In this document: positions 1-64,000 of the stretch, piece by piece
Position numbering within the stretch: the first letter of the stretch is position 1
Layout: every line of letters starts with the position of its first letter
NCBI RefSeq assembly: GCF_024273195.1
Contig: NZ_JAMZCU010000001.1
Location: 705,652-769,651, forward strand
DNA from: Devosia ureilytica
GTDB lineage: Bacteria > Pseudomonadota > Alphaproteobacteria > Rhizobiales > Devosiaceae
Direction of reading: 5' to 3'
Length of the DNA stretch: 64,000 bases
Made by a program: the position numbers and the translations under genes
Notes under the pieces: generated by a model
Database searches by the model: none
What the model was told of the DNA's origin: nothing
Seen by the model: only the letters and a program-made list of their open reading frames with translations

Positions 1-45
1 GCCGTCGAAGATGCGGGCGCCAGAAATGGCCAGCAGGTCGCTCAT
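1..45 (-). CDS. nagA: N-acetylglucosamine-6-phosphate deacetylase, N-terminal 15 codons only (cut by window edge)
   Basis: Only the first 15 codons are present, reading MSDLLAISGARIFDG. This matches the opening beta-strand of amidohydrolase-fold deacetylases, where a short strand ends in the I/V-F/Y-D-G turn. The ATG at 45..43 overlaps the TGA of the preceding SIS-domain gene (ATGA), so it is the third gene of a regulator-deaminase-deacetylase operon. NagA removes the acetyl group of GlcNAc-6-P in the cytoplasm and supplies the GlcN-6-P used by the neighbouring deaminase. The identification rests on 15 residues plus context; another amidohydrolase is possible. Confidence 0.6.
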   Translation of the reverse strand, partial: MSDLLAISGARIFDG

Positions 46-1070
46 AGAGTTTCGGTCACCTTCTTGAGGGCCGGCGGCACGTCGGGGTTAAGGCCACGGT
101 GGCGCGACAACGCCTCGACGAAACCATAGAACGAGACAATGAGCGCCAGCGGATCGGTGATCGGGTGGCCGGTGGCTGCAAACGGCAGCGGCTTGGCAGC
201 GCCCGGCCGGTCGCTGGTGAGGAAAGCCATTGCGCCCTGCCCGGCCAGCTTGTGCGCCATATCGGCCACCGATGCTTCAGCGGCGTCGCGGGCTGCAAGG
301 CCCAGCACGGGATAGCCCGGCGTCACGATGGCGACGGGGCCGTGCATGACCTCGGCGGCGCTGTAGGATTCGGCCTGGATATTGCAGGTTTCCTTGAACT
401 TCAGGGCCGCTTCATTGGCGATGGCAACGCCGGGGCCGCGTCCGAGCACATAAAGAGCATCGTGACCGTCCAGCGCCCCGATCATCTCCGACCAGTCACA
501 GGCAACGGCCTGTGCCAGGCTCTCGGGCAGCGCCTCAACGGCGCGGGTCATTTCGGCATCGCCGCTCCAGCGCGCCAGAAGAGCCAGCCCGGCAACAACC
601 GAGGTGACATAGGTCTTGGTGGCCGCGACGCTTTTTTCGGGGCCGGCATGCAGATCGATGGTGAAGTCACTGGCCTCGGCCAGCGGCGAGCCGGTGGTAT
701 TGGTGATGGCAATGGTGGTGGCGCCAGACCGGCGTGCCGACTGGGCCATGCCAACAATGTCGGGACTCTTGCCTGACTGCGAAATGGCGATGGCAGCTGC
801 CTTGCCCAGCTTCAGATCGCGCCCATAGATCGAGGCAATCGAAGGGCCGACCGATGCCACCGGAATGCCCAGCGTCAGCTCGATAGCATATTTAAGATAG
901 GCCGAGGCGTGGTCGGACGAACCGCGGGCCACCGTAACAACCAGGGCCGGATCGAGCGCGCGCAGGCGGGCGGCGGCGTCGTCGAGCGTCGGCGCTGCAG
1001 CCTTGAGAAACCCGGCGACCACCTGTGGGATCTGGTCCACTTCCTGGCGCATGAAGGTTGGTTCGGTCAC
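42..1070 (-). CDS. SIS-domain glucosamine-6-phosphate deaminase (NagB-II type)
   Basis: 342 residues with two SIS (sugar isomerase) domains and no glutamine amidotransferase domain, so it resembles the isomerase half of GlmS. Phosphosugar-binding motifs are visible: ARGSSDHAS near residue 48, SQSGKSPD near 97 and EAALKFKET near 221. NagB-II proteins convert GlcN-6-P to fructose-6-P and ammonia. The start is GTG at 1070..1068, which overlaps the TGA of the GntR gene (GTGA), suggesting translational coupling; an ATG at 1052 is the alternative but has no visible ribosome binding site. Its place between gntR and nagA, opposite murQ, supports a role in GlcNAc/MurNAc recycling. An AgaS-type ketose isomerase is a less likely alternative. 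Confidence 0.82.
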   Translation of the reverse strand: MTEPTFMRQEVDQIPQVVAGFLKAAAPTLDDAAARLRALDPALVVTVARGSSDHASAYLKYAIELTLGIPVASVGPSIASIYGRDLKLGKAAAIAISQSGKSPDIVGMAQSARRSGATTIAITNTTGSPLAEASDFTIDLHAGPEKSVAATKTYVTSVVAGLALLARWSGDAEMTRAVEALPESLAQAVACDWSEMIGALDGHDALYVLGRGPGVAIANEAALKFKETCNIQAESYSAAEVMHGPVAIVTPGYPVLGLAARDAAEASVADMAHKLAGQGAMAFLTSDRPGAAKPLPFAATGHPITDPLALIVSFYGFVEALSRHRGLNPDVPPALKKVTETL

Positions 1071-1852
1071 GATGAGCGGACTCCGCTGCTGGCTTCGCCA
1101 AGACGCAGCTCAGCGACAAAGTCATAGGTGTCGCCCCGATAGATGGAGCGGGTGAATTCGATGACGCGGCCCGTACCGAGGTAGGAGATGCGCTCGATGT
1201 GGAGACCCGCCGAGCCGACGGGGATCTGCAATAGATGCGCATCATCCTCGGCGATATTGGCCGCGCGAATGCGCTGGATGGCGCGCACAGGCCGGGTGCC
1301 GGACACTTCCAGATGCTTGTAGAGCGAATCCTTGATGGTCATCGGCTCGGGTAGGACGGCGGCCGAAAGGCTGGCGCGTTCGATGGCCAAAGGCATGTCG
1401 CCGGTCAGGCGCAGGCGCGATATCCGCGCCACCCGCTCGCCCGCGCCAAGACCGAGAATAATCGTCTCTTCCGGTGAAGGCACATAGAGGCCGCGCTCCA
1501 GCCATTCGGCCCGCACGGACATGCCCCGGCGAGCCATGTCTTCGGTGAACGAGGTGAGCTGGGAGAGCGACTGTTCGACACGCTGGGTTTCTGGCGCCAC
1601 AAAGGTGCCCGAGCCGTGGCGCTGCACCAGAACACCCTCGTGCACCAGCTGCTGCACGGCCTTTCGGACCGTTACGCGTGACACGTCGGCACGCTGCGCC
1701 AGGTCCCGCTCGGAGGGCAATGCATCACCGGGGTTGATATGCCCGCGCTTTATGGCATCCTCCACCCAGCGTTTGAGCTGCAGGTAGAGCGGGCCGCCAA
1801 TAGGCAGCACGACCGGACCGTCGCCGAAAATATTGCCGGACTGTTCAGTCAC
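1067..1852 (-). CDS. GntR/HutC-family transcriptional regulator of amino-sugar genes (NagR/DasR-like)
   Basis: About 261 residues. An N-terminal winged helix-turn-helix (PLYLQLKRWVEDAIKRG, then LPSERDLAQ and VSRVTVRKA) is followed by a UTRA-type effector domain ending in FTRSIYRGDTYDFVAEL, the usual HutC-subfamily ending. I prefer the GTG start at 1852..1850 because GGAGG lies about 6 bases upstream; an ATG at 1918 would overlap the candidate operator. Regulators of this subfamily bind phosphorylated amino sugars such as GlcNAc-6-P or GlcN-6-P. It is the first gene of the operon with the SIS deaminase and nagA and is divergent from murQ, so it probably represses both units. The ligand is inferred. 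Confidence 0.85.
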   Translation of the reverse strand: MTEQSGNIFGDGPVVLPIGGPLYLQLKRWVEDAIKRGHINPGDALPSERDLAQRADVSRVTVRKAVQQLVHEGVLVQRHGSGTFVAPETQRVEQSLSQLTSFTEDMARRGMSVRAEWLERGLYVPSPEETIILGLGAGERVARISRLRLTGDMPLAIERASLSAAVLPEPMTIKDSLYKHLEVSGTRPVRAIQRIRAANIAEDDAHLLQIPVGSAGLHIERISYLGTGRVIEFTRSIYRGDTYDFVAELRLGEASSGVRSS

Positions 1853-1919
1853 ACGTCCTCCTTGGCCGCCCGAAAATCGGGCCGGCAGGTCTGGTACGGC
1901 AGAACCGCTGGTCCACATA

Positions 1920-2049
1920 ATACCAATAAAATACCATTTACCAAGCCCCCTTGTGCAGAATGGGGGATAAACACAGCATCACGCTGTGGATATTGCGCTT
2001 TTGCAGAACGCGATTTATCCCTTTGCCGGCAAACCCCGCTAAGTGGTAT
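1920..2049. promoter_or_regulatory. Divergent regulatory region between gntR and murQ with ATACCA/TGGTAT repeats
   Basis: ATACCA occurs at 1920-1925 and 1931-1936, exactly 11 bp apart (about one helical turn), and its inverse TGGTAT occurs at 2044-2049 near the murQ start. GntR/HutC regulators often bind GGTNNANACC-like or TGGTNTANACCA-like sites, so these half-sites are candidate operators for the neighbouring GntR protein. This is a pattern read by eye and no footprint is implied. Confidence 0.4.
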
Positions 2050-2082
2050 TTTTTTGGCATCATTACCTGGCAGGAGACCTTG

Positions 2083-2976
2083 ATGGCCGAGACGCAGACG
2101 GAAGAGCGCCACACGCAGTCCGCAGGGATCGACCTGCGCGCCGACGGCGACATCCTGGCCTTGCTGGCTGCGGGCCAGGTCAAGGCCGCGGAGAGCGTTG
2201 CCGCTGCGGCTCCGGCCATTGCGCAGGGCGCGGCGCTGGCCGCTGACGCAATCCGCAGCGGTGGCCGGCTGATCTATGCCGCGGCCGGAAGTTCGGGGCT
2301 GATGGCCCTGGCCGATGCGCTAGAACTGCCCGGCACCTATGGCCTTGCCCGGGATCGGATCGTGGTGCTTCTGGCGGGCGGCAACGCGGCGCTGACTGAC
2401 ATGCGCGGCGGCCCCGAAGACGATGGCGACGCCGCCCGCGCGGCCGTCGAGGCCCTGACGCCCGATACGCGTGACTGCCTGATCGCCATCACGGCCAGCG
2501 GCCACACGCCCTATCCGATAGCGGCCGTGGCAGCGGCCCGCAGCGGTGGCGCGCGGACCATTGGCCTTGCCAACAACGCTGGCGCCGCGATCTTCGAGAC
2601 GGTCGACGTGGGTATATGCCTTGCAACCCCGGCCGAAGTGATTGCCGGCTCCACCCGCATGGGGGCCGGCACGGCACAGAAAATCGCGCTCAACATGCTC
2701 TCCACCCTGATGGCGATCCGGCTGGGGCATGTGCATGACGGCTATATGGTCAATGTCGTGGCCGACAATGACAAACTGCGCGGTCGGGCCCGTGGCATCG
2801 TGACGGCGGTTGCCGGTGTCGACGAAGCCAGTGCCGAAGCGGCGCTGACCAGGAGTGCGGGCGCTGTGAAGCCGGCCATCCTTCTGGCGCGAGGCGTCGC
2901 GACGCTGGCTCAGGCGGAACAGATCCTGTCGCGCCATGAGGGTCATTTGCGCCCTTCACTGGCCGAGGTTTCGTAG
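2083..2976 (+). CDS. murQ: N-acetylmuramic acid 6-phosphate etherase
   Basis: 298 residues, the usual length. MurQ cleaves the D-lactyl ether of MurNAc-6-P, giving GlcNAc-6-P and lactate in cell-wall recycling. A SIS fold is visible with the signature AEVIAGSTRMGAGTAQKI near residue 185. Two acidic positions matching the known catalytic glutamates are present, in LELPGTYG and GGPEDD. The usual TSGRLG loop reads SSGLMA here, a departure from the textbook motif. I chose ATG 2083, preceded by CAGGAGA, over an upstream ATG at 1951. The gene is divergent from gntR-SIS-nagA, whose products take GlcNAc-6-P onward, so the two operons form one pathway. It converges with the beta-mannosidase with 8 bases between. 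Confidence 0.88.
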   Translation: MAETQTEERHTQSAGIDLRADGDILALLAAGQVKAAESVAAAAPAIAQGAALAADAIRSGGRLIYAAAGSSGLMALADALELPGTYGLARDRIVVLLAGGNAALTDMRGGPEDDGDAARAAVEALTPDTRDCLIAITASGHTPYPIAAVAAARSGGARTIGLANNAGAAIFETVDVGICLATPAEVIAGSTRMGAGTAQKIALNMLSTLMAIRLGHVHDGYMVNVVADNDKLRGRARGIVTAVAGVDEASAEAALTRSAGAVKPAILLARGVATLAQAEQILSRHEGHLRPSLAEVS

Positions 2977-2984
2977 CAGCTGTC

Positions 2985-5444
2985 TCAATTCCCCGCGCCG
3001 GATGCTGCCTGCACCAGATCATTGGCGCAGCGCAGGACGGGTGACTGCGTCAGCTCGGACAGGCTAAGCTCCCCGACGCATTCGATTGTGAATTCATGAA
3101 CTTGCCCCGGCAAAAGCGTAACCAGCATGTCACTGATGCTGGCATCGGGGTGCAGGCGGTCGACAAAAACGCAGAGGTCCTTGATCAGTGACAGAGCCTG
3201 TACGGTGAGGGACCAGCGCGCCTCCCCGGTCCGCTCAAGCGCAAACTCTGCCGCGGCCTTCGGCAGTTCGAGGTCAATGTCCTCGGCAAAATAGTGAATG
3301 GCCATGCTGTCATGCATGGTGGCAACCAGCAGCTCATCACGCTTATTGCCCGGCGTTGCCAGATCGGCCGGTATGGCCAGCTCGGCGGCAGAAAGGCGGT
3401 CAGCGCAGAGGCGCCAATGGGTCCATTCGGCCAGCACCGTACCGTCAAAACGCATCCGTTTGATGGTCACCGGGCCGCGCCAGAACAGGGTCCGGTCATT
3501 AACGGCGACGACCGCCAACCCGTCGTTGCGGGGTTGGATGGTCAGCAGATGCGGCGCATAGACGTCGCGGAGCGCATACCACAGCGGCTTTTTCCGGCCG
3601 TAACCGTCGATGGCTGCCCAGGACGTCACCGGCCAGCAATCGTTCAGCTGCCAGACAATGGCGCCCATGTTGCGCGGCCGATGCGACCGCATATGCGCGA
3701 CGCCGAAGTGGATGGCGCGTGCCTGGTTGAGCTGGGTGGCGAAATGCCAGTCGTCCATGGTTTGCGGCGCCGGCAGGTGACCCTTCAGTCCGCGCAGCAG
3801 TTTGTCGTTGCCGATGGTGGCCTTCTGGTGATGCCACACACCAGGCGAAGTCGGGGTCAGCGGGTTGTCATGGACCGATTGGGTCAGCGTGGCCCAGGTT
3901 GGCGGCGCCTGCCAGCCGAACTCGGAACAAAAGCGCGGCACGCTGTCGGAATAGTGCTCATAGCCAATGTCGTTCCACACATCCCACAGATGCGTGCAAC
4001 CATGATTCGGGTCGTTGGGATGAATATCCATGGTGCCGGAATAGGGACTGCCTGCCCAATAGGGTCGCGTTGGATCAAGCTCGGCCACGAGGCGCGGCAG
4101 CAGGTCGAGATAATATCCCTGGCCCCACGTCCGGCCCTCCAGCACATCCTGCCAGCCCCAGTCGAACCAGCCCCAGATGTTTTCGTTGTTGCCGTTCCAG
4201 AGCACCAGCGACGGGTGCGGCATCAGGCGAACGATGTTGTCGCGCGCCTCGGCTTCGATTTCGCCCGGCAGGTCGCCCTCTTCGGGGTAGGCGGCGCAAG
4301 CGAACAGGAAATCCTGCCAGACCAGCATGCCGGCTCTGTTGCAGGCGTCGTAGAAGGCATCGGTCTCGTAGATGCCGCCACCCCAGACGCGCAGCAGGTT
4401 GATATTGGCATCTCTGGCCTGCTCGATCCGCTCGGCATAGCGCTCCGGCGTGACGCGCGGCAGAAAGCAATCATCAGGGATCCAATTGGCCCCGCAAACA
4501 TAGACTGGCGCGTCGTTGACGACGAGCGTGAAGGCTGAGCCGTAATCGTCCGGCGTGGTATCGAGCCGAATGGAGCGAAAGCCGATATCACGATGCCAGC
4601 TGTCGATAAGCTCTTCGCCCGCCAAAAGTTCGACTGTGAGTGGGTAAAGCTTCTGGCTGCCGAGGTGGTGCGGCCACCAGAGTTCGGGGGATTTCACCCG
4701 CAACTCGGCGGTGCCCGCGCCGCCCGAAACCGGCAACACCTCGGTTACGCCAGCAACGGAAACTTTCAGGGACAGTGCGGTTTCGGCTTGGTCGATATCG
4801 GCGTGAAGGCGCACCAGCCCATCGGCACCATCGAGGGTGATTTCAGGCCGAACGCGAGCAAGACGCGCCTTGGACCAACTCTCCAGCGCGAGGCCCTGCC
4901 ATAGCCCGGCGGTGACCAATGTCGGGCCCCAGTCCCAGCCGAAATTGCAGGCCATCTTGCGCATGAGATTGGCTGGCCCCGGATAGTTGTTGGGCCGCGG
5001 CTCATATTGGCTGGCAAGGACTTCGCCCCGCTTCCAGGCACTTTGGAAGGTGACGGAAAGGTGGTTCTCCCCTGCCCGCAGATGCGCGCGCACGTCGAAG
5101 CGATAGGTCCGGTTCATATTGGCCGTCTGGCCGATCTCGATACCGTTGAGGCTGATGACAGCGAAGGTATCGACGCCAGCAAAGACAAGCTCGACATGGT
5201 CGGCGCCGTCGTCCTGCCAGTTGAAACGGGTGTCGTAGCGCCAGTCACAATGGCCGACCCAGTCGACGGTGATTTCATTGAGATCGAGGTAGGGATCAGG
5301 GATCAGGCCCGCCGCCAGCAGGTCGGTATGCACCGTCCCCGGCACACTGGCCGCAATCGCCTCGGGCAAGCCTGGCCGCGCCCCCGGGCCACCGAGACAA
5401 TGAAGGGTCCAGCCGGAGTGAAGGGGACGGGTCTGGCGCTGCAT
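2985..5444 (-). CDS. Beta-mannosidase, glycoside hydrolase family 2
   Basis: 819 residues from ATG 5444, which follows GAGG; a longer reading frame to 5525 lacks such a site. The layout is GH2: an N-terminal sugar-binding jelly roll (WTLHCLGG onward), immunoglobulin-like domains, a TIM barrel and C-terminal beta domains. The likely acid/base is Glu421 in WNGNNENIWG and the likely nucleophile Glu508 in FCSEFGWQ; the spacing suits beta-mannosidases rather than beta-galactosidases. It would release mannose from the non-reducing end of manno-oligosaccharides. I see no signal peptide, so action in the cytoplasm on imported oligosaccharide is likely. No mannan transporter is adjacent. Fine specificity (mannosidase versus mannosylglycoprotein endo-type) is not certain. 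Confidence 0.85.
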   Translation of the reverse strand: MQRQTRPLHSGWTLHCLGGPGARPGLPEAIAASVPGTVHTDLLAAGLIPDPYLDLNEITVDWVGHCDWRYDTRFNWQDDGADHVELVFAGVDTFAVISLNGIEIGQTANMNRTYRFDVRAHLRAGENHLSVTFQSAWKRGEVLASQYEPRPNNYPGPANLMRKMACNFGWDWGPTLVTAGLWQGLALESWSKARLARVRPEITLDGADGLVRLHADIDQAETALSLKVSVAGVTEVLPVSGGAGTAELRVKSPELWWPHHLGSQKLYPLTVELLAGEELIDSWHRDIGFRSIRLDTTPDDYGSAFTLVVNDAPVYVCGANWIPDDCFLPRVTPERYAERIEQARDANINLLRVWGGGIYETDAFYDACNRAGMLVWQDFLFACAAYPEEGDLPGEIEAEARDNIVRLMPHPSLVLWNGNNENIWGWFDWGWQDVLEGRTWGQGYYLDLLPRLVAELDPTRPYWAGSPYSGTMDIHPNDPNHGCTHLWDVWNDIGYEHYSDSVPRFCSEFGWQAPPTWATLTQSVHDNPLTPTSPGVWHHQKATIGNDKLLRGLKGHLPAPQTMDDWHFATQLNQARAIHFGVAHMRSHRPRNMGAIVWQLNDCWPVTSWAAIDGYGRKKPLWYALRDVYAPHLLTIQPRNDGLAVVAVNDRTLFWRGPVTIKRMRFDGTVLAEWTHWRLCADRLSAAELAIPADLATPGNKRDELLVATMHDSMAIHYFAEDIDLELPKAAAEFALERTGEARWSLTVQALSLIKDLCVFVDRLHPDASISDMLVTLLPGQVHEFTIECVGELSLSELTQSPVLRCANDLVQAASGAGN

Positions 5445-5544
5445 GGAAGCCTCGAAGTGATTTCGGAAGCTTCCATACATGAGTGAGCGGGATATTCCAG
5501 TCAGTGCGAAGGCCGTCGGCGCCATCGGTGCCGACGGCCTCGGA

Positions 5545-7464
5545 TTATGCGGCTTCGGCCAGTTGCCCGAGCTTGACCTGCACCAGCAAGCTCAGTTCGT
5601 CATAAACGTTCCACTCATCGACGATCTTGCCGTCTTTCCAGTGGTAGTGGCTCATGCCCATCACCTGGACACGCTTGCCTGTCGGGTCGCCCAGTTCGTT
5701 CAGAATGCCATAGCCGAGGTGGTGGCCTTCCATGATCCAGCGCACGGCGACCTTGGTGCCGCCCTCGACGCATTCGTTGGAAGCGACGTGCTGAACCTCG
5801 TAAGAGGCATCGGGCAGCGAGCCAATCAGCCCCAGATGCTGGTGAATGATGGCGGCGTGGCCGTAAAGTTCCTTCATCAGCGGCCCGTGATATTGCGCAT
5901 TGGGCGCGTAATCCTGGGCGATGCGGCCGAACATGCGCTTGGTGAACACCTCGTGCAGCATTTCGATGGTCTGCGCTTCGACGTCGTTATGGGCAAGCGA
6001 GGTGTCAGCCTTCTCGACGGGGCGGGTCTGGCCCACGAAGCGGCGATTTTCGCCGATGTCGAGGGAGGTCAGCCCCGCGTCGAACTTCTGCTGCGCGGTG
6101 CGCATGGCAAAGTGGTTCGGATCGAGCCCCAATTGCTTGATGATCGCCATTTGATCGGCCACCACCCATTCGCGATAGATCATGTTGCGATGGATCATGC
6201 AGTCGGCAATCGTGCGGCTGACAAAGGGCTTGAATGTCGGCTGGCCGAGATGGCCATATTGGGTGTGGCGGCCGGAGCCGGTGACCAGGTGGCTGGTGTA
6301 GAAACCGTCCTGATCGTTGCCGTTCCAGATCACCTGCGTGCCCATGCCGCGGCGCTCGGGGAAGCTCACTAGCCGCTGGATGGTGTCGCGGACCACGTCC
6401 TCGCGATTGTAGATCGTGCCGGTGGTGCCGTAGAGCACGCAATTGTGGGTGTAGTGGGTGTAGATCAGGCCGATATCACGCTCATCCCAGATCTTGTGGG
6501 TGCAACGAATGATGTAGTCCACGATATCGGTGTAGATGTCATCGAAGCCTTCCAGAGCCTGGCTGCGCTTGCGATTTGTTGGCGCCAGATCGGGATAATC
6601 ATTGCGCTCGACTTGCAGAACGCTCTCTTCATTGCGGAGCGACGGCGAGCCGCCCTTGGCTTTGGGGTTGGTCTCGGTGTCGCTCATGATCGCTCCTTGG
6701 TGATCTGCCGGTGTGGCTTGATCGATGTCGGTCCAGTCCAGCCAGTCGCGTATATGACGCGCCACTGCAGCCGGATTTTCAAGCGGCGCAAAATGCCCCG
6801 CGTCGGGAATGGTAAAGAATCGGGCGCCGGCAATGGCGTCAGCCATCTCCCGGTGCGCCTCCAGCGGGCAGACCTGTTCGTTGCTGCCTGCCAGGATCAG
6901 CGTTGGAATGCTTATGTTGCCCAGTCGCGGGCGGCTGTCGGCACGGTGGATGGCCACTTCGCTCTGGCTCGACAGAACCTCTGCGCCCGCATCATTGGCC
7001 ATGGCGGTGATCAGCGTGCGCAGCGCGGCATTGTTCTTATTGACCGGCGCCACGAGGTTGCCCCAGGCGTCGGCGATATAACTCGCCATGCCGGCAGAGC
7101 GCGCCTTGGCGACGGCGGACCGGCGTTTTTCGGCATTGGCTTCCGGGTCAGGCCGGGGTGTCGTGTCGACCAGAGCCAGTCGTGCCACCCGTTCAGGCGC
7201 CTGGGCGATAATTTCCAGCGCCACGATGCCGCCAAGGGAAAAACCGAGCAGCGAAAACTGCTTCGGGGCGCTGGCGAGGATGTGCGCGGCGAGCTCGCGG
7301 GTGGTCGTCGCGCCGGTCATGCTCACGACCTGGGCGGAGACGGCGAGTTGCTTGAGAATTGGTGCAAACAGCCGTTCGTCGCAAACCGTGCCCGGTAGTA
7401 GCAACAGCGGCAGGTCGCCGGTGGGCTGACTAACGGCTTCGGATATGGGCGCGGCCTGGTTCAT
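5545..7464 (-). CDS. Alpha/beta hydrolase read in frame into a double NTF2/SnoaL-like protein (639 aa)
   Basis: One uninterrupted frame holds two proteins. Residues 1-245 are an alpha/beta hydrolase with nucleophile elbow GFSLGG (Ser76) and His224 in DAGHFAP; the usual acidic position appears as Glu196 (GSNEQVCP) where Asp is normal. Residues 260-639 are two SnoaL/NTF2-like domains (about 305-430 and 500-635) of the ester-cyclase kind. At the junction an internal ATG at 6687..6685 is preceded by AAGGAG with 5-base spacing, exactly as for a separate 380-residue gene. The most economical reading is two cistrons whose intervening stop was lost, or a real fusion with internal re-initiation. The start overlaps the stop of the alcohol dehydrogenase (ATGA). 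The substrate is unknown; the operon belongs to the LacI regulon. Confidence 0.75.
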   Translation of the reverse strand: MNQAAPISEAVSQPTGDLPLLLLPGTVCDERLFAPILKQLAVSAQVVSMTGATTTRELAAHILASAPKQFSLLGFSLGGIVALEIIAQAPERVARLALVDTTPRPDPEANAEKRRSAVAKARSAGMASYIADAWGNLVAPVNKNNAALRTLITAMANDAGAEVLSSQSEVAIHRADSRPRLGNISIPTLILAGSNEQVCPLEAHREMADAIAGARFFTIPDAGHFAPLENPAAVARHIRDWLDWTDIDQATPADHQGAIMSDTETNPKAKGGSPSLRNEESVLQVERNDYPDLAPTNRKRSQALEGFDDIYTDIVDYIIRCTHKIWDERDIGLIYTHYTHNCVLYGTTGTIYNREDVVRDTIQRLVSFPERRGMGTQVIWNGNDQDGFYTSHLVTGSGRHTQYGHLGQPTFKPFVSRTIADCMIHRNMIYREWVVADQMAIIKQLGLDPNHFAMRTAQQKFDAGLTSLDIGENRRFVGQTRPVEKADTSLAHNDVEAQTIEMLHEVFTKRMFGRIAQDYAPNAQYHGPLMKELYGHAAIIHQHLGLIGSLPDASYEVQHVASNECVEGGTKVAVRWIMEGHHLGYGILNELGDPTGKRVQVMGMSHYHWKDGKIVDEWNVYDELSLLVQVKLGQLAEAA

Positions 7465-8564
7465 GCACCGAACTCGATGATGGTGCGGGCCATGACGCCG
7501 GTTTCGAGCCAGCGGAACGCTTCGTTGACCTGGTCCAGGGCAATTCGCTTGCCGATCTGGCGGTCGAGCGGCAGCTTGCCGCGCCGGTAGAGGGCCAGGA
7601 TGGACTTGATATCCTGCTCAGGAACGCCTCCGCCATAGATCGAGCCGATAATGCGCTTCTTGGAACCGGGAAAGCTGATGGCGGGAATGGCGAAATTGAC
7701 GCCGATGGGAGCAATGCCCACGATCACCACCGTGCCGGCGGGCCGGGTCATGGCATAGGCATTGCCCATGGCGACTGGGTGGCCCGTGCATTCGATGGCC
7801 GCATCGACGCCCCGCCCGCCAGTCAGGGCCTTGACTTGATCTACGGCATCAAGCTCGGCGGCGCTGACGAAATGGGTGGCGCCATAGCTGATGGCGACCT
7901 CGGTCTTGGCGGGGTTGGTATCGACGGCAATAATGGTCTCGGCACCGGCAAGAGCCGCCGCCTGAATGGCGTTAAGCCCAACGCCGCCAACGCCGACCAC
8001 CACAATGGATTGCCCGGCCTTGATCCGTGCGTCATTGACCACGGCGCCAAAGCCCGTTGTCACTGCGCAGCCCACCAAAGCCGCCACGGCGAAGGGCACG
8101 TCGTCAGGAATGATGATGCAGCCGGTTTCCGGGACAACTGCCAGTTCGGCAAAGGAGGAAACGCAGGAGTAATGCCCAATGGGCTGGGCCGCAGGCCCAA
8201 GGCGGCTGGTGCCGTCCCACAGCGCGCCTGCGCCGGCTGCTGCGCCATAGGTGTCGCACAGCGTCGGGTGGCTTTCGTTGCAGTAAAAGCAATGTCCGCA
8301 ATTGGGCGCCCAGCTCAACACCACCCGGTCGCCGGCTTTCACGCGCGAAACGCCAGCGCCGACGCGTTCGACTATGCCCGCCGCCTCATGGCCGGGGATC
8401 AGCGGCAATTGCGCGCCCGTCTTGCCGCGAATAGTCGAGAGATCACTGCTGCACACGCCGGTCGCCATGATCCGCACCAGCACTTCGCGATCCCGGGGCT
8501 CAGCAATGGCCACGTCTTCGATCAGGAGGTCGGCTCCAACACTCCGCAGGACCGCCGCTTTCAT
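7461..8564 (-). CDS. Zinc-dependent medium-chain alcohol dehydrogenase
   Basis: 367 residues from ATG 8564, preceded by AGAGGGG. The protein has the MDR layout: a GroES-like catalytic domain with a catalytic-zinc Cys in TGVCSSDL and His in PGHEAAG, a four-Cys structural zinc loop (CGHCFYCNESHPTLC), and a Rossmann domain with GVGGVGLNAIQ for NAD(P). The structural loop and length place it with class III/aryl-alcohol-type enzymes. It would oxidise an alcohol to an aldehyde in the cytoplasm. It is the first gene of a leftward unit with the hydrolase/SnoaL gene and shares the operator at 8721-8736 with the divergent HisD-like gene. The physiological alcohol is unknown. Confidence 0.87.
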   Translation of the reverse strand: MKAAVLRSVGADLLIEDVAIAEPRDREVLVRIMATGVCSSDLSTIRGKTGAQLPLIPGHEAAGIVERVGAGVSRVKAGDRVVLSWAPNCGHCFYCNESHPTLCDTYGAAAGAGALWDGTSRLGPAAQPIGHYSCVSSFAELAVVPETGCIIIPDDVPFAVAALVGCAVTTGFGAVVNDARIKAGQSIVVVGVGGVGLNAIQAAALAGAETIIAVDTNPAKTEVAISYGATHFVSAAELDAVDQVKALTGGRGVDAAIECTGHPVAMGNAYAMTRPAGTVVIVGIAPIGVNFAIPAISFPGSKKRIIGSIYGGGVPEQDIKSILALYRRGKLPLDRQIGKRIALDQVNEAFRWLETGVMARTIIEFGA

Positions 8565-8720
8565 GTGAGCGCCCCTCTTGATGAACTGCAAGCCGATAGG
8601 GCTTCAATCCGAGCTTGGCGCCTGGGCGGCAATGTTTGTGGGTAACGCACGTGTTTCTCCAGATGAGACGAAGGTCCAAGCCGACCGCCGCGTCTCTATC
8701 GCAAAAAACACTGGCAAATT

Positions 8721-8736
8721 TTGAATACGTATGCAA
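8721..8736. promoter_or_regulatory. Candidate LacI-family operator 1 (TTGAATACGTATGCAA)
   Basis: A 16-bp near-palindrome with one mismatch to TTGCATACGTATGCAA and a central CG, as in LacI/PurR-type operators. It lies in the divergent region between the alcohol dehydrogenase (start 8564) and the HisD-like gene (start 8824) and could control both. An upstream ATG at 8731 lies inside this site, which argues against using that ATG as a start. Confidence 0.72.
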
Positions 8737-8823
8737 GATCAATTCAGCACCATGAGACCGGTCTCGCCGCTTGCAGCCTGCAAACGCATTTCCGCCTCTC
8801 GCTGTCATTCGGAGATTCTTGTC

Positions 8824-10104
8824 ATGACGACTTCCCCCCTCCCCGGCGTCACCTATGTGAAGGCGCCTGAACGGTCCTCGATTGGCGACAATGCCCCGGT
8901 CGAGACGCTGGTCAGCGAGATCATCGCCAATGTTCGCAAGAACGGCGATGCGGCCGTGCGGGAGTACTCTGCAAAGTTCGACAAATCGGACATCGCCGTC
9001 TTCGAGGTCACCCAGGCCGAGCGCGAAGAGGCCCTGGCCGAACTCGATCCGCAGACCCGCAAGGACACCGAATTCGCCATCGCCAATGTGCGCAAATTCG
9101 CCCAAGCGCAGCTCTCGACCATCCTGCCGCTGGAAGTGGAAACGCTGCCCGGCGTGCACATGGGCCACCGGGTCATCCCGATCCAGCGCGTTGGCTGTTA
9201 TGTTCCGGGCGGCCGGTATCCCCTGCTGTCGGCGCCGATCATGACCATTGTGCCGGCCAAGGTGGCCGGCGTTGATGAAGTCATCGCTTGCCTGCCGCCC
9301 AATGCCCATAAGGCGATGATTGCCGGTTGCGTGCTCTCCGGCGCCGACCGCATCTTCCGCATCGGTGGCGCCCAGGCCATCGCCGCCATGGCCTATGGCA
9401 CCGAGAGCGTGCCTGCCGTGAACAAGATCGTCGGGCCCGGCAATGCCTTCGTCAACGAGGCCAAGCGCCAGGTTTTCGGGCCCGTCGGCATCGACCAGCT
9501 TGCCGGTCCCTCAGAGATTTTCGTCGTTGCGGATGCGACCGGCGATGCCGAGATGATCGCCACGGACCTTCTCGCCCAGGCCGAGCACGACATCCGCACG
9601 CGCGTTGGCCTCATCACCACCGACCGGGCCCTGGCCGAGGCCACGCTGGCCGAAGTCGAAAAGCAGCTCGAGACGCTGTCCACCGCCAATACCGCGCGTG
9701 AGGCATGGATCAACTACGGCGAGATCACCGTCTGCGAAAGCGAAGCCGCGATGATTGCCTATTCCGACCACATTGCCGCCGAGCACCTGCAGGTCCACAC
9801 CGCCGACGCCAAGGCTTTTGCGCTCAAGCTGCGCAACTACGGCTCGTTGTTCATCGGTGAATTGGCCAGCGTGGTCTATTCGGACAAGTGCAGCGGCACC
9901 AACCATACGCTCCCAACCATGGGCGCGGGCGCCTATACCGGCGGCCTCTGGGTCGGCGCCTATGTCAAGATCGCCACCCATCAGTGGCTGAGTGAAGATG
10001 GCGTCAAGCAGGTCGCGCCGCCCGCCGCGCGGCAATCGGCCAGTGAAGGTCTTGAGGGCCACCGCCGCGCCGCGCAACTCCGCCTGGACCGGATGCAGGC
10101 GTAA
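8824..10104 (+). CDS. Histidinol-dehydrogenase-family NAD-dependent dehydrogenase, catabolic paralogue 1
   Basis: 426 residues from ATG 8824, with GGAGA upstream. The HisD fold is clear: [26 protein letters not shown] and [10 protein letters not shown]. Expected zinc and catalytic residues are retained: Gln252 and His255 (LAQAEHD), Glu320-His321 (AAEHLQV), Asp354 and His413. HisD enzymes perform a four-electron oxidation of an alcohol to a carboxylate. The C-terminal region reads YTGGLWVG, which I do not associate with biosynthetic HisD, and no other his gene is nearby. Relatives such as HpsN oxidise a sulfonated propanediol, so a non-histidine substrate is likely. It stands alone on the plus strand with its own operator and terminator. 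A second, divergent copy is at 13825-15153. Confidence 0.82.
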
Positions 10105-10117
10105 GCGAGGCAAAAGC

Positions 10118-10146
10118 AAAAGGCCCGCGAAAGCGGGCCTTTTTTG
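10118..10146 (+). terminator. Rho-independent terminator after the HisD-like gene (probably bidirectional)
   Basis: An 11-bp stem (AAAAGGCCCGC, loop GAAA, GCGGGCCTTTT) is followed by further T residues on the plus strand. A-rich sequence on the other side gives a T-rich tail on the minus strand too, so it can also end the leftward cupin-rraA unit that stops at 10178. Confidence 0.88.
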
Positions 10147-10177
10147 TTCCTCTCCACATCGGACAGAAGACCAGCGC

Positions 10178-10879
10178 TCAGCTGATTTTATCCGCTTCCA
10201 GCCAAGCCGCCTTCAGTTTCTCAACCGTGAACCCGGGCGCCCGCGCGGCGGTGAGGATCGGCACTTCCTTGCGCATGACGACGTCGATGGCCCAGGCCAT
10301 GCGCTCGATATGCTCTGCCGGGATGACCACCCCGCCGTGGCGGTCTGCATGCACGAGATCGCCGGGGCGAACGGTCATGCCGAAGACGGTCACCGGGCAA
10401 TCGAGTTCGGTCACATGCACGAAGGCATGGCTGGGACCGACGGCGCCGGCGATGACCTGATAGCCTTCGTCGAGCATGCCCAGATCGCGCAGTACGCCAT
10501 TTGTCAGCGTGCCGGCAATGCCCAGTCCCTTGTGCTGTGCGACCTGCATTTCGCCCCAGAAGCCGCCGATGACATGGGGATAGTCCGTGTCCTCTATGAC
10601 CACGACATTGGGGCCTTCGCCGTCCGCCACATATTCGTAATAGGCCATGCGCAGGGCCCGCACCTCGGCGGCCGGCTTTTGGGCCGGTGACGAGGCGCGG
10701 ATCTTGGCCGTACGCGCAAAGCCGACCACGGGCGGCAGCGCGGGATCGGCGCAGACCACGGGGGTCTTGGTGAACCCCTCCGCTGTGCGCCCGCCCATCA
10801 CGTGCTCCAAGGCATTGCAGACCGTGGGCGTATCAGCCCCGCGCAGCGCGGCAAGAACATCTGGCGAGATGGTCGGCAT
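10178..10879 (-). CDS. RraA-like / 4-hydroxy-4-methyl-2-oxoglutarate aldolase family protein
   Basis: 233 residues from ATG 10879, four bases after the cupin stop and preceded by GGAGTAGGGG. It carries the family signature GTLTNGVLRDLGML, whose Arg-Asp pair binds the metal-pyruvate enolate in HMG/CHA aldolases, and the later DRHGGVVIP strand. Members either cleave 4-hydroxy-2-oxo acids to pyruvate or decarboxylate oxaloacetate; others (RraA) inhibit RNase E. The position inside a catabolic operon favours the aldolase or decarboxylase role. It is co-transcribed with the cupin protein under operator 2. Confidence 0.83.
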   Translation of the reverse strand: MPTISPDVLAALRGADTPTVCNALEHVMGGRTAEGFTKTPVVCADPALPPVVGFARTAKIRASSPAQKPAAEVRALRMAYYEYVADGEGPNVVVIEDTDYPHVIGGFWGEMQVAQHKGLGIAGTLTNGVLRDLGMLDEGYQVIAGAVGPSHAFVHVTELDCPVTVFGMTVRPGDLVHADRHGGVVIPAEHIERMAWAIDVVMRKEVPILTAARAPGFTVEKLKAAWLEADKIS

Positions 10880-10883
10880 GCCC

Positions 10884-11921
10884 CTACTCCGCCGCCTTGG
10901 CCGTGGACCAGGTCGGCGCCGCCGGCGCCGCAGCACCGCGCACAATGAAGGCAATGGCGTCAGCGGAAGACGGGTTGCGGAAGCCATGCGCCAGGCCAAC
11001 CGGCACAGTCAGCGTATCGCCGGCACCCAGGATGAGCACGCCATCGGCCCAGTTCACTTCCAGCGTACCGGACTGCACGAAGACCACCTCCTGCTCGGAT
11101 CGCGCATGCGCGGGAATAGCCGCGCCGGTTTCCAGCTTGAGGCGACGCAGTGCAAAGCCATGCTCCCAGTGCCCGACGATTGGCCCCGCCTTGAAGCCAT
11201 CGCCTGCGTCGACATCGCCAATGAGCGCGGCTTCCTCGACGCCCTCGCCGGCCAGTGCCGAGGCCGGATTGGCCTTCATGTCGGCGGCCTTGAGGGCATA
11301 TTTTGCCAGTTCGTCCATGGGCGGGGTGGCGAGTTCCTTCAGCTTTTCGGCCGTGGGTGGCTGTTCAAGTTCGGCGCCCTCGGGCACTTTTTCGCCCAGT
11401 GTCGTGTCGATCAGCTTGCCGCCCTTGAGCAGCTTGAGGCCGAAGTCCTCAGCCATCTTGAAGACGCTTGGCGCCCAGACAACCTTGCCCGGATCGTCAT
11501 GGCCGAGCACCACATACAGAAAGCCCGTTCCCTCGTCTCGTTTTTCGAAGCCGCGGAACATATGGGTGGGGACCGTTGCAACGTCGCCCGGCTCCACATC
11601 CAGATAGCCCTCGTCCTTGTTGGCGCCAAAGACAAAGCGCCACTTGCCGGTGTGGACCACGAAGGTCTCGGCTGTGAGATGGCTGTGCTGGCTATTGGTG
11701 CAGCCGAACGGTTGGCGGGCGGCACCGATATTGAAGCCGTGCGCCTCGGGAATATGCACCACCTGGGCCGGGTTTTCGGACACGCCCGGTCCAATGATGG
11801 TGAAGTTCTCCTTGCGGTCCGAGCCCGGCGTACGGGCATCGATAAATGCGTTACGCAGCCCCTTGAGGTCTGCATAGCGCACCATACGTTTCTCCATTTC
11901 AGCTTGGGTCCACTTGGTCAT
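10884..11921 (-). CDS. Two-domain cupin protein of a LacI-controlled catabolic operon
   Basis: 345 residues from ATG 11921, preceded by AAAGGA. Two cupin barrels are visible: residues 60-150 with NSQHSHLTAETFVVHTG, and residues 240-330 with the motif around IPAHARSEQEVVFVQSG and VPVGLAHGFRN. The first barrel has several His and a Glu that could bind a metal. Such proteins act as dioxygenases, isomerases or sugar-acid binding proteins, and I cannot assign a reaction. It is the first gene of the cupin-rraA unit, with a 16-bp operator 26 bases upstream of its start, so tight repression is likely. Confidence 0.75.
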   Translation of the reverse strand: MTKWTQAEMEKRMVRYADLKGLRNAFIDARTPGSDRKENFTIIGPGVSENPAQVVHIPEAHGFNIGAARQPFGCTNSQHSHLTAETFVVHTGKWRFVFGANKDEGYLDVEPGDVATVPTHMFRGFEKRDEGTGFLYVVLGHDDPGKVVWAPSVFKMAEDFGLKLLKGGKLIDTTLGEKVPEGAELEQPPTAEKLKELATPPMDELAKYALKAADMKANPASALAGEGVEEAALIGDVDAGDGFKAGPIVGHWEHGFALRRLKLETGAAIPAHARSEQEVVFVQSGTLEVNWADGVLILGAGDTLTVPVGLAHGFRNPSSADAIAFIVRGAAAPAAPTWSTAKAAE

Positions 11922-11946
11922 CGGACAGTCCTTTCACTCGCAAAAT

Positions 11947-11962
11947 TTGCATTCGTATGCAT
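11947..11962. promoter_or_regulatory. Candidate LacI-family operator 2 (TTGCATTCGTATGCAT)
   Basis: A 16-bp imperfect palindrome of the same family as the sites at 8721, 15191, 21330 and 21352, with a central CG. It lies 26 bases upstream of the cupin start and just downstream (in genome order) of the LacI gene stop, which suits repression of a separate cupin-rraA promoter. Confidence 0.75.
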
Positions 11963-12003
11963 CGAATATTGGAAAACCGGCGGGATAGAGGCGGATTGCA
12001 ACA

Positions 12004-13074
12004 TCACGCCTCCCGCGGTCGGTAAATGCGCTGACCGTCGCGTTCGACAATGCCGCTTTGCGGCAGTCGCGCGGAAGTGCGGACAATAAGCTCACCGCTC
12101 AGAATGCGGTGTTCAGCCTCGATTTCCCCACTGGCGATCTGGTCCATCAGGATATCGACGGTCGATTCCACCATGCGCTTGAGCGGCTGGCTCATTGTGG
12201 TGATGCCATAGGATGTCCAGCGCGCCGGACCCACGTCGTCAAAGCCGACGATGGAGAGCTCTTCGGGGATGTTCAGGCCGAGTTCGTATCGCGCTACGTC
12301 CATCACGGCGACGGCCATGTGGTCATTGGCAACGAAAATTGCTTCTGGGCGATCCGGGCGCGAAAGCATCACGCGCGCTGCGGCTTCAGCTTCCTTGCGC
12401 GAGTAATTGCCGGTCTCGACGACGAGATTGGTGTAGCCATTGGCTGCCAGCCCCTCGACATAACCCTCGTAGCGATCGCGATTGGTCGAGGAGTTTTCGA
12501 GGCCGGCGATATAGCCAAAGCTCGTGTGACCGCCGGCGACCAGAAAATCGGCTATGCGCTTGCCGCCTTCCCTGTTGCGCGTGGTGACACTGGAAACGGC
12601 GTCGCGCTCGGTCGTGCGGTTGAACAGAACCACCGGTATGCCGGCCGCCGCGCATTCCTCGGAGAGTTCGGAGGAAAGGGAGGTGGAGGCAAGGATGATG
12701 CCGTCCACGCGGTACTGCATCAATTGGTCGAACACCGGGTCGCTGTCGCGATCCATGAAGCCGGTGAACAGCAGCAGGTGATAGTTTTCCGCGGCCAGCG
12801 CCCTGCCCAATTCTTCGAGCACATCGGGATAGAACAGGTTTTCGAGATAGGCCATGACCACCGCGATGATGCGGGACCGGCTGGTAATCAGCGAACGCGC
12901 GATGGCATTGGGCCGATAGCCCAGCTCCTTGGCCGAGGCCAGGACCTTCTGCCGGGTCTTGGGAGAAATCGAGGCGCCGGGCGTAAAGGTGCGTGAGACA
13001 GCCGACTGCGAGACGCCGGCATGCTCGGCAACCCGCGAAGACGTTACGCCTGGCTTCTTTACTCCGCTGTCCAT
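12004..13074 (-). CDS. LacI-family transcriptional regulator, likely regulator of the catabolic regulon
   Basis: 356 residues. The N-terminal helix-turn-helix (SRVAEHAGVSQSAVSRTF) and hinge helix (GYRPNAIARSLITSRS) are followed by a periplasmic-binding-protein-like effector domain with IVGFDDVGPARWTSYGITTMSQP. The family binds palindromes with a central CG, matching the 16-bp repeat seen five times between 8721 and 21367. The gene overlaps the end of the SDR gene by 16 bases and is the last gene of the HisD2-SDR-lacI unit, which itself has an operator, so autoregulation is expected. The inducer is unknown. Confidence 0.92.
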   Translation of the reverse strand: MDSGVKKPGVTSSRVAEHAGVSQSAVSRTFTPGASISPKTRQKVLASAKELGYRPNAIARSLITSRSRIIAVVMAYLENLFYPDVLEELGRALAAENYHLLLFTGFMDRDSDPVFDQLMQYRVDGIILASTSLSSELSEECAAAGIPVVLFNRTTERDAVSSVTTRNREGGKRIADFLVAGGHTSFGYIAGLENSSTNRDRYEGYVEGLAANGYTNLVVETGNYSRKEAEAAARVMLSRPDRPEAIFVANDHMAVAVMDVARYELGLNIPEELSIVGFDDVGPARWTSYGITTMSQPLKRMVESTVDILMDQIASGEIEAEHRILSGELIVRTSARLPQSGIVERDGQRIYRPREA

Positions 13075-13823
13075 CCGCCATCCACCAATAGAGAAGTGCC
13101 GGTCACCAGAGCGGCGGCATCGGAGGCCAGGAACACGATGGGGCCCATGATGTCTTCAACGCGCCCCAGGCGCCCGAGCTTGATCTTGGAAAGGACCCAG
13201 CTTCGGAATTCCGGGTTGCTGAGATTTTTCGCGGTCAGGTCGGTTTCGATGAAGGTCGGACAGATCGTGTTGACCCGAATATTGTGCCGCCCCAGGTCTA
13301 TCGCCATGCCCTTGCTCAGCCCTTCGACGGCAAACTTGCTGGCAGAATAAAGCGCACGGTCGGGGCCGCTGACATGGCCCATCTGGGATGAAATGTGAAT
13401 GATCGAGCCGGGTAGGCCCACCTCAGTCAGCCGCGCAACGACCGCCTGGGACACAAAAAGCGTTGCGGACAGGTTGATGTCCATCACCGCCTGATAATTG
13501 GCCGGGGTGATGTCGGCAAAGCTGGAATGGCGGCCGGTGCCGGCCGAATTGACCAGAACCTGGAACGGCTCGACTTCCTCGACAAAGGCCCGGACAGCGT
13601 CGGTATCGGTGATATCAATCGCCACGCCCTCGGCGGCCAGCCCAGCGGCGCTGAACTGCTCCACCACGGTCGTGACGTCGGCAGCGGTGCGGGCGGCAAT
13701 AGTCACCGCCGCCCCCGCCTCTGCCAGCGCCACCGCCGCACCCAGCCCGATGCCGCGCGTACCCCCGGTAACGAGGGCGCGCTTGCCATCAAGGCGGAAG
13801 CTTGGGGTGCGTGGCAGGGTCAT
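13059..13823 (-). CDS. Short-chain dehydrogenase/reductase (SDR) of the catabolic regulon
   Basis: 254 residues from ATG 13823, one base after the HisD2 stop; a longer frame to 13919 would run into HisD2. It is a classical SDR: cofactor motif TGGTRGIGLGAA near residue 18, NSAGTG near 89, catalytic Ser in IHISSQMG and the Tyr-x3-Lys motif in YSASKFAVEG. The C-terminal LLVDGGWT strand is typical. It would interconvert a hydroxyl and a keto group with NAD(P). Its tight linkage to HisD2 and lacI puts it in the same pathway; the substrate is unknown (GdhA/gluconate-5-dehydrogenase-like enzymes look similar). Confidence 0.87.
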   Translation of the reverse strand: MTLPRTPSFRLDGKRALVTGGTRGIGLGAAVALAEAGAAVTIAARTAADVTTVVEQFSAAGLAAEGVAIDITDTDAVRAFVEEVEPFQVLVNSAGTGRHSSFADITPANYQAVMDINLSATLFVSQAVVARLTEVGLPGSIIHISSQMGHVSGPDRALYSASKFAVEGLSKGMAIDLGRHNIRVNTICPTFIETDLTAKNLSNPEFRSWVLSKIKLGRLGRVEDIMGPIVFLASDAAALVTGTSLLVDGGWTAE

Positions 13824-13824
13824 G

Positions 13825-15153
13825 TTATTGGGCCACCTCGATACGGGGTGTGGCACCCGTGCCATAGGGAATGTTGCGCCCGCCATAGCGGCGTACGCGC
13901 ACATTGGCCTGCTCGGCATGACCGACGAAGCCTTCGAGCATGCTCAGCCGCGATCCGTATTCCCCGATCATGGCCGAGGCCGCATCGGTGGTCACAGTCT
14001 GCCAGGTACAGGTTTTCATGAATTTCCCCACCCATAGACCACCCGTATAGCGCGCCGCTTTCATTGTGGGGAGGGTGTGATTGGTGCCAATGACCTTATC
14101 CCCATATGCGACATTGGTGCGGGGGCCGAGGAACAGGGCGCCGTAATTGGTGAGATTGTCGCGGAACCACATGTCCCGGTCGGTCATGACCTGCACGTGC
14201 TCGGAGGCAATGCGGTCGGCCTCGACCAACATCTCGTCGTAGCTCTCGCAGACGATGACCTCGCCGAAGTCGGCCCAGGACTTGCGCGCGATTTCGCCGG
14301 TCGGCAGGATTTCGAGCAGGCGCTCGATTTCGGCCATGGTTTCGCGGGCGAGCTTTTCCGACGTGGTCAGGAGGATTGCCGGGGTCGTCGGGCCATGCTC
14401 GGCCTGGCCCAGGAGGTCGGTGGCACACATTTCGCCATCGACGGTCTCGTCAGCAATCACCAGGGTCTCGGTCGGGCCGGCGAACAGGTCGATGCCGACA
14501 CGTCCGAACAGCTGGCGCTTGGCTTCGGCCACGAACGCATTGCCTGGTCCCACCAGCATGTCGACCGGATCGATGCTTTCGGTGCCGATGGCCATGGCGC
14601 CGATGGCCTGGATGCCACCCAGGACGTAGATTTCATCGGCACCGGCCATTGCTTGTGCGGCAACGACGGCCGGTGCCGGCTTGGCTCCAAAAGGCGGAGC
14701 ACAAGTTATGACGCGCTCACAGCCTGCGACCTTGGCGGTGATAACCGACATATGGGCGGAGGCGAGCAGCGGGTATTTGCCGCCGGGGACATAGCAGCCC
14801 ACGGCGTTGATCGGCACATGCTTGTGCCCGAGCGTGACGCCCGGAAGCGTCTCGACAGTGAGATCGGTCATGGTTGCGCGTTGCGCCTGGGCGAAATTGC
14901 GCACCTGGGTCTGGGCGAATTCGATATCGTGCAGATCCTGATCAGTGAGCTGGGCCAGGCAATCATCGATTTCGCGCTGGCTCAGGCGGAAGTCGCTGCG
15001 CTCCCACTTGTCGAATTTCTGCGACAGCTCGATGATCGCGGCATCACCGCGCTTTTCGATGTCGCCAAGGATAGCCTCAACAGTGGCCCGAACCTGGCGA
15101 TCCGCCTCGGCCCGTTCTTCCACATCCTTGCCGCGCTTGAGCCAGACTGGCAT
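13825..15153 (-). CDS. Histidinol-dehydrogenase-family NAD-dependent dehydrogenase, catabolic paralogue 2
   Basis: 442 residues from ATG 15153, preceded by GAGGAG. A longer frame to 15240 would start upstream of the operator and is rejected. HisD motifs are present ([60 protein letters not shown]), so the zinc and Glu-His catalytic residues appear retained. Like the copy at 8824 it has [10 protein letters not shown] rather than a histidine-biosynthesis-like ending. The two copies share motifs but differ widely elsewhere, so they probably act on different alcohols of one pathway. It opens the HisD2-SDR-lacI unit behind a perfect 16-bp operator. Confidence 0.82.
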
Positions 15154-15190
15154 GTGCCGCTCCTCGTATTCTTCTAGTGTTAATCCAGTC

Positions 15191-15206
15191 TTGCATACGT
15201 ATGCAA
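15191..15206. promoter_or_regulatory. Candidate LacI-family operator 3, perfect palindrome TTGCATACGTATGCAA
   Basis: A fully symmetric 16-bp palindrome 38 bases upstream of the HisD2 start. It lies between the amidase stop (15259) and HisD2, so the HisD2-SDR-lacI unit has its own regulated promoter even though the amidase upstream runs in the same direction. Confidence 0.8.
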
Positions 15207-15258
15207 AAATGTAAATCGGAACCATCATCGAAGACATCAAAATGTCCTCGACCGATGG

Positions 15259-16806
15259 TCAGCTAAGCGGTGGGGGCCGCTGGATGGCGTGATCCGTGGC
15301 GAGTTCAAAGGCATCGCCGATCTGGACGATGCTGGCTTCGCCGTGATGTCGTCCGACAATCTGCATGCCCAGCGGCAGGCCCTTGTGAAACCCGATGGGC
15401 AGCGCCAGCACGGGATGCCCGCTGACGTTGAACCCGATGGTTCGCATCGGCGTCCACACTGGTTCCTTTTCAAAGGGTGCCGCCGGCAGCGCCGTCGTCA
15501 ATGCGCCTGCGGTGATCAGGGCGTCATGGTCTTGCAAAAGCCGATCCACTGCGGTGCGGAACACTGCACCTGCCCGCTTGGCCTCGGAGAGTTCCGCGTC
15601 GGACACGTCGATGCCGGCGGCCAGGCTCAAGAAGGTGCGCCGACCATAGGACTGCGGTTGGTCGCGCAGGGCCTTGGCGTGGTAATCGAAGCTCTCCCGG
15701 TGAAGAATAGCAGCGGCGGCAACCTCGATGGCGTCATAATCCGGCAGGTCGACCTCGGTGATCACGGCACCCAGTTCGGACAGTTTCGACAGCGCGGCGT
15801 CCATCGCCGTCAGCATGGCGGGCATGGTCTGGCTGTCATGCGCGAACCAATTGCGCGCATAGCCGATCCGCAGGCCCGCAATGGGATGACCAAGCAGGCT
15901 CGCCGCCCGGCTTCCCGAGATCACGTCCAGCGTCACAGCAGCCTCTGCGACCGTGGCGCTCATGGGACCAACATGATCCATGCTGGCAGACATGCCGAGT
16001 ACGCCGCGTTGTGACACAGTGCCAAAAGTCGGCTTGAGCCCAACCACGCCGCAGTAGAACGCCGGGCCGCGCAGTGAACCACCGGTGTCCGTGCCGACTG
16101 TGGTGCGCAACAGACCGCCGGCAATGGCAACGCCGCAGCCCGAGGATGAGCCGCCGGTAATGTGATCAAGGCTCCAAGGATTGCGGGCCGGCGGGAACAA
16201 TCCGCCCTTGTCCGGTCCAACCGTGCCCCATTCATAGGTCGCCAGTTTGCCCAAGAGGATAGCGCCCCCTGCCCGCAGCCGCTCGATGACGTCCGCGTCA
16301 TTGCCGGCAATGGCGTCGGACCGGCCAGGCGCGTCTGCCGTGGTGGGCAGTCCGGCAATATCGATCAGATCCTTGATGCCAACCGGAATGCCGTGAAGGG
16401 GCCCGCGATCAATGCCCGCCGCCAGGTCTGCATCGGCGCGCGCCGCATCGGCCAGGGCCTGCTCCGCAAGCACCAGATAGAACGCGCGATACGCGCCGTC
16501 CCGGGTCGCAATGCGATCCAGATGCGCTTGCACAAGCGCTACCGAGGTCAGTCGACCATCGCGCAAGCGCTGGCCCTGTTCGAGGAAACTGAGATCCAGC
16601 ACGCCGTTCTGATCGGCCGCGACATCGCCGGGCAAGGCGTCACCGAGACCCGCCACGCCGTCGCGCAGCCAGGATGCCAGCCTGAAAACGCCGTCTGCCT
16701 CGGATGAAGACAGATTGATGCCGTGCGCGGCGACACGCTCGGCGAAGGCCGCACGAGCCTCGTCCTCAGATGTGTTTTTGACCACCGCCGACTCCTGCCC
16801 GGACAT
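15259..16806 (-). CDS. Amidase signature family hydrolase
   Basis: 515 residues from ATG 16806, one base after the stop of the ABC ATPase gene. The Ser-cisSer-Lys triad is visible: Lys in GIPVGIKDLIDIAG, cis-Ser in GGSSSGCG and nucleophile Ser in TDTGGSLRGPA. The long N-terminal helix (residues 1-60) before the amidase core resembles AtzF/allophanate-hydrolase-like and other catabolic amidases rather than GatA. It would hydrolyse an amide to acid plus amine in the cytoplasm. Its location as the last gene of the importer operon suggests that the imported molecule, or an early intermediate, is an amide. No separate operator is seen in front of it. Confidence 0.86.
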   Translation of the reverse strand: MSGQESAVVKNTSEDEARAAFAERVAAHGINLSSSEADGVFRLASWLRDGVAGLGDALPGDVAADQNGVLDLSFLEQGQRLRDGRLTSVALVQAHLDRIATRDGAYRAFYLVLAEQALADAARADADLAAGIDRGPLHGIPVGIKDLIDIAGLPTTADAPGRSDAIAGNDADVIERLRAGGAILLGKLATYEWGTVGPDKGGLFPPARNPWSLDHITGGSSSGCGVAIAGGLLRTTVGTDTGGSLRGPAFYCGVVGLKPTFGTVSQRGVLGMSASMDHVGPMSATVAEAAVTLDVISGSRAASLLGHPIAGLRIGYARNWFAHDSQTMPAMLTAMDAALSKLSELGAVITEVDLPDYDAIEVAAAAILHRESFDYHAKALRDQPQSYGRRTFLSLAAGIDVSDAELSEAKRAGAVFRTAVDRLLQDHDALITAGALTTALPAAPFEKEPVWTPMRTIGFNVSGHPVLALPIGFHKGLPLGMQIVGRHHGEASIVQIGDAFELATDHAIQRPPPLS

Positions 16807-16807
16807 G

Positions 16808-17863
16808 TCAGTCAGCCACGATACGCGCGCCGCTCGTCCGATCAAACAGGTGACAGGCCGCAGGCGGAACATTGAATTTGGCGCTATCGCCAATCTCGGC
16901 GCGATAGTCCTTGCCGACTTTGATCGAGACCAGTTCGCCGGCGACGCGCATGGAGATCATGGTCGCTTCGCCCAGCAGCTCGACCGAATAGATCGGCGCC
17001 TCGATCTGACCCTGACCCTCGGCCAGCGTCGCGTCTTCGGCCCGGAAGCCGAGCGTCACCGCGCCGTTTGTCGCCTTCGACAGACCTTCAATGCGGATCT
17101 TGTCGCCCGTAAAGACGCCATCGGCAATATTGCCATGGACCAGGTTCATGGCTGGCGAGCCGATGAAGCTGGCGACGAAAGTATTGGCCGGACGGTCATA
17201 GATTTCCATCGGCGTGCCGACCTGCTGGATGAGGCCCTTGCTCATCACCACTACCCGGTCTGCCAGCGTCATGGCTTCGATCTGGTCATGGGTCACATAG
17301 ATCGTCGTGCGCTTGAGCGTGTGGTGCAGGTTCTTGATCTGAGCCCGGGTCGAGACACGCAGCTTGGCGTCAAGGTTGGACAGCGGCTCGTCCATGAGGA
17401 AGGCATTGGGCTCGCGCACGATCGCACGGGCCAGTGCCACGCGCTGGCGTTGACCACCCGAGAGGGCCGCCGGACGGCGCTGCAGGAAATCGTCCAGCTC
17501 CACCATCTTGGACGCGGCCATAACCCGTTCATGATGCTGGTCCTGGGGTACCTTCCGGACCTTGAGCGGGAAACGGATGTTCTCGTAGACGGTCATGTTC
17601 GGATAGAGCCCGTAGCTCTGGAACACCATCGAGATGTCCCGATCCTTGGGCTCGAGCTTGTTGACCAGGCGGTCGCCAATCCAGATTTCGCCTTCGGTAA
17701 TGTCCTCGAGCCCGGCAATCATGCGCATGGTCGTGGTCTTGCCGCAGCCCGAAGGCCCCAGCAAAACCAGGAATTCCTGGTCGGCGATATCGAGATTGAA
17801 ATTGTCCACGCCGACAAAATTGTTCCAGCGCTTGGAGACGTTCTTGAGACGGATCTGAGCCAT
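16808..17863 (-). CDS. Sugar-type ABC transporter ATP-binding protein (UgpC/MsmK-like)
   Basis: 351 residues, the normal length for the CUT1 carbohydrate-importer ATPase. Walker A is GPSGCGKTT (36-44), the signature is LSGGQRQ (134-140) and Walker B ends in LMDEP (Asp158-Glu159). The C-terminal third is the regulatory OB-fold (TOBE) region that contacts the periplasmic-protein/permease system in MalK relatives. It follows the two permease genes with a 4-base gap and precedes the amidase with a 1-base gap, so the whole importer plus amidase is one transcript. Confidence 0.93.
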   Translation of the reverse strand: MAQIRLKNVSKRWNNFVGVDNFNLDIADQEFLVLLGPSGCGKTTTMRMIAGLEDITEGEIWIGDRLVNKLEPKDRDISMVFQSYGLYPNMTVYENIRFPLKVRKVPQDQHHERVMAASKMVELDDFLQRRPAALSGGQRQRVALARAIVREPNAFLMDEPLSNLDAKLRVSTRAQIKNLHHTLKRTTIYVTHDQIEAMTLADRVVVMSKGLIQQVGTPMEIYDRPANTFVASFIGSPAMNLVHGNIADGVFTGDKIRIEGLSKATNGAVTLGFRAEDATLAEGQGQIEAPIYSVELLGEATMISMRVAGELVSIKVGKDYRAEIGDSAKFNVPPAACHLFDRTSGARIVAD

Positions 17864-17867
17864 GGGA

Positions 17868-18761
17868 TCAGCCTTTCACTGCGCCGGCGGTGAGCCCGCT
17901 GACGATCTGGCGTTGGAAGAAGAGGACGAGAATGAACAGCGGCACGGTCGCCGAAACCACGGCAGCAACGGCATACATGACGTTTCCGGCCTCCTGCACC
18001 GAGCCGAGGAAGCTAGAAATTTTGGGTACCATGGTCTGGTTGTCGGCGCTGAGCAGCATCGAGGTCGTGGCGAAGTCGTTGTAGGCCAGGAGGAAACTGA
18101 ACAGCCCTGTCGTGACCACGCCGGGCCACATCACCGGGATGATGACCATGCGGAAGGCCTGGAAGCGTGTGCAGCCGTCAACCATCGCGCTCTCGTCGAG
18201 GTCCTTGGGAATGCTGAGGAAAAACGAGTGCAGCATCCATAGGGTGAAGGGCTGGTTGATCGCCACCAGCACGATGATGGAGGTTGGCAGCACGCCCCAG
18301 ATATTGAGCTGGAAGAACGGCAGCAGATAGCCAGACACCAACGTAATGTGCGGCATGGCGCGGAAGACCAGCGCCGCGATCAGGATCCAGAACGCATAGC
18401 GCTGACCCGAGCGCGCCAGGGCGTAGCCGCCCAGCGTCCCCAGCGTCAGCGAAATCACCGTCACCGACACTGTAACAATGGCCGTGTTCATCACCGCCCG
18501 CCAGAATTCACGCGTCACCCAGGCGCCGTAATAGCCGTCGCCTGTGAAGGTGCCGCCGGTCTGTGCCTGCGTATAGGTGCCGAAAATGGCGTTCCACCAG
18601 CTTTCGCGCGAGAAGAAGTCCGGCTCGACCTTGAACGAACCCCACACCGTCCAGAAGAACGGGAAGGCCGCCAGAACCACCCACAAGATGATGAAAAGCG
18701 AGATCAGCAGATTGAGCGGCAAGGGGCGCTTTTGCGTCAGTGTAGCGTAGGACATGGTCAC
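17868..18761 (-). CDS. ABC transporter inner-membrane permease, MalG type
   Basis: 297 residues with six predicted membrane segments, the first being LNLLISLFIILWVVLAAFPFF. The cytoplasmic EAA loop that docks to the ATPase is visible as MVDGCTRFQAFRMVIIPV. The start overlaps the stop of the other permease by 4 bases (ATGA). A soluble insert between the first two membrane segments (residues 45-85, rich in Gly and Trp) is larger than in simple sugar permeases. It forms a heterodimer with the product of 18758-19789. Confidence 0.92.
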   Translation of the reverse strand: MTMSYATLTQKRPLPLNLLISLFIILWVVLAAFPFFWTVWGSFKVEPDFFSRESWWNAIFGTYTQAQTGGTFTGDGYYGAWVTREFWRAVMNTAIVTVSVTVISLTLGTLGGYALARSGQRYAFWILIAALVFRAMPHITLVSGYLLPFFQLNIWGVLPTSIIVLVAINQPFTLWMLHSFFLSIPKDLDESAMVDGCTRFQAFRMVIIPVMWPGVVTTGLFSFLLAYNDFATTSMLLSADNQTMVPKISSFLGSVQEAGNVMYAVAAVVSATVPLFILVLFFQRQIVSGLTAGAVKG

Positions 18762-19789
18762 ACCACCTTGTGGTTGAATTCGCGCCAGGTGCGCACCAGC
18801 ACCGGGCTCAGCAGAATGACGACACCAATGATGGTGATGACGGATGTTGCGCCGGCCGAGCCGAACAATTGCGAGTCCCCGCTCAGGTCATTGAAGATCA
18901 GCCAGCTGAGCGAGGTGGCATTGGATTCGGCCGAGAAGCCGACAATGGGTTCAAAGACACGGAAATTGTCCATCAGCTGAACCAGCGCCACAAAAGTTGC
19001 GAGCGGCGCCAGGTGCGGGATGATGACGTAGCGGATGCGCTCCCAACGGCTGGCGCCGTCGATCATGGCGGACTCCAGCGTATCGCCGGGCACGGTCTGA
19101 AGACCGGCATAGAACACCACGAAGCTGAATGGGGCATTGGTCCAAACGCCGTAGAACAACAGCGACCCCCAGGTCAGCGCCGGCGATTGGCGCAGCGACA
19201 AGGTCGGGTCATCGAAAATGTTCTGGAGTGTGGCCCCGATGATGCCGTTGGACTGGATCATCCAATAAAGAATGAGCGAGCCGATCAGAGGCGTGATGAT
19301 CATCGGCAGCAGCGAGAAAAAGATCACCGGCCCCTTGATCGCCCGGGGGACGGCATTGACCGCCAGGGCAATGGTAAAGCCCAGCACCATGGCCAGCGGC
19401 GTCACCACGAAGCAAAAGACCAGCGTGAAGGAAAGCGCCTTGTAGAAGGGCAGATTGTATATGCGGCTGACGGCATCGCCAAAGCCTGCATTATTGCTCA
19501 GGATCGCGCCGACCTCGGCGACTGCCAGGTGCCCACGATTGAAATAGGTGCCCAGCCCGTTGAACATGCCCATGGGCTGCTCGGCGCGAATTTTGGCCAT
19601 GGCGGCGGTATCAACCCGCACCTCCGTGGTGCATCCGCCGAAGGGCTGGCAGTTTTCCACCTCGACCAGCACGCGCTGGTGTTCGACGTGAAAACTTTGA
19701 ACCACCACCGAAACGATCGGCAGCGCAATGAACAGGACCATCGCGATCAGCGAGGGCAGGATGAAGGCAAAGAATGTCTTGTGTGGCAT
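18758..19789 (-). CDS. ABC transporter inner-membrane permease, MalF type
   Basis: 343 residues. ATG 19789 has GGAGG 6 bases upstream and is preferred to the ATG at 19804. The protein opens with a membrane segment (FFAFILPSLIAMVLFIALP) and then a periplasmic loop of about 80 residues containing NCQPFGGCTTEV, whose two Cys could form a disulfide. The EAA docking loop is AMIDGASRWERIRYVIIPH. A periplasmic loop after the first segment is a MalF feature that helps receive ligand from the binding protein. It follows the binding-protein gene after a 150-base gap with hairpins. Confidence 0.92.
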   Translation of the reverse strand: MPHKTFFAFILPSLIAMVLFIALPIVSVVVQSFHVEHQRVLVEVENCQPFGGCTTEVRVDTAAMAKIRAEQPMGMFNGLGTYFNRGHLAVAEVGAILSNNAGFGDAVSRIYNLPFYKALSFTLVFCFVVTPLAMVLGFTIALAVNAVPRAIKGPVIFFSLLPMIITPLIGSLILYWMIQSNGIIGATLQNIFDDPTLSLRQSPALTWGSLLFYGVWTNAPFSFVVFYAGLQTVPGDTLESAMIDGASRWERIRYVIIPHLAPLATFVALVQLMDNFRVFEPIVGFSAESNATSLSWLIFNDLSGDSQLFGSAGATSVITIIGVVILLSPVLVRTWREFNHKVV

Positions 19790-19868
19790 GCAATGCCTCC
19801 CCATTCGCGGACGTAGTGTATGGGCGTTATATCGCCACGTCGCCCCTTCGCTTGGCCGAGAAGGGTCG

Positions 19869-19930
19869 CGATGAGGGGGCCGAACAAGGCTCCCTCATCG
19901 ACGCTGCGCTATCCTCCCCCTGGAGGGGAG
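19869..19930. repeat. Two intergenic hairpins between binding-protein and permease genes
   Basis: Hairpin A spans 19869-19900: 13-base arms (CGATGAGGGGGCC and GGCTCCCTCATCG) with one mismatch and a 6-base loop. Hairpin B spans 19914-19930, with arms CTCCCC and GGGGAG. They lie just after the binding-protein stop on the minus strand, where importers often carry stabilising or partially terminating stems so that binding protein is made in excess. There is no run of T after either stem, so full termination is unlikely. Confidence 0.6.
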
Positions 19931-19941
19931 AACGAAGAAGG

Positions 19942-21180
19942 CTAGAGGTAGCCGCCTTCCTTGGCAGCAGTGTCATAGGCGGCCTTGACGTCGGCCAGAG
20001 CCTGGGCCGCATCTTCGGTACCAGCCATGTATTCGGCAAGCTCGGAGGACAGGGCTGTGTGCAGCAGGCCCATATAGGGCTGCATCGGATAAGCACGGGC
20101 ACCGCCGGTGGCCGTGGCAATCACGCCGACTGCTGCCGGGCCTGGCTCGTAGCCAGCGACCAGCCAGGTGGCAACGGCCGGATTGGCAGCGACCATTTCG
20201 GGGCTGATGCCATGCACCATGGCCTGGAACGAGGCTGCGGCGTCTTCGTCAGAGACGTTCTTGGCGATGGTGAAACCGTCCCACCACAGCGCAACGGCCG
20301 GGATGGAACCGCCACCGATGGTCGGAGCAGCGGCCAGCACGGTGTTTTCCACCACGCCTTCAGCAGCGCCTTCGCCGTCGAGTGCATTGCCCGCCAGCGA
20401 GCCCCACTCATTCATCATTGCCGTATTGCCGGCCTCATACTCGGCCAGGATGCCATTGGCATCAAAGGTCAGGTAATCGGGGTCCATATATTCGGTCATG
20501 GCGCGCATGATCTCGAGGACCTTCAGGCCATTCTCATTGTCGATGGCAAGCTCGGCCGAGCCGGGCGCGAAGAACTCGGCACCGGTGCCCAGGTAGCTGT
20601 TCACAAACTCTGCCGCCAGGTCCCAGCCGGGCTTGACGGAAGCAGCCAGCGGATAGTCCATCAGGCCGGCATCCTTGATGGCCTTGGCAGCGGCCAGCAT
20701 GTCTTCATAGGACGTCGGAGCGGCGACGCCGGCAGCGTCCAGGATGTCCTTGCGATAGAACAGGTGCTGCGCATTGCCCATGAAGGCGATGGCCATCACC
20801 TTGCCATCGATCTTGATCAGCTGATTGGGCTGCAGATCCTGGCCGTATTTCGCCACAAGGTCATCGAGCGGACGGATGAGGTCGTCGTTCAGCAGCGGCA
20901 CAATGGAGTTGTTGGCAACCACGGCGACGGTATATTCAGCCGGATTGATCGAGAGCGCAGGCACTTGGAGGTTCTTGTGCTCGGCAGTGGCGTTGGCGGT
21001 AACAGTGAGGCCATCGGTGGCGCATTCGCCAGCAGTCGTATTGATAAGGCGAAGGGCCTCGAAATCATTGCTGAGGATGCGGACCGAACCGGCGCCCTCG
21101 ATGCCGCAATCGGCAAAAGCTGCACCTGCTGTAAGGCACAGAACGCCAAGTGAGACAGTAGTCTTCAACATAAGCTTCAT
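19942..21180 (-). CDS. ABC transporter extracellular solute-binding protein
   Basis: 412 residues from ATG 21180, preceded by AGGAG; the frame is open to 21264 but lacks such a site. The signal peptide is clear (MKLMLKTTVSLGVLCLTAGAAFA, cleaved before DCG), and the mature protein starts with a Cys paired by later Cys rather than a lipobox. The size and the NEWGSLAGNALDG and GFTIAKNVSDED segments fit family-1 (MalE-like) binding proteins for carbohydrate-related ligands. It is the first gene of the importer operon, downstream of two operators. The ligand is unknown, and its identity would define the whole regulon. Confidence 0.9.
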   Translation of the reverse strand: MKLMLKTTVSLGVLCLTAGAAFADCGIEGAGSVRILSNDFEALRLINTTAGECATDGLTVTANATAEHKNLQVPALSINPAEYTVAVVANNSIVPLLNDDLIRPLDDLVAKYGQDLQPNQLIKIDGKVMAIAFMGNAQHLFYRKDILDAAGVAAPTSYEDMLAAAKAIKDAGLMDYPLAASVKPGWDLAAEFVNSYLGTGAEFFAPGSAELAIDNENGLKVLEIMRAMTEYMDPDYLTFDANGILAEYEAGNTAMMNEWGSLAGNALDGEGAAEGVVENTVLAAAPTIGGGSIPAVALWWDGFTIAKNVSDEDAAASFQAMVHGISPEMVAANPAVATWLVAGYEPGPAAVGVIATATGGARAYPMQPYMGLLHTALSSELAEYMAGTEDAAQALADVKAAYDTAAKEGGYL

Positions 21181-21329
21181 TTTGTTCTCCTGACGGTGAA
21201 CGGCGCTCACTAAGTCTTGCGCCGACCATCCCCTGTTGTCGTTTGACGCTCCCGCGACGGGCACCGCCCCTTAAAAAGGTGGCGCTACCAGCCATTTTGT
21301 CTTCCGCACGTCACAATTGGTAAGCGGCC

Positions 21330-21345
21330 TTGCATACGAATGCAA
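21330..21345. promoter_or_regulatory. Candidate LacI-family operator 4 (TTGCATACGAATGCAA)
   Basis: 16-bp palindrome with a single central asymmetry, in front of the binding-protein gene. Its centre is 22 bp from the centre of the next site, two helical turns, so two regulator dimers could bind on the same DNA face. Confidence 0.75.
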
Positions 21346-21351
21346 GCACTT

Positions 21352-21367
21352 TTGCATTCGTATGCAA
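21352..21367. promoter_or_regulatory. Candidate LacI-family operator 5 (TTGCATTCGTATGCAA)
   Basis: Second copy of the palindrome upstream of the importer operon, and the reverse complement of operator 4, so the pair forms a larger symmetric element. The importer is the only unit with two sites. The surrounding stretch 21368-21645 shows no gene on either strand. Confidence 0.75.
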
Positions 21368-21645
21368 CAATGGTCTGTGAAGCCCTATTGAACCGGGCCG
21401 GAGCCGCCGGCAGCATAGCATTATTAAGATCAAATCGGGGGCGCGGCGGCGCTTGCGTCTATCCTAGAGGATATGTGCGCCAGCACGCCCAACAGGCCCA
21501 ACGACGCCCCAAAAAGCGCAGCCCCGAGCTGAGGACGCGTTGGCGTGCATCATCGCAATGCTCAAAAATCGCAAGCCAAGGACTCATTTCCGGCACGCGG
21601 CCAGGAAAGCTCAACACGGTCAGCAATTTAGTGGATAAAAACAAG

Positions 21646-21735
21646 TGGCGGAGAGGAAGGGATTCGAACCCTCGAGACAGTTGCCCATCTGCACCCTTAG
21701 CAGGGGTGTGCCTTCGACCACTCGGCCACCTCTCC
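21646..21735 (-). tRNA. tRNA-Ser (anticodon GCT)
   Basis: A 90-nt class II tRNA on the minus strand. The acceptor arms are GGAGAGG (5') and CCTCTCC (3'), followed by discriminator G and an encoded CCA. The anticodon stem-loop reads CCCTGCTAAGGG with GCT in the loop, a long variable arm follows, and the T-loop GGTTCGAATCC is intact. It reads AGC/AGU serine codons. Confidence 0.96.
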
Positions 21736-21935
21736 AGCGGGGTCGGGTCTAGCGGGCGGCTGGAGGGATGGCAAGCGCTTTTTATGGCGGGGGCAACAAG
21801 GACTTGCTGCCTGTGGATGGCGGGGGAACCGCCCTGCCGCAATTTGGTTGGTAAGCCGGACTATTCTTGGCTTAAATCGGCCGGCGGCGGAACACGCTTC
21901 GAGTCGACGGGCGTAGCGGAACTGGCAAGAGGCGG

Positions 21936-22502
21936 ATGCGGATGACGAGGGGAATCGAGCTGAAACGCGTTTGGACTGGCCCCATTGCGGCCCTTGGCCT
22001 ATTGCTCTGCGGCACCGTCGCGGCGCAGGAGGCTCCTGTCGCACCGGCCCCGGTGGAAGGCGTTTGGCGCACCGTGCTGCAATCGGAGATCACCATCAGC
22101 CCTTGCGAGCGTGGCTATTGCGGCCATCTCTCGCGCATTGTGGTGCCCGAGGGCATGCTCAGCGGCGCCGAGGCCGAAGCCGCCGCGGCCATGGAGCCCG
22201 AAGAGTTCTTCGACCATCGTAACAAGGACCCTGCCCTGCGCACCCGTCCCATGCTGGGCCTGCAGATCCTGACGCTGTGGCAAGGCAACCAGCCGCATAT
22301 CTATGACGGTGAAATCTACAACCCCGAGGATGGCAACAGCTATACCGGCTATGTCGAACTGGTCGGACCGGACACGCTGCGCCTCAATGGCTGCGTATTG
22401 TTCAATGTGGTCTGCCGGGGCGAAGACTGGACCCGGGTGCCAGCCGACGAGCTGGAGGCGCGTGCCGCGGCCGAGGCGGACGCCGCCCCGGCCGTCGAGT
22501 AA
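21936..22502 (+). CDS. DUF2147-like exported protein
   Basis: 188 residues. An N-terminal signal peptide (GPIAALGLLLCGTVAAQ) is followed by a small beta-rich domain starting VEGVWRT, with GLQILTLW, GEIYNPEDGNSYTG and LRLNGCVLFNVVCRGEDWTRV. These are the hallmarks of DUF2147 periplasmic proteins, which have a lipocalin-like shape and no established function. Four Cys in the mature part could form disulfides. Two start codons, 21936 and 21942, lie behind AGAGG and cannot be separated. The C-terminus is Ala/Glu-rich. Confidence 0.8.
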   Translation: MRMTRGIELKRVWTGPIAALGLLLCGTVAAQEAPVAPAPVEGVWRTVLQSEITISPCERGYCGHLSRIVVPEGMLSGAEAEAAAAMEPEEFFDHRNKDPALRTRPMLGLQILTLWQGNQPHIYDGEIYNPEDGNSYTGYVELVGPDTLRLNGCVLFNVVCRGEDWTRVPADELEARAAAEADAAPAVE

Positions 22503-22943
22503 TCACGCCCGCATCAGCCGCATCTGTGGTTGGCCATTGCCGCGCAGGGCCGGCGAGACGCCGTGGATATCGACGGTCGACACCACGCGGTGACGCAGCG
22601 CGGCAAACATGAAGGTCGGCGTCACGTTGACCGGCTCGTCGAACTGCACCGTAACGGTGAAGCTGTGCATATTGCCCAGCAATTGCACGCCGATCAGCAG
22701 GCCGGTGAAGGGCTGCTCGAGGTAAAACCCCTTGACGCGCATGCCCACCTGGAAGGGCACGGCAACGCGATCGGGCAAGGCCGCCCGGGCGGTGTTCCAA
22801 TCACGAAAGCCATGGGCGCGGGCAATGTGTTCCAGCGCCTCGCTATGGGTCATGGGCTGGCCGGAACTGGCGCGGGATTCGCGCAGGTGTTTGGCCTCGG
22901 ACTTGAGGGTCTGGGCGGATGGGGTATCAAGTGAATAAGACAT
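22503..22943 (-). CDS. Glyoxalase-related small protein (hypothetical)
   Basis: 146 residues from ATG 22943, preceded by GAGAG. The first 60 residues (AQTLKSEAKHLRESRASSGQPMTHSEALEHIARAHGFRDWN, described here by position 10-50) form the helical segment seen at the ends of glyoxalase-superfamily proteins and in small stand-alone homologues. The rest is a beta-rich region (VGMRVKGFYLEQPFTGLLIGV onward). No catalytic residues can be named. Its stop abuts the DUF2147 stop on the other strand. A possible promoter is TTGACA-17-CATTTA on the minus strand at 23128..23100, read by eye. Confidence 0.6.
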   Translation of the reverse strand: MSYSLDTPSAQTLKSEAKHLRESRASSGQPMTHSEALEHIARAHGFRDWNTARAALPDRVAVPFQVGMRVKGFYLEQPFTGLLIGVQLLGNMHSFTVTVQFDEPVNVTPTFMFAALRHRVVSTVDIHGVSPALRGNGQPQMRLMRA

Positions 22944-23227
22944 GGTTCGGGTCTCTCCAGACATGGAGGCGACAATAAGCATGGGGTCCGCATTGCCATG
23001 ATGCGCCTTGGGAGAAAACAACCGAAGGGATCATAAGAGAGCTGAGCTTCACCAAGGACCTTGCGATCCGCGGACGGCTGGCGTCAGCAACCGAGGGGCT
23101 AAATGCGCCCGGCCCGCGCTGCTGTCAAGATGCCGATCAAAAGGCGTGATGGGGCGATCAGACAATTGCATTGGGCGAGATAGGTATTGGGCGCTAGGAA
23201 CAGACACCTGCGCACCTTGGGGGCACG

Positions 23228-23995
23228 ATGACTGAAATACTCTTGTTCCTGGCCGGGCTTCTCGGCGGTGCACTCAATTCGCTGGCGGGCGGGGGCTCGT
23301 TCATCGTCTTCCCGGCGCTGCTATTTGCCGGCGTGCCGCCAGTTCTGGCCAATGCCTCCAACACTTATGCTGCCCTGCCCGGCTATGTCAGCGGCGCGGC
23401 GGGTTATTGGAAGTCGGTGGCGGGCTACAAGGACAAGCTGATCACCTACGGCCTAGTCGCGGCGCTCTTCGGCTATGTCGGCGCTGAATTGCTCCTGGTG
23501 GTTTCTGACGAACAGTTTGCGCTGGTGGTGCCCTGGCTGATGGGCTTTGCCGTGGCGCTGTTCATCTTCGGCAACAGGATCAACACCATGCTGCGAGCGC
23601 GCAGTGGCGAAAAGCGCGGCATGCAGGCGCTGGGCGCGGTGCTGCTGCTGGCGCTCCTGGCAGCGGTCTGTGTCTATGGCGGGTTCTTCAATGCCGGGCT
23701 GGGCATCTTGTTGCTGGCGTTCCTTGCCATGGCCGGCATGACCGACATCCACGCCATGAACGGGCTAAAACTCTATATCTCGTCCATCGTCGCCGTCGTC
23801 GCCGTGGCGCGTTTTGCGCTCAATGCCTCCATCGACTGGTACCACGGCTCCATCGCGCTAGTCGGCGTGACCATTGGCGGCTATGCCGCGGCGCGGCTCG
23901 CCAGATACATCCCTACCCATTGGATCCGCATCGGCGTGATCGTCTATGGCATCGGCATGACCGGGTACTTCTTCTGGACGGCCTACTTTTCGTAG
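23228..23995 (+). CDS. TauE/SafE-family membrane permease
   Basis: 255 residues with about eight hydrophobic segments in two similar halves. The first opens with LLGGALNSLAGGGSFIVFPALLFAGVPP, and the later NAGLGILLLAFLAMAGMTDIHAMNGLK is the matching repeat; both are typical of the family. Members are proposed exporters of sulfite, sulfoacetate or other small organic anions. Nothing next to it fixes the substrate. It converges on the molybdopterin oxidoreductase with a 13-base coding overlap. No helpful motif is seen in the 284 bases between the glyoxalase-related gene and this start. Confidence 0.88.
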   Translation: MTEILLFLAGLLGGALNSLAGGGSFIVFPALLFAGVPPVLANASNTYAALPGYVSGAAGYWKSVAGYKDKLITYGLVAALFGYVGAELLLVVSDEQFALVVPWLMGFAVALFIFGNRINTMLRARSGEKRGMQALGAVLLLALLAAVCVYGGFFNAGLGILLLAFLAMAGMTDIHAMNGLKLYISSIVAVVAVARFALNASIDWYHGSIALVGVTIGGYAAARLARYIPTHWIRIGVIVYGIGMTGYFFWTAYFS

Positions 23996-26085
23996 TTCGC
24001 CTTTCTGATCCACACCGCCGCATCGTGGAACGGCGCCCCCCCGAAGGGTGGTGACGGGGTTGCGCTGGTCAGCATGTTGATGCCCTGCCCGCCGCGATGC
24101 GCCTTGTTGCGATGCAGACCTTCCGCAATCAGCACGCCGGTCTGCAAGCCGTCGTGGATGCGGGCCGTCAGGTCCACGGAGCCGCGCATGTTGCCCAGGG
24201 TGACATGGTCCCCATCCTCGATCCCCAGACGTGCCGCATCCTCGGGGTGAATGAACACACTCGGTTCCCCCTCACGCCTTATGCTGCCGGGCGTCTGGTT
24301 GAACGAGGAATTGAGGAAGGCGCGGGCCGGGCTGGTGGCGAGCTTGAACGGGTGCACCGCGTCTGCGGCTTCGTTGATCGCCCAGTGATCGGCAAAGCGC
24401 GGCATGTCCGCCGGATCGCAGACCCAGCGATAGCCCTTGCGTTCGGCCACATCGCTCCAATTCGGCGCGAAGCGATAACGGCCATCGGGCCAGCCAAACC
24501 CTTTGGCGAAACGCGCAGCATCGTCGGGCCGCTCGCGGTCGATAAAGCCGGTCTTTTCGACCTCTTCGAGCGGCGGATAGTTGGAGCGAGCAAAGGTGTC
24601 GGCCACAACATCGCGGTCGCTGGCGTGAAAACTCGGATCGTCGCTGCCAAGCCGAAGGGCGATGGCATTGATGACATCGTGGTTGGAGCGGGCCTCGCCC
24701 GGCGCCTCGACGACAGCAGGGCCGTAAAGCACCCGGGTATGGCCGCCGCGGGTGTAATAGTCATTGTGTTCGAGGAACATGGTGGCCGGCAGCACGATAT
24801 CGGCCAGCTCGGCGGTTTCAGTCATGAACTGCTCATGCACCACGAGGAACAGGTCCTCGCGCATCAGCCCCTGGCGCACCAGTTGCTGCTCGGGCGCAAC
24901 GGTGGCCGGGTTGGTGTTTTGCACGATCATGGCGTGCACCGGCCCACCGCCCTGGAGGGCCTTTGCGTCGCCGGTGAGGATGGGGCCGATTTCGGACATG
25001 TCGAGAAGACGCGGCGTGCCCTTTTGCAGGTGCGTGCCTTCGAGGCGCGACTTGTCGAGGCCCCAGGTGCCGGAATTGGAATGGAAGGCGCCGCCGCCGC
25101 GATACTGCCAGGCGCCGGTCATGGCCGGAATGGAGAGCGCGGCGTGAACCGCTGTGGCCCCGTTACGCTGGCGCGAGAACCCATAGCCGAGTCGGAAGAA
25201 GGTTCGTTTGGTTTCGCCCACCAGATGCGCGAAGGCTTCAATTTCGGAGACGGACAGTCCCGTAATTGCGGACGCCCACTCCGGCGTGCGCGTCGCCAGA
25301 TGCGCCTCGAACTCCGCGGAAAAGTCAGTGAACTTTTCCATATAGGCGCGGTCGGCCAAACCGTCGCGCAGCAGCACATGCATGGTGGCCGCGGCGAGCG
25401 CGCCATCCGTACCGGGACGCAGGACCAGCCCCATGTCGGCCTGTTCCATGGTGGCGTTGCGATAGATGTCGATGACCACGACCTTGGCGCCGCGGGTCTT
25501 GCGGGCCTTCATGGCGTGGGTCATCACATTGACCTGGGTGTGAACCGCATTGGTCCCCCAGATGACGACGCAATCGGCCTCGGCCATCTGCTCGGGATTA
25601 ACCCCGCCGAGCAGGCCCGTGCCCGCGATATAGCCGGGCCAGGCAAGGCCCACGCAGATGGTGTCATACTGGTGCGAATAGCCGCGCACGGCGCGCAGGC
25701 GCTCGATCCCGTCGCGCTGCACATGGCCCATCGTGCCGGCATAAAAATAGGGCCAGACGGCCTCGGCGCCGTGGGTCTTCTCGACCTCAAGGAAGCGTGC
25801 TGCGATTTCATCCAGCGCCTCGTCCCAACTGATGGTCTGCCACTGCCCTGCCCCTTTGGGGCCGATGCGGCGCATGGGGTGGGTCAGGCGCTCGGGGTGA
25901 TGGATGCGCTCGGCATAGCGGGCGACTTTCTCGCAGATCACGCCAGCGGTATAGGGATCGTCCTTGGCGCCACGCACGCGGCCGACACTGCCATCGGCCA
26001 GGATGTCGACATCGAGCGCGCAAACCGACGGGCAGTCATGCGGGCAGACAGAGCGGATGGTGCGCTGGGCAATGGGAGCGTTCAT
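23983..26085 (-). CDS. Molybdopterin-dependent oxidoreductase, DMSO-reductase superfamily
   Basis: 700 residues from ATG 26085. The N-terminus carries Cys-x3-Cys-x3-Cys (CPHDCPSVC) with a fourth Cys in GVICEKV, binding a [4Fe-4S] cluster. Molybdopterin-binding stretches follow (VVIWGTNAVHTQVN, QNTNPATVAPEQQ, ELADIVLPATMFLE), with a C-terminal cofactor-binding barrel (FLNSSFNQTP onward). There is no twin-arginine signal, so the enzyme is cytoplasmic. It belongs to the stand-alone branch annotated variously as formate-dehydrogenase- or BisC-like; the substrate cannot be deduced. The membrane protein gene at 26167 lies 81 bases upstream on the same strand. Confidence 0.86.
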   Translation of the reverse strand: MNAPIAQRTIRSVCPHDCPSVCALDVDILADGSVGRVRGAKDDPYTAGVICEKVARYAERIHHPERLTHPMRRIGPKGAGQWQTISWDEALDEIAARFLEVEKTHGAEAVWPYFYAGTMGHVQRDGIERLRAVRGYSHQYDTICVGLAWPGYIAGTGLLGGVNPEQMAEADCVVIWGTNAVHTQVNVMTHAMKARKTRGAKVVVIDIYRNATMEQADMGLVLRPGTDGALAAATMHVLLRDGLADRAYMEKFTDFSAEFEAHLATRTPEWASAITGLSVSEIEAFAHLVGETKRTFFRLGYGFSRQRNGATAVHAALSIPAMTGAWQYRGGGAFHSNSGTWGLDKSRLEGTHLQKGTPRLLDMSEIGPILTGDAKALQGGGPVHAMIVQNTNPATVAPEQQLVRQGLMREDLFLVVHEQFMTETAELADIVLPATMFLEHNDYYTRGGHTRVLYGPAVVEAPGEARSNHDVINAIALRLGSDDPSFHASDRDVVADTFARSNYPPLEEVEKTGFIDRERPDDAARFAKGFGWPDGRYRFAPNWSDVAERKGYRWVCDPADMPRFADHWAINEAADAVHPFKLATSPARAFLNSSFNQTPGSIRREGEPSVFIHPEDAARLGIEDGDHVTLGNMRGSVDLTARIHDGLQTGVLIAEGLHRNKAHRGGQGINMLTSATPSPPFGGAPFHDAAVWIRKANYEK

Positions 26086-26166
26086 GGCAGCAAGGGTAGT
26101 CCCGCGCCCGGCCCGCGACAATCGCATTGTGGTGATGGGGTCGATCAGGGGTGGTGATGAACGACC

Positions 26167-26802
26167 TCAGGACGTGGCAAATGCCTTGGTCGCCGTTTCG
26201 CTATTGCGGCGGGCGCGGGTCGCGGCGTGTTTGGCCAGTTGGGCGGCGCCGGCGTGGAATTGCGAGAAGGTGATGCGGCCCGAGGTGCCGGCAATGGTGA
26301 CACCGCGCCAATTGGGACGAACGACACGCACATCGGACCAGTCCAGTTCCACGACGCGCCCCATGGCATTGCGATGCCTGACCTGCTTGTGGTCCCAGGA
26401 GGTGTGGGTGAATAGCCCCGCCATGCCGATGCCAAGCGATCCGCCCGAAAGCAGCAGCACGGCCAGATAGGTCGCGATCAGTTGGGTTGTATCGGCCACA
26501 TGGCCCATGACAATAACGGCAAACAGCAGCACAGCCGCCAGCCCTGCCGCGCCATAGCAGGCGAAATATTCGACCATCGAGGGCCGCAGTTCGGCCAAGC
26601 CCCCTTCAACCACCACGGCCTCTTCGGGCTGGAGCAGGCGCAGGGCCAGGAAGGCGGCATAGCCAAATGCAACCACGCCGGCCGCACGCGAGAGCGGCAG
26701 ATGGGCGGTGGCGGGAATGTACTTGAGGATGATGAGTAGGGTGATCGTCACAAGCGGCAAAGCCACTTCCTGCCAACGCAAAGGCACTCTGCTATTCTCC
26801 AA
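26167..26802 (-). CDS. Hypothetical four-helix membrane protein with soluble C-terminal domain
   Basis: 211 residues. Four hydrophobic segments are visible at about residues 13-26, 38-55, 80-103 and 108-130. A soluble C-terminal domain (VVELDWSDVRVVRPNWRGVTIAG) looks like a small beta-sandwich of the PH-like/bPH type, then ends in a basic Ala-rich helix. I do not recognise a family. It lies upstream of the molybdopterin oxidoreductase in the same direction but is separated by 81 bases, so co-transcription is possible rather than certain. Confidence 0.7.
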   Translation of the reverse strand: MENSRVPLRWQEVALPLVTITLLIILKYIPATAHLPLSRAAGVVAFGYAAFLALRLLQPEEAVVVEGGLAELRPSMVEYFACYGAAGLAAVLLFAVIVMGHVADTTQLIATYLAVLLLSGGSLGIGMAGLFTHTSWDHKQVRHRNAMGRVVELDWSDVRVVRPNWRGVTIAGTSGRITFSQFHAGAAQLAKHAATRARRNSETATKAFATS

Positions 26803-27113
26803 GGTGCGGGGGCCGGTGACGCAAGTTCGGCGGATTTCTGCTCTTAAGGGTACGGAAATAAAGTGATTTGGCCATTCACAATTCCGCCATAAGTGGGGCG
26901 AGCCGCATCAACGAGGCCTGGTGTTGCATCGACGCGACTTCGCATTCTGAGTCAATTGCCTCGCAGATTGATTCAAGCCGGTGACAGACAGAATCCGGCG
27001 CTCCTTCCAAGTCCCTCCAGCCACGCAATAAATTTCGGAATTGTATGCGACTTATCTCGCAGGACGCCTCCCCGGCCGGGGAGGCGTTCGCTCACAAGGG
27101 CACTTTGCGCCGG
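26803..27113. other. 311-base intergenic region without a gene; contains a perfect 24-bp palindrome at 27064-27087
   Basis: No open frame with coding character is seen on either strand. Near the end of the MFS gene sits ACGCCTCCCCGG followed directly by its reverse complement, giving a 24-bp perfect palindrome with no loop bases. As RNA it would form a very stable stem 27 bases after the MFS stop on the minus strand. No T-run follows, so it is a weak terminator candidate or a dispersed palindromic element. Confidence 0.6.
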
Positions 27114-28691
27114 TTAGCGCGCCACCGACGCAGGGGCGCCGACCATGGCTGCCGTTGCGGCCTCTTCGGCATTGATTTCGGCTTCTGGCTCCTTGCGCAG
27201 GGAAGTCGCGAGGGTAAGTTCTTCGAGCAAGAAGCTCAGGCCAAAGGCGACAATGGCGGCACCGGCGGCAGTGTAGAACACCGGGTGGAGCGCCGAGGCG
27301 AAGGCTTCGAGCACCATGGTGCGGACCGGCTCGGGCAGCGATGCAACCGCCTGGGCACTGAAGCTGCCCGTGCCGCCGCCCTCCGGCATGATATCGCCCA
27401 GCCGGGCGGCCAGGCCGCTGGAAAAGATCGCCCCAAAGATCGACACGCCGATGGAGCCGCCGATCTGGCGGAACAGCGTATTGCCGGCGGTGGCAGTGCC
27501 CACCACTTCGCGCGCCACGGCATTTTGCGTTGCGGTGATGCTGACGCTGTTGACTGGGCCGATGCCGGCGCCAACCAGGAACATGTAAACCGCAATCTGC
27601 CAGGACGGGGTATCGAGCTGCATGGTGGCGAGCAGTAGCAGGCCACCGACGAGGACAAAGGTCGCAATCTGCGGCAGCACCTTATAGCGCCCGGTGCGGG
27701 TCATGATGAACCCTGAGACCATCGAGGTGCCAATCAGGCCCACCATCATCGGCAGCAGCTGCAACGCGGAGTCAGTGGGTGAAACGCCCTTGGCCAGCTG
27801 CAGATACATGGGCAGGAAGGTGATCGAGCCAAACATGGCCATGCCGACGAGAAAACCAATGGCGCTGGTGACGGCAAAGGTATTGTTGCGGAAAAGGTTC
27901 AGCGGCAGGACCGGCTCGGCTGCACGGGATTCCACCCAGATGAAAGCGCCCAGCATGGCGACGGCGGCCACGATGAGCCCCATGACCTGGACCGAGAACC
28001 ATTCAAAGGTGTTGCCGCCCAGCGAGGTGGCCAGCACGAAGGCGGTCAGCCCACCCGAGAGCAGCACGAAGCCGGAATAGTCGATGGAATGCTGGACCCG
28101 AATGCCACGCGGCTTGAGCGCAACGGCGATGATGGCCAGAGCCAGCACGCCGAGCGGCAGGTTGATGAGGAAAATCCACTGCCAGGAAATGTGCTCGACA
28201 ATAAAGCCGCCAAGCAGCGGGCCGACCACCGTGGCGACGCCGAACACGGCGCCGAACAGGCCCTGCACCTTGCCGCGCTGGCGCGGGGGAATGATGTCGG
28301 CCACGACCGTCATGGCGACCACCATCAGTCCGCCGCCCCCGAGGCCCTGAATGGCGCGCGCCGCAATCAGGAAGGTCATGCTGGTGGCCATGGCCGAGAG
28401 CAATGCGCCGAGGAGGAATATGACGATAGCGGCCTGCAGGACGATCTTGCGGCCAAAGAGGTCGCCGAGCTTGCCATAGATGGGCGCCACCACCGTGGAG
28501 CTGAGCAGATAGGCGATGACCACCCAGGTCAGGTGATCGAGGCCGCCAAGCTGGCCGACAATGGAGGGCAGCGCGGTCGAGACGATGGTCTGGCCCAGCG
28601 AGGCGAGCAGCAGGGTAACGGCGACAGCGCCGATTATCAGGGCAATGGAGGGATTGTCCGGCGCTTGGGCCGGTTGAACGGTTTCGGACAT
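27114..28691 (-). CDS. MFS multidrug efflux transporter, 14-helix DHA2 (EmrB/QacA) family
   Basis: 525 residues from ATG 28691, preceded by AAGGA. About 14 hydrophobic segments are present. Family motifs include TIVSTALPSIVGQLGG in helix 1, the loop motif A-like GKLGDLFGRK, and the motif C-like GPLLGGFIVEHISWQWIFLINLP. It exports lipophilic or cationic compounds using the proton gradient. It is divergent from a MarR regulator, the normal arrangement for a drug-inducible pump, with a palindromic candidate operator between them. Confidence 0.92.
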   Translation of the reverse strand: MSETVQPAQAPDNPSIALIIGAVAVTLLLASLGQTIVSTALPSIVGQLGGLDHLTWVVIAYLLSSTVVAPIYGKLGDLFGRKIVLQAAIVIFLLGALLSAMATSMTFLIAARAIQGLGGGGLMVVAMTVVADIIPPRQRGKVQGLFGAVFGVATVVGPLLGGFIVEHISWQWIFLINLPLGVLALAIIAVALKPRGIRVQHSIDYSGFVLLSGGLTAFVLATSLGGNTFEWFSVQVMGLIVAAVAMLGAFIWVESRAAEPVLPLNLFRNNTFAVTSAIGFLVGMAMFGSITFLPMYLQLAKGVSPTDSALQLLPMMVGLIGTSMVSGFIMTRTGRYKVLPQIATFVLVGGLLLLATMQLDTPSWQIAVYMFLVGAGIGPVNSVSITATQNAVAREVVGTATAGNTLFRQIGGSIGVSIFGAIFSSGLAARLGDIMPEGGGTGSFSAQAVASLPEPVRTMVLEAFASALHPVFYTAAGAAIVAFGLSFLLEELTLATSLRKEPEAEINAEEAATAAMVGAPASVAR

Positions 28692-28771
28692 TAGGGCATT
28701 CCTTGCGGGCCGGGCCGCGATTTGTTGCGGCCCTTGAGAATTCAATTCTGAGCGCATATATGTGCCCAGGA

Positions 28772-28798
28772 CAATTACATGTCAACAGCATGCAATTG
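28772..28798. promoter_or_regulatory. Candidate MarR operator between efflux pump and regulator
   Basis: Inverted repeat CAATTACATG (28772-28781) and CATGCAATTG (28789-28798), 9 of 10 positions complementary, with a 7-base spacer. The size and AT-rich arms suit MarR-family operators, and the position suits control of both the divergent MFS gene (start 28691) and marR (start 28829). Confidence 0.6.
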
Positions 28799-28828
28799 CC
28801 ACGGACATGCAAAACTGCGAGGGCTGCC

Positions 28829-29440
28829 ATGCCTTTGGGCGACAAGAGAGAACTGGCTGCGCTACTGCGCCAAGCCGGCATTGCCACCGCCACAGCGGAG
28901 GCCGTGATGGATATTGACGGGCTGATGCAGAAATGGCGCCGCCGGGCTATGAAGCGCGAGCTGGGCCATCGCGCCCTGCTCGATCTCAAGGTGGGGATCG
29001 ATCTGGCCCAGTTGGACGTGCTCACGGCTATCGATGCTCCTGCCCCCGAATTTGGCGAAAGTCAGGGCGAAACGATGGTCGCAACGGTCGCCGAGCGGCT
29101 CAATATCGACCCGTCGCGCGCCAGTCGTCTGGTGAGCGAGATGGTGGATCAGGGCTTTGCCCGCCGCGCGGTCAGCCAGGCCGATGCGCGGCGCACCATT
29201 ATCGAGTTGACCGAGCGGGGCCGGGTCGTGGTCGATGCCGTGCGCGCCTATAAATTCCTGATCATGGGCGATTTTCTGAGTGAGTGGGACGCGACCGAAC
29301 TCGCCGCCTTCGTGCCGCTGCTCAAGCGCTTTGGCACCTGGATGGATGGCATCGATCCAGCCACGGAAAAGCATGCTGGCGAGATTGAAGCCCTGGCCAA
29401 GGACATCAACAAGGCCGGCAAGGTTTCCGAGCCGAGCTAA
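28829..29440 (+). CDS. MarR-family transcriptional regulator
   Basis: 203 residues from ATG 28829, preceded by GAGGG; earlier in-frame starts would cover the operator. A winged helix is visible: AERLNIDPSRASRLVSEMVDQGFARR as recognition helix and turn, then the wing QADARRTIIELTERGRVVV with the conserved D-x-R. The helical N- and C-terminal arms form the dimer. It very likely represses the divergent DHA2 pump and itself and is released by a small aromatic or lipophilic ligand. Confidence 0.9.
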   Translation: MPLGDKRELAALLRQAGIATATAEAVMDIDGLMQKWRRRAMKRELGHRALLDLKVGIDLAQLDVLTAIDAPAPEFGESQGETMVATVAERLNIDPSRASRLVSEMVDQGFARRAVSQADARRTIIELTERGRVVVDAVRAYKFLIMGDFLSEWDATELAAFVPLLKRFGTWMDGIDPATEKHAGEIEALAKDINKAGKVSEPS

Positions 29441-29508
29441 CCATGGGCGCCGCTTCTGTGGCGCTCCCTATATCACCGGCAACTGCCGGCAAGACTGAAG
29501 GCGGCGCG

Positions 29509-29841
29509 CTAGTGGACGGCGCTGCGCACGTCGTATTCGGCTGCGGCCTCTCCCGACGCTGGATCGGTTACGCCGAGGTCGCCGCCGAGGTCTTCGAGCA
29601 TCGAGCGCATGCCATCGAGCGAGCGGATCATTGCGGGCCGAGCCTTGACGATACTGTCGAAGCCGTCCCACTCGCCCAGGAAGTAGAAGTCACGATCCCC
29701 GGTCTTGACCAGGCTGAAGCGGTGCATGCCGGCCGCCTTGAATTCCTCGCCGGCCGATTCCAGCATGCTACCGTGATGGGCTATCAACGCGTCTTCAAAA
29801 CCGGGCTTCACCCGCATACGCACAATATTGTAGGCCGTCAT
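29509..29841 (-). CDS. Small dimeric alpha-beta barrel (antibiotic-biosynthesis-monooxygenase-like) protein
   Basis: 110 residues from ATG 29841, preceded by GGGAGG. The pattern of beta-strand (AYNIVRMRVKPGFE), helix (DALIAHHGSM), strands (HRFSLVKTGDRDFYFLGEWD) and a second helix fits the ferredoxin-like fold shared by ABM, EthD and NIPSNAP-type proteins. No catalytic residue can be named. It is convergent with marR and alone on its strand. Function unknown. Confidence 0.65.
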   Translation of the reverse strand: MTAYNIVRMRVKPGFEDALIAHHGSMLESAGEEFKAAGMHRFSLVKTGDRDFYFLGEWDGFDSIVKARPAMIRSLDGMRSMLEDLGGDLGVTDPASGEAAAEYDVRSAVH

Positions 29842-30049
29842 CGACGCCTCCCATGTTAGCCGCTCAGGCCACCCACGTGGGCTGACGCGGTGTCCCATTC
29901 TACGCCTGCCGCAGCGGAGGTTACAGGGGATTCAACGGACCGCCTGAGCTCGGGTCTCAACGCATAGGGGTGATCGCTGTCATGAATACGATTTGTTGGA
30001 CAGCAAGGGTTTATGCGCCTAGCAGTCTTGCCGCCTGGGGAGGATCAGC

Positions 30050-31264
30050 TTGAAAATGACGCAAAGGCGCATACCGGTAACGGCGCTGCTTGGCACCAAT
30101 ATGTTCTTTTCGGGCGTCACTTACGCCGCGACCATGCCTTATGCGTCGCTGGTGGGTGTGGATACGCTGGGCATGTCGCCAGGCCTTTTCGCGACGATCA
30201 TGAGCGCAGGCGCCATCGTGGGCACCTTTGTTTCGCTGGGGCTGGGCTATCTCTCCGACAAGCTGCGCGACCGGCGCTTGCTGGTGCTGATCACGGCGCT
30301 GGCCGGCATCCTTGCCCATGGCCTGATCTATATCGCCCCTTCGCAAGCCAGCTTTGCCATCGCCATGGGGCTGATCATGCCGCTGGCGGGAGCGTCCTAC
30401 GGGCAGAGCTTTGGCTATCTTCGCGTCTATTATCTCAAGCATCGCCCGGACAAGGCGGATTTCATGGTCACCTCCTTGCGGACGGTGTTCACGCTGGCCT
30501 GGATCATCGTGCCGCCGCTGGCCGGCTGGGTGGCGGCCGAGTTCAGCATTTTCAATGTCTATCTGGCATCGTCGCTGAGCTATGCGGTGATGGCGGGGGT
30601 CTTCGCCCTGCTGATGACCGATGCCAGCACGGCCGTGCAAATGCCTGCTCCCGTGCGCGAAAAGGGCGCGTCGCTGCTGTCCGTCTTTGCCCTGCGGCCC
30701 GGAATTCTCGCGGGGCTTCTGGGCCTGATCGTGATGGTCGGAGCGATGCGATTGCTGACGCTGAGCGTGTCGCTGTTCATCGTCACGGACCTGGGTGGCA
30801 CGGTGACAGATGTGGGGTTCTACGCGGGGATCACCGCGGCGGTGGAAGCGCCCTGCATGATGCTGCTGGCCTATCTGACCACGCGGCTGAGTAAGGAAAC
30901 CTTGCTCGCCGCCGCCGGCCTGGTGATGGCCGTGTTCATGGGGCTGAGCAGCGTCCTGACCAATATGACGGCGCTTTACTGGCTATTGCTGCTCAATGGC
31001 TTGGGTACGGCCGCGCTAATGAGCGTCAACATTCCCTATATTCAGGATGCCATCAAAGGCCGCGTCGGCCTGTCAACCTCGCTGATGGATATTGTCGCCA
31101 TCGCCGCCAACCTGCTTGGCGCGGCCGGCTTCGGCATCCTGGCGGGCGGTGGCAATTACCGGCTGGCACTGGGCGTGGCAGCCGGTCTGTCGGTTGTTGG
31201 CGCAGCCATCATGGCCTTTGGCAATTTGAGCCGGCTGGGCCGGCCCAAACCTGTCACCGCCTGA
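30050..31264 (+). CDS. MFS transporter resembling sugar-efflux (SetA-like) carriers
   Basis: 404 residues with twelve predicted membrane segments. The start is probably TTG at 30050 because GGGGAGG ends 6 bases before it; the ATG at 30056 is the alternative. The loop after helix 2 reads LGYLSDKLRDRRLL, a motif-A variant, and MPLAGASYGQSFGYLRVYYL is like Set-family helix 4. Such carriers export sugars or sugar analogues, but substrate prediction from sequence is unreliable. It converges with the helicase gene (stop to stop, one base apart). Confidence 0.8.
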   Translation: MKMTQRRIPVTALLGTNMFFSGVTYAATMPYASLVGVDTLGMSPGLFATIMSAGAIVGTFVSLGLGYLSDKLRDRRLLVLITALAGILAHGLIYIAPSQASFAIAMGLIMPLAGASYGQSFGYLRVYYLKHRPDKADFMVTSLRTVFTLAWIIVPPLAGWVAAEFSIFNVYLASSLSYAVMAGVFALLMTDASTAVQMPAPVREKGASLLSVFALRPGILAGLLGLIVMVGAMRLLTLSVSLFIVTDLGGTVTDVGFYAGITAAVEAPCMMLLAYLTTRLSKETLLAAAGLVMAVFMGLSSVLTNMTALYWLLLLNGLGTAALMSVNIPYIQDAIKGRVGLSTSLMDIVAIAANLLGAAGFGILAGGGNYRLALGVAAGLSVVGAAIMAFGNLSRLGRPKPVTA

Positions 31265-33202
31265 TCAGTCGTCGGCGCGGCTTTTCTTGTGGTCCTTGGG
31301 CTTGGCCGCCTTCTTCTTGGGCGGGCGAGCTTCGCCTTCGGCAGCGGGCTTGGACCAGGCCGGCTTGCCCTTGTCCTTGGGGAAGGATTTCTCCTTGGCG
31401 GCGAAGGGCTTTGCTGCCTTTGCCGGACGCGCCTCGCGCGGAGGACGCGGCGTTTCCATCATCGCTTCGAACCCATCGTCGGACCGCGGCTTGGCGTAGC
31501 GTTCCTTGCGGTCGGCGCGTTCGGGACGCGGCGCCATCGGGTCGTAGCGCTCCGGCGGGCCGGGCGGACGGCGGTTGGACTTCGGGCGCTCGGGGCGTTC
31601 GCCCGGACCATCGACAGCGCTGATGTTGACGCCGCGCTCGCCGGTGCCATTGGTGCCGACATTGCGCAGGAAGCTGTCGACCTTGTCGGCGGCGATCTCG
31701 AAGATCGTTTCCGTATCAAAAATGCGGATCGATCCAATGGCCGATTTGGTGACGCCACCAGCCTTGCAGATCATCGGCAGCAGCCAGCGCGGCTCGGCTC
31801 GCTGCTTGCGACCCAGATTGACCTTGAACCAGCTGCCGCCAGCAAAGGCCTCGCGGCTACGCGGCTCGCGCGCACCGAAATCGTCCTGCGAGGTGACGGT
31901 GACATCCTCTGGCACCGGCCGGGCGGCCAGTTGCAAGCGCAGATAGGCTGCAGCAATGGCTTCGGGCGCATGGCGCTCGAGCAGTTGAGCCACCATCGGG
32001 GCTTCATCTTCGCTCGCCGCAGTGCTCAAGGTGTCCGCTGACAGGATATGTTCGCGATAGCGCGCGTCGATATCGGCGGCGCTGGGCGGGGCCTGCATTT
32101 CTGCTTCGATTTTCGCCGTCCGCAGGATCGAAAGAGCCACGCGCTTCCGGTGGGCCGGGGCGATGACCACGCAGGTGCCCTTGCGCCCTGCCCGGCCGGT
32201 GCGGCCCGAGCGATGCAGCAGCGTTTCCGCATTCATCGGCAGGTCGGCGTGGATGACCAGGTCGAGATTGGGCAGATCGATGCCGCGCGCGGCGACGTCG
32301 GTGGCAACGCAGATGCGGGCCCGGCCATCGCGCATGGATTGCAGCGCATTGGTGCGTTCGGCCTGGCTGAGCTCGCCCGAGAGCGTCACCACATCGAAGC
32401 CACGATTGTGCAGCCGCGCTGACAGGTGCTTCACCGCCTCGCGGGTGGAGGCAAAGACGATGGTATTGGTGCTCTCATACCAGAGCAGCGTATTGATCAC
32501 GGCGTTTTCACGCTCATTGGCGGGCACCGACATGAGCTTGTAGTCGATATCGGCATGCTGCGAGCCCGAGCTGACGGCCGAAACGCGCAGGGCATTGCGC
32601 TGGAAGGTCTTGGCCAGCTCGGCAATCTGCCGGGGCACGGTGGCCGAGAACAACAACGTGCGACGGTCCTCGGGGGCCGCGGCCAGGATGAACTCAAGGT
32701 CCTCGCGGAACCCGAGATCGAGCATTTCGTCAGCCTCGTCGAGCACCACGGCACGGAGCGCGGAGGTATCGAGGGCGCCCCGCGTAATGTGGTCGCGCAG
32801 GCGGCCCGGCGTCCCCACGACGATATGGGCGCCACGCTCAAGCGCCCGGCGTTCGGTGCGCTGGTCCATGCCGCCAACGCCGGCGGCGGTCTGGGCGTGC
32901 AGCGGCGCATAGAGCCAGGTCAGTTCGCGCTGCACCTGCATGGCCAGCTCGCGGGTTGGCGCAATGACAAGGGCCAGCGGCGCGCCCGGCGGCGGCAGCA
33001 TGTCGGCGCCGCCGAGCAGGGTCGGCGCAATGGCCATGCCGAAGGCGACAGTCTTGCCCGATCCGGTCTGGGCGGAAACGAGCAGGTCGCGGCCTTCGGT
33101 CTGATCCTCAATGACGGCGGCCTGCACCGGGGTGAGGCTGTCATAGCCCTTGGCCTCAAGGGCGCGGGCGATGGGGGCGAGGATAGTATCAGGAAGGGAC
33201 AA
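31265..33202 (-). CDS. DEAD-box ATP-dependent RNA helicase (DeaD/CsdA-like)
   Basis: About 645 residues, taking TTG 33202..33200 as start (MSLPDTILAPIARALEAKGY, then LTPVQ, is the normal Q-motif opening). The open frame runs to 33415 but crosses the ndk terminator and a dispersed palindrome, so the longer form is rejected. Helicase motifs are all present: AQTGSGKT, PTRELA, LDEADEMLD, FSATVP, ATDVAARGID and HRSGRTGRAG. A DbpA-like RNA-binding domain follows, and the last 130 residues are rich in Lys, Arg and Pro, suited to RNA contact. It would remodel structured RNA in ribosome assembly or mRNA decay, often in the cold. Confidence 0.88.
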   Translation of the reverse strand: MSLPDTILAPIARALEAKGYDSLTPVQAAVIEDQTEGRDLLVSAQTGSGKTVAFGMAIAPTLLGGADMLPPPGAPLALVIAPTRELAMQVQRELTWLYAPLHAQTAAGVGGMDQRTERRALERGAHIVVGTPGRLRDHITRGALDTSALRAVVLDEADEMLDLGFREDLEFILAAAPEDRRTLLFSATVPRQIAELAKTFQRNALRVSAVSSGSQHADIDYKLMSVPANERENAVINTLLWYESTNTIVFASTREAVKHLSARLHNRGFDVVTLSGELSQAERTNALQSMRDGRARICVATDVAARGIDLPNLDLVIHADLPMNAETLLHRSGRTGRAGRKGTCVVIAPAHRKRVALSILRTAKIEAEMQAPPSAADIDARYREHILSADTLSTAASEDEAPMVAQLLERHAPEAIAAAYLRLQLAARPVPEDVTVTSQDDFGAREPRSREAFAGGSWFKVNLGRKQRAEPRWLLPMICKAGGVTKSAIGSIRIFDTETIFEIAADKVDSFLRNVGTNGTGERGVNISAVDGPGERPERPKSNRRPPGPPERYDPMAPRPERADRKERYAKPRSDDGFEAMMETPRPPREARPAKAAKPFAAKEKSFPKDKGKPAWSKPAAEGEARPPKKKAAKPKDHKKSRADD

Positions 33203-33350
33203 AGCAGTTCTTTCGGAGCGGGATACACCATGCGTGCCAGGTCCCGACCATTCGAGAAGCTCCGACAATTTTCTGGTGTCGTTCAAAGGGATTTCGCCAT
33301 CATGACGAAATGACCCAGGAGGCGTTCGTGTCACTATAGCACGAACAAGC

Positions 33351-33377
33351 AAAAAGGCCGCCCCGTCTGGGCGGCCT
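33351..33377 (-). terminator. Rho-independent terminator of ndk
   Basis: On the minus strand, stem AGGCCGCCC / GGGCGGCCT (33377..33355, 5-base loop) is followed by a T-run at 33355..33351. It lies 62 bases after the ndk stop in the direction of ndk transcription and separates ndk from the helicase gene. Confidence 0.85.
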
Positions 33378-33391
33378 GATCTCAAGATGGG

Positions 33392-33409
33392 CCCCGGCCT
33401 GCGCCGGGG
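33392..33409. repeat. Dispersed GC-rich palindrome (CCCCGGC-CTGC-GCCGGGG)
   Basis: A 7-bp perfect stem with a 4-base loop followed by TGACA. Elements with this core are scattered between genes in many alphaproteobacterial genomes and often give rise to false N-terminal extensions reading SPRRRPGPIL, as happens here for the helicase frame. Only this copy is clear in the window. Confidence 0.6.
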
Positions 33410-33438
33410 TGACAACCGAGTGCGTCGATAGGTCGGTG

Positions 33439-33861
33439 TTAGCCGACGATTTCGTCGTCCGAGAAGAAGAACTTGATCTCTTCGGCAGCCGTTTCAGGAG
33501 CGTCCGAACCGTGGACCGAGTTCTCGCCGACGGAGAGAGCGAATTCCTTGCGGATGGTGCCTTCGGCTGCATTTGCCGGGTTGGTCGCGCCCATGATTTC
33601 ACGGTTCTTGAGGATGGCGCCTTCGCCTTCCAGCACCTGCACGACGACGGGCGAGGCAATCATCTGCTCGACCAGCTCACCGAAGAAGGGGCGTTCCTTG
33701 TGGACCGCGTAGAAGCCTTCGGCCTGGGCGCGGGTCATGTGGATCTTCTTCATCGCGATGGGGCGCAGACCGGCCTCTTCGAACTTGGCAACGATCTTGC
33801 CGATCAGGTTGCGGCGGACGGCATCGGGCTTGATGATGGAGAAGGTGCGTTCGAGCGCCAT
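33439..33861 (-). CDS. ndk: Nucleoside diphosphate kinase
   Basis: 140 residues, the usual length, from ATG 33861. The opening [18 protein letters not shown] and the active-site segment [11 protein letters not shown] with phosphorylated His117 are diagnostic. It transfers phosphate from ATP to other NDPs by a ping-pong reaction and balances nucleotide pools. It is transcribed alone from upstream of 33861 and ends at the terminator at 33351-33377. Confidence 0.98.
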
Positions 33862-33937
33862 GGGTCGATCCTTGAATGGGTCTGTTGGAAAGGTGGCGCC
33901 TTGTAGCGGTAGAGTTTGACGGAGGCAAGACGCCTCA

Positions 33938-34345
33938 TCAACCCAGAGACACGAGGCAATCGCCGTTGCCTTCCTCGACTTCCACCTCGCCATGGACAAT
34001 CTGGTTATTCTCCGGGTCACCCACAGTTACGTCCAGATTGGCAATCAGCTCGCCCGCCTCGATCACCTGCTCGGTTTGGACCGGCACGATCTGCATGGTG
34101 CACATCTGCGCGGTATTTACGGTGGGCAAGTGCACGGACACGATGGTGCCACGCGGCTCGGCGAGTTGGGCGGGTTCCACGGCCTGGCAGGCACCACCAT
34201 CGAATGTGGCGCGGAGCAGAACGCGTTCGCTATCGATGCGGCATGCCGTCAGCGCGGTGAAATTGGCCGCCTCCTGGGCGAATACGGCGGCGCAACTCAG
34301 CGTGAGCGCAAGCGCCAGCGGGAAGGACCTCATCGATCTGTGCAT
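33938..34345 (-). CDS. Hypothetical exported small protein
   Basis: 135 residues from ATG 34345, preceded by GAGGAG. A signal peptide is clear ([18 protein letters not shown], cleaved near AQE). The mature part is acidic and beta-rich with Cys in TACRID, GACQAV, QMCTMQ and GDCLVS, suggesting two disulfides. I recognise no family. It is on the same strand as ndk, 76 bases upstream, and divergent from the ABC-F gene. Confidence 0.65.
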
Positions 34346-34439
34346 TAGACATCTCCTCAAGCGCGCGGTATTGGCTCACCAAACATCGCAATTCTTATAT
34401 GGACCGCCATCCTGATCATAGGATTGGCGAGATTTTGGC

Positions 34440-36314
34440 ATGCTGACCATCAATAACCTGACCTATCGCATCCAGGGGCGTGAGCTATTCGAGGATGCGG
34501 CTCTGGTGCTGCCCGATGGGGTCAAGGCCGGGTTCGTCGGCAAGAACGGTACCGGCAAGACCACGCTGTTTCACCTGATCCAGCAGCATATCGGCCCGGA
34601 TGCCGGCTCCATTGAGGTCAACAAGAAGGCGCGCATCGGTGCGGTGGCGCAGGAAGCCCCTGCTGGCTCCGAAACCGTGCTCGAAGTGGTGCTGGCCGCC
34701 GACAAGGAGCGCACGGCGCTTTTGGCCGAAGCTGAAACCGCTACCGACCCGCACCGGATCGGCGACATTCACATGCGCCTGGCCGACATCGACGCCCATA
34801 GCGCCGAGGCCCGCGCCTCCTCAATCCTCAAGGGTCTGGGCTTTGAGCACGACCGGCAGAACGCTCCGACCCGCGAACTATCGGGCGGCTGGCGCATGCG
34901 CGTGGCGCTGGCGGCGGTGCTGTTTTCACAGCCCGACCTGCTGCTGCTCGACGAACCGACCAACTATCTCGATCTCGAAGGCACATTGTGGCTCGAGAAA
35001 TATCTCGCCACCTATCCCTATACGGTCTTCCTGATCAGCCATGATCGCGACCTCCTCAACAAGGCGGTCAATTCCATCGTGCATCTCGAGCACCGCAAGC
35101 TGACCTTCTACAAGGGCAATTACGACACGTTCGAAGCCACGCGCCGCATGCAGATGGAGCTCAACAACAAGACCCGCGACAAGACGCTGGACCAGATCGC
35201 GCATCTGCAGAAATTCGTGGATCGCTTCAAGGCCAAGGCCACCAAGGCCAAGCAGGCCCAGGCCCGCGTCAAGATGATCGAAAAGCTCAAGCCCCCGGCG
35301 GCCATGTTCGATGAGCACGCCTCCCCTTTCAAGTTCCAGCAGCCCAAGGTGGAGCTGCCTACCCCGATGATTACCCTGGATGGGGTATCGACCGGCTATG
35401 GCGACAAGGTCATCCTCAGGAATATCACCCAACGCATGGACCCGGACGCGCGCATTGCGCTGATCGGCGTCAACGGCAATGGCAAGTCGACCTTCGCCAA
35501 GCTGCTCGCCGGGGATATCCCGGTGATCGAGGGCACCATGCGGATCAACAAGAAGCTCGAAATCGCCCATTTCGCCCAGCACCAGATGGACAAGCTCAGG
35601 CCCGAGGACACGCCGCTTGAGCATGTGACGGCGCTGATGCCGCTGGAAAACGAGGCCCGACGCCGCAGCCGCCTGGCGCAGATGGGGCTCAACACCAGCC
35701 GCATGGACACCAAGGCGAAGAACCTTTCGGGTGGCGAGCGCGCGCGCCTGCTTATGGGGCTGATCACCTTTTCGGGCCCGTCGATGATGATCCTCGACGA
35801 ACCGACCAACCATCTCGACATCGACAGTCGCGATGCGCTGGTGCATGCGCTGAACGATTATGAAGGCGCCGTGCTGATCATCAGCCACGACCGCCACCTG
35901 ATCGAAGCCACTTGCGACACGCTCTGGATCGCCGAAAACGGCACTATCCGCGAGTTGGACGAAGACCTGGACAGCTATCAGCGCAGCATCACGTCCAACA
36001 AAGAGGGCCGCAACGGCGGTGGCAATGCCAATGGCGGCGACCGCAAGCAGTCGCGGCAGGAAGCTGCGGCGCGCCGAGCCGAGTTGGCGCCGCTCAAGAA
36101 AGCCATCACCGACGCTGAAACCCGGATGAAGCGCCTCAAGACCGAACTTGAGAAGGTCGAAGTGCAACTGGCTGATCCCAAGGTCTATGATGGCCCGGCG
36201 GACAAGGTTATCGCTCTGGGTAAGGACAAGGCCCGGTTTGGCGCCGATCTCGAAGTACTTGAAGAAAAATGGCTCGAGCTGAGCGCAGAGCTGGAAGCGG
36301 CCGAACAGGCTTAG
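34440..36314 (+). CDS. ABC-F family ATPase (Uup/YheS-like)
   Basis: 624 residues with two complete ATPase domains and no membrane segment. Walker A motifs are GKNGTGKTTLF (about residue 35) and GVNGNGKSTF (about 345); signatures are LSGGWRMR and LSGGERAR; Walker B regions read LLLLDEPTNYLD and MMILDEPTNHLD. The linker (residues 235-310, rich in Lys and Ala) and a C-terminal coiled coil (540-624) are typical of ABC-F proteins, which act at the ribosomal exit or peptidyl site or in branched-DNA processing. The start follows a short spacer and stands alone. Confidence 0.92.
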   Translation: MLTINNLTYRIQGRELFEDAALVLPDGVKAGFVGKNGTGKTTLFHLIQQHIGPDAGSIEVNKKARIGAVAQEAPAGSETVLEVVLAADKERTALLAEAETATDPHRIGDIHMRLADIDAHSAEARASSILKGLGFEHDRQNAPTRELSGGWRMRVALAAVLFSQPDLLLLDEPTNYLDLEGTLWLEKYLATYPYTVFLISHDRDLLNKAVNSIVHLEHRKLTFYKGNYDTFEATRRMQMELNNKTRDKTLDQIAHLQKFVDRFKAKATKAKQAQARVKMIEKLKPPAAMFDEHASPFKFQQPKVELPTPMITLDGVSTGYGDKVILRNITQRMDPDARIALIGVNGNGKSTFAKLLAGDIPVIEGTMRINKKLEIAHFAQHQMDKLRPEDTPLEHVTALMPLENEARRRSRLAQMGLNTSRMDTKAKNLSGGERARLLMGLITFSGPSMMILDEPTNHLDIDSRDALVHALNDYEGAVLIISHDRHLIEATCDTLWIAENGTIRELDEDLDSYQRSITSNKEGRNGGGNANGGDRKQSRQEAAARRAELAPLKKAITDAETRMKRLKTELEKVEVQLADPKVYDGPADKVIALGKDKARFGADLEVLEEKWLELSAELEAAEQA

Positions 36315-36501
36315 GACCAGTCGCTAATCAGCTCAGGCTCAGCCACCGGCAGCGCGGAAAACTGCTATGTGCAGGCCAGCGTCAGTTGATTGTCGATCGG
36401 TCCCAGGCCGTTAAGCCAGTTCGTTGACCAATTGCCCTCGATGACATTGACGGCGACTTCTGGCTGGCCTTTTCTGCATCCTGAATGGATGTGAGGCCTA
36501 G

Positions 36502-37308
36502 ATGACGCGCTTGTTCGCTCTGATCGTCGCGATTTTCCTGTCGCTGGGCGCCCTCCCCGCGACGGCCCTTGACCTGTCGGGACTGAGCAAGCAGGAACGC
36601 GCCGACACGCTGCGCTTTGCCATCAACAATGGCCTGTTCACGCTATATCACGAAGTGGCGCATCTCCTGATTGATACGCTGGCCTTACCCGTGCTGGGCC
36701 GGGAAGAGGACGCCGCCGACAATATCGCCACCTGGGTGCTGCTGCAGAAGAATACGCCTGAGGCAAACCTGACGCTCGAGGACGCGGCTCATGGCTGGGT
36801 GCTGACGGGGCGGAGCTATGACGATTACTTCGGTGGCGAAGATTATGCCTCGGGCTACAGCCCCGACCGGCACCGGGCCATGCAGATCGTTTGCCTCATG
36901 GTGGGGGCCGATGGCGCCGCTTTCCGCCGCGTCGCCGATGCCTACAATATTCCGTCCGAGCGGCAACACACTTGTCTTTTCGACTATGGGCTGGTTGACC
37001 GCACCCTCGCCGATCTGCTGGCGAAAAGTGCATCGGGTACGCGCGTCGATGTCACCTATCACGATGGCGGCACCCGGCTGCGACTGGCCGAGCGCGTGTT
37101 TCGCGGCAGCGGCATTTTCGACGATGTGGCCGAAGAGCTGCGCCGGGGCTACCGGATTGATGACCGGGTCAAATTCACCGCGCGGCGCTGCGGCGAATCC
37201 AATGCTTTCTACGACCCCGCGACAACTGAAATCATCTTCTGCTATGAGCTGATGGAGGATTTCATGCAGCTCTATGTGGACGATCTTCCGCAGCGGCGTC
37301 GGGACTGA
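36502..37308 (+). CDS. DUF4344-like metallopeptidase, paralogue 1
   Basis: 268 residues with a signal peptide (LFALIVAIFLSLGALPATA). A zinc motif HEVAH near residue 50 is followed by VLGREEDAADNIATW, whose Glu-Asp-x2-Asp segment probably provides the third ligand. Two conserved late regions are RRCGESNAFYDPAT and IIFCYELMEDF. These features fit DUF4344 putative metallopeptidases, whose substrates are unknown. The protein is likely periplasmic. The next gene is a clear paralogue 59 bases downstream, probably in the same operon. The 187 bases upstream (36315-36501) hold no gene that I can support. Confidence 0.8.
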   Translation: MTRLFALIVAIFLSLGALPATALDLSGLSKQERADTLRFAINNGLFTLYHEVAHLLIDTLALPVLGREEDAADNIATWVLLQKNTPEANLTLEDAAHGWVLTGRSYDDYFGGEDYASGYSPDRHRAMQIVCLMVGADGAAFRRVADAYNIPSERQHTCLFDYGLVDRTLADLLAKSASGTRVDVTYHDGGTRLRLAERVFRGSGIFDDVAEELRRGYRIDDRVKFTARRCGESNAFYDPATTEIIFCYELMEDFMQLYVDDLPQRRRD

Positions 37309-37367
37309 GCGCGCCTGGATATCCGGGCATCAAGGGGGCGTTTTGCCCCTTTTCTGGGGGACTTGAT

Positions 37368-38192
37368 ATGAAGACGATGATGGCGGCAGCGGCCGCAGCG
37401 ACGTTGTGCCTGGGCCTGTCAATGGCGCCAGTCCACGGGCAGGACCAGGATGACCCGATCCTGGGCGAGGCCATGGCCTTTGCGCTCCACGATGCGGCCT
37501 TCACCATGTATCACGAGATCGGCCATCTGCTGGTCGGCGAACTGGGCTTGCCGGTGCTGGGCAAGGAAGAAGATGCCGTCGACGCTCTGGCCACCATCTG
37601 GCTGCTCGAATTCGACGAAGGCGAAGACAGTTATGACGCTCTGATTGATGCTGCGGATGGATGGTATTTCAACGCCGTCCAGTCGACGGGCTCGGGCGTT
37701 GATGAATTTTCCTATTATGACGAGCACAGCCTCGATATTCAGCGGGCCTATGCCATGGTCTGCATGATGGTGGGCAAGGACCCGGAGGCCTTTGGCGAGA
37801 CGGCCGACATCTACGAGATCGACCCTGACCAGCAGGAGGATTGTGGGTACACTTATGAGCAGGCCTTCACCTCGTGGATGGCCCTGCTTGATCCGCATCT
37901 GACGGAGGCGGAAGCGGGCGCCAGCATCGAGGTCATCTATGAGGATGCCGGGGACTACGAAGTTTACGCACTGGCGCTCAAGGACTACCGCATCATGGAA
38001 TATGCGGCCGAGACAGTGGCCGCCAGCTTCAACCTGCCTGGCCCCGTCACCTTCCGCGCCACCCAATGCGGGGAGCCGAACGCCTTCTACGATCCGAGCA
38101 ACAGCGAGGTCATCTATTGCTACGAAATGGCCGAGCACATGTTCTACATGTACCTCTACGACATCGTGGGCTGGGGTGACACCGCCAATTAA
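37368..38192 (+). CDS. DUF4344-like metallopeptidase, paralogue 2
   Basis: 274 residues with a signal peptide ending near VHGQ. It has the same layout as its neighbour: zinc motif HEIGH near residue 49, then VLGKEEDAVDALATIW, and late motifs ATQCGEPNAFYDPSN and EVIYCYEMAEH. It is markedly acidic. The two genes arose by tandem duplication but have diverged strongly outside the motifs. The last bases (GGGTGACACCGCCAATTAA) leave 6 bases before the convergent YitT-like gene. Function is unknown; a zinc peptidase in the periplasm is the best guess. Confidence 0.8.
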   Translation: MKTMMAAAAAATLCLGLSMAPVHGQDQDDPILGEAMAFALHDAAFTMYHEIGHLLVGELGLPVLGKEEDAVDALATIWLLEFDEGEDSYDALIDAADGWYFNAVQSTGSGVDEFSYYDEHSLDIQRAYAMVCMMVGKDPEAFGETADIYEIDPDQQEDCGYTYEQAFTSWMALLDPHLTEAEAGASIEVIYEDAGDYEVYALALKDYRIMEYAAETVAASFNLPGPVTFRATQCGEPNAFYDPSNSEVIYCYEMAEHMFYMYLYDIVGWGDTAN

Positions 38193-38198
38193 GGCACG

Positions 38199-38816
38199 TC
38201 AACTGAACCCGACATAGCGCCCCGGCCGATGGTTGAGGGCGATGATCATGTTGAGCACCAGCGCGCCGAGGATTGAATAGAGCACCCGGTCAAACGGCAG
38301 CACGAAAAAGGCTATGATCAGGATGACTGCGTCGACGCCCAGCTGGAAATAGCCGGCGCGGATGCCGAAATTATCCTGCAAGTAGAGCGCCAGGATATTG
38401 ATGCCGCCGACGCTGGCCTTGTGGCGGAACAGCGAGAGGATGCCCAGGCCCATCAACCCGCCGCCGACCAGCGCTGCGAACAGCGGATGGATCTGCTCGA
38501 TGCCGATCCAGGCGGGAATCTGGCTGGTGAAATAAGACACCAGCGCCACGCTGGCGATGGTCTTGACCGCGAAGGGCCATCCCATGCGCCAGAAAGCCAG
38601 GCCGTAGAACGGAAGGTTGATGGCGAAGAACAGCCAGCCGAAGGGAATGCCGGTGACATATTGCAGGAGCAGCGCCAGGCCGGCGCTGCTGCCGGTGGTC
38701 AGCTGGACCTGGGCGTAAAAGGCAATGCCGAGCGACACCAGCATTGTGCCGATGAGGATGGCAAAAATGTCTTCGTGCCACTTGTGGCGGCTGGGCGTCG
38801 AGAGGTCGGGGGTCAT
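38199..38816 (-). CDS. YitT-family (DUF161) membrane protein
   Basis: 205 residues from ATG 38816, which overlaps the holC stop (ATGA). Five or six membrane segments are visible, opening with FAILIGTMLVSLGIAFYAQ, then SAGLALLLQYVTGIP and the motif KASVGGINILALYLQ that recurs in YitT-type proteins. No DUF2179 C-terminal domain is present, so it is the short, rhizobial form. Function unknown; a transport role is often assumed. Confidence 0.82.
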   Translation of the reverse strand: MTPDLSTPSRHKWHEDIFAILIGTMLVSLGIAFYAQVQLTTGSSAGLALLLQYVTGIPFGWLFFAINLPFYGLAFWRMGWPFAVKTIASVALVSYFTSQIPAWIGIEQIHPLFAALVGGGLMGLGILSLFRHKASVGGINILALYLQDNFGIRAGYFQLGVDAVILIIAFFVLPFDRVLYSILGALVLNMIIALNHRPGRYVGFS

Positions 38817-39265
38817 GCCTGTGCCTTGTTTTCCCAACGGCCATTGGCGTCCTGCTGCCAATAGGTCAGGGTATTGCTGCCTTTGAGCGTCTTCCAGGCC
38901 AGCCGCGCCGCCGCCACCGCGTCCGGGTCGTGCCCGGAAAACAGATACACCAGACGCGTATAGCCCTCGCCCGATTGCGGCACCGCGCCATCGGCGAAAA
39001 AGCGCACGGCGGCGCCATTGGTGTTGTCCGACTCGGTAGTGATCAGGATTGGCTGATGCGCGTCGGCGTCCTCGCCGGCCATGCCATGGGCCAGGAAACT
39101 GTCGTCGCGATAGGTCCAGAGATGGGCGTCCAGTGCTTCCGCCCTTTCGCGAGAGCCGACTTCGATCACGGCGCGCCAGCCGCGCTCAAGCGTCTTTTCG
39201 AGCAGCAGCGGCATCACGGCCTCAAGCGGGCGGGTTTCGAGATGATAAAACAAGACTTCGGCCAT
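38813..39265 (-). CDS. holC: DNA polymerase III chi subunit
   Basis: 150 residues. The opening MAEVLFYHLETRPLEAVMPLLLEKTLERGWRAVIEV is the chi fold; DAHLWTYRDDSFLAHG and the QPILIT strand are its usual conserved core. Chi links the clamp loader to single-strand-binding protein. In related genomes holC usually follows pepA; here it is divergent from lptF and drives the YitT gene by a 4-base overlap. Confidence 0.88.
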   Translation of the reverse strand: MAEVLFYHLETRPLEAVMPLLLEKTLERGWRAVIEVGSRERAEALDAHLWTYRDDSFLAHGMAGEDADAHQPILITTESDNTNGAAVRFFADGAVPQSGEGYTRLVYLFSGHDPDAVAAARLAWKTLKGSNTLTYWQQDANGRWENKAQA

Positions 39266-39437
39266 GCAATTACCCTATCGCTCGGGCATTGGTTTCGCCA
39301 GCGAGTCGCGCGACACGCTGGAATGCACCGAACGGGTAGCACAGCCGATGAGTGATTGTGCCCGTGCCCGAACTGCCGCAAGGTAAAATTCGACTGTTTT
39401 CAATGGCCGAAATGGCGGACTGGCTTTCGATCCCCGC

Positions 39438-40508
39438 ATGAGACGACTGACGAGCTATCTGACGCGGCTATTCGCCACCGATGCCCTGATCCTGTTCGGG
39501 ATCGTGTGTTTCCTGCTTTGGCTGGTCAATTGCCTGCGCTCGTTCGATGTCGTGTCGGTCAAGGGCCAGGGATTCGGCACCCTCGCCTTGCAAGCGCTGT
39601 ACACCATGCCGCCGCTGGCGCTGTCGTTCTTCTATATCTGCGTGGGCATTGGCGTGGTGCGCGCGCTCACGGCGCTGCAGGCCAGCCATGAACTGCATAT
39701 CATCCACACCAGCAAGGGTCTTGCAGGGCTTTGGCGTGCCACTGCCGTCACCTGCACCGGTGCTATAGCGGTTGTGCTGCTGCTGGCCCATGTGCTCGAA
39801 CCGCTCGCCAACCGGCACCTCAACCAATTGTCTGCCGAAGTGGCCGCCGACCTCGTCAGCTCGACCCTCAAGCCCAATCGGTTCACTCAGGTTACGCCGG
39901 GGGTCATTCTCCTCATTGGAGGTCGTGCCGACGGTGGCCAGATCACCGAATTCTACGCCGATGACCGGCGCGATCCTGACACCAGGCGCACCTATATCGC
40001 GGCGTCGGCCCGGGTGATGGGCGTCGATGACGACTATGTGCTCCAGCTCCGGGACGGCACACTGCAATATCTCGAGTCAGACGGCCGCTATTCGGAAATC
40101 CGCTTCACCCGCTATGACGTCAGCGTCGAAAGCCTGTCCCAGCAGACGCTTCGGGTGGATGAACTGGCGGAAATGAACAGCTTCAGCCTGATTGACCGGG
40201 CCCTCAACGAAACCGGATGGACGCCTGCCATCGTCAAGCGCCTGCTCGACCGCTCCGCTGAGGCACTGCGGGTTCTGGGACTGGTGCTGCTGGTCGTGGC
40301 CATGGCCGGCTTCCCGAGTGGCAATCGCTTGCGGATCAAGCTGCCGCTTGAGGCCATTGTCATGCTGGTCGCTTTCGGCGAACGCGGCCTCAGCGCCTAT
40401 AGCCCGCTCGGCAGCGCTACGGGAGCCATTGTCCTGATCCTCGCCGCGGCCTTCGTTCTGGCGATGCGCCTGTGGCCGCGTCGACCAACAATGGGGGTGC
40501 CGGCATGA
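39438..40508 (+). CDS. lptF: LPS export ABC transporter permease LptF
   Basis: 356 residues. Three N-terminal membrane segments, a large periplasmic beta-jelly-roll domain (about residues 125-270) and three C-terminal segments match LptF/LptG. The typical DFxxxRLxxRxS region reads FTRYDVSV near residue 225. It forms the inner-membrane pair that, with LptB, extracts lipopolysaccharide and passes it to LptC-A-D. It overlaps lptG by 4 bases (ATGA). It lies ahead of lptG as in all Gram-negatives of this order. Confidence 0.9.
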   Translation: MRRLTSYLTRLFATDALILFGIVCFLLWLVNCLRSFDVVSVKGQGFGTLALQALYTMPPLALSFFYICVGIGVVRALTALQASHELHIIHTSKGLAGLWRATAVTCTGAIAVVLLLAHVLEPLANRHLNQLSAEVAADLVSSTLKPNRFTQVTPGVILLIGGRADGGQITEFYADDRRDPDTRRTYIAASARVMGVDDDYVLQLRDGTLQYLESDGRYSEIRFTRYDVSVESLSQQTLRVDELAEMNSFSLIDRALNETGWTPAIVKRLLDRSAEALRVLGLVLLVVAMAGFPSGNRLRIKLPLEAIVMLVAFGERGLSAYSPLGSATGAIVLILAAAFVLAMRLWPRRPTMGVPA

Positions 40509-41578
40509 TCAGCCGCATCGACATGGTTGTCCTGGCGCGCCTATCGAGCCGCATCGCCGCGACAGTGTTCATTTTCTACGGACTGATTGCGCTGGTGGAA
40601 TCGCTGGACACCTGGCGCTTCACCTATGTTTCCGAACAGCGCGGCCTGCACATGGGCATCCTCATGGTTGCCATGAGTGCGGTCCGCTGGACCATCAAGA
40701 CCCTGCCGGTCACGGTTCTGATGGGCGCAATCCTGGGCCTCGTTGACCTCAAGATGCGGCACGAGTTGACTGTCATCAAAACCGCCGGCATCTCCATCTG
40801 GCGGCTTTTGCGCGCCCCCGTTCTGGTGCTGATCGCCGCCAGCTTCATCATTGCGCTGGGCGCCGAAACGATCAGCAACCAGATCAACCGCGACCTGGCG
40901 CCGACCCCGCCGGGACAGACGGCGCAATTGACGCCAGCAGGCGAAATCTGGCTCGAGCAGCGCGGCGAAGACGCGCACTATGTATTGATGGCGCGCAGCA
41001 TGGCCGACGGCGGCTCGACATTGGCCGACGTCAAGCTGTTCCACCTTGGCCCCAGTGATATTCCGCGCCTCGAAGCACCCGAAGCCATGCTTGAGGCCGG
41101 ATACTGGACGTTCCCCATCGCCACGGCGCGCACGCCTGATGGCCCTGCCCGCTCGGTTTTCGGTGTTCGCGTGCCAACAACCTCGACCGCCGCCGAAATC
41201 AGTCTCAAGCTAGCTTCCACCGAGGATCAGACATTCTTTGAACTGGCCCGCTTGCTTCAGCGCGGCGTCAGTGACCCTTCGGTCCGGGCGGCGACGGCCA
41301 TGCGGCTTATCAAGCTTCTGGCCCTGCCGCTGGTCCTGACCGGTTCCCTGCTCATCGCCTTCGCCTTTACCGCCGGCTATAATCGGCGAACACAGTTCGG
41401 CCCGGCGGTGCTCTATGGGATCGTGTTGGGATTTGTCGTCTTCGTGATCACCGAAATGGCAGATCGCGCGGGCTCCACGGGCGTTCTTGACCCTATCTTT
41501 GCAGCGGTCGGACCCGCTGTCGTCGCCATTGTTATCGGCATTACAGTCTTGCTGCGCAAAGAGGATGGCTGGACTTGA
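40505..41578 (+). CDS. lptG: LPS export ABC transporter permease LptG
   Basis: 357 residues from ATG 40505 (overlap with lptF). The protein opens with SRIDMVVLARLSSRIAATVFIFYGL; membrane segments also lie near residues 60-80 and 100-120 and three at the end (FVVFVITEMADRAGSTGV between them). A periplasmic jelly roll spans roughly residues 130-260. Together with LptF it makes the lateral gate for LPS. In relatives, lptD follows lptG directly; here the next gene is the SurA-like one after 123 bases. Confidence 0.9.
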   Translation: MISRIDMVVLARLSSRIAATVFIFYGLIALVESLDTWRFTYVSEQRGLHMGILMVAMSAVRWTIKTLPVTVLMGAILGLVDLKMRHELTVIKTAGISIWRLLRAPVLVLIAASFIIALGAETISNQINRDLAPTPPGQTAQLTPAGEIWLEQRGEDAHYVLMARSMADGGSTLADVKLFHLGPSDIPRLEAPEAMLEAGYWTFPIATARTPDGPARSVFGVRVPTTSTAAEISLKLASTEDQTFFELARLLQRGVSDPSVRAATAMRLIKLLALPLVLTGSLLIAFAFTAGYNRRTQFGPAVLYGIVLGFVVFVITEMADRAGSTGVLDPIFAAVGPAVVAIVIGITVLLRKEDGWT

Positions 41579-41701
41579 TGATCCTGCCGGCCGCCGAGGC
41601 AGGAGCGCTGCGGCGTTCCGATTTTGGCCGTATTCATCGATCAATTGACAGCGTGGCCACAACGCCGCATTGAAGGCGTTACTCGAGAGGCGGACCTGAC
41701 C

Positions 41702-42589
41702 ATGACACTTGCAAATCTTCGGCGCGCCTGCGGCGCGATGTTCATCGGCCTCGCTCTGGCATTTATCCCCGCCGTTCCGGCGATGGCTGCCACTGTGGTG
41801 ACAGTGAATGGCGAGCCGATCAGCGATGTGCAGGTGGACCAGCGGCTGCGCCTGTTCCGTATGGAGGGCAATAACACCGGCCGCAATGGCGCACTGGAAC
41901 AACTGATCACCGAGGCGATCCAGATCCAGGAGGCCAAGCGCATCGGCATCAACGTGTCTAATGCTCAGGTCGACGACGCTTTCCTGCAGATTGCGCGCAA
42001 TCTCAATGTCAGCCGCGACCGGCTTCAGCAGATGTTGCAGGAGGGTGGCGTCAGCAGCACCACCTTGCAGGATCGCCTGCGGGCGGCCATTGCCTGGAAT
42101 TCGCTGGCGGAGTCCGCCGTGGCGCCGCAGGTGCAGATTTCCGAGCTTGAGCTCGACCAGCAGGCAGCTCAGCAGCTCGCTGACTTCCAGAATTTCGACT
42201 ACATCCTCAAGGAAGTTACCTTTGTTGGCGGCAGCCGTTCGGGCCAGGCCAATCAATACCGCTCAAGCTTTGCCGGCTGCGGCACGGCGGTGGAGCTGTC
42301 CCTCGCCTATACCGATGTCGCTGTTGTTGATGTCGGTCGCCGTCATGCGACCCAGATGCCCGATGCCATCGCCAAGGAACTGGCCGGCCTTAATGTCGGC
42401 GGCATTACCAAGCCGCGCGCCGTGGCCAGCGGTCTGTCCATGCTGGCCATTTGCGAAAAGGTTCAGGCCCAGGACCTGACCTTCGTCAAGGGCGGCCTGC
42501 GCGACGACGTTGGTGGCGACGCGATGGAGCGTGAGACCAAGGCGTTCCTCGAACGCTTGCGCAGCCAGGCCAAGATTATCTACCAGTAA
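41702..42589 (+). CDS. surA: SurA-like periplasmic chaperone / peptidyl-prolyl isomerase
   Basis: 295 residues from ATG 41702. A signal peptide is obvious (GAMFIGLALAFIPAVPAMAA). The SurA N-terminal chaperone domain follows (TVNGEPISDVQVDQRLRLFRMEG and the EAKRIGINVSNAQVDDAF helix). One parvulin-like domain, with weak match to the PPIase core, starts near residue 150 and ends with LAICEKV. SurA guides outer-membrane proteins, including LptD, to the BAM machine. The gene order lptG-surA-pdxA-rsmA is the alphaproteobacterial one apart from the missing lptD. Confidence 0.8.
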   Translation: MTLANLRRACGAMFIGLALAFIPAVPAMAATVVTVNGEPISDVQVDQRLRLFRMEGNNTGRNGALEQLITEAIQIQEAKRIGINVSNAQVDDAFLQIARNLNVSRDRLQQMLQEGGVSSTTLQDRLRAAIAWNSLAESAVAPQVQISELELDQQAAQQLADFQNFDYILKEVTFVGGSRSGQANQYRSSFAGCGTAVELSLAYTDVAVVDVGRRHATQMPDAIAKELAGLNVGGITKPRAVASGLSMLAICEKVQAQDLTFVKGGLRDDVGGDAMERETKAFLERLRSQAKIIYQ

Positions 42590-42681
42590 GGCGAGCCGCA
42601 CTCGCACTGAACGTCGCCCGAACGAACTGGGCTGAATAGCGGCCGCATAACTGTGCGGCCGCTCTGTCATTGGGGGCCAGA

Positions 42682-43683
42682 ATGACCAGGCCATTGGCCT
42701 TGACCATGGGCGAGCCGGCCGGCATCGGCCCGGACCTGTTGCTGGCCCTCTACGCACAGCGCGAGGCACGCGGCCTGCCGCCTTTCGTGGTTTTCGGCCA
42801 TGGTGGCTTCCTCAAGGCGCGTGCGCAGCGGCTGGGGCTCGATATCGCAATTGCGACCGTGGATGCCGATAACGCCCTTGATGTCTTCGCGCAGGCGCTG
42901 CCCGTCGTCTCCATAGACGGCACCGTCGAGGACACCCCCGGCGCACCGGACCAGCATGCGGCGCCCGTGGTGATCAATGCCATTACCCAGGCGGTCGAGG
43001 CGACCATGACCGGGCATTGCCGCGCGGTGGTGACGGCGCCCATCCACAAGGGCGCTCTTTATCACGCCGGATTCAAGCACCCGGGGCATACCGAATTCCT
43101 CGCCGAACTGTGCGCAATGGGCGGCACCCCAAAGCTGCCGGTGATGATGCTGGCTCATGACGATCTGCGCACCGTGCCGCTGACCATTCATGTGCCGATC
43201 AAGGACGTGCCGGGCCTGATCAACCGCAAGCTCATCCTCGAAACTCTCAAAGTCATGTCTCATGACCTGCGGCAGCGCTTCCACATTGCTGCGCCGCGCA
43301 TTGCCGTAGCGGGTCTTAATCCCCATGCGGGCGAAGGCGGCACCATTGGCCGGGAGGATGTTGAAATCATCGGGCCGGCGATTGCCGATGCGCAGGCCGA
43401 GGGCATCGACGCCATAGGGCCCCTGCCCGGCGACACATTGTTTTACCCGCCGCATTGGCGGCAATATGATGCGGTCCTGGCCATGTATCACGATCAGGCG
43501 CTGATCCCGATCAAGACTGTGGCGTTCGACGCGGGGGTCAATATCACCCTGGGCCTGCCCATCGTGCGCACCTCCCCCGATCACGGCACCGCCTTCGACC
43601 TTGCCGGCACCGGCAAGGCCTCTCCTTCCAGCTTCGCCGCGGCCATTGCCATGGCAGACCAGATGACGGCACCGAAGCCATGA
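42682..43683 (+). CDS. pdxA: 4-hydroxythreonine-4-phosphate dehydrogenase
   Basis: 333 residues from ATG 42682, behind GGGGGCC. The opening [15 protein letters not shown] is the PdxA signature. Metal- and substrate-binding His are visible in [25 protein letters not shown] and in [15 protein letters not shown]. It oxidises 4-hydroxythreonine-4-phosphate in pyridoxal-phosphate synthesis, releasing CO2. It ends in a 4-base overlap with rsmA (ATGA). Confidence 0.95.
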
Positions 43684-44522
43684 GCCAGATCGACAATCTC
43701 CCGCCCCTACGCGAGGTCATCGCAACCCATGGCCTGCGCGCCAAAAAAGAACTCGGACAGAACTTCCTGCTCGATCTCAACCTCACCGCCCGCATTGCTC
43801 GCGTCGGCGGTTCGCTTGAAGGCGTGCGCGTAATCGAGGTTGGCCCCGGCCCCGGTGGCCTCACGCGGGCCCTGCTGGCAGAAGGCGCCAGGGAAGTGAT
43901 CGCCATCGAGCGCGACGCCCGCGCCTTGCCCGCGCTGGCCGAGGTGGCCGACGCCTACCCGGGCCGCCTGACCGTGATCGGCGGCGACGCCATGGAGATG
44001 GATTACCGCCAGCTGGCCGATGGACCAACCCGGATCATTGCAAACCTGCCCTATAACATCGGTACGCCCTTGCTGACCGGCTGGCTGACCATGGAACCCT
44101 GGCCCTCTTTCTTTGAAAGCCTGACGCTGATGTTCCAGCGCGAAGTGGCCGAGCGCATTGTCGCCCGGCCCAGCGACGATCACTATGGCCGCCTTGGCGT
44201 TCTGGCCGGCTGGCGGAGTGATGCGCGCATTGCCTTCAATGTGAGCCGGCAGGCCTTTGTGCCCCCGCCCAACGTCACTTCGGCGGTCGTGCATATCGTG
44301 CCCAAGCCGGTCGAGGCCGGACTGCCGGTCAAGCTGGTCGAGCAGGTCACCAAGGCCGCCTTCGGGCAGCGCCGGAAGATGGTGCGCCAGTCGCTCAAAT
44401 CCCTCGGCGTCCCGGTCGAAGGCCTGCTCGCGGCCGCCGGGCTCAAAGGCGACGAACGCGCCGAAGACCTGCCCATCGAGGCCTTCCTCGCCATGGCCAG
44501 AGCACTGCCTGGGCTGCGCTAA
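43680..44522 (+). CDS. rsmA: 16S rRNA (adenine-1518/1519-N6)-dimethyltransferase
   Basis: 280 residues. The opening [19 protein letters not shown] is the KsgA hallmark, followed by [16 protein letters not shown] (SAM binding) and the catalytic [11 protein letters not shown] motif. It makes two m6(2)A residues at the 3' end of 16S rRNA and acts as a late 30S assembly check. The gene overlaps pdxA at its start and shares stop-codon bases with the convergent MFS gene (44519-44522). Confidence 0.96.
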
Positions 44523-45775
44523 GTGGCTGCGGGCGGCTCCATAGGCCGCTCCGGCTCCGCCAATGGCGCAATAAACACCAGCCTGATCGCGACCAGCAGC
44601 GCCAACATCGCCGCGCCGCCGCTGACCAGCATGACCCCGGGCCAGCCCCAGGCGGTCCAGGCGTAGCCGCCCAGGGTTCCGAGGATCGAGGCGCCGAGGT
44701 AATAGGCCACCAGATACATCGCCGATGCCTGTGCCTTGCCGGTACGGGCGCGGCGGGTAACCCAGGCGCTGGCGATGCCATGGGCCGCAAAGAAGCCCAT
44801 GGTGGCCACGGCGAGACCGGTGATGATCGCGGCCGTGTTGTCGACCATGGTGACGGCCATGCCCGCGCCCATCAGCGCCACCAGTGCCCAGAAGACTTTT
44901 CGGCGCCCCAGCCGCTGCGACAGGCCGCCGGCCCAGGTCGAGCTGACGCTGCCCAGCAGATAGACCAGGAAGATCGAGGCAATGGCCGAATGGCTGAGCG
45001 CGAAGGGCGGCAGCGCCAGGCGGAAGCCGGCATAATTGTAGAGCGTCACAAAGCCGCCCATCAGCAGGAAGGCGCTGGCGAAGAGCCAGGGCAGCGCCGC
45101 ATCGTCAAAACTGGCGCGGCAGCGTCGCCACAGTTCGGGCAGGCCGATGGGATCACGAACGAAGGCACGCGGCTTGGGCAGGAGCATGGCCACGGCGATG
45201 GCCGCCACGACGATCAGTCCGCCCAGGATGCCGGTGCCGAGCCGCCAGCCCAGGACATCCGACAGGACGCCCGAAATGACACGACCGGCCATGCCGCCAA
45301 TGGCGGTGCCGCCGATATAGAGGCCCATGGAATAGCCCAGCGCCCCCGGGTCCATCTCCTCGGAGAGATAGACCATGGCCACCGCTGGTATCCCGGCCAG
45401 CGTCAGCCCCATCATGGTGCGCAGGGTGATCAACTGCCACCACACCTGGGTAAAGGGCAACAGCATGCCGAGGAATGCCGTGATCAGCAGCGCCCCCACG
45501 ATCAGCCGGCGGCGTCCCAGCCGGTCGGCCAGCATGCTGGCAGGAATGAGCGCGACGGCCATGGTGGCCGTAGTTGCCGACAGCGCCAGCGACGCGGTGC
45601 CCGCATCACGCACCCAATATTGCGCGAACATCGGCAGCAGCGGCTGCACCGAATAGAGCGAGGCAAAGACCGAAAAGGCCGACAGGAAAAAGGCGATATT
45701 GGCCCGGACAAATTCGGGCGTTCCGCGCCGGATGGCGGGAACGATCGACTTGGTCACATTCCCTGGCTCACTCAT
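44519..45775 (-). CDS. MFS transporter (YnfM-like)
   Basis: 418 residues with twelve predicted membrane segments; the N-terminal stretch [25 protein letters not shown] and the loop [17 protein letters not shown] (motif A) are typical of AraJ/YnfM-type carriers. The substrate is unknown; YnfM relatives are associated with drug or small-molecule efflux. It lies between rsmA (convergent) and gmk (upstream, same strand, 15-base gap), so it may be transcribed from the gmk-yicC side. Confidence 0.87.
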
Positions 45776-45790
45776 CGATTCAAGTCGCTC

Positions 45791-46429
45791 TCAGAGTGAG
45801 TCGATCTGGCTCTGCAAGTCTTTGACGAAACTGGTGAAATTGGTCTGGCGCTCGCGCTTGAGCCGGGCCGAGGCAAGGATCGACCTGACGTTCTGAACCG
45901 ATTGCTCAAGATCGCGGTTGATGATGACATATTCATATTCGCTGGCGTGATCGAGTTCGATCCGGGCATTGCGCAGGCGTTTCTCGATGGTGCCGACGCT
46001 ATCCTGGGCGCGACGCTCCAGCCGCGCCCGCAATTCCTCAATGGTGGGCGGGAGGATGAAAACGGTCACCATGTCCTCGCGGCACTTTTCATAGAGCTGG
46101 AGAGTGCCCTGATAGTCGACGTCAAAGAGGATGTCGTTGCCCGCGGCCAGCTGCTCCTCGACCTGGGCGCGCGGGGTGCCATAGAAGTTTCCGTGAACTT
46201 CGGCGGATTCGAGCAGTCCGTCGTCGGCCTTCATGCGGTTGAAGGTGGGCACGTCGATGAAATGGTAATGGGTGCCATCAACCTCGTCGCTGCGCCGGGC
46301 GCGTGTGGTAACCGAAACCGAGAGGCGAATATTGGGGTCCTGCTGGAACAGCGACCGCGAGATCGAGGATTTTCCGGCGCCTGAGGGCGAGGCAATCACC
46401 AGCATGACGCCGCGGCGCTGAAAATCCAT
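45791..46429 (-). CDS. gmk: Guanylate kinase
   Basis: 212 residues with P-loop ASPSGAGKSSISR near residue 13, the GMP-binding SVSVTTRARRSDEVDGTHYHF and VDYQGTLQLYEKC. It phosphorylates GMP to GDP. A second start (ATG, Met9) is possible, but 46429 follows the yicC stop by 11 bases and is taken here. It belongs to the mltG-yicC-gmk unit transcribed leftward. Confidence 0.96.
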   Translation of the reverse strand: MDFQRRGVMLVIASPSGAGKSSISRSLFQQDPNIRLSVSVTTRARRSDEVDGTHYHFIDVPTFNRMKADDGLLESAEVHGNFYGTPRAQVEEQLAAGNDILFDVDYQGTLQLYEKCREDMVTVFILPPTIEELRARLERRAQDSVGTIEKRLRNARIELDHASEYEYVIINRDLEQSVQNVRSILASARLKRERQTNFTSFVKDLQSQIDSL

Positions 46430-46440
46430 TTATCCGGCCT

Positions 46441-47328
46441 CTACTCGATGTTCTGAACTTGCTCGCGTAATTGATCGATCACCGCCTTGAGGTCAAGGCC
46501 GATGGCGGTGAGGTCCACCGCGTTTGCCTTGGAGCACAGCGTATTGGCCTCGCGGTTGAATTCCTGCGCCAGAAAATCAAGGCGGCGACCCGCCGGGCCA
46601 CCTTCGGCAATCAGCTTTCGCGCTGCAGCGATGTGGGCCCGCAGGCGGTCCAGCTCTTCGCGAATGTCGGCCTTGGTAGCCAGCAGCAGTGCCTCCTGCG
46701 CCAGCCGATCCGGCGGCAGGCCGGTGTCGTCGCCAAGGGCGGCGAGCTGTTCGCGCAAGCGTGCCTGGATGACCTCGCGGCCACGCGACGGATGCGTCTC
46801 AGCCCGACCCACCAACACGGCAATGGTGTCGAGCTGATCGAACAGCACGGGCGCAATGAGCGCCCCCTCCTGCAACCGTGCAACCTTGAGGCGTTCAATG
46901 GCCTCGGCAGCGCAATCAAGGATCAGCGCGGATCGCTCGTCTTCGTCGATGCCCCCCGCCCGGTCATCCACCTCGAGAACGCCCGGCAGGGCCAGAATGC
47001 CGTCCAGTCGGGGTGGCGCTGCTTCAAAGCGCCTGCCGAGATCATCCAGCGCCGCCAGCACCGCGGCCAGCGTTGTTTCGTTGACCCGAACACTGCCCGA
47101 GGCGCCGCTGCGATCAAGCGTTGCAACCAGGTTGACCGAACCACGGCTGAGCGCCTTGGACAGCATTTGCCGCAGCGGAATTTCCACGGCATCCAGCCCC
47201 GGCGCCAGGCGCAACCGCATGTCCAGCCCGCGTCCATTGACCGATTTGAGTTCGATCCGCACCCGCAATGACCCGGCTTGCCGCTCGGCGCGGGCAAAGC
47301 CGGTCATGCTGGATAGGGCTGCGCTCAC
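46441..47328 (-). CDS. yicC: YicC-family endoribonuclease
   Basis: 295 residues. The opening SMTGFARAE and the segment SVNGRGLDMRLRL are the YicC N-terminal domain; the C-terminal DUF1732 is visible in RLDFLAQEFNREANTLCSKAN, near the end VDLTAIGLDLKAVIDQLREQVQNIE. YicC proteins are hexameric RNases acting on small RNAs in enterobacteria. It overlaps mltG by 4 bases (ATGA) and is followed by gmk. Confidence 0.93.
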   Translation of the reverse strand: MSAALSSMTGFARAERQAGSLRVRIELKSVNGRGLDMRLRLAPGLDAVEIPLRQMLSKALSRGSVNLVATLDRSGASGSVRVNETTLAAVLAALDDLGRRFEAAPPRLDGILALPGVLEVDDRAGGIDEDERSALILDCAAEAIERLKVARLQEGALIAPVLFDQLDTIAVLVGRAETHPSRGREVIQARLREQLAALGDDTGLPPDRLAQEALLLATKADIREELDRLRAHIAAARKLIAEGGPAGRRLDFLAQEFNREANTLCSKANAVDLTAIGLDLKAVIDQLREQVQNIE

Positions 47329-48455
47329 TGCTGGGCTTCGCCTTCGGTTTCGCCACCGGCCCCTTCGGCCTCCGCCGCTTCCAGCGCCTGGCGCGCGGCT
47401 TCCGCCTCGGCTTCGGCCTGTGCAGCGGCCTCGGCGGCTATTTCGCGATAGCGGGCGACGTTCTGCTGATGCTCGGCATAGGTTTCGGCAAACACATGGC
47501 CTTCGCTCGGGGTCGCGCCCTTGGCCACGAAGTAGAGATAATCGTGGCTATCGGGGTTGGCGACTGCCTCCAGTGCCTCGATGCCCGGATTGGCAATGGG
47601 CGTGGGGGGCAGACCATCGATCTGATAGGTGTTGTAGGGCGTTTCACCCTCGATTTCCGACCGCCGGATGCCGCGGTCGAGCGTGGATTGCCCCAGCGTG
47701 ATGCCATAGATGATCGTTGGGTCCGACTGCAGGCGCATGCCTTCGATCAGGCGGTTGACGAACACCGCTGCGATCTGCGGGCGCTCGCTGGCAATGCCGG
47801 TTTCCTTCTCAACGATGGACGCCAGGATCAGCATCTGCGCCGGCGTTTCGAGCGGCAGGTCGGCTTGACGGCCTTCCCACACTTCCGCCAGCGCCTGGGT
47901 CATGGCCAGCTGCATTTCGTCGAGCAGCGACTGGCGCGTATCGCCAGGGGTATAGTCGTAGCTGCCCGGCAGGATCGAGCCTTCGGGTGGCAATTGATCG
48001 ATGGAGCCCGTCAGACGGTCATCCGCATTGATGCGCTGGATGGCTTGCCACACGGTCCAGCCTTCGGGAATGGTCACCGCATAGCGCAGCGGATTGCCCT
48101 GGGTCAGTTCCTTGAGGATTTCCGACATGCTGGCGCCAGCCGGAATGTTGAAATCGCCCGCCTTGACGACGGCGCTTTCCTCGACGCGGCTGCCAAACTG
48201 GCTGAAAATGAAAGAATTGGTGATGAAGCCCTGGTCTTCCAGCCGCCCTGCGGTGGTCGAAAGCGTATTGCCGGATTCGACGCGGAACACCCGGTCCTCG
48301 CTGGTCGGGCCATCGCCATAATATTGGGACGCAACGAAGAACACGCCGCCCCCGATCACCACGATGCCGATGACCAGAAGGGTCAGCAGGCCATTGAGGA
48401 TGTCGATCAAGCCATTGCCCGAGCGGCGGCGGCGCCGGTTCTTGCGGTCGTTCAT
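47325..48455 (-). CDS. mltG: Endolytic murein transglycosylase MltG
   Basis: 376 residues: a basic cytoplasmic tail (NRRRRRSGNG), one membrane segment (LLTLLVIGIVVIGGGVFFV), a LysM-like region and the YceG catalytic domain. The active-site segment LASIVEKETG (Glu216/Glu218) and QSDPTIIYG are intact. It cuts nascent glycan strands and is thought to end peptidoglycan polymerisation. The last 50 residues are an Ala/Glu-rich coil not found in the short homologues. The terminator at 48616 isolates this unit from fabF. Confidence 0.92.
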   Translation of the reverse strand: MNDRKNRRRRRSGNGLIDILNGLLTLLVIGIVVIGGGVFFVASQYYGDGPTSEDRVFRVESGNTLSTTAGRLEDQGFITNSFIFSQFGSRVEESAVVKAGDFNIPAGASMSEILKELTQGNPLRYAVTIPEGWTVWQAIQRINADDRLTGSIDQLPPEGSILPGSYDYTPGDTRQSLLDEMQLAMTQALAEVWEGRQADLPLETPAQMLILASIVEKETGIASERPQIAAVFVNRLIEGMRLQSDPTIIYGITLGQSTLDRGIRRSEIEGETPYNTYQIDGLPPTPIANPGIEALEAVANPDSHDYLYFVAKGATPSEGHVFAETYAEHQQNVARYREIAAEAAAQAEAEAEAARQALEAAEAEGAGGETEGEAQQ

Positions 48456-48615
48456 CTTGTCCCTGTCACTCGCGAATGGGCCGATAGTGGTCGCATGGCT
48501 GGCGCGGAAAACCGGTTCCCACCTCTGCGCGCTGCTTCTGCGGCCTTCATTTCATTGTTCTTGTGCCAAACTGTGGCGGGTGCGCATTGTTCGCAATGCC
48601 GCTGCGCAAAGACAA

Positions 48616-48646
48616 GGGGCACATCGCAGTCAATGCGATGTGCCCC
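48616..48646 (-). terminator. Rho-independent terminator of the fab operon
   Basis: A perfect 13-bp stem (GGGGCACATCGCA at 48616-48628 and its complement at 48634-48646, loop GTCAA). On the minus strand it lies 20 bases after the fabF stop and is followed by TTGTCTTTG. It separates fabF from mltG. Confidence 0.85.
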
Positions 48647-48665
48647 CTAAAATTGTTGGAAAACC

Positions 48666-49934
48666 TTAGCTGACCTTGCGCATGACCAGCGTGGCATTGG
48701 TGCCGCCAAAGCCGAAGCTGTTGGACAGGGCCACGTTGATTTCCGTCTTGAACGGCTTGTGGGGAACGAGATTGATCTCAGTCTCCACCGAAGGATTGTC
48801 CAGGTTCAGTGTTGGTGGCGCGATGTTGTCGCGCATGGCGAGCAGGCAGAAAATCGCTTCCACCGACCCGGCTGCACCCAGCAAGTGACCGACTGCCGAC
48901 TTGGTCGAGCTCATCACCGACTTGGAAGCCGCATCGCCCAGAACGCGGGTGACCGCGCCCAGTTCGATTTCGTCGCCCAGCGGGGTCGAGGTGCCGTGCG
49001 CATTGATGTAGTCGATGTCCGACGCCGAAATACCGGCGCGCTTGATGGCCGCGCTCATGGCGCGGAAGCCACCGTCGCCATCAGGCGCAGGTGCGGTGAT
49101 GTGATAGGCATCGCCCGAAAGGCCATAGCCGATCACTTCGCCATAGATCTTGGCGCCGCGGGCCTTGGCCCGCTCATAGTCTTCCAGCACGACAATGCCG
49201 GCACCCTCGCCCATGACGAAACCATCGCGGTCGCGGTCATAAGGCCGCGAGGCGGCGGTGGGATTGTCGTTGAAACCGGTCGACATGGCGCGTGCGGCGG
49301 AGAAGCCGGCCATCGCCAGGCGATTGATGCAGCTCTCGGACCCACCGGCCACCATCACGTCGGCATCGCCCAGGGCAATGAGACGCGCAGCGTCGCCGAT
49401 GGCATGGGCACCTGTCGAGCAGGCCGTCACCACCGAGTGGTTTGGCCCCTTTAGGCCAAAACGGATGGAGACATGGCCCGAAGCCAGGTTGATCAGCCGA
49501 CCCGGAATGAAGAAGGGGCTGATGCGGCGGGGGCCCTTTTCGTGCAGCGTGACGGAGGCATCATAGATGCCGCCAATCCCGCCGATACCCGAGCCGATCA
49601 GGACGCCCGTGCGTTCCTGTTCTTCCTGGGTCTTGGGCTCGACGCCCGCATCCTGGATAGCCTGGGTAGCCGCAGCCATGGCATAGATGATGAAATCATC
49701 GACCTTGCGCTGCTCCTTCACTTCCATCCATTCGTCAGGGTTGTACATGCCATCGGCATAGTCCCCCTTTGGAATACGATGGGCGATCTGGCAGGCAATA
49801 TCGTCGATCTCAAAATCGTCGATACGCTTGGCGCCACTCTTGCCGGCTAGGATGTTGGCCCAAGTGGCCTCAACACCGCAGCCAAGCGGCGTGACAAGTC
49901 CCATTCCGGTTACGACGACTCGACGCAATTCCAT
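48666..49934 (-). CDS. fabF: 3-oxoacyl-[acyl-carrier-protein] synthase II
   Basis: 422 residues with the condensing triad Cys172 (VVTACSTGAH), His313 (NAHGTSTPLGD) and His350 (SAVGHLLGAAG). It elongates acyl-ACP with malonyl-ACP and controls unsaturated fatty acid content. It follows acpP with 23 bases between and ends the fabD-fabG-acpP-fabF cluster. Confidence 0.97.
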   Translation of the reverse strand: MELRRVVVTGMGLVTPLGCGVEATWANILAGKSGAKRIDDFEIDDIACQIAHRIPKGDYADGMYNPDEWMEVKEQRKVDDFIIYAMAAATQAIQDAGVEPKTQEEQERTGVLIGSGIGGIGGIYDASVTLHEKGPRRISPFFIPGRLINLASGHVSIRFGLKGPNHSVVTACSTGAHAIGDAARLIALGDADVMVAGGSESCINRLAMAGFSAARAMSTGFNDNPTAASRPYDRDRDGFVMGEGAGIVVLEDYERAKARGAKIYGEVIGYGLSGDAYHITAPAPDGDGGFRAMSAAIKRAGISASDIDYINAHGTSTPLGDEIELGAVTRVLGDAASKSVMSSTKSAVGHLLGAAGSVEAIFCLLAMRDNIAPPTLNLDNPSVETEINLVPHKPFKTEINVALSNSFGFGGTNATLVMRKVS

Positions 49935-49957
49935 GGTCAGCGGCCTGGCTCCCAGTT

Positions 49958-50194
49958 TTAGCTGGTTGCCTTGGTCAGGAAGGCGACCGCATCACCAAAG
50001 CTCTGGATCGACTCGGCGGCGTCATCGGGGATCTCGACCGAGAATTCTTCCTCGAAAGCCATCACCAGTTCGACCTGATCGAGCGAATCTGCGCCCAGAT
50101 CGTCGATGAAGCTGGCCTTTTCAACGACCTTCTCGGCATCCACATTGAGGTGTTCCACAACGATCTTGCGGACCCGATCAGCGACATCGCTCAT
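49958..50194 (-). CDS. acpP: Acyl carrier protein
   Basis: 78 residues, acidic, four-helix. The phosphopantetheine site is Ser37 in [12 protein letters not shown]. It carries the growing acyl chain in fatty-acid synthesis. The 225 bases between acpP and fabG (50195-50419) hold no gene; a promoter for acpP is expected there but I could not fix one. Confidence 0.98.
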
Positions 50195-50419
50195 AATTGA
50201 CTTCCCTTTTTAGAAATCTAAGTTTCGTTTCGCTTCTTATTGGCGCAAAGCCAAATCATCAAGCGCAGTGTTGGTTTGCACAGAGGCAATGTAGGCGGCC
50301 TTCTGGGCGCCTGCAAGGCAGGCCAGCAAGATGGACCGGGGCGCGGGGTATCACGTTTTTTTCGTCATAGCCAGCCGCGTTTTCCCCGGTTTCCAAGGCT
50401 TTCGCCCTCCCCGCAGGGA

Positions 50420-51157
50420 TCAGATCATCGCCATGCCGCCGTTCACATTCAGCGTATGGCCGGTGATATAGGCGGCTGCATCGCTGGCAAGAAAAACTGC
50501 ACAGCCAGCAACTTCGCTCGCTGTCCCCAGCCGGCCGGCCGGCACGGTAGACAGGATCGACTCACGCTGCTTGTCGTTCAATTCATCGGTCATGGCCGAG
50601 GCGATGAAGCCCGGCGCGATCGAATTGACGGTGATATTGCGGCTCGCAACCTCATAGGCCAGCGCCTTGTTCATGCCGATCAGGCCCGCCTTGGAGGCCG
50701 CGTAATTGCCCTGCCCCGGGTTACCCATGACCCCGACCACCGAAGAAATGCCGATGATGCGGCCCCAGCGCTGCTTCATCATGCCCCGCAGCACGGCGCG
50801 ATTGAGGTGGAAGGCGGCGGTCAGGTTGACGGCGAGCACCTCATCCCACTCTTCGTCCTTCATACGCATGAAGAGATTGTCGCGCGTCATGCCGGCATTG
50901 TTGACCAGAATGTCGAGGCCCCCCATGGCCGCCTCGGCGCTGGGCACCAGCTTGTCGACTTCATCGAGCTTGGAGAGATTGGCCGGCAGGATCGGACAAT
51001 CCTTGCCGATCTCCTTGGCTGTATCCTCCAGGGCGCCCACGCGGGTGCCGGACAGCGCCACGGTGGCGCCGGCGGCGGCCAGGGCCTTGGCGATTTCGCG
51101 ACCAATGCCGCCGCTCGCGCCCGTTACCAATGCGCGTTTACCTGAAAGATCAAACAT
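50420..51157 (-). CDS. fabG: 3-oxoacyl-[acyl-carrier-protein] reductase
   Basis: 245 residues, an SDR with cofactor motif TGASGGIGREIA, NNAGMTRDNL, Ser139, Tyr152 and Lys156 (NYAASKAGLIGM), and the terminal TLNVNGGMAMI strand. The TRDNLFMRM segment separates FabG from other SDRs. It reduces 3-ketoacyl-ACP with NADPH. It lies between fabD (56 bases upstream) and acpP. Confidence 0.96.
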   Translation of the reverse strand: MFDLSGKRALVTGASGGIGREIAKALAAAGATVALSGTRVGALEDTAKEIGKDCPILPANLSKLDEVDKLVPSAEAAMGGLDILVNNAGMTRDNLFMRMKDEEWDEVLAVNLTAAFHLNRAVLRGMMKQRWGRIIGISSVVGVMGNPGQGNYAASKAGLIGMNKALAYEVASRNITVNSIAPGFIASAMTDELNDKQRESILSTVPAGRLGTASEVAGCAVFLASDAAAYITGHTLNVNGGMAMI

Positions 51158-51213
51158 TTAGGGCCTCCCCTGGGAGAAATTGAGTCAAGCGCTTCAGATT
51201 TTGATTCAGGCGC

Positions 51214-52164
51214 CTAGGCGTTTAGTTGAGCGACAAAGGCGTCGATGTCGGCGGGTGTGCCGATAGCCTGGGCCGATGCGTCGGATGCGATGCGTTTGGC
51301 AAGGCCTGTCAGCACCTTGCCGGTGCCCAGTTCAACCAGGTTGGTGACGCCGCCGGCTCCCGTGAGCCAGGTGACGGTCTCGGTCCAGCGCACGACGCCT
51401 GTGACCTGCTCGACCAGACGCTGGCGAATTTCGGCCGGATCGGAAATGGGCGTTGCCAGCACATTGGCGACCAGCGGCACGACGGGCGCCTGCATTTCAA
51501 CCTCAGCAAGGGCGGCAGCCATGGCCTCGGCTGCGGGCTGCATCAGCGAGCAATGGAAGGGTGCGCTGACTGGCAGCAGCAAGGCCCGCTTGGCGCCCTT
51601 GGCCTTGGCAATTTCAACCGCGCGTTCGACTGCTGCCGTTGCCCCCGAGACCACCACCTGGCCCGGCGCATTGTCATTGGCGACGTCGCAGACTTCGCCC
51701 TGCCCGGCTTCAGCAGCGACGGCCTGGGCCGTTTCGAGGTCGAGCCCCAGCAGCGCGGCCATGGTGCCATGGCCCACCGGAACGGCTTTCTGCATGGCCT
51801 GGCCGCGGGTGCGCAGCAGGCGCGCAGCGTCGGTCAGGGTAAAAGTCCCGGCGGCGCAAAGGGCGGAATATTCCCCCAGCGAGTGCCCGGCAACAAATTT
51901 GGCGTGGTCTTTGAGGGCAACACCCTTGGCTTCAAGCACGCGGATCACCGCCACGCTCACGGCCATAAGGGCCGGCTGCGCGTTCTCGGTCAGGCGCAGG
52001 ACATCGTCGGGGCCCTCGAACATGATGGCGGACAGGCGCTCACCCAATGCCTCATCGACTTCCTTGAAGACGGCGCGCGCCTCGGGAAAGGCCGCGGCCA
52101 GTTCCTTGCCCATGCCAACGGCCTGGCTACCCTGGCCGGGGAAAGTGAATGCGGTGCCGGACAT
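51214..52164 (-). CDS. fabD: Malonyl-CoA:ACP transacylase
   Basis: 316 residues from ATG 52164, behind AGGGGGGA; an upstream frame start at 52257 lacks such a site. Motifs are FPGQGSQAVGMGK, the nucleophile Ser95 in GHSLGEYSALCA and His204 in PVSAPFHCSLM. It loads malonyl groups onto ACP and is the first gene of the fab cluster. The vapBC pair starts 166 bases away on the other strand. Confidence 0.96.
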   Translation of the reverse strand: MSGTAFTFPGQGSQAVGMGKELAAAFPEARAVFKEVDEALGERLSAIMFEGPDDVLRLTENAQPALMAVSVAVIRVLEAKGVALKDHAKFVAGHSLGEYSALCAAGTFTLTDAARLLRTRGQAMQKAVPVGHGTMAALLGLDLETAQAVAAEAGQGEVCDVANDNAPGQVVVSGATAAVERAVEIAKAKGAKRALLLPVSAPFHCSLMQPAAEAMAAALAEVEMQAPVVPLVANVLATPISDPAEIRQRLVEQVTGVVRWTETVTWLTGAGGVTNLVELGTGKVLTGLAKRIASDASAQAIGTPADIDAFVAQLNA

Positions 52165-52285
52165 GACGCGTCCCCCCTTTTTTGCAATCCAATGTGACAA
52201 CCCGCGACAGGGCTGTCCAGTTGCCGCGGCTTTGCCGGGAGTGTGCGGCGGAGTCAAGGCAGACTTGGCGGAAGCGCATTGAAAT

Positions 52286-52315
52286 GCGCATCACTTAATG
52301 CGATATTTGATGCGC
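52286..52315. promoter_or_regulatory. Candidate vapBC operator
   Basis: Inverted repeat GCGCATCA (52286-52293) and TGATGCGC (52308-52315), 14-base spacer, ending 14 bases before the vapB start. A third ATGCG copy sits between the arms at 52298. VapB-VapC complexes typically bind such repeats to repress their own operon. Confidence 0.55.
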
Positions 52316-52329
52316 CAGGAGCGAAGGCC

Positions 52330-52533
52330 ATGAGAACTACCATCACCATTGACGACGATCTTCTGGCGCAAGCCAAAGAGAGCTCGGGCATCGAAGAAAC
52401 CAGCGCGCTGGTGAAAGTGGCACTGAGAGAAAAGCTGCACCGTGAGGCGTCTCGACGCTTGGCCGCACTCGGGGGCACCATGCCGTATTTGGAATATACC
52501 CGTCAGTTTCGACAAGAACCCGAGTCGGAATGA
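52330..52533 (+). CDS. vapB: VapB-type antitoxin (ribbon-helix-helix)
   Basis: 67 residues from ATG 52330. The opening MRTTITIDDDLLAQAKE is the short beta-strand and helix of the type II VapB family (DUF2191-like, as in Rv-type VapB antitoxins), and the C-terminal YLEYTRQFRQEPESE is the disordered toxin-binding tail. It shares 4 bases with vapC (ATGA), so the two are translated together. The pair lies in the fabD-rpsF interval, which has no such genes in many relatives. Confidence 0.85.
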   Translation: MRTTITIDDDLLAQAKESSGIEETSALVKVALREKLHREASRRLAALGGTMPYLEYTRQFRQEPESE

Positions 52534-52889
52534 TCGTTGCTGACACCTCCTACTGGATCGACCATTGGAAGGTCGCCAATCTTGCCTTTGCTCGCCAATT
52601 GGCGGATGGCGACGTGCTGATGCACCCGTTTGTGCTCGGCGAGCTTGCTTTGGGAAGCCTGAGGAACAGGCTCGACACGATTTCTGACCTCAGGGCCATG
52701 CTCACGCTGCCGCCGGCTTCGCATGAAGAGGTGATGGTGCTGATAGAGGCAAGGCGGCTCTATAGCCGCGGCATCGGCTACGTCGACTCGCACCTGCTTG
52801 CCGCGGCCCTGTTGGCCGGATCGGTGAAGCTGCTCACCGGCGACCGCCGGCTGCACGCCGCCGCCGAACAGCTCGGCATTGCCGCCTGA
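52530..52889 (+). CDS. vapC: VapC-type PIN-domain toxin (ribonuclease)
   Basis: 119 residues. The PIN fold has its acidic metal ligands in place: Asp5 (IVADTSYWID), Glu38 (LGELALG), Asp86 (YVDSHLLAA) and Asp105 (TGDRRLH). The toxin would cut tRNA or rRNA when released from VapB. All four residues are intact, so the protein should be active. It belongs with the upstream antitoxin as one autoregulated operon. Confidence 0.88.
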   Translation: MIVADTSYWIDHWKVANLAFARQLADGDVLMHPFVLGELALGSLRNRLDTISDLRAMLTLPPASHEEVMVLIEARRLYSRGIGYVDSHLLAAALLAGSVKLLTGDRRLHAAAEQLGIAA

Positions 52890-53110
52890 CGCTTGCCTTC
52901 TCCACCGCATTCCCCTATAGCGACGCCAGCAATTCGTTTGGCCGGGGGCTGAACGGAGGGTTTTCTGTTTTCTAACAAGCAGAAAATAGGGTCTTTCGGG
53001 CCCGGCCTCCCGTGTTCCCGCTCTTTGCAAGACTGCTTTGACGCCTTTCCGGCTTCGAAGGGGCTCCGCGCCAGACATTGCTGAGTACAACTCGAAAGGA
53101 AGGCGCATCA

Positions 53111-53509
53111 ATGGCCCTTTATGAACACATCTATCTCGCTCGCCAGGACGTGTCCCAGCAGCAGGTCGAAGAACTGACTGCAACGCTGACCGAGCTGCTC
53201 GGCCAGGGTGGCGGCAAGGTTACCAAGAACGAGTACTGGGGCCTCAAGGGTCTCTCCTACCGTATCCGCAAGAACCGCAAGGCTCACTACACCCTGCTCA
53301 ACATCGAAGCTTCGCCTGCTGCCGTTGCCGAGATGGAGCGTCACATGCGCATCAATGAAGACATCCTGCGCTTCATGACCGTGCGTGTGGACGAGGTCGA
53401 AGAAGGCCCGTCGGCAATGATGCAGAAGCGCGATCGCGACGACCGTGATGGCGGCCGCGGTGGTGACCGTGGTGGCTTCTCCGGCGAACGCCGCCCGCGT
53501 CGGTTCTAA
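53111..53509 (+). CDS. rpsF: 30S ribosomal protein S6
   Basis: 132 residues from ATG 53111, after [28 protein letters not shown], then [16 protein letters not shown], is S6. The tail after residue 110 is rich in Arg, Asp and Gly ([13 protein letters not shown]), a common extension in alphaproteobacteria. It forms a complex with S18, encoded next. The 220-base leader (52890-53110) contains an inverted repeat TTTTCTG/CAGAAAA at 52961-52986 that could have a regulatory role. Confidence 0.97.
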
Positions 53510-53527
53510 TTTAGAGGAACGAGAAAA

Positions 53528-53782
53528 ATGGCAATCAAAGACCTTACCACTTCCCAGGCCCGCCGCCCGTTCCAGCGTCGTCGCAAGACCTGCCCGTTCT
53601 CGGGTGAGGGCGCGCCCAAGATCGACTACAAGGACGTGCGCCTGCTCTCGCGCTACGTTTCCGAGCGCGGCAAGATCGTGCCGAGCCGCATCACTGCCGT
53701 TTCTGCCAAGAAGCAGCGTGAACTGGCTCGTGCCATCAAGCGTGCCCGCTTCATCGGCCTGATGCCCTACGCCGTCCAGTAA
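53528..53782 (+). CDS. rpsR: 30S ribosomal protein S18
   Basis: 84 residues. The typical core is [19 protein letters not shown], then [16 protein letters not shown] and [15 protein letters not shown]. It partners S6 on the 30S platform. The start follows GAGGAACGAGAAAAATG. The gap to rplI is only 92 bases. Confidence 0.98.
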
Positions 53783-53874
53783 GCCGCGGCTTGCTTGAGA
53801 CTGCATCGCTGGGGTCGCGAATGGTTCGCGGCTCCTAACCGCCTCAGAGGCGGGACAGCCAAAGGAATAAAGAA

Positions 53875-54441
53875 ATGAAAGTCATTCTGCTCGAGCGCAT
53901 TGGTCGCACCGGCACCATCGGCGACGAAGTCACCGTCAAGGACGGCTTTGCCCGTAACTTCCTGCTGCCCCAGGGCAAGGCCCTGCGCGCTACGGAAGCC
54001 AACCGCAAGAAGTTCGTTGCTGAACGCGCCTATATCGAACAGCGCAATGAAGAACGTCGCGATGCGGCCGCCGGCATTGCCGAAGGTCTCAACGGCCGCA
54101 CCGTGGTGCTGATCCGTCAGGCCGGCGAAACCGGCCAGCTCTATGGTTCGGTTGCTGCCCGTGACCTCGTCGAGGCCCTGGCCAAGGACGGTTTCACCGT
54201 TCAGCGCAACCAGGTCGACCTTGCCGAGCCGATCAAGACCGTGGGCGTTCACACCGTCGCCCTCAACCTGCATGCCGAAGTCGAAGTTTCGATCATCGTC
54301 AACGTTGCCCGTTCTGAAGACGAAGCAGCCCGCCAGGCCTCGGGTGAAGACGTTACCGTCCACACGTTCGAAGCCGACGAAGGTGGCGATTTCGCCGCCG
54401 GCCAGAAGGACGCTGCTGCGGACGACCGTTTCGAAGAATAG
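53875..54441 (+). CDS. rplI: 50S ribosomal protein L9
   Basis: 188 residues, starting [36 protein letters not shown]. The long central helix and C-terminal domain are present. The last 40 residues ([24 protein letters not shown] and on) form an acidic tail, as in other rhizobia. It ends the ribosomal part of the operon before the terminator at 54465. Confidence 0.97.
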
Positions 54442-54464
54442 TCTTCGATCACAATTCGCTTCTG

Positions 54465-54498
54465 AAAGGCCGGGCCAACGCCCGGCCTTTTGCTTTTT
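54465..54498 (+). terminator. Rho-independent terminator after rplI
   Basis: Stem AAAGGCCGGGC / GCCCGGCCTTT (11 bp, loop CAAC), then TGCTTTTT. It closes the rpsF-rpsR-rplI unit. In 54499-54685, before dnaB, two sequences close to a DnaA box (TTGTCCACA at 54574, GTGTTCACA at 54583) are visible. Confidence 0.9.
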
Positions 54499-54685
54499 GG
54501 GCTATAGTGCGGCCAGACTCAGTAACCGGAAGAGCGCGCGCCATTGCGCAAGACGGCGCGATCACATTCCCCGTTGTCCACAGTGTTCACAGGCAGGGTC
54601 AGGGAAACATTAACCCTGCCCCCACTAGCTCAAGACTCATGCGCAAATTGCATGGTTAAGAAAGGTTAACACCGCAGGAATATCC

Positions 54686-56170
54686 ATGGCCGAGATCGCA
54701 CGCCTCCACCCCGCCGAAGACAAGTCCTTTCGCGTCGCTCCGCACAATGTGGACGTGGAGCAGGCGCTATTGGGCGCGATCCTGATCAACAATGACGCCT
54801 TCTACCGCGTCGCCGATTTCCTGCTGCCCGAGCACTTCTACGAGCCGATCCACCGCGAGATTTTCGAGTTGGCCGGCAAGATCATCCGCGCCGGCAAGGC
54901 CGCGGAACCGGCGACGCTCAAGACCCACCTGCCCGAGCAATTGCTGCCCGACGTGACGATGATGCAATATCTCTCGCGTCTGGCGGCCGAGGCGACGACG
55001 GTCCTCAATGCGGGTGACTATGGCCAGGCCATCTATGACCTCGCCATTCGCCGCAATCTCATCTTGGTGGGCGAGGAAATGGTCTCGGTCGCCTATGAGG
55101 GCGAAATCGAGATGACGCCCAACAAGCAGATCGAAAAGGTCGAAAGCGAGCTGTTCCAGCTGGCCGAAAAAGGCCGCTATGACGGCGGTTTCCAGAATTT
55201 CTCCGCCGCGCTCAATGCCTCCATCCAGATGGCCGGCGAAGCCTTTCAGCGCGATGGGGGCCTGTCGGGCGTGGCCACCGACCTGCACGATCTCGACCGA
55301 CAGATGGGCGGGCTGCAGCGCTCCGACTTGATCATCCTTGCCGGCCGCCCCGCCATGGGCAAGACCTCGCTCGTCACCAACATCGCCTATAATGTCGCCA
55401 AGGCCTGGCGCGGCGATGTCACGCCGGACGGGCATACCAAATCGGTCAATGGCGGCATCGTGGGCTTTTTCAGCCTCGAAATGAGTTCCGAACAGCTCGC
55501 CACGCGTATTCTGGCCGAGCAGTCGGAGATTTCCTCCTCCGACATTCGCCGCGGCCGCATTCACGACAACCAGTTCGCCAAGCTGGTGGACGTGTCCAAT
55601 GTCATGAGCAAGGTGCCGCTTTATATCGATGATACCGGCGGTATTTCGGTGGCACAGTTGGCCGCTCGCGCCCGGCGCCTCAAGCGCCAGAAGGGGCTCG
55701 ACCTGCTGATTGTCGACTATTTGCAGCTTCTCTCGGGCTCATCGAAGGCCTCGAGCCAGAACCGCGTGCAGGAGTTGACCGAGATCACTACCACGCTCAA
55801 GGCCTTGGCCAAGGAGCTGGAGGTGCCGATCATCGCCCTCTCCCAGCTCTCCCGTCAGGTGGAATCGCGCGACGACAAACATCCGCAACTGGCCGACTTG
55901 CGCGAATCGGGGTCTATCGAGCAGGACGCGGACGTGGTTCTGTTCGTTTATCGCGAAGAATATTATCTCAAGAACAAGGAACCCAAAGAGGGTACGCCGG
56001 AGCATCTGACCTGGCAGGGCGAAATGGAAAAGGTGCATGGCAAGGCGGAAGTCATCATTGCCAAGCAGCGCCATGGCCCCACTGGCACGGTGCAGTTGAG
56101 CTTCGAGGCGCAATTTACCCGCTTTGGTAACCTTGCTCGGGCAGATTACCTGCCTGAACGCATGGAATAG
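54686..56170 (+). CDS. dnaB: Replicative DNA helicase
   Basis: 494 residues. The N-terminal domain starts PHNVDVEQALLGAILIN; Walker A is GRPAMGKTS (220-228); Walker B is LLIVDYLQLL; the C-terminal IALSQLSRQVESR and QHGPTG-like segment (KQRHGPTGTVQL) are DnaB signatures. It is the hexameric helicase of the replisome. alr follows 2 bases after its stop, so both share a transcript. Confidence 0.97.
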   Translation: MAEIARLHPAEDKSFRVAPHNVDVEQALLGAILINNDAFYRVADFLLPEHFYEPIHREIFELAGKIIRAGKAAEPATLKTHLPEQLLPDVTMMQYLSRLAAEATTVLNAGDYGQAIYDLAIRRNLILVGEEMVSVAYEGEIEMTPNKQIEKVESELFQLAEKGRYDGGFQNFSAALNASIQMAGEAFQRDGGLSGVATDLHDLDRQMGGLQRSDLIILAGRPAMGKTSLVTNIAYNVAKAWRGDVTPDGHTKSVNGGIVGFFSLEMSSEQLATRILAEQSEISSSDIRRGRIHDNQFAKLVDVSNVMSKVPLYIDDTGGISVAQLAARARRLKRQKGLDLLIVDYLQLLSGSSKASSQNRVQELTEITTTLKALAKELEVPIIALSQLSRQVESRDDKHPQLADLRESGSIEQDADVVLFVYREEYYLKNKEPKEGTPEHLTWQGEMEKVHGKAEVIIAKQRHGPTGTVQLSFEAQFTRFGNLARADYLPERME

Positions 56171-56172
56171 GC

Positions 56173-57300
56173 ATGGCGCTGACTTCGGGCCTTGGGGGCC
56201 AACTGAGTATTGATCTGGGGGCCCTGGCCCGCAACTGGCGCGCGCTTGACAAGGTGAGCGCGGGCGCGTTGACGGCTGCGGTGGTCAAGGCCGACGCTTA
56301 TGGCGTGGGCATCGACATGGCCAGCAAGGCTCTGCATGCCGGGGGTGCTCGCTTCTTTTTCGTAGCGACGCCTGACGAGGGCATGGCGGTGCGCGCGGCC
56401 CTGCCCGACGCACATATCTTCATCCTCTACGGTCTCTATCCGGGCGCGGCCAATCTCTACATTCGCCAGAACCTGATGCCGGTCCTCTCCTCGATGACCA
56501 TGCTGGAGGAATGGCTGGCCAAATGTGTCGAGCGCAACGAGGCCTATCCGTCCGCCTTCCATTTCGACACCGGCATCAATCGCCTCGGCTTCCGGCTCAA
56601 TGAGGCGGGTCTTGTGCGCGAGCACAGCGAAAAACTGGGTTACGCGCCCCAGATGATTATGAGCCACCTGGCTTGTGCCGATCAGCCGAACCACGAGAAA
56701 AACCGCACGCAACTGGCCCTTTTCGGGTCGGTGATGTCGCAGTTCCCGGGCATTCCCGCCTCGCTGGCCAATTCGGCAGCGCTGATGACCGGCCGCGATT
56801 ACCATTTCCAGATGGTGCGCCCCGGCATCGCGCTTTATGGCGGCCGGGCGGTCAATGGCCGCAAGAACCCGATGCAGCCGGTAGTCACCCTGCATGTCCC
56901 GATCCTGCAGGTCACCGAGGGCCGCACGGGCGAAACCGTGGGCTATGGCGCCGCCTATACGCTCAACCGCAATTCCAAACTTGCCGTGCTCGGCTATGGC
57001 TATGCCGATGGCTATCTGCGCTCCGCATCTGGCACCAATCAGCGTCCGGGCGGCAAGGTGTTCATTCGCGGCAAGCTCTGCCCGGTGGTCGGCAAGATTT
57101 CCATGGACCTGACAGTGGTGGACGTGACCGAACTCGGCTCCGACCTGCCCATGCCCGGCGAAGGCGCCGAAGTGCTCGGCCAGCACGTCGGCGTGGACGA
57201 CCAGGCTGATGCCGCCGGTACCATCGGCTATGAAATCCTCACCAGCCTCAAGGGCCGCTACAGCCGCAACTATGTCGGTGATGGCCGCCTGCCGGAATAA
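56173..57300 (+). CDS. alr: Alanine racemase
   Basis: 375 residues with PLP-binding Lys39 (AAVVKADAYGVG), the catalytic Tyr258 (VGYGAAYT) and GKISMDLTVVDVTEL. It makes D-alanine for peptidoglycan. It starts 2 bases after dnaB, as in many rhizobia. A perfect-looking TTATCCACG (DnaA-box-like) lies 3 bases after its stop. Confidence 0.95.
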   Translation: MALTSGLGGQLSIDLGALARNWRALDKVSAGALTAAVVKADAYGVGIDMASKALHAGGARFFFVATPDEGMAVRAALPDAHIFILYGLYPGAANLYIRQNLMPVLSSMTMLEEWLAKCVERNEAYPSAFHFDTGINRLGFRLNEAGLVREHSEKLGYAPQMIMSHLACADQPNHEKNRTQLALFGSVMSQFPGIPASLANSAALMTGRDYHFQMVRPGIALYGGRAVNGRKNPMQPVVTLHVPILQVTEGRTGETVGYGAAYTLNRNSKLAVLGYGYADGYLRSASGTNQRPGGKVFIRGKLCPVVGKISMDLTVVDVTELGSDLPMPGEGAEVLGQHVGVDDQADAAGTIGYEILTSLKGRYSRNYVGDGRLPE

Positions 57301-57749
57301 ACTTATCCACGGCTCCAAAACCGCCCTCATACTCCAGCGGTCTCCGCACATGCTGCGCGGTCGCGACGAACGGTCGGTGCGGGGGCGACGGATGGTCATG
57401 GGGTCGCCCATGTTCCTTCGGTATTTGGATGATCCGGGACCGATCTGATCCCCCGGTCTGGGAGCGCAGCTTCCGCGTTTGGCACGGGATGTAGCCACGG
57501 ACGGTCCAACCCGAAGAGTCTCCGTCAGTCTGGGGCGAGGTTTTCCTCACCTTCTACTTTTGCCGGACGACCGGCACCGAGGCGAAGCTCGCCCCAGACC
57601 GTAGCATCTCGTTGCGGTGTCCTGATCAAACCTGCGGACCTCACGGTCGCGCAGCGCCTGAACGCGCCTCGCCTAATGTTCCCATTTCGTTCTTGCCCAG
57701 TCCGCTGGCAAGCTGTTACGCTCACGCCGGCTCACTTCCCGGATTCGAT
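57301..57749. other. 449-base intergenic region with a long inverted repeat at 57528-57599
   Basis: I see no gene here. A 12-bp perfect inverted repeat (GTCTGGGGCGAG at 57528-57539, CTCGCCCCAGAC at 57588-57599) frames 48 bases that contain a small GAGG-TTTT-CCTC hairpin. It looks like a dispersed intergenic element, not a terminator. The only other feature is the DnaA-box-like site at 57303-57311. Confidence 0.5.
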
Positions 57750-58304
57750 TTGTCCAGTTCCCTGCCCCTCTATGCCATTCTGCTGCGTGCCATTGGCCCG
57801 GTGACACACAAGTTGATGCGCATGGAACAATGGCGCGCGGCGTCATCGACGGCCGGATTCGTGGCGCCGGAGACCCTGGTCAATACGGGCAATATGCTTG
57901 CTGGGTTCGACGGCGACGCCACAGCGGCGCGCAACGCTATGGAGCCAGTGCTGCGCGGATTTGGGCTGGGTGAAAACGTGGCGGTCATCGTCAGAACGCC
58001 TGCCCAGCTGCGCAAGCTGCTCAAGGCTGACCCGATTGCCGAGGCCGCCGCGCAACGGCCGTCCCAGACCGGCGTCTACTTCTTCGCTGCGGCCAAACCC
58101 GATTTCGGCTGGATCTCCGACCATGACGGACCAGAACTCATCCACGTCGTCGCCGATCATCTGGTCGTGGATTTCTCGCAGGACGTTGCCCAGTCCGGCA
58201 GGCTGATCCGAAAGATCGACAAGCTCTGCGGTCTCAACACCTCGCGAAACTGGAACACGACACGCAAACTGGCCGAACGCGCCAGCCAGCGGGAGAAGGA
58301 ATAA
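57750..58304 (+). CDS. DUF1697-family protein
   Basis: 184 residues if TTG 57750 is the start, the normal family length; the frame is open further upstream to 57612 but those residues look unlike the family. The core is LYAILLRAIGPVTHKLMRMEQ and the LVNTGNMLAGFDGDATAARNAMEPVL segment, matching the R-G-I-N / L-Q-S-G-N pattern of DUF1697 in weakened form. Function unknown. It ends 2 bases before radA. Confidence 0.7.
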   Translation: MSSSLPLYAILLRAIGPVTHKLMRMEQWRAASSTAGFVAPETLVNTGNMLAGFDGDATAARNAMEPVLRGFGLGENVAVIVRTPAQLRKLLKADPIAEAAAQRPSQTGVYFFAAAKPDFGWISDHDGPELIHVVADHLVVDFSQDVAQSGRLIRKIDKLCGLNTSRNWNTTRKLAERASQREKE

Positions 58305-58306
58305 GC

Positions 58307-59713
58307 ATGGCCAAGACTCGCTCCAATTTCGTCTGCCAGTCCTGCGGCGCGGTCACCACCCGCTGGCAGGGGCGGTGTGACGCCTGCGGCGAGTGGAACA
58401 CCATCGTCGAAGAATTGGTGGATTCAGGTGTCGGCGCCGGCCCCAAGGCCGCCAAGTCCAACGGGCGTCCCACCAATCTCGTGCCCCTCTCCGGCGAAAC
58501 CGAAAGCGCAGCCCGGATCATTACCGGCATGGCCGAGCTTGACCGGGTCACCGGCGGCGGCTTCGTCAAGGGCTCTGCCTTGCTGGTTGGCGGCGACCCG
58601 GGTATCGGCAAATCCACGCTGTTGCTGCAATCGGCGGCGGCACTGGCCCATAAGGGCAAGCGGGTCATCTATGTCTCGGGCGAGGAGGCCGTGGCTCAAG
58701 TGCGCCTGCGCGCCCAGCGGCTCGGGCTGGGTGAGGCCGATGTTCTGCTGGCGGCCGAAACCAATGTCGAAATCATCCTGGCGACGCTGGAAAACGGGCA
58801 GCCGCCCGATCTCGTCATTATCGATTCCATCCAGACTCTGTGGACCGACCGCGTCGATTCCGCTCCCGGAACAGTGACACAGGTGCGCACATCGGCGCAG
58901 GCGCTGACACGCTTTGCCAAAAAGAGTGGCGCGGCGGTCGTGCTCGTTGGCCATGTGACCAAGGACGGACAGATTGCTGGCCCGCGCGTCGTTGAGCATA
59001 TGGTCGATGCGGTGCTCTATTTCGAGGGCGACTCGAGCCACACCTTCCGCATCCTGCGCGGGGTGAAGAACCGTTATGGCGCCACCGACGAGATTGGCGT
59101 CTTCGCCATGACCGAGCGCGGGCTGGAGCAGGTGGCCAATCCGTCGGCTCTGTTCCTCGATCAGCGCGACAAGGACGCCGCCGGCTCCGCTGTCTTTGCC
59201 GGCATGGAAGGCACCCGGCCGCTGCTGATTGAAATCCAGGCGCTGGTCGCCCCCTCCCCGCTCGGCACACCGCGCCGCGCCGTGGTGGGTTGGGACAGTT
59301 CGCGCCTCTCCATGGTTCTGGCCGTGCTCGAAACCCGCTGTGGCGTCCGCATCGGGGCCAATGACATCTATCTCAATGTTGCGGGCGGGTTGAAGATCAA
59401 CGAGCCGGCTGCCGACCTGGCGGTTGCCGCAGCGCTGATTTCGTCGCTGACCGGATCGCCCCTGCCCGCCGACGCTGTCTACTTTGGCGAAATCTCGCTC
59501 GCGGGTGGCGTGCGCCCCGTTGTCCATGGCGCCCTGCGGCTGCGCGAGGCGCAAAAGCTCGGGTTTGGCTCGGTGGTGACGGGCAAGCTGGGCAGCGCCG
59601 ACCGGAACTCGGGCCTTGATGTCACAGAATATGCGCTATTGAGCGACATGGTCAGCCGCATCGCCGCTCAGGGCAAGCGGGCCATGCCCGAGCCGGAGCC
59701 TGAAGGATGGTAA
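58307..59713 (+). CDS. radA: DNA repair protein RadA
   Basis: 468 residues. The N-terminal zinc finger (CQSCGAVTTRWQGRCDACGEW), Walker A GGDPGIGKSTLLLQ, the RadA-specific KNRYG motif (GVKNRYGATDEIGVF) and a C-terminal Lon-protease-like domain are all present. It is a branch-migration helicase acting with RecA in recombinational repair. It follows DUF1697 after 2 bases. Confidence 0.97.
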   Translation: MAKTRSNFVCQSCGAVTTRWQGRCDACGEWNTIVEELVDSGVGAGPKAAKSNGRPTNLVPLSGETESAARIITGMAELDRVTGGGFVKGSALLVGGDPGIGKSTLLLQSAAALAHKGKRVIYVSGEEAVAQVRLRAQRLGLGEADVLLAAETNVEIILATLENGQPPDLVIIDSIQTLWTDRVDSAPGTVTQVRTSAQALTRFAKKSGAAVVLVGHVTKDGQIAGPRVVEHMVDAVLYFEGDSSHTFRILRGVKNRYGATDEIGVFAMTERGLEQVANPSALFLDQRDKDAAGSAVFAGMEGTRPLLIEIQALVAPSPLGTPRRAVVGWDSSRLSMVLAVLETRCGVRIGANDIYLNVAGGLKINEPAADLAVAAALISSLTGSPLPADAVYFGEISLAGGVRPVVHGALRLREAQKLGFGSVVTGKLGSADRNSGLDVTEYALLSDMVSRIAAQGKRAMPEPEPEGW

Positions 59714-59830
59714 ACGGACCCTTTCCGGGGAGATCGCTTCCCGTAGCCACTGCTAGGCTTGGCACAGCGCGCCAAAGCCGCTAAAGCTCCACCAAAAGGC
59801 CGGAACGGCAAGACAACAGGGCAAAAACAT

Positions 59831-60463
59831 ATGCTGACTGCGTTCGACGTTGGTGTGGGTGTGCTGGTGCTGATTTCGGCAATCCTGGCCACCGCGCGAG
59901 GACTGACCCGCGAGGTGCTTTCTCTGGCGACCTGGGCCGGCTCCGCTGCCATTGCCGTCTATATGTGGCAGTACCACCCCGACATTGCGCGGCAGTATAT
60001 TGCCGAGCCCGTCGTTGCCGATATCGCGACGGTGGTCGTGACCTTCATCGTCGCGCTCATCGTTTTGCACCTGCTCACCATGCGCATTGCCGATTTTGTG
60101 GTCGACAGCCGCATCGGGCCGATAGACCGTACGCTGGGTTTTGTCTTCGGCGTGCTGCGCGGCGTGCTCATCGCCATCGTCGTGACGATTTTTGGCCTGT
60201 GGTTGCTCCCGAACAATCTGCCTGACTGGGCCGACAACGCCCAGTCGCTGCCCTATCTGCGCGATATGGGCAACACCTTGATTTCCATGTTGCCTGAAGG
60301 ACTTGAGCAGCAGGTAACCGATATTCTTCAGGGTGGCGGCGCCAACCTGACCGAGGACCCGCAGGCTCCGGTTGCCCCGCTTGAAGGCGGCGCAGGCGAT
60401 CCCGATGTGGACGGCACGGTCGATCCCACCGATCCGGTGACCGACCCGGCGCCAGAGGCCTGA
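59831..60463 (+). CDS. cvpA: CvpA-family membrane protein
   Basis: 210 residues from ATG 59831. Four membrane segments include FDVGVGVLVLISAILATARG and VVTFIVALIVLHLLTMRIADFVVDSRIGPIDRTLGFVFGVLRG. The last 60 residues are acidic and soluble (ANLTEDPQAPVAPLEGG). CvpA is linked to colicin V export and purF in E. coli, and the cvpA-purF order is kept here. The exact role is unknown. Confidence 0.88.
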   Translation: MLTAFDVGVGVLVLISAILATARGLTREVLSLATWAGSAAIAVYMWQYHPDIARQYIAEPVVADIATVVVTFIVALIVLHLLTMRIADFVVDSRIGPIDRTLGFVFGVLRGVLIAIVVTIFGLWLLPNNLPDWADNAQSLPYLRDMGNTLISMLPEGLEQQVTDILQGGGANLTEDPQAPVAPLEGGAGDPDVDGTVDPTDPVTDPAPEA

Positions 60464-60567
60464 TCGATAACAACGGCGGAACGCGCACCCGCCGCACATC
60501 TGCTGGTCGCACATGTCATTGGTGACCGGCAGCAAATTGCGCTATTGGCAAGCGACCTGTTTTTCGC

Positions 60568-62070
60568 ATGGAGAGCCTGGTGACCCATTGGAACGATGAC
60601 GATTTCGATCTCAATGGAGACACGCTGCACGAAGAGTGTGGCGTGTTCGGCATTTTGGGGCACGACGATGCCTCGACCCTGACCGCGCTCGGGCTGCACG
60701 CCCTGCAGCACCGCGGCCAGGAAGCGGCGGGTATCGTCAGCTTCGATGGGCGCCAGTTCTACCAGGAAAAGCGCATGGGCCTGGTGGGCGACCACTATAC
60801 CGATCCGGCTGTCCTGGCGAAGCTCCCCGGCAGCATTGCCATTGGTCACACCCGCTATTCCACAACCGGCGAAGTGGCGCTGCGCAACGTGCAGCCGCTG
60901 TTCGCCGAGTTGGAAGTGGGCGGCATCGCCATTGCCCACAATGGCAACTTCACCAATGGCTTGACGTTGCGCCGCCAGATCATCGCGACCGGCGCCATCT
61001 GCCAGTCGACCTCGGACAGCGAAGTGGTGTTGCATCTGATCGCCCGCTCGCGCCACTCATCGAGCACGGACCGTTTCATCGACGCCATCCGACAGATGGA
61101 AGGCGGCTATGCCATGTTGGCCATGACGCGCACCAAGCTGATTGCAGCGCGCGACCCGGTGGGTATTCGTCCGCTGGTGATGGGTGACCTTGATGGCAAG
61201 CCGATCTTTTGTTCGGAAACCTGCGCCCTCGACATTGTCGGCGCCAAATATGTCCGCGACGTCGAGAACGGCGAAGTCATCATTTGCGAGCTTCAGCCCG
61301 ATGGCTCGATCACAATTGATGCGCGCAAACCCGCCCGCCCCGTACCGGAGCGGCCGTGTCTGTTCGAATATGTCTATTTCGCCCGCCCCGACAGCTCCGT
61401 TTCGGGCCGCAGTGTTTATACCGCGCGCAAGAACATGGGCATCAATCTCGCCAAAGAGGCGCCGGTCGAGGCTGATGTGGTGGTGCCTGTTCCCGACGGC
61501 GGCACCCCGGCTGCAATCGGCTTTGCCCAGCAGAGCGGCATTCCCTTCGAATTGGGCATTATCCGCAACCACTATGTGGGCCGCACGTTCATTGAGCCCA
61601 CGCAGTCCATACGCGCCTTTGGCGTACGCCTCAAGCATTCGGCCAATCGCGCTGAAATCGCGGGCAAGCGTGTGGTGCTGATCGATGATTCCATCGTGCG
61701 CGGCACCACCTCGATCAAGATCATCCAGATGATCCGCGATGCCGGCGCGACCGAAGTGCATATCCGTGTCGCCAGCCCGATGATTTTCCATTCGGACTAT
61801 TACGGCATCGACACGCCCGACCCCGACAAGCTGCTGGCCAATCAATATGGCGATATCGACGCCATGTGCCGCTATATAGGGGCGGATTCGCTGCAGTTCC
61901 TCTCCATCGACGGGCTGTACCAGGCCGTGGGCGGCAAGAAACGCGATCCCAAGGCCCCGCAGTTTACCGACCACTATTTTACGGGCGACTATCCGACGCA
62001 GTTGACCGATCTGCACGGCCGGACCATGACCGACCCCAAGCAGGTTTCGCTGCTCAAGGAAGCGGGTTAA
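60568..62070 (+). CDS. purF: Amidophosphoribosyltransferase
   Basis: 500 residues if ATG 60568 is used; a GTG at 60580 with GGAG just upstream is an alternative. An N-terminal propeptide of about 23 residues precedes the catalytic Cys24 (EECGVFGILGHDD), so self-cleavage is expected. The phosphoribosyltransferase site is VVLIDDSIVRGTTS. It makes phosphoribosylamine from PRPP and glutamine, the first purine step. Its TAA overlaps the ATG of the SDR gene by one base. Confidence 0.96.
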   Translation: MESLVTHWNDDDFDLNGDTLHEECGVFGILGHDDASTLTALGLHALQHRGQEAAGIVSFDGRQFYQEKRMGLVGDHYTDPAVLAKLPGSIAIGHTRYSTTGEVALRNVQPLFAELEVGGIAIAHNGNFTNGLTLRRQIIATGAICQSTSDSEVVLHLIARSRHSSSTDRFIDAIRQMEGGYAMLAMTRTKLIAARDPVGIRPLVMGDLDGKPIFCSETCALDIVGAKYVRDVENGEVIICELQPDGSITIDARKPARPVPERPCLFEYVYFARPDSSVSGRSVYTARKNMGINLAKEAPVEADVVVPVPDGGTPAAIGFAQQSGIPFELGIIRNHYVGRTFIEPTQSIRAFGVRLKHSANRAEIAGKRVVLIDDSIVRGTTSIKIIQMIRDAGATEVHIRVASPMIFHSDYYGIDTPDPDKLLANQYGDIDAMCRYIGADSLQFLSIDGLYQAVGGKKRDPKAPQFTDHYFTGDYPTQLTDLHGRTMTDPKQVSLLKEAG

Positions 62071-62804
62071 TGACCGACAATTCTGAACTGGCCGGCAAGG
62101 TCGTCCTGATCACCGGCGCCTCGCGCGGCATTGGCTATGCTGCCGGCATCGAAGCTGCGCAGCGCGGCGCCCATGTGATTGCGGTGGCACGCACGGTGGG
62201 CGGCCTCGAAGAGCTCGACGACGCCATTCAGGCGATTGGCGGATCAACGACGCTTGTGCCGCTCGACCTGCGCGATGGAGATGCCATCGACCGTCTCGGC
62301 GCGGCGATCTTCGAGCGCTGGGGACATCTCGACGGCCTGGTTGCCAATGCCGGGCAATTGGGCGTTTTGAGCCCGGTCGCCCACATCAAGCCCGACGATT
62401 TCGACAAGGTGCTGGCGGTCAATGTGACTGCCAATTATCGCCTGCTCCGCTCGCTCGACCTTTTACTGCGCCAGTCAGACGCGGGGCGTGCCGTCTTCGT
62501 GTCTTCCGGTGCCGCCCGCTCGGCACGCCCGTTCTGGGGACTGTATGCCGCCAGCAAGGCAGCCCTCGACGCGCTGGTCAAATCCTATGCCGGCGAAATC
62601 GAGACCACCAAGGTCCGCGCCAATGTTTTCTACCCGGGCGTTGTCCGCACCGCCATGCGCGCCAAGGCCATGCCGGGTGAGGACCCCAACACGCTGCCCA
62701 CACCGACCGAAGTCGCGCCCAAGCTGATCGACCTGCTCAGCCCCGCGCTGGCCGAGAATGGTCGTCTGTTCGACGTGGGCACCGGCGTTTTTGAAGACAT
62801 CTGA
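62070..62804 (+). CDS. Short-chain dehydrogenase of the purF operon
   Basis: 244 residues. The cofactor motif TGASRGIGYAAG, NAGQLG, Ser in VFVSSGAA and Tyr-x3-Lys in GLYAASKAALD are complete. The C-terminal EVAPKLIDLLSPALAENG is the usual ending of a conserved rhizobial SDR found beside purF. The substrate is unknown. It is translationally coupled to purF (TAATG) and followed by the GNAT gene after 2 bases. Confidence 0.9.
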   Translation: MTDNSELAGKVVLITGASRGIGYAAGIEAAQRGAHVIAVARTVGGLEELDDAIQAIGGSTTLVPLDLRDGDAIDRLGAAIFERWGHLDGLVANAGQLGVLSPVAHIKPDDFDKVLAVNVTANYRLLRSLDLLLRQSDAGRAVFVSSGAARSARPFWGLYAASKAALDALVKSYAGEIETTKVRANVFYPGVVRTAMRAKAMPGEDPNTLPTPTEVAPKLIDLLSPALAENGRLFDVGTGVFEDI

Positions 62805-62806
62805 GC

Positions 62807-63400
62807 GTGCTCACCCTCCGCCCCTACGCCCCTGCCGATCTCGATGCGCTTTATGCCATCTGCCTGCAGACGGCGGACGCGGGCAAGGATGCAACTGCGC
62901 TGCACAATGATCCGCAGCTGGTCGGCCACATCTACTCGGCGCCCTATGGTGTGCTTGAGCCAGGCAATGTCTTCGTGGCTGAAGATGACGAGGGCGTCGC
63001 GGGCTATGTGGTGGGCACCTATGACACCAGCGCCTTCATAGACCGGCTGGAGCACGAATGGTGGCCGGCCTTGCGCCAGCGCTATGCAGGTGCCGCCGGC
63101 CTGACCGCTGCCGATCAGCAGCGGGTCGACAGCATCATGAAGCCCGGCCATCCGCCAGCGGACCTCGTGGCCAGCTATCCCGCCCACATCCACATGAACC
63201 TCTTGCCGCGCCTGCGGGGGCAGCGCGTCGGGACTCGCCTCCTCGATCTCTGGATCGCACAGGCCAAGGCCAATGGCGTCTCGGGCATCCATCTGGGGGC
63301 GAGCGCCAGCAATACCGGCGGCATCGCGTTCTGGACCCGCTCCGGCTTCACACCGTGGCGCAAAGAACCGGGCGTCGTCTGGTTCGGGATGCGCCTTTAG
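62807..63400 (+). CDS. GNAT-family N-acetyltransferase
   Basis: 197 residues from GTG 62807, 2 bases after the SDR stop. The opening LTLRPYAPADLDALYAICLQTADAG and the acetyl-CoA-binding RLRGQRVGTRLLDLW, with GIHLGASASNTGGIAFWTRSGF, are clear. The central helix region (residues 80-120) resembles the acetyltransferase part of O-GlcNAcase-like proteins. Substrate unknown. Its stop overlaps that of the convergent CBS protein. Confidence 0.85.
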   Translation: MLTLRPYAPADLDALYAICLQTADAGKDATALHNDPQLVGHIYSAPYGVLEPGNVFVAEDDEGVAGYVVGTYDTSAFIDRLEHEWWPALRQRYAGAAGLTAADQQRVDSIMKPGHPPADLVASYPAHIHMNLLPRLRGQRVGTRLLDLWIAQAKANGVSGIHLGASASNTGGIAFWTRSGFTPWRKEPGVVWFGMRL

Positions 63401-64000
63401 GAAACAGGCGCGACCAGCACCTTGTCGATGCGGTGACCATCAAGGTCCACAACCTCGAAACGCAGGCCATCACTCTCGAAGCTTTCACCGACAACCGGCA
63501 TGTGGTTGACATGCGACAGGACATAACCCGCAAGCGTCTCGTATCGGGCGTCCTTGGGAATATCGATATTGAAGCGCTCGCTGAAGTCGTGCACCGGCAT
63601 CCAGCCGGCGACTAGCCATGAGCCATCCTTGCGCTGGGTCAGCGCCGGCTCGTCGCCTGGACCCTCGTTATAAATGCCGGTGATCACTTCGAGCACATCG
63701 CCATAGGTGACGATGCCTTCGAAGTGACCGTATTCGTCTACGACCAAGGCCATCTGCGCCCGCGCCTGGCGCATGGTCTCGACCACGTCGAGCGCGTCGG
63801 CATGCTCCATCACCACCGGCATTTGCTTCACCAGTGACCGGAGATCCGGCTGCCGTCCTGCTGCCAAGCTCGGCAGCAGGTCGGAAAGCGCCAGCACACC
63901 AAGGATAGAGTCGGCATCATGTTCTTGTACCAGCACCTTGGTGTGCGTGGTCTCGAGCATGATCTTGAGATTGTCTTCGTAGCTGTCCTCAAGGTCGATA
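63397..64000 (-). CDS. CorC/HlyC-type CBS-domain protein, C-terminal part (continues beyond the window)
   Basis: The frame is open to the right edge, so the 5' part is missing. The visible 201 residues hold the end of the first CBS domain, the second CBS domain (MPVVMEHADALDVVETMRQARAQMALVVDEYGHFEGIVTYGDVLEVITG) and the CorC/HlyC transporter-associated domain (DGSWLVAGWMPVHDF and VNHMPVVGESF). Proteins of this family usually also have an N-terminal DUF21 membrane domain and are linked to magnesium/cobalt efflux or hemolysin-like function. ATG 63960 is internal and not the start. Confidence 0.88.
   Translation of the reverse strand, partial: IDLEDSYEDNLKIMLETTHTKVLVQEHDADSILGVLALSDLLPSLAAGRQPDLRSLVKQMPVVMEHADALDVVETMRQARAQMALVVDEYGHFEGIVTYGDVLEVITGIYNEGPGDEPALTQRKDGSWLVAGWMPVHDFSERFNIDIPKDARYETLAGYVLSHVNHMPVVGESFESDGLRFEVVDLDGHRIDKVLVAPVS

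Follow-up and report, generated by a model that had tools for sequence, protein, structure and literature searches.

Genes of the cluster and the palindromic sites

The window, that is, the whole 64-kb stretch of DNA analysed, carries a cluster encoding 13 proteins, as the earlier note had counted. HisD1 (8824..10104, plus strand; GRYPL) and HisD2 (13825..15153; GKYPL where HpsN has GRY[A/S]H) are dehydrogenases of the HisD/HpsN superfamily. HisD2 and all the other genes lie on the minus strand. A zinc alcohol dehydrogenase, adh (7461..8564; PF08240, PF00107), is present in few relatives; of the 17 Devosia neighbourhoods, 2 have a homologue. The protein next to it (5545..7464), previously labelled a hydrolase, does contain an alpha/beta hydrolase (PF00561) and is also fused to SnoaL-like domains (PF07366); Pantoea, Paracoccus and Sinorhizobium have the two parts annotated as distinct genes. 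Between the two HisD-type genes are encoded an RraA-like protein (10178..10879; PF03737) with an E-x20-R-D motif, predicted to be a class II pyruvate-type aldolase, a bicupin (10884..11921), a LacI-family regulator of 356 aa (12004..13074) and a short-chain dehydrogenase (SDR; 13059..13823) with a YxxxK motif. The structure model of the cupin (mean pLDDT 89.6) has a bicupin fold like that of oxalate decarboxylase, YxaG and seed vicilins, and names no reaction. The regulator combines an N-terminal helix-turn-helix (PF00356, 40.6 bits, cut-off 27) with a C-terminal periplasmic-binding-protein-like ligand domain (PF13377, 106.9 bits).

The remaining genes form an importer operon. They encode a sugar-type substrate-binding protein (19942..21180, assigned by a fold match), permeases of MalF type (18758..19789; PF00528) and MalG type (17868..18761; PF00528), a UgpC/MalK-type ATPase (16808..17863; NF008653, 459.8 bits, cut-off 432) and, last, an amidase-signature hydrolase (15259..16806; PF01425, GGSSSG). 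The model of the binding protein (mean pLDDT 91.7) has a sugar-binding-protein fold and names no ligand. With its MalK/UgpC ATPase, two permeases and sugar-type binding protein, the system qualifies as a CUT1-type sugar ABC importer.

Five copies of a 16-bp palindrome, consensus TTGCATWCGWATGCAA, had been claimed at 8721, 11947, 15191, 21330 and 21352, and every coordinate was borne out. We number these putative operators 1 to 5 and list them without a strand. Operator 1 (TTGAATACGTATGCAA, 8721..8736) separates hisD1 from the divergent adh/hydrolase-SnoaL unit, operator 2 (TTGCATTCGTATGCAT, 11947..11962) has the cupin start 25 bp downstream, and operator 3 (TTGCATACGTATGCAA, 15191..15206) is 37 bp upstream of hisD2, at the head of the hisD2-sdr-lacI unit. 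Operators 4 (TTGCATACGAATGCAA, 21330..21345) and 5 (TTGCATTCGTATGCAA, 21352..21367) lie upstream of the importer operon, 149 and 171 bp from its start codon and 22 bp (about two helical turns) from each other. Operators 1 and 2 have one mismatch each to the consensus, and the other three have none. All five sites are intergenic once gene starts are set by orthologue alignment (adh 8564, hisD1 8824, cupin 11921, hisD2 15153, binding protein 21180); in the mechanical ORF list, longer or opposite-strand frames such as 13825-15240 and 8731-10104 overlap them.

At ≤3 mismatches the window holds no match beyond these five, against a mean of 0.67 matches in 100 shuffles, one of which reached 5. The earlier note had seen the motif nowhere else and had named beforehand, as evidence against its idea, a motif frequent elsewhere in the genome. 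Our scan of the genome (3,807,253 bases, 20 contigs) found exactly five sites at ≤1 mismatch. At 2 mismatches a single extra match appeared (C1:373338), within a coding frame that we assign to an NtrY-type sensor kinase; the reversed control likewise gave one match. The motif is therefore not frequent elsewhere in the genome. A sigma-70 promoter scan returned 3 matches compared to 3.2 in shuffles, none above chance.

Conservation of the sites and their probable regulator

LacI orthologues, 82-90% identical, are present in 18 of 36 Devosia genomes. The 17 Devosia neighbourhoods fetched have sites at the same promoters, apart from one missing site at the hisD2 promoter of a single neighbourhood (L045). 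When 20 Devosia loci were scanned at ≤3 mismatches, all 96 sites found preceded a cluster gene by 19-175 bp and all 96 kept the central CG. The cupin promoter (operator 2) has a site in 20/20 loci, the hisD2 promoter (operator 3) in 19/20 and the importer promoter at least one in 20/20, while the double site of the latter (≤4 mismatches, spacing 21-24 bp) recurs in 18 of the 20. At the operator 1 promoter, an off-consensus half-site is found in 19 of 19 sites. PMC4052901 reports an even palindrome with a central CG for most LacI regulators, and the sites fit this rule, in agreement with the remark made earlier that the CG is typical of the family.

The motif also follows the regulator from genome to genome. 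Among 37 genomes scanned, it was found in all 11 with a LacI at least 52% identical to that of the cluster and in one of the 26 without; this exception (G016) carries its two sites next to a LacI relative of 40% identity. With the reversed control, the only match, seen on both strands, came from an order-level relative (G042); the remaining 36 genomes had none. This distribution bears on the possibility that the palindromes serve another regulator, for example another LacI of the genome, the local LacI controlling only its own operon or something else. A search of the whole genome with the cluster LacI gave 18 matches, itself included, and paralogous LacI proteins of other Devosia (36-40% identity) have near-identical sites beside their own genes, so cross-binding is possible. 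However, besides the co-occurrence across the 37 genomes, the motif adjoins LacI homologues in Pantoea, Roseomonas and Sinorhizobium and, in Novosphingobium, a LacI of 41% identity, and we consider such a regulator very unlikely.

We then have a wider set of 89 loci, extending from Devosia as far as roseobacters, sphingomonads and Enterobacterales, a biased sample picked by LacI similarity or by cupin. At ≤2 mismatches, 70 of these loci carry sites, 139 in all, and the reversed pattern has 0; one place was counted twice, and without the duplicate there are 136 sites in 69 of 88 loci. Nearly all of them (133/139) are near the start of a listed family member, at most 400 bp ahead of it or 60 bp into the gene, and in Sinorhizobium medicae the importer double site is spaced 22 bp. 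The recognition helix AGVSQSAVS appeared conserved, but it was one of the two peptide patterns via which 80 of the 89 loci were fetched, and its conservation carries no weight. No site was found at ≤2 mismatches in 19 of the 89 loci, several of which are short or end before the importer promoter; in one (L120) this promoter is visible and has no site. At ≤4 mismatches, 13 of the 19 gave 10 matches versus 7 for the reversed pattern, so that weak sites are indistinguishable from chance except by place. Two are placed plausibly, upstream of hisD2 (L070) and upstream of the binding-protein gene (L143).

The single LacI regulon proposed earlier is thus supported by promoter-conserved sites, by the co-occurrence of regulator and motif in the 37 genomes, and by their pairing in other orders and in a second class. 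Judged from these sequences, the regulon is real and LacI is its likely regulator. The five palindromes are very probably operators of the local LacI, which would repress four promoter regions and be released by an inducer. An activator or dual regulator in place of a simple repressor is very improbable. The distances to the start codon do vary (25 bp for the cupin, 37 bp for hisD2, 149 and 171 bp for the importer) and a single mode is unproven, but two sites about two turns apart fit cooperative repression at least equally well, and characterised LacI regulators are mostly repressors. We infer that LacI represses and does not activate, and that its inducer resembles a sugar or polyol.

Without inducer, LacI would occupy the four promoter regions and repress all the units, namely hisD1 with the divergent adh-hydrolase/SnoaL unit, cupin-rraA, hisD2-sdr-lacI, and importer-amidase, whose promoter would carry two operators. 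Because lacI belongs to the hisD2-sdr-lacI unit behind operator 3, the regulator would also control its own synthesis. The imported compound or an early product would free the promoters of LacI, and importer and enzymes would be made together.

Local LacI regulons of sugar catabolism, as described in PMC4052901, likewise have a 16-bp even palindrome with a central CG, few local targets, autoregulation and a sugar-type ABC importer. In contrast to those regulons, glycoside hydrolases, kinases and a classical sugar pathway are absent from the 13 cluster proteins, whose enzymes are of HisD-like, SnoaL-like, cupin, RraA and amidase type. LacI regulons are common; this one joins enzymes to which automatic annotation gives a misleading name or none (histidinol dehydrogenase, ester cyclase, cupin, ribonuclease regulator), and its range extends from Devosia and Sinorhizobium to marine roseobacters and Enterobacterales. 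The regulon also offers a direct handle on the substrate, as whatever frees LacI from TTGCATACGTATGCAA.

HisD-type enzymes, aldolases and the proposed pathway

HisD1 and HisD2 both score above the TIGR00069 cut-off. A role in histidine biosynthesis was rejected, since a third HisD elsewhere in the genome has a higher family score (557.8 bits compared to 459.9 and 455.3 for the cluster pair); HisD1 is 35% and HisD2 39% identical to the genome's best HisD. For HisD, PMC11382572 gives the motif GSAPL, in whose column the cluster enzymes read GRYPL and GKYPL; the genome's own HisD departs from it too, with GLASY. The nearest solved structure to HisD2 is HpsN (8v35), with 379 bits versus 259 for the best HisD. 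Glu318, His319 and Asp352 of HpsN are kept in 84/84 homologues (counting matches of >330 residues, which left out 5 of the 89).

These likenesses raise the question of dihydroxypropanesulfonate (DHPS) catabolism, in which HisD1/HisD2 would be HpsN and the SDR would be HpsO. The hpsRNOUP-suyAB cluster of the DHPS 3-dehydrogenase HpsN (PMC11382572) resembles the window in its HisD-superfamily enzyme accompanied by an SDR (hpsN-hpsO) and in residues E318, H319, D352 and K353. It differs in that the window has two HisD-type enzymes, a LacI, and RraA, cupin, amidase and SnoaL proteins in place of SuyAB. His126, part of the HpsN signature GRY[A/S]H, is reported as the residue distinguishing HpsN from HisD, whereas this position is H in 0/84 homologues and L, I or M in all of them. 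By family name, no SuyAB-type lyase is present among the 13 cluster proteins. DHPS catabolism is not known to involve RraA, cupin, amidase or SnoaL proteins, and we regard this pathway as a most improbable one.

HisD-type, SDR and cupin genes occur together in 57 of the 89 wider loci. RraA is found in 45 loci and an HpcH/HpaI aldolase in 10, and no locus has both. RraA-fold class II pyruvate aldolases have the motif [DE]-x20-R-D, which is present in the window RraA and in all but one of 45 homologous stretches (44 of 45); the exception is only partly matched and sits at the end of a contig. HMG/CHA aldolases share the family and this stretch with the window protein, and Arg-123 is essential in them according to PMC5065237; by contrast, the overall similarity of the window RraA to these enzymes is low (3noj, E 1e-4) and far under the NCBIfam cut-offs. 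The HpcH/HpaI aldolase of Rhizorhabdus wittichii, Swit_5035, is SwHKA (PDB 6r62), identical over 250 aligned residues, a hydroxyketoacid aldolase crystallised with hydroxypyruvate and D-glyceraldehyde (PMC10099721). In strain RW1 it is flanked by alpha/beta hydrolase and cupin genes homologous to those of the window, which carries an RraA-type protein in the place of SwHKA; LacI, HisD and site are all absent from the Rhizorhabdus stretch fetched. By the swap with the HpcH/HpaI aldolase, the motif and analogy, the RraA-type protein is predicted to be an aldolase.

The earlier note had found no known common pathway for these proteins. This statement can be narrowed, since the genes recur together as a set that looks catabolic. 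Among the listed matches for the gene combination (titles and abstract openings), none describes the cluster. Pantothenate, riboflavin, ascorbate, betaine lipids and branched polyols, considered as substrates, each fail to explain the whole gene set. To judge from its genes, the cluster appears to break down a polyol-like nutrient. The importer would take up the substrate, in which an amide or ester bond would then be hydrolysed. A HisD-type enzyme would oxidise a terminal CH2OH to COOH (four electrons) and the SDR the adjacent CHOH to C=O, giving a 2-oxo acid, which the RraA-type aldolase would cleave to pyruvate or hydroxypyruvate and an aldehyde; the cupin and SnoaL proteins may perform further, unnamed steps. 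We propose this whole sequence, from import to retro-aldol cleavage, only tentatively. With similar reserve, it might represent an undescribed aerobic pathway, spread over Alpha- and Gammaproteobacteria, in which one of two unrelated aldolases, of RraA or HKA type, releases three-carbon 2-oxo acids from a polyol-type compound. If so, HisD1 and HisD2 would each found a new enzyme family, and SwHKA, so far studied as an aldolase for synthesis, would find in such a pathway its natural role and a possible physiological setting.

Least probable of all as substrate is a polyol that is O-methylated and has an amide-like bond, for example a mycosporine, which a MetE-like protein would demethylate, HisD would oxidise at the CH2OH beside C-OH, and amidase and hydrolase would split at the enaminone. 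A MetE-C-like protein, whose candidate zinc ligands are H-x-C and C, does occur in 47/89 wider loci and 6/17 Devosia neighbourhoods, but none was found in the window or in the nine Enterobacterales loci (one a fragment), so demethylation cannot be a core step; moreover, no bacterial mycosporine breakdown was among the literature matches listed.

Other recurring neighbours, by sequence reading, are SnoaL-like proteins in 50 of the 89 loci and an amidohydrolase in 7. The neighbour-gene search also returned long reverse-frame ORFs, which are meaningless.

Putative operators of a LacI regulon

The palindrome TTGCATWCGWATGCAA occurs five times in the window, with one mismatch at 8721 and 11947 and none at 15191, 21330 and 21352, where the earlier note had placed it. 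No sixth match was found in the window at up to 3 mismatches, and 100 shuffled windows gave a mean of 0.67 matches, with five or more in one shuffle. The same note had noticed the palindrome nowhere else, and its frequent occurrence in the genome would speak against a regulon. A scan of the genome (3,807,253 bases, 20 contigs) at up to 1 mismatch returned the window's five sites and none besides. At 2 mismatches the genome adds one match, C1:373338, as does the reversed control pattern; the match at C1:373338 falls within an open reading frame, by our reading for an NtrY-type sensor kinase.

Gene starts were fixed by orthologue alignment, which places all five sites in intergenic DNA and bears out the claim that they lie in front of the cluster's transcription units. 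Site 8721 lies between adh (start 8564) and hisD1 (start 8824), 11947 upstream of cupin (start 11921), 15191 upstream of hisD2 (start 15153), and 21330 and 21352, 22 bp apart, upstream of the binding-protein gene sbp (start 21180). The units are adh-hydrolase/SnoaL, hisD1, cupin-rraA, hisD2-sdr-lacI and sbp-malF-malG-malK-amidase. Since lacI (12004-13074, minus strand) belongs to the unit behind site 15191, the regulator has its own putative operator in front. Computational tests, with the exceptions noted below, support the palindromes as putative operators of one LacI regulon.

Between hisD1 and rraA, which converge, is a terminator-like hairpin of 11 pairs (10118-10143). At 5545-7464, alpha/beta hydrolase and SnoaL-like domains are fused in one 639-residue protein; the annotations of Pantoea, Paracoccus and Sinorhizobium list them as distinct genes. 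A family 2 glycoside hydrolase gene (2985-5525), by our reading for a beta-mannosidase, begins 19 bp past the hydrolase/SnoaL gene in the same orientation, and the two may share a transcript. Among the relatives fetched, of which several break off close by, none showed a homologue of it.

Conservation and co-occurrence with LacI

LacI orthologues with 82-90% identity are present in 18 of 36 same-genus genomes, and further ones in G021 (52%) and in the order-level relative G056 (48%). Seventeen of the 18 neighbourhoods were taken at 20 kb; the eighteenth, L067, is on an 11-kb contig. In all 17, the cupin, importer and hisD1 promoters each carry a site (the hisD1 site of G017 being on another contig, L056); at hisD2 a site is present in 16 and missing in L045. 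The adh gene was found in only 2 of the 17. Adding the window, L068 and L080 gives 20 Devosia loci, in which all 96 sites at up to 3 mismatches precede a cluster gene by 19-175 bp. The double site at the importer, spaced 21-24 bp, is found in 18 of the 20 (up to 4 mismatches). At the hisD1/hydrolase promoter, 19/19 sites retain an off-consensus half-site, which suggests a tuned affinity.

A motif scan of related genomes had also been proposed, and we observed that the motif tracks LacI. Among 37 genomes scanned at up to 1 mismatch, with LacI defined by at least 52% identity, the motif is present in 12, namely 11 of 11 with LacI and one without (G016). Across the 37, the reversed pattern matches only in G042, once and on both strands. 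In G016 two sites adjoin the gene for a 40% LacI relative, and in G022 one further site likewise adjoins a paralogous LacI, so that paralogues may cross-bind in some genomes. In other Devosia, genes for LacI paralogues adjoin near-identical operators (TTGCATACGGATGCAA and similar; L028:240-279, L031:2583-2621, G022:C2:894155), a possible case of operator divergence following duplication.

The cluster's gene families also occur in Pantoea, Enterobacter, Buttiauxella, Roseomonas, Sinorhizobium, Paracoccus, Novosphingobium and many roseobacters. Wider loci were selected on LacI or cupin similarity, the sites playing no part: seven plasmid regions found via LacI or cupin, 80 named loci (the best 80 among the matches listed for the LacI alignment) and the unnamed L054 and L055, 89 in all. 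At up to 2 mismatches, 70 of them hold 139 sites and the reversed pattern gives 0; L054 and L128 are a single place, and dropping the duplicate leaves 136 sites in 69 of 88 loci. Of the 139, 133 fall in the stretch from 400 bp before to 60 bp past the start of a gene of the listed families. Nineteen loci have no site at this threshold, several being short or truncated ahead of the importer promoter. Thirteen of these, scanned at up to 4 mismatches, gave 10 hits versus 7 with the reversed pattern; weak sites in these loci thus do not exceed chance. Two weak hits are at expected places, upstream of hisD2 (L070) and of the binding-protein gene (L143); in L120 the importer promoter is in view and has no site.

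HisD-like dehydrogenases and the aldolase

HisD1 and HisD2 match the HisD family, and both exceed the NCBIfam cut-off for histidinol dehydrogenase. A third protein, on contig 17 of the same genome, scores higher as HisD than either. Among solved structures, HisD2 is closest to HpsN, the R-dihydroxypropanesulfonate 3-dehydrogenase (8v35; 379 bits versus 259 for the best HisD). PMC11382572 ascribes GRY[A/S]H, including His126, to HpsN as its signature and GSAPL to HisD. We aligned 84 homologues with more than 330 matched residues (17 HisD1, 67 HisD2), excluding five shorter ones. None has His as the last motif residue (the His126 column), L, I or M standing there instead, and all 84 retain Glu318, His319, Asp352 and Lys353. 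The genome's own HisD has GLASY at the motif column and Tyr in place of Lys353. In a FastTree tree including one HpsN and one HisD, HisD1 (18 rows, support 1.0) and HisD2 (68 rows, support 0.895) each form one clade, and HpsN is placed within the group formed by both. We take HisD1 and HisD2 to be, probably, two more enzyme families whose substrate differs.

Among the 89 wider loci, 45 have an RraA homologue, 10 an HpcH/HpaI aldolase, 34 neither and none both (Fisher p 0.0005, the rows not being independent). The motif of RraA-fold class II pyruvate aldolases, [DE]-x20-R-D, is retained in 44 of the 45 RraA-like stretches, the single miss being a partial match. Arg-123 is described as essential in PMC5065237. 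The closest structures to the Pantoea HpcH/HpaI protein are the hydroxyketoacid aldolase SwHKA (6r62) and its variants. Swit_5035 of Rhizorhabdus wittichii RW1 is identical to 6r62 over 250 aligned residues and is SwHKA; its gene sits between hydrolase and cupin homologues. SwHKA crystals with hydroxypyruvate and D-glyceraldehyde are reported in PMC10099721. The swap between RraA and HpcH/HpaI suggests that the window's RraA is a pyruvate-type aldolase too, like its counterpart.

Swit_5035 (L065:13228-13980) is on a plasmid stretch bordered by IS4-family transposase genes, which also carries genes homologous to those for SDR, hydrolase and cupin in the window. No LacI, HisD or site was found in the Rhizorhabdus stretch fetched.

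Proposed pathway

LacI regulons are already known as a kind; our literature searches found no published description of the pathway under this one. The substrate would be taken up through the sugar-type ABC system, or via an MFS carrier instead in eight Enterobacterales loci. The amidase and/or the alpha/beta hydrolase would hydrolyse a bond, HisD would convert CH2OH to COOH and the SDR CHOH to C=O, and retro-aldol cleavage would yield pyruvate or hydroxypyruvate and an aldehyde. Cupin and SnoaL-like proteins stand outside this scheme, as does a MetE-C-like protein, not found in the window, which is encoded in 47 of the 89 wider loci and 6 of the 17 Devosia neighbourhoods. In this protein (L066:13009-14130) and its homologues, H-x-C and C are candidate zinc ligands.
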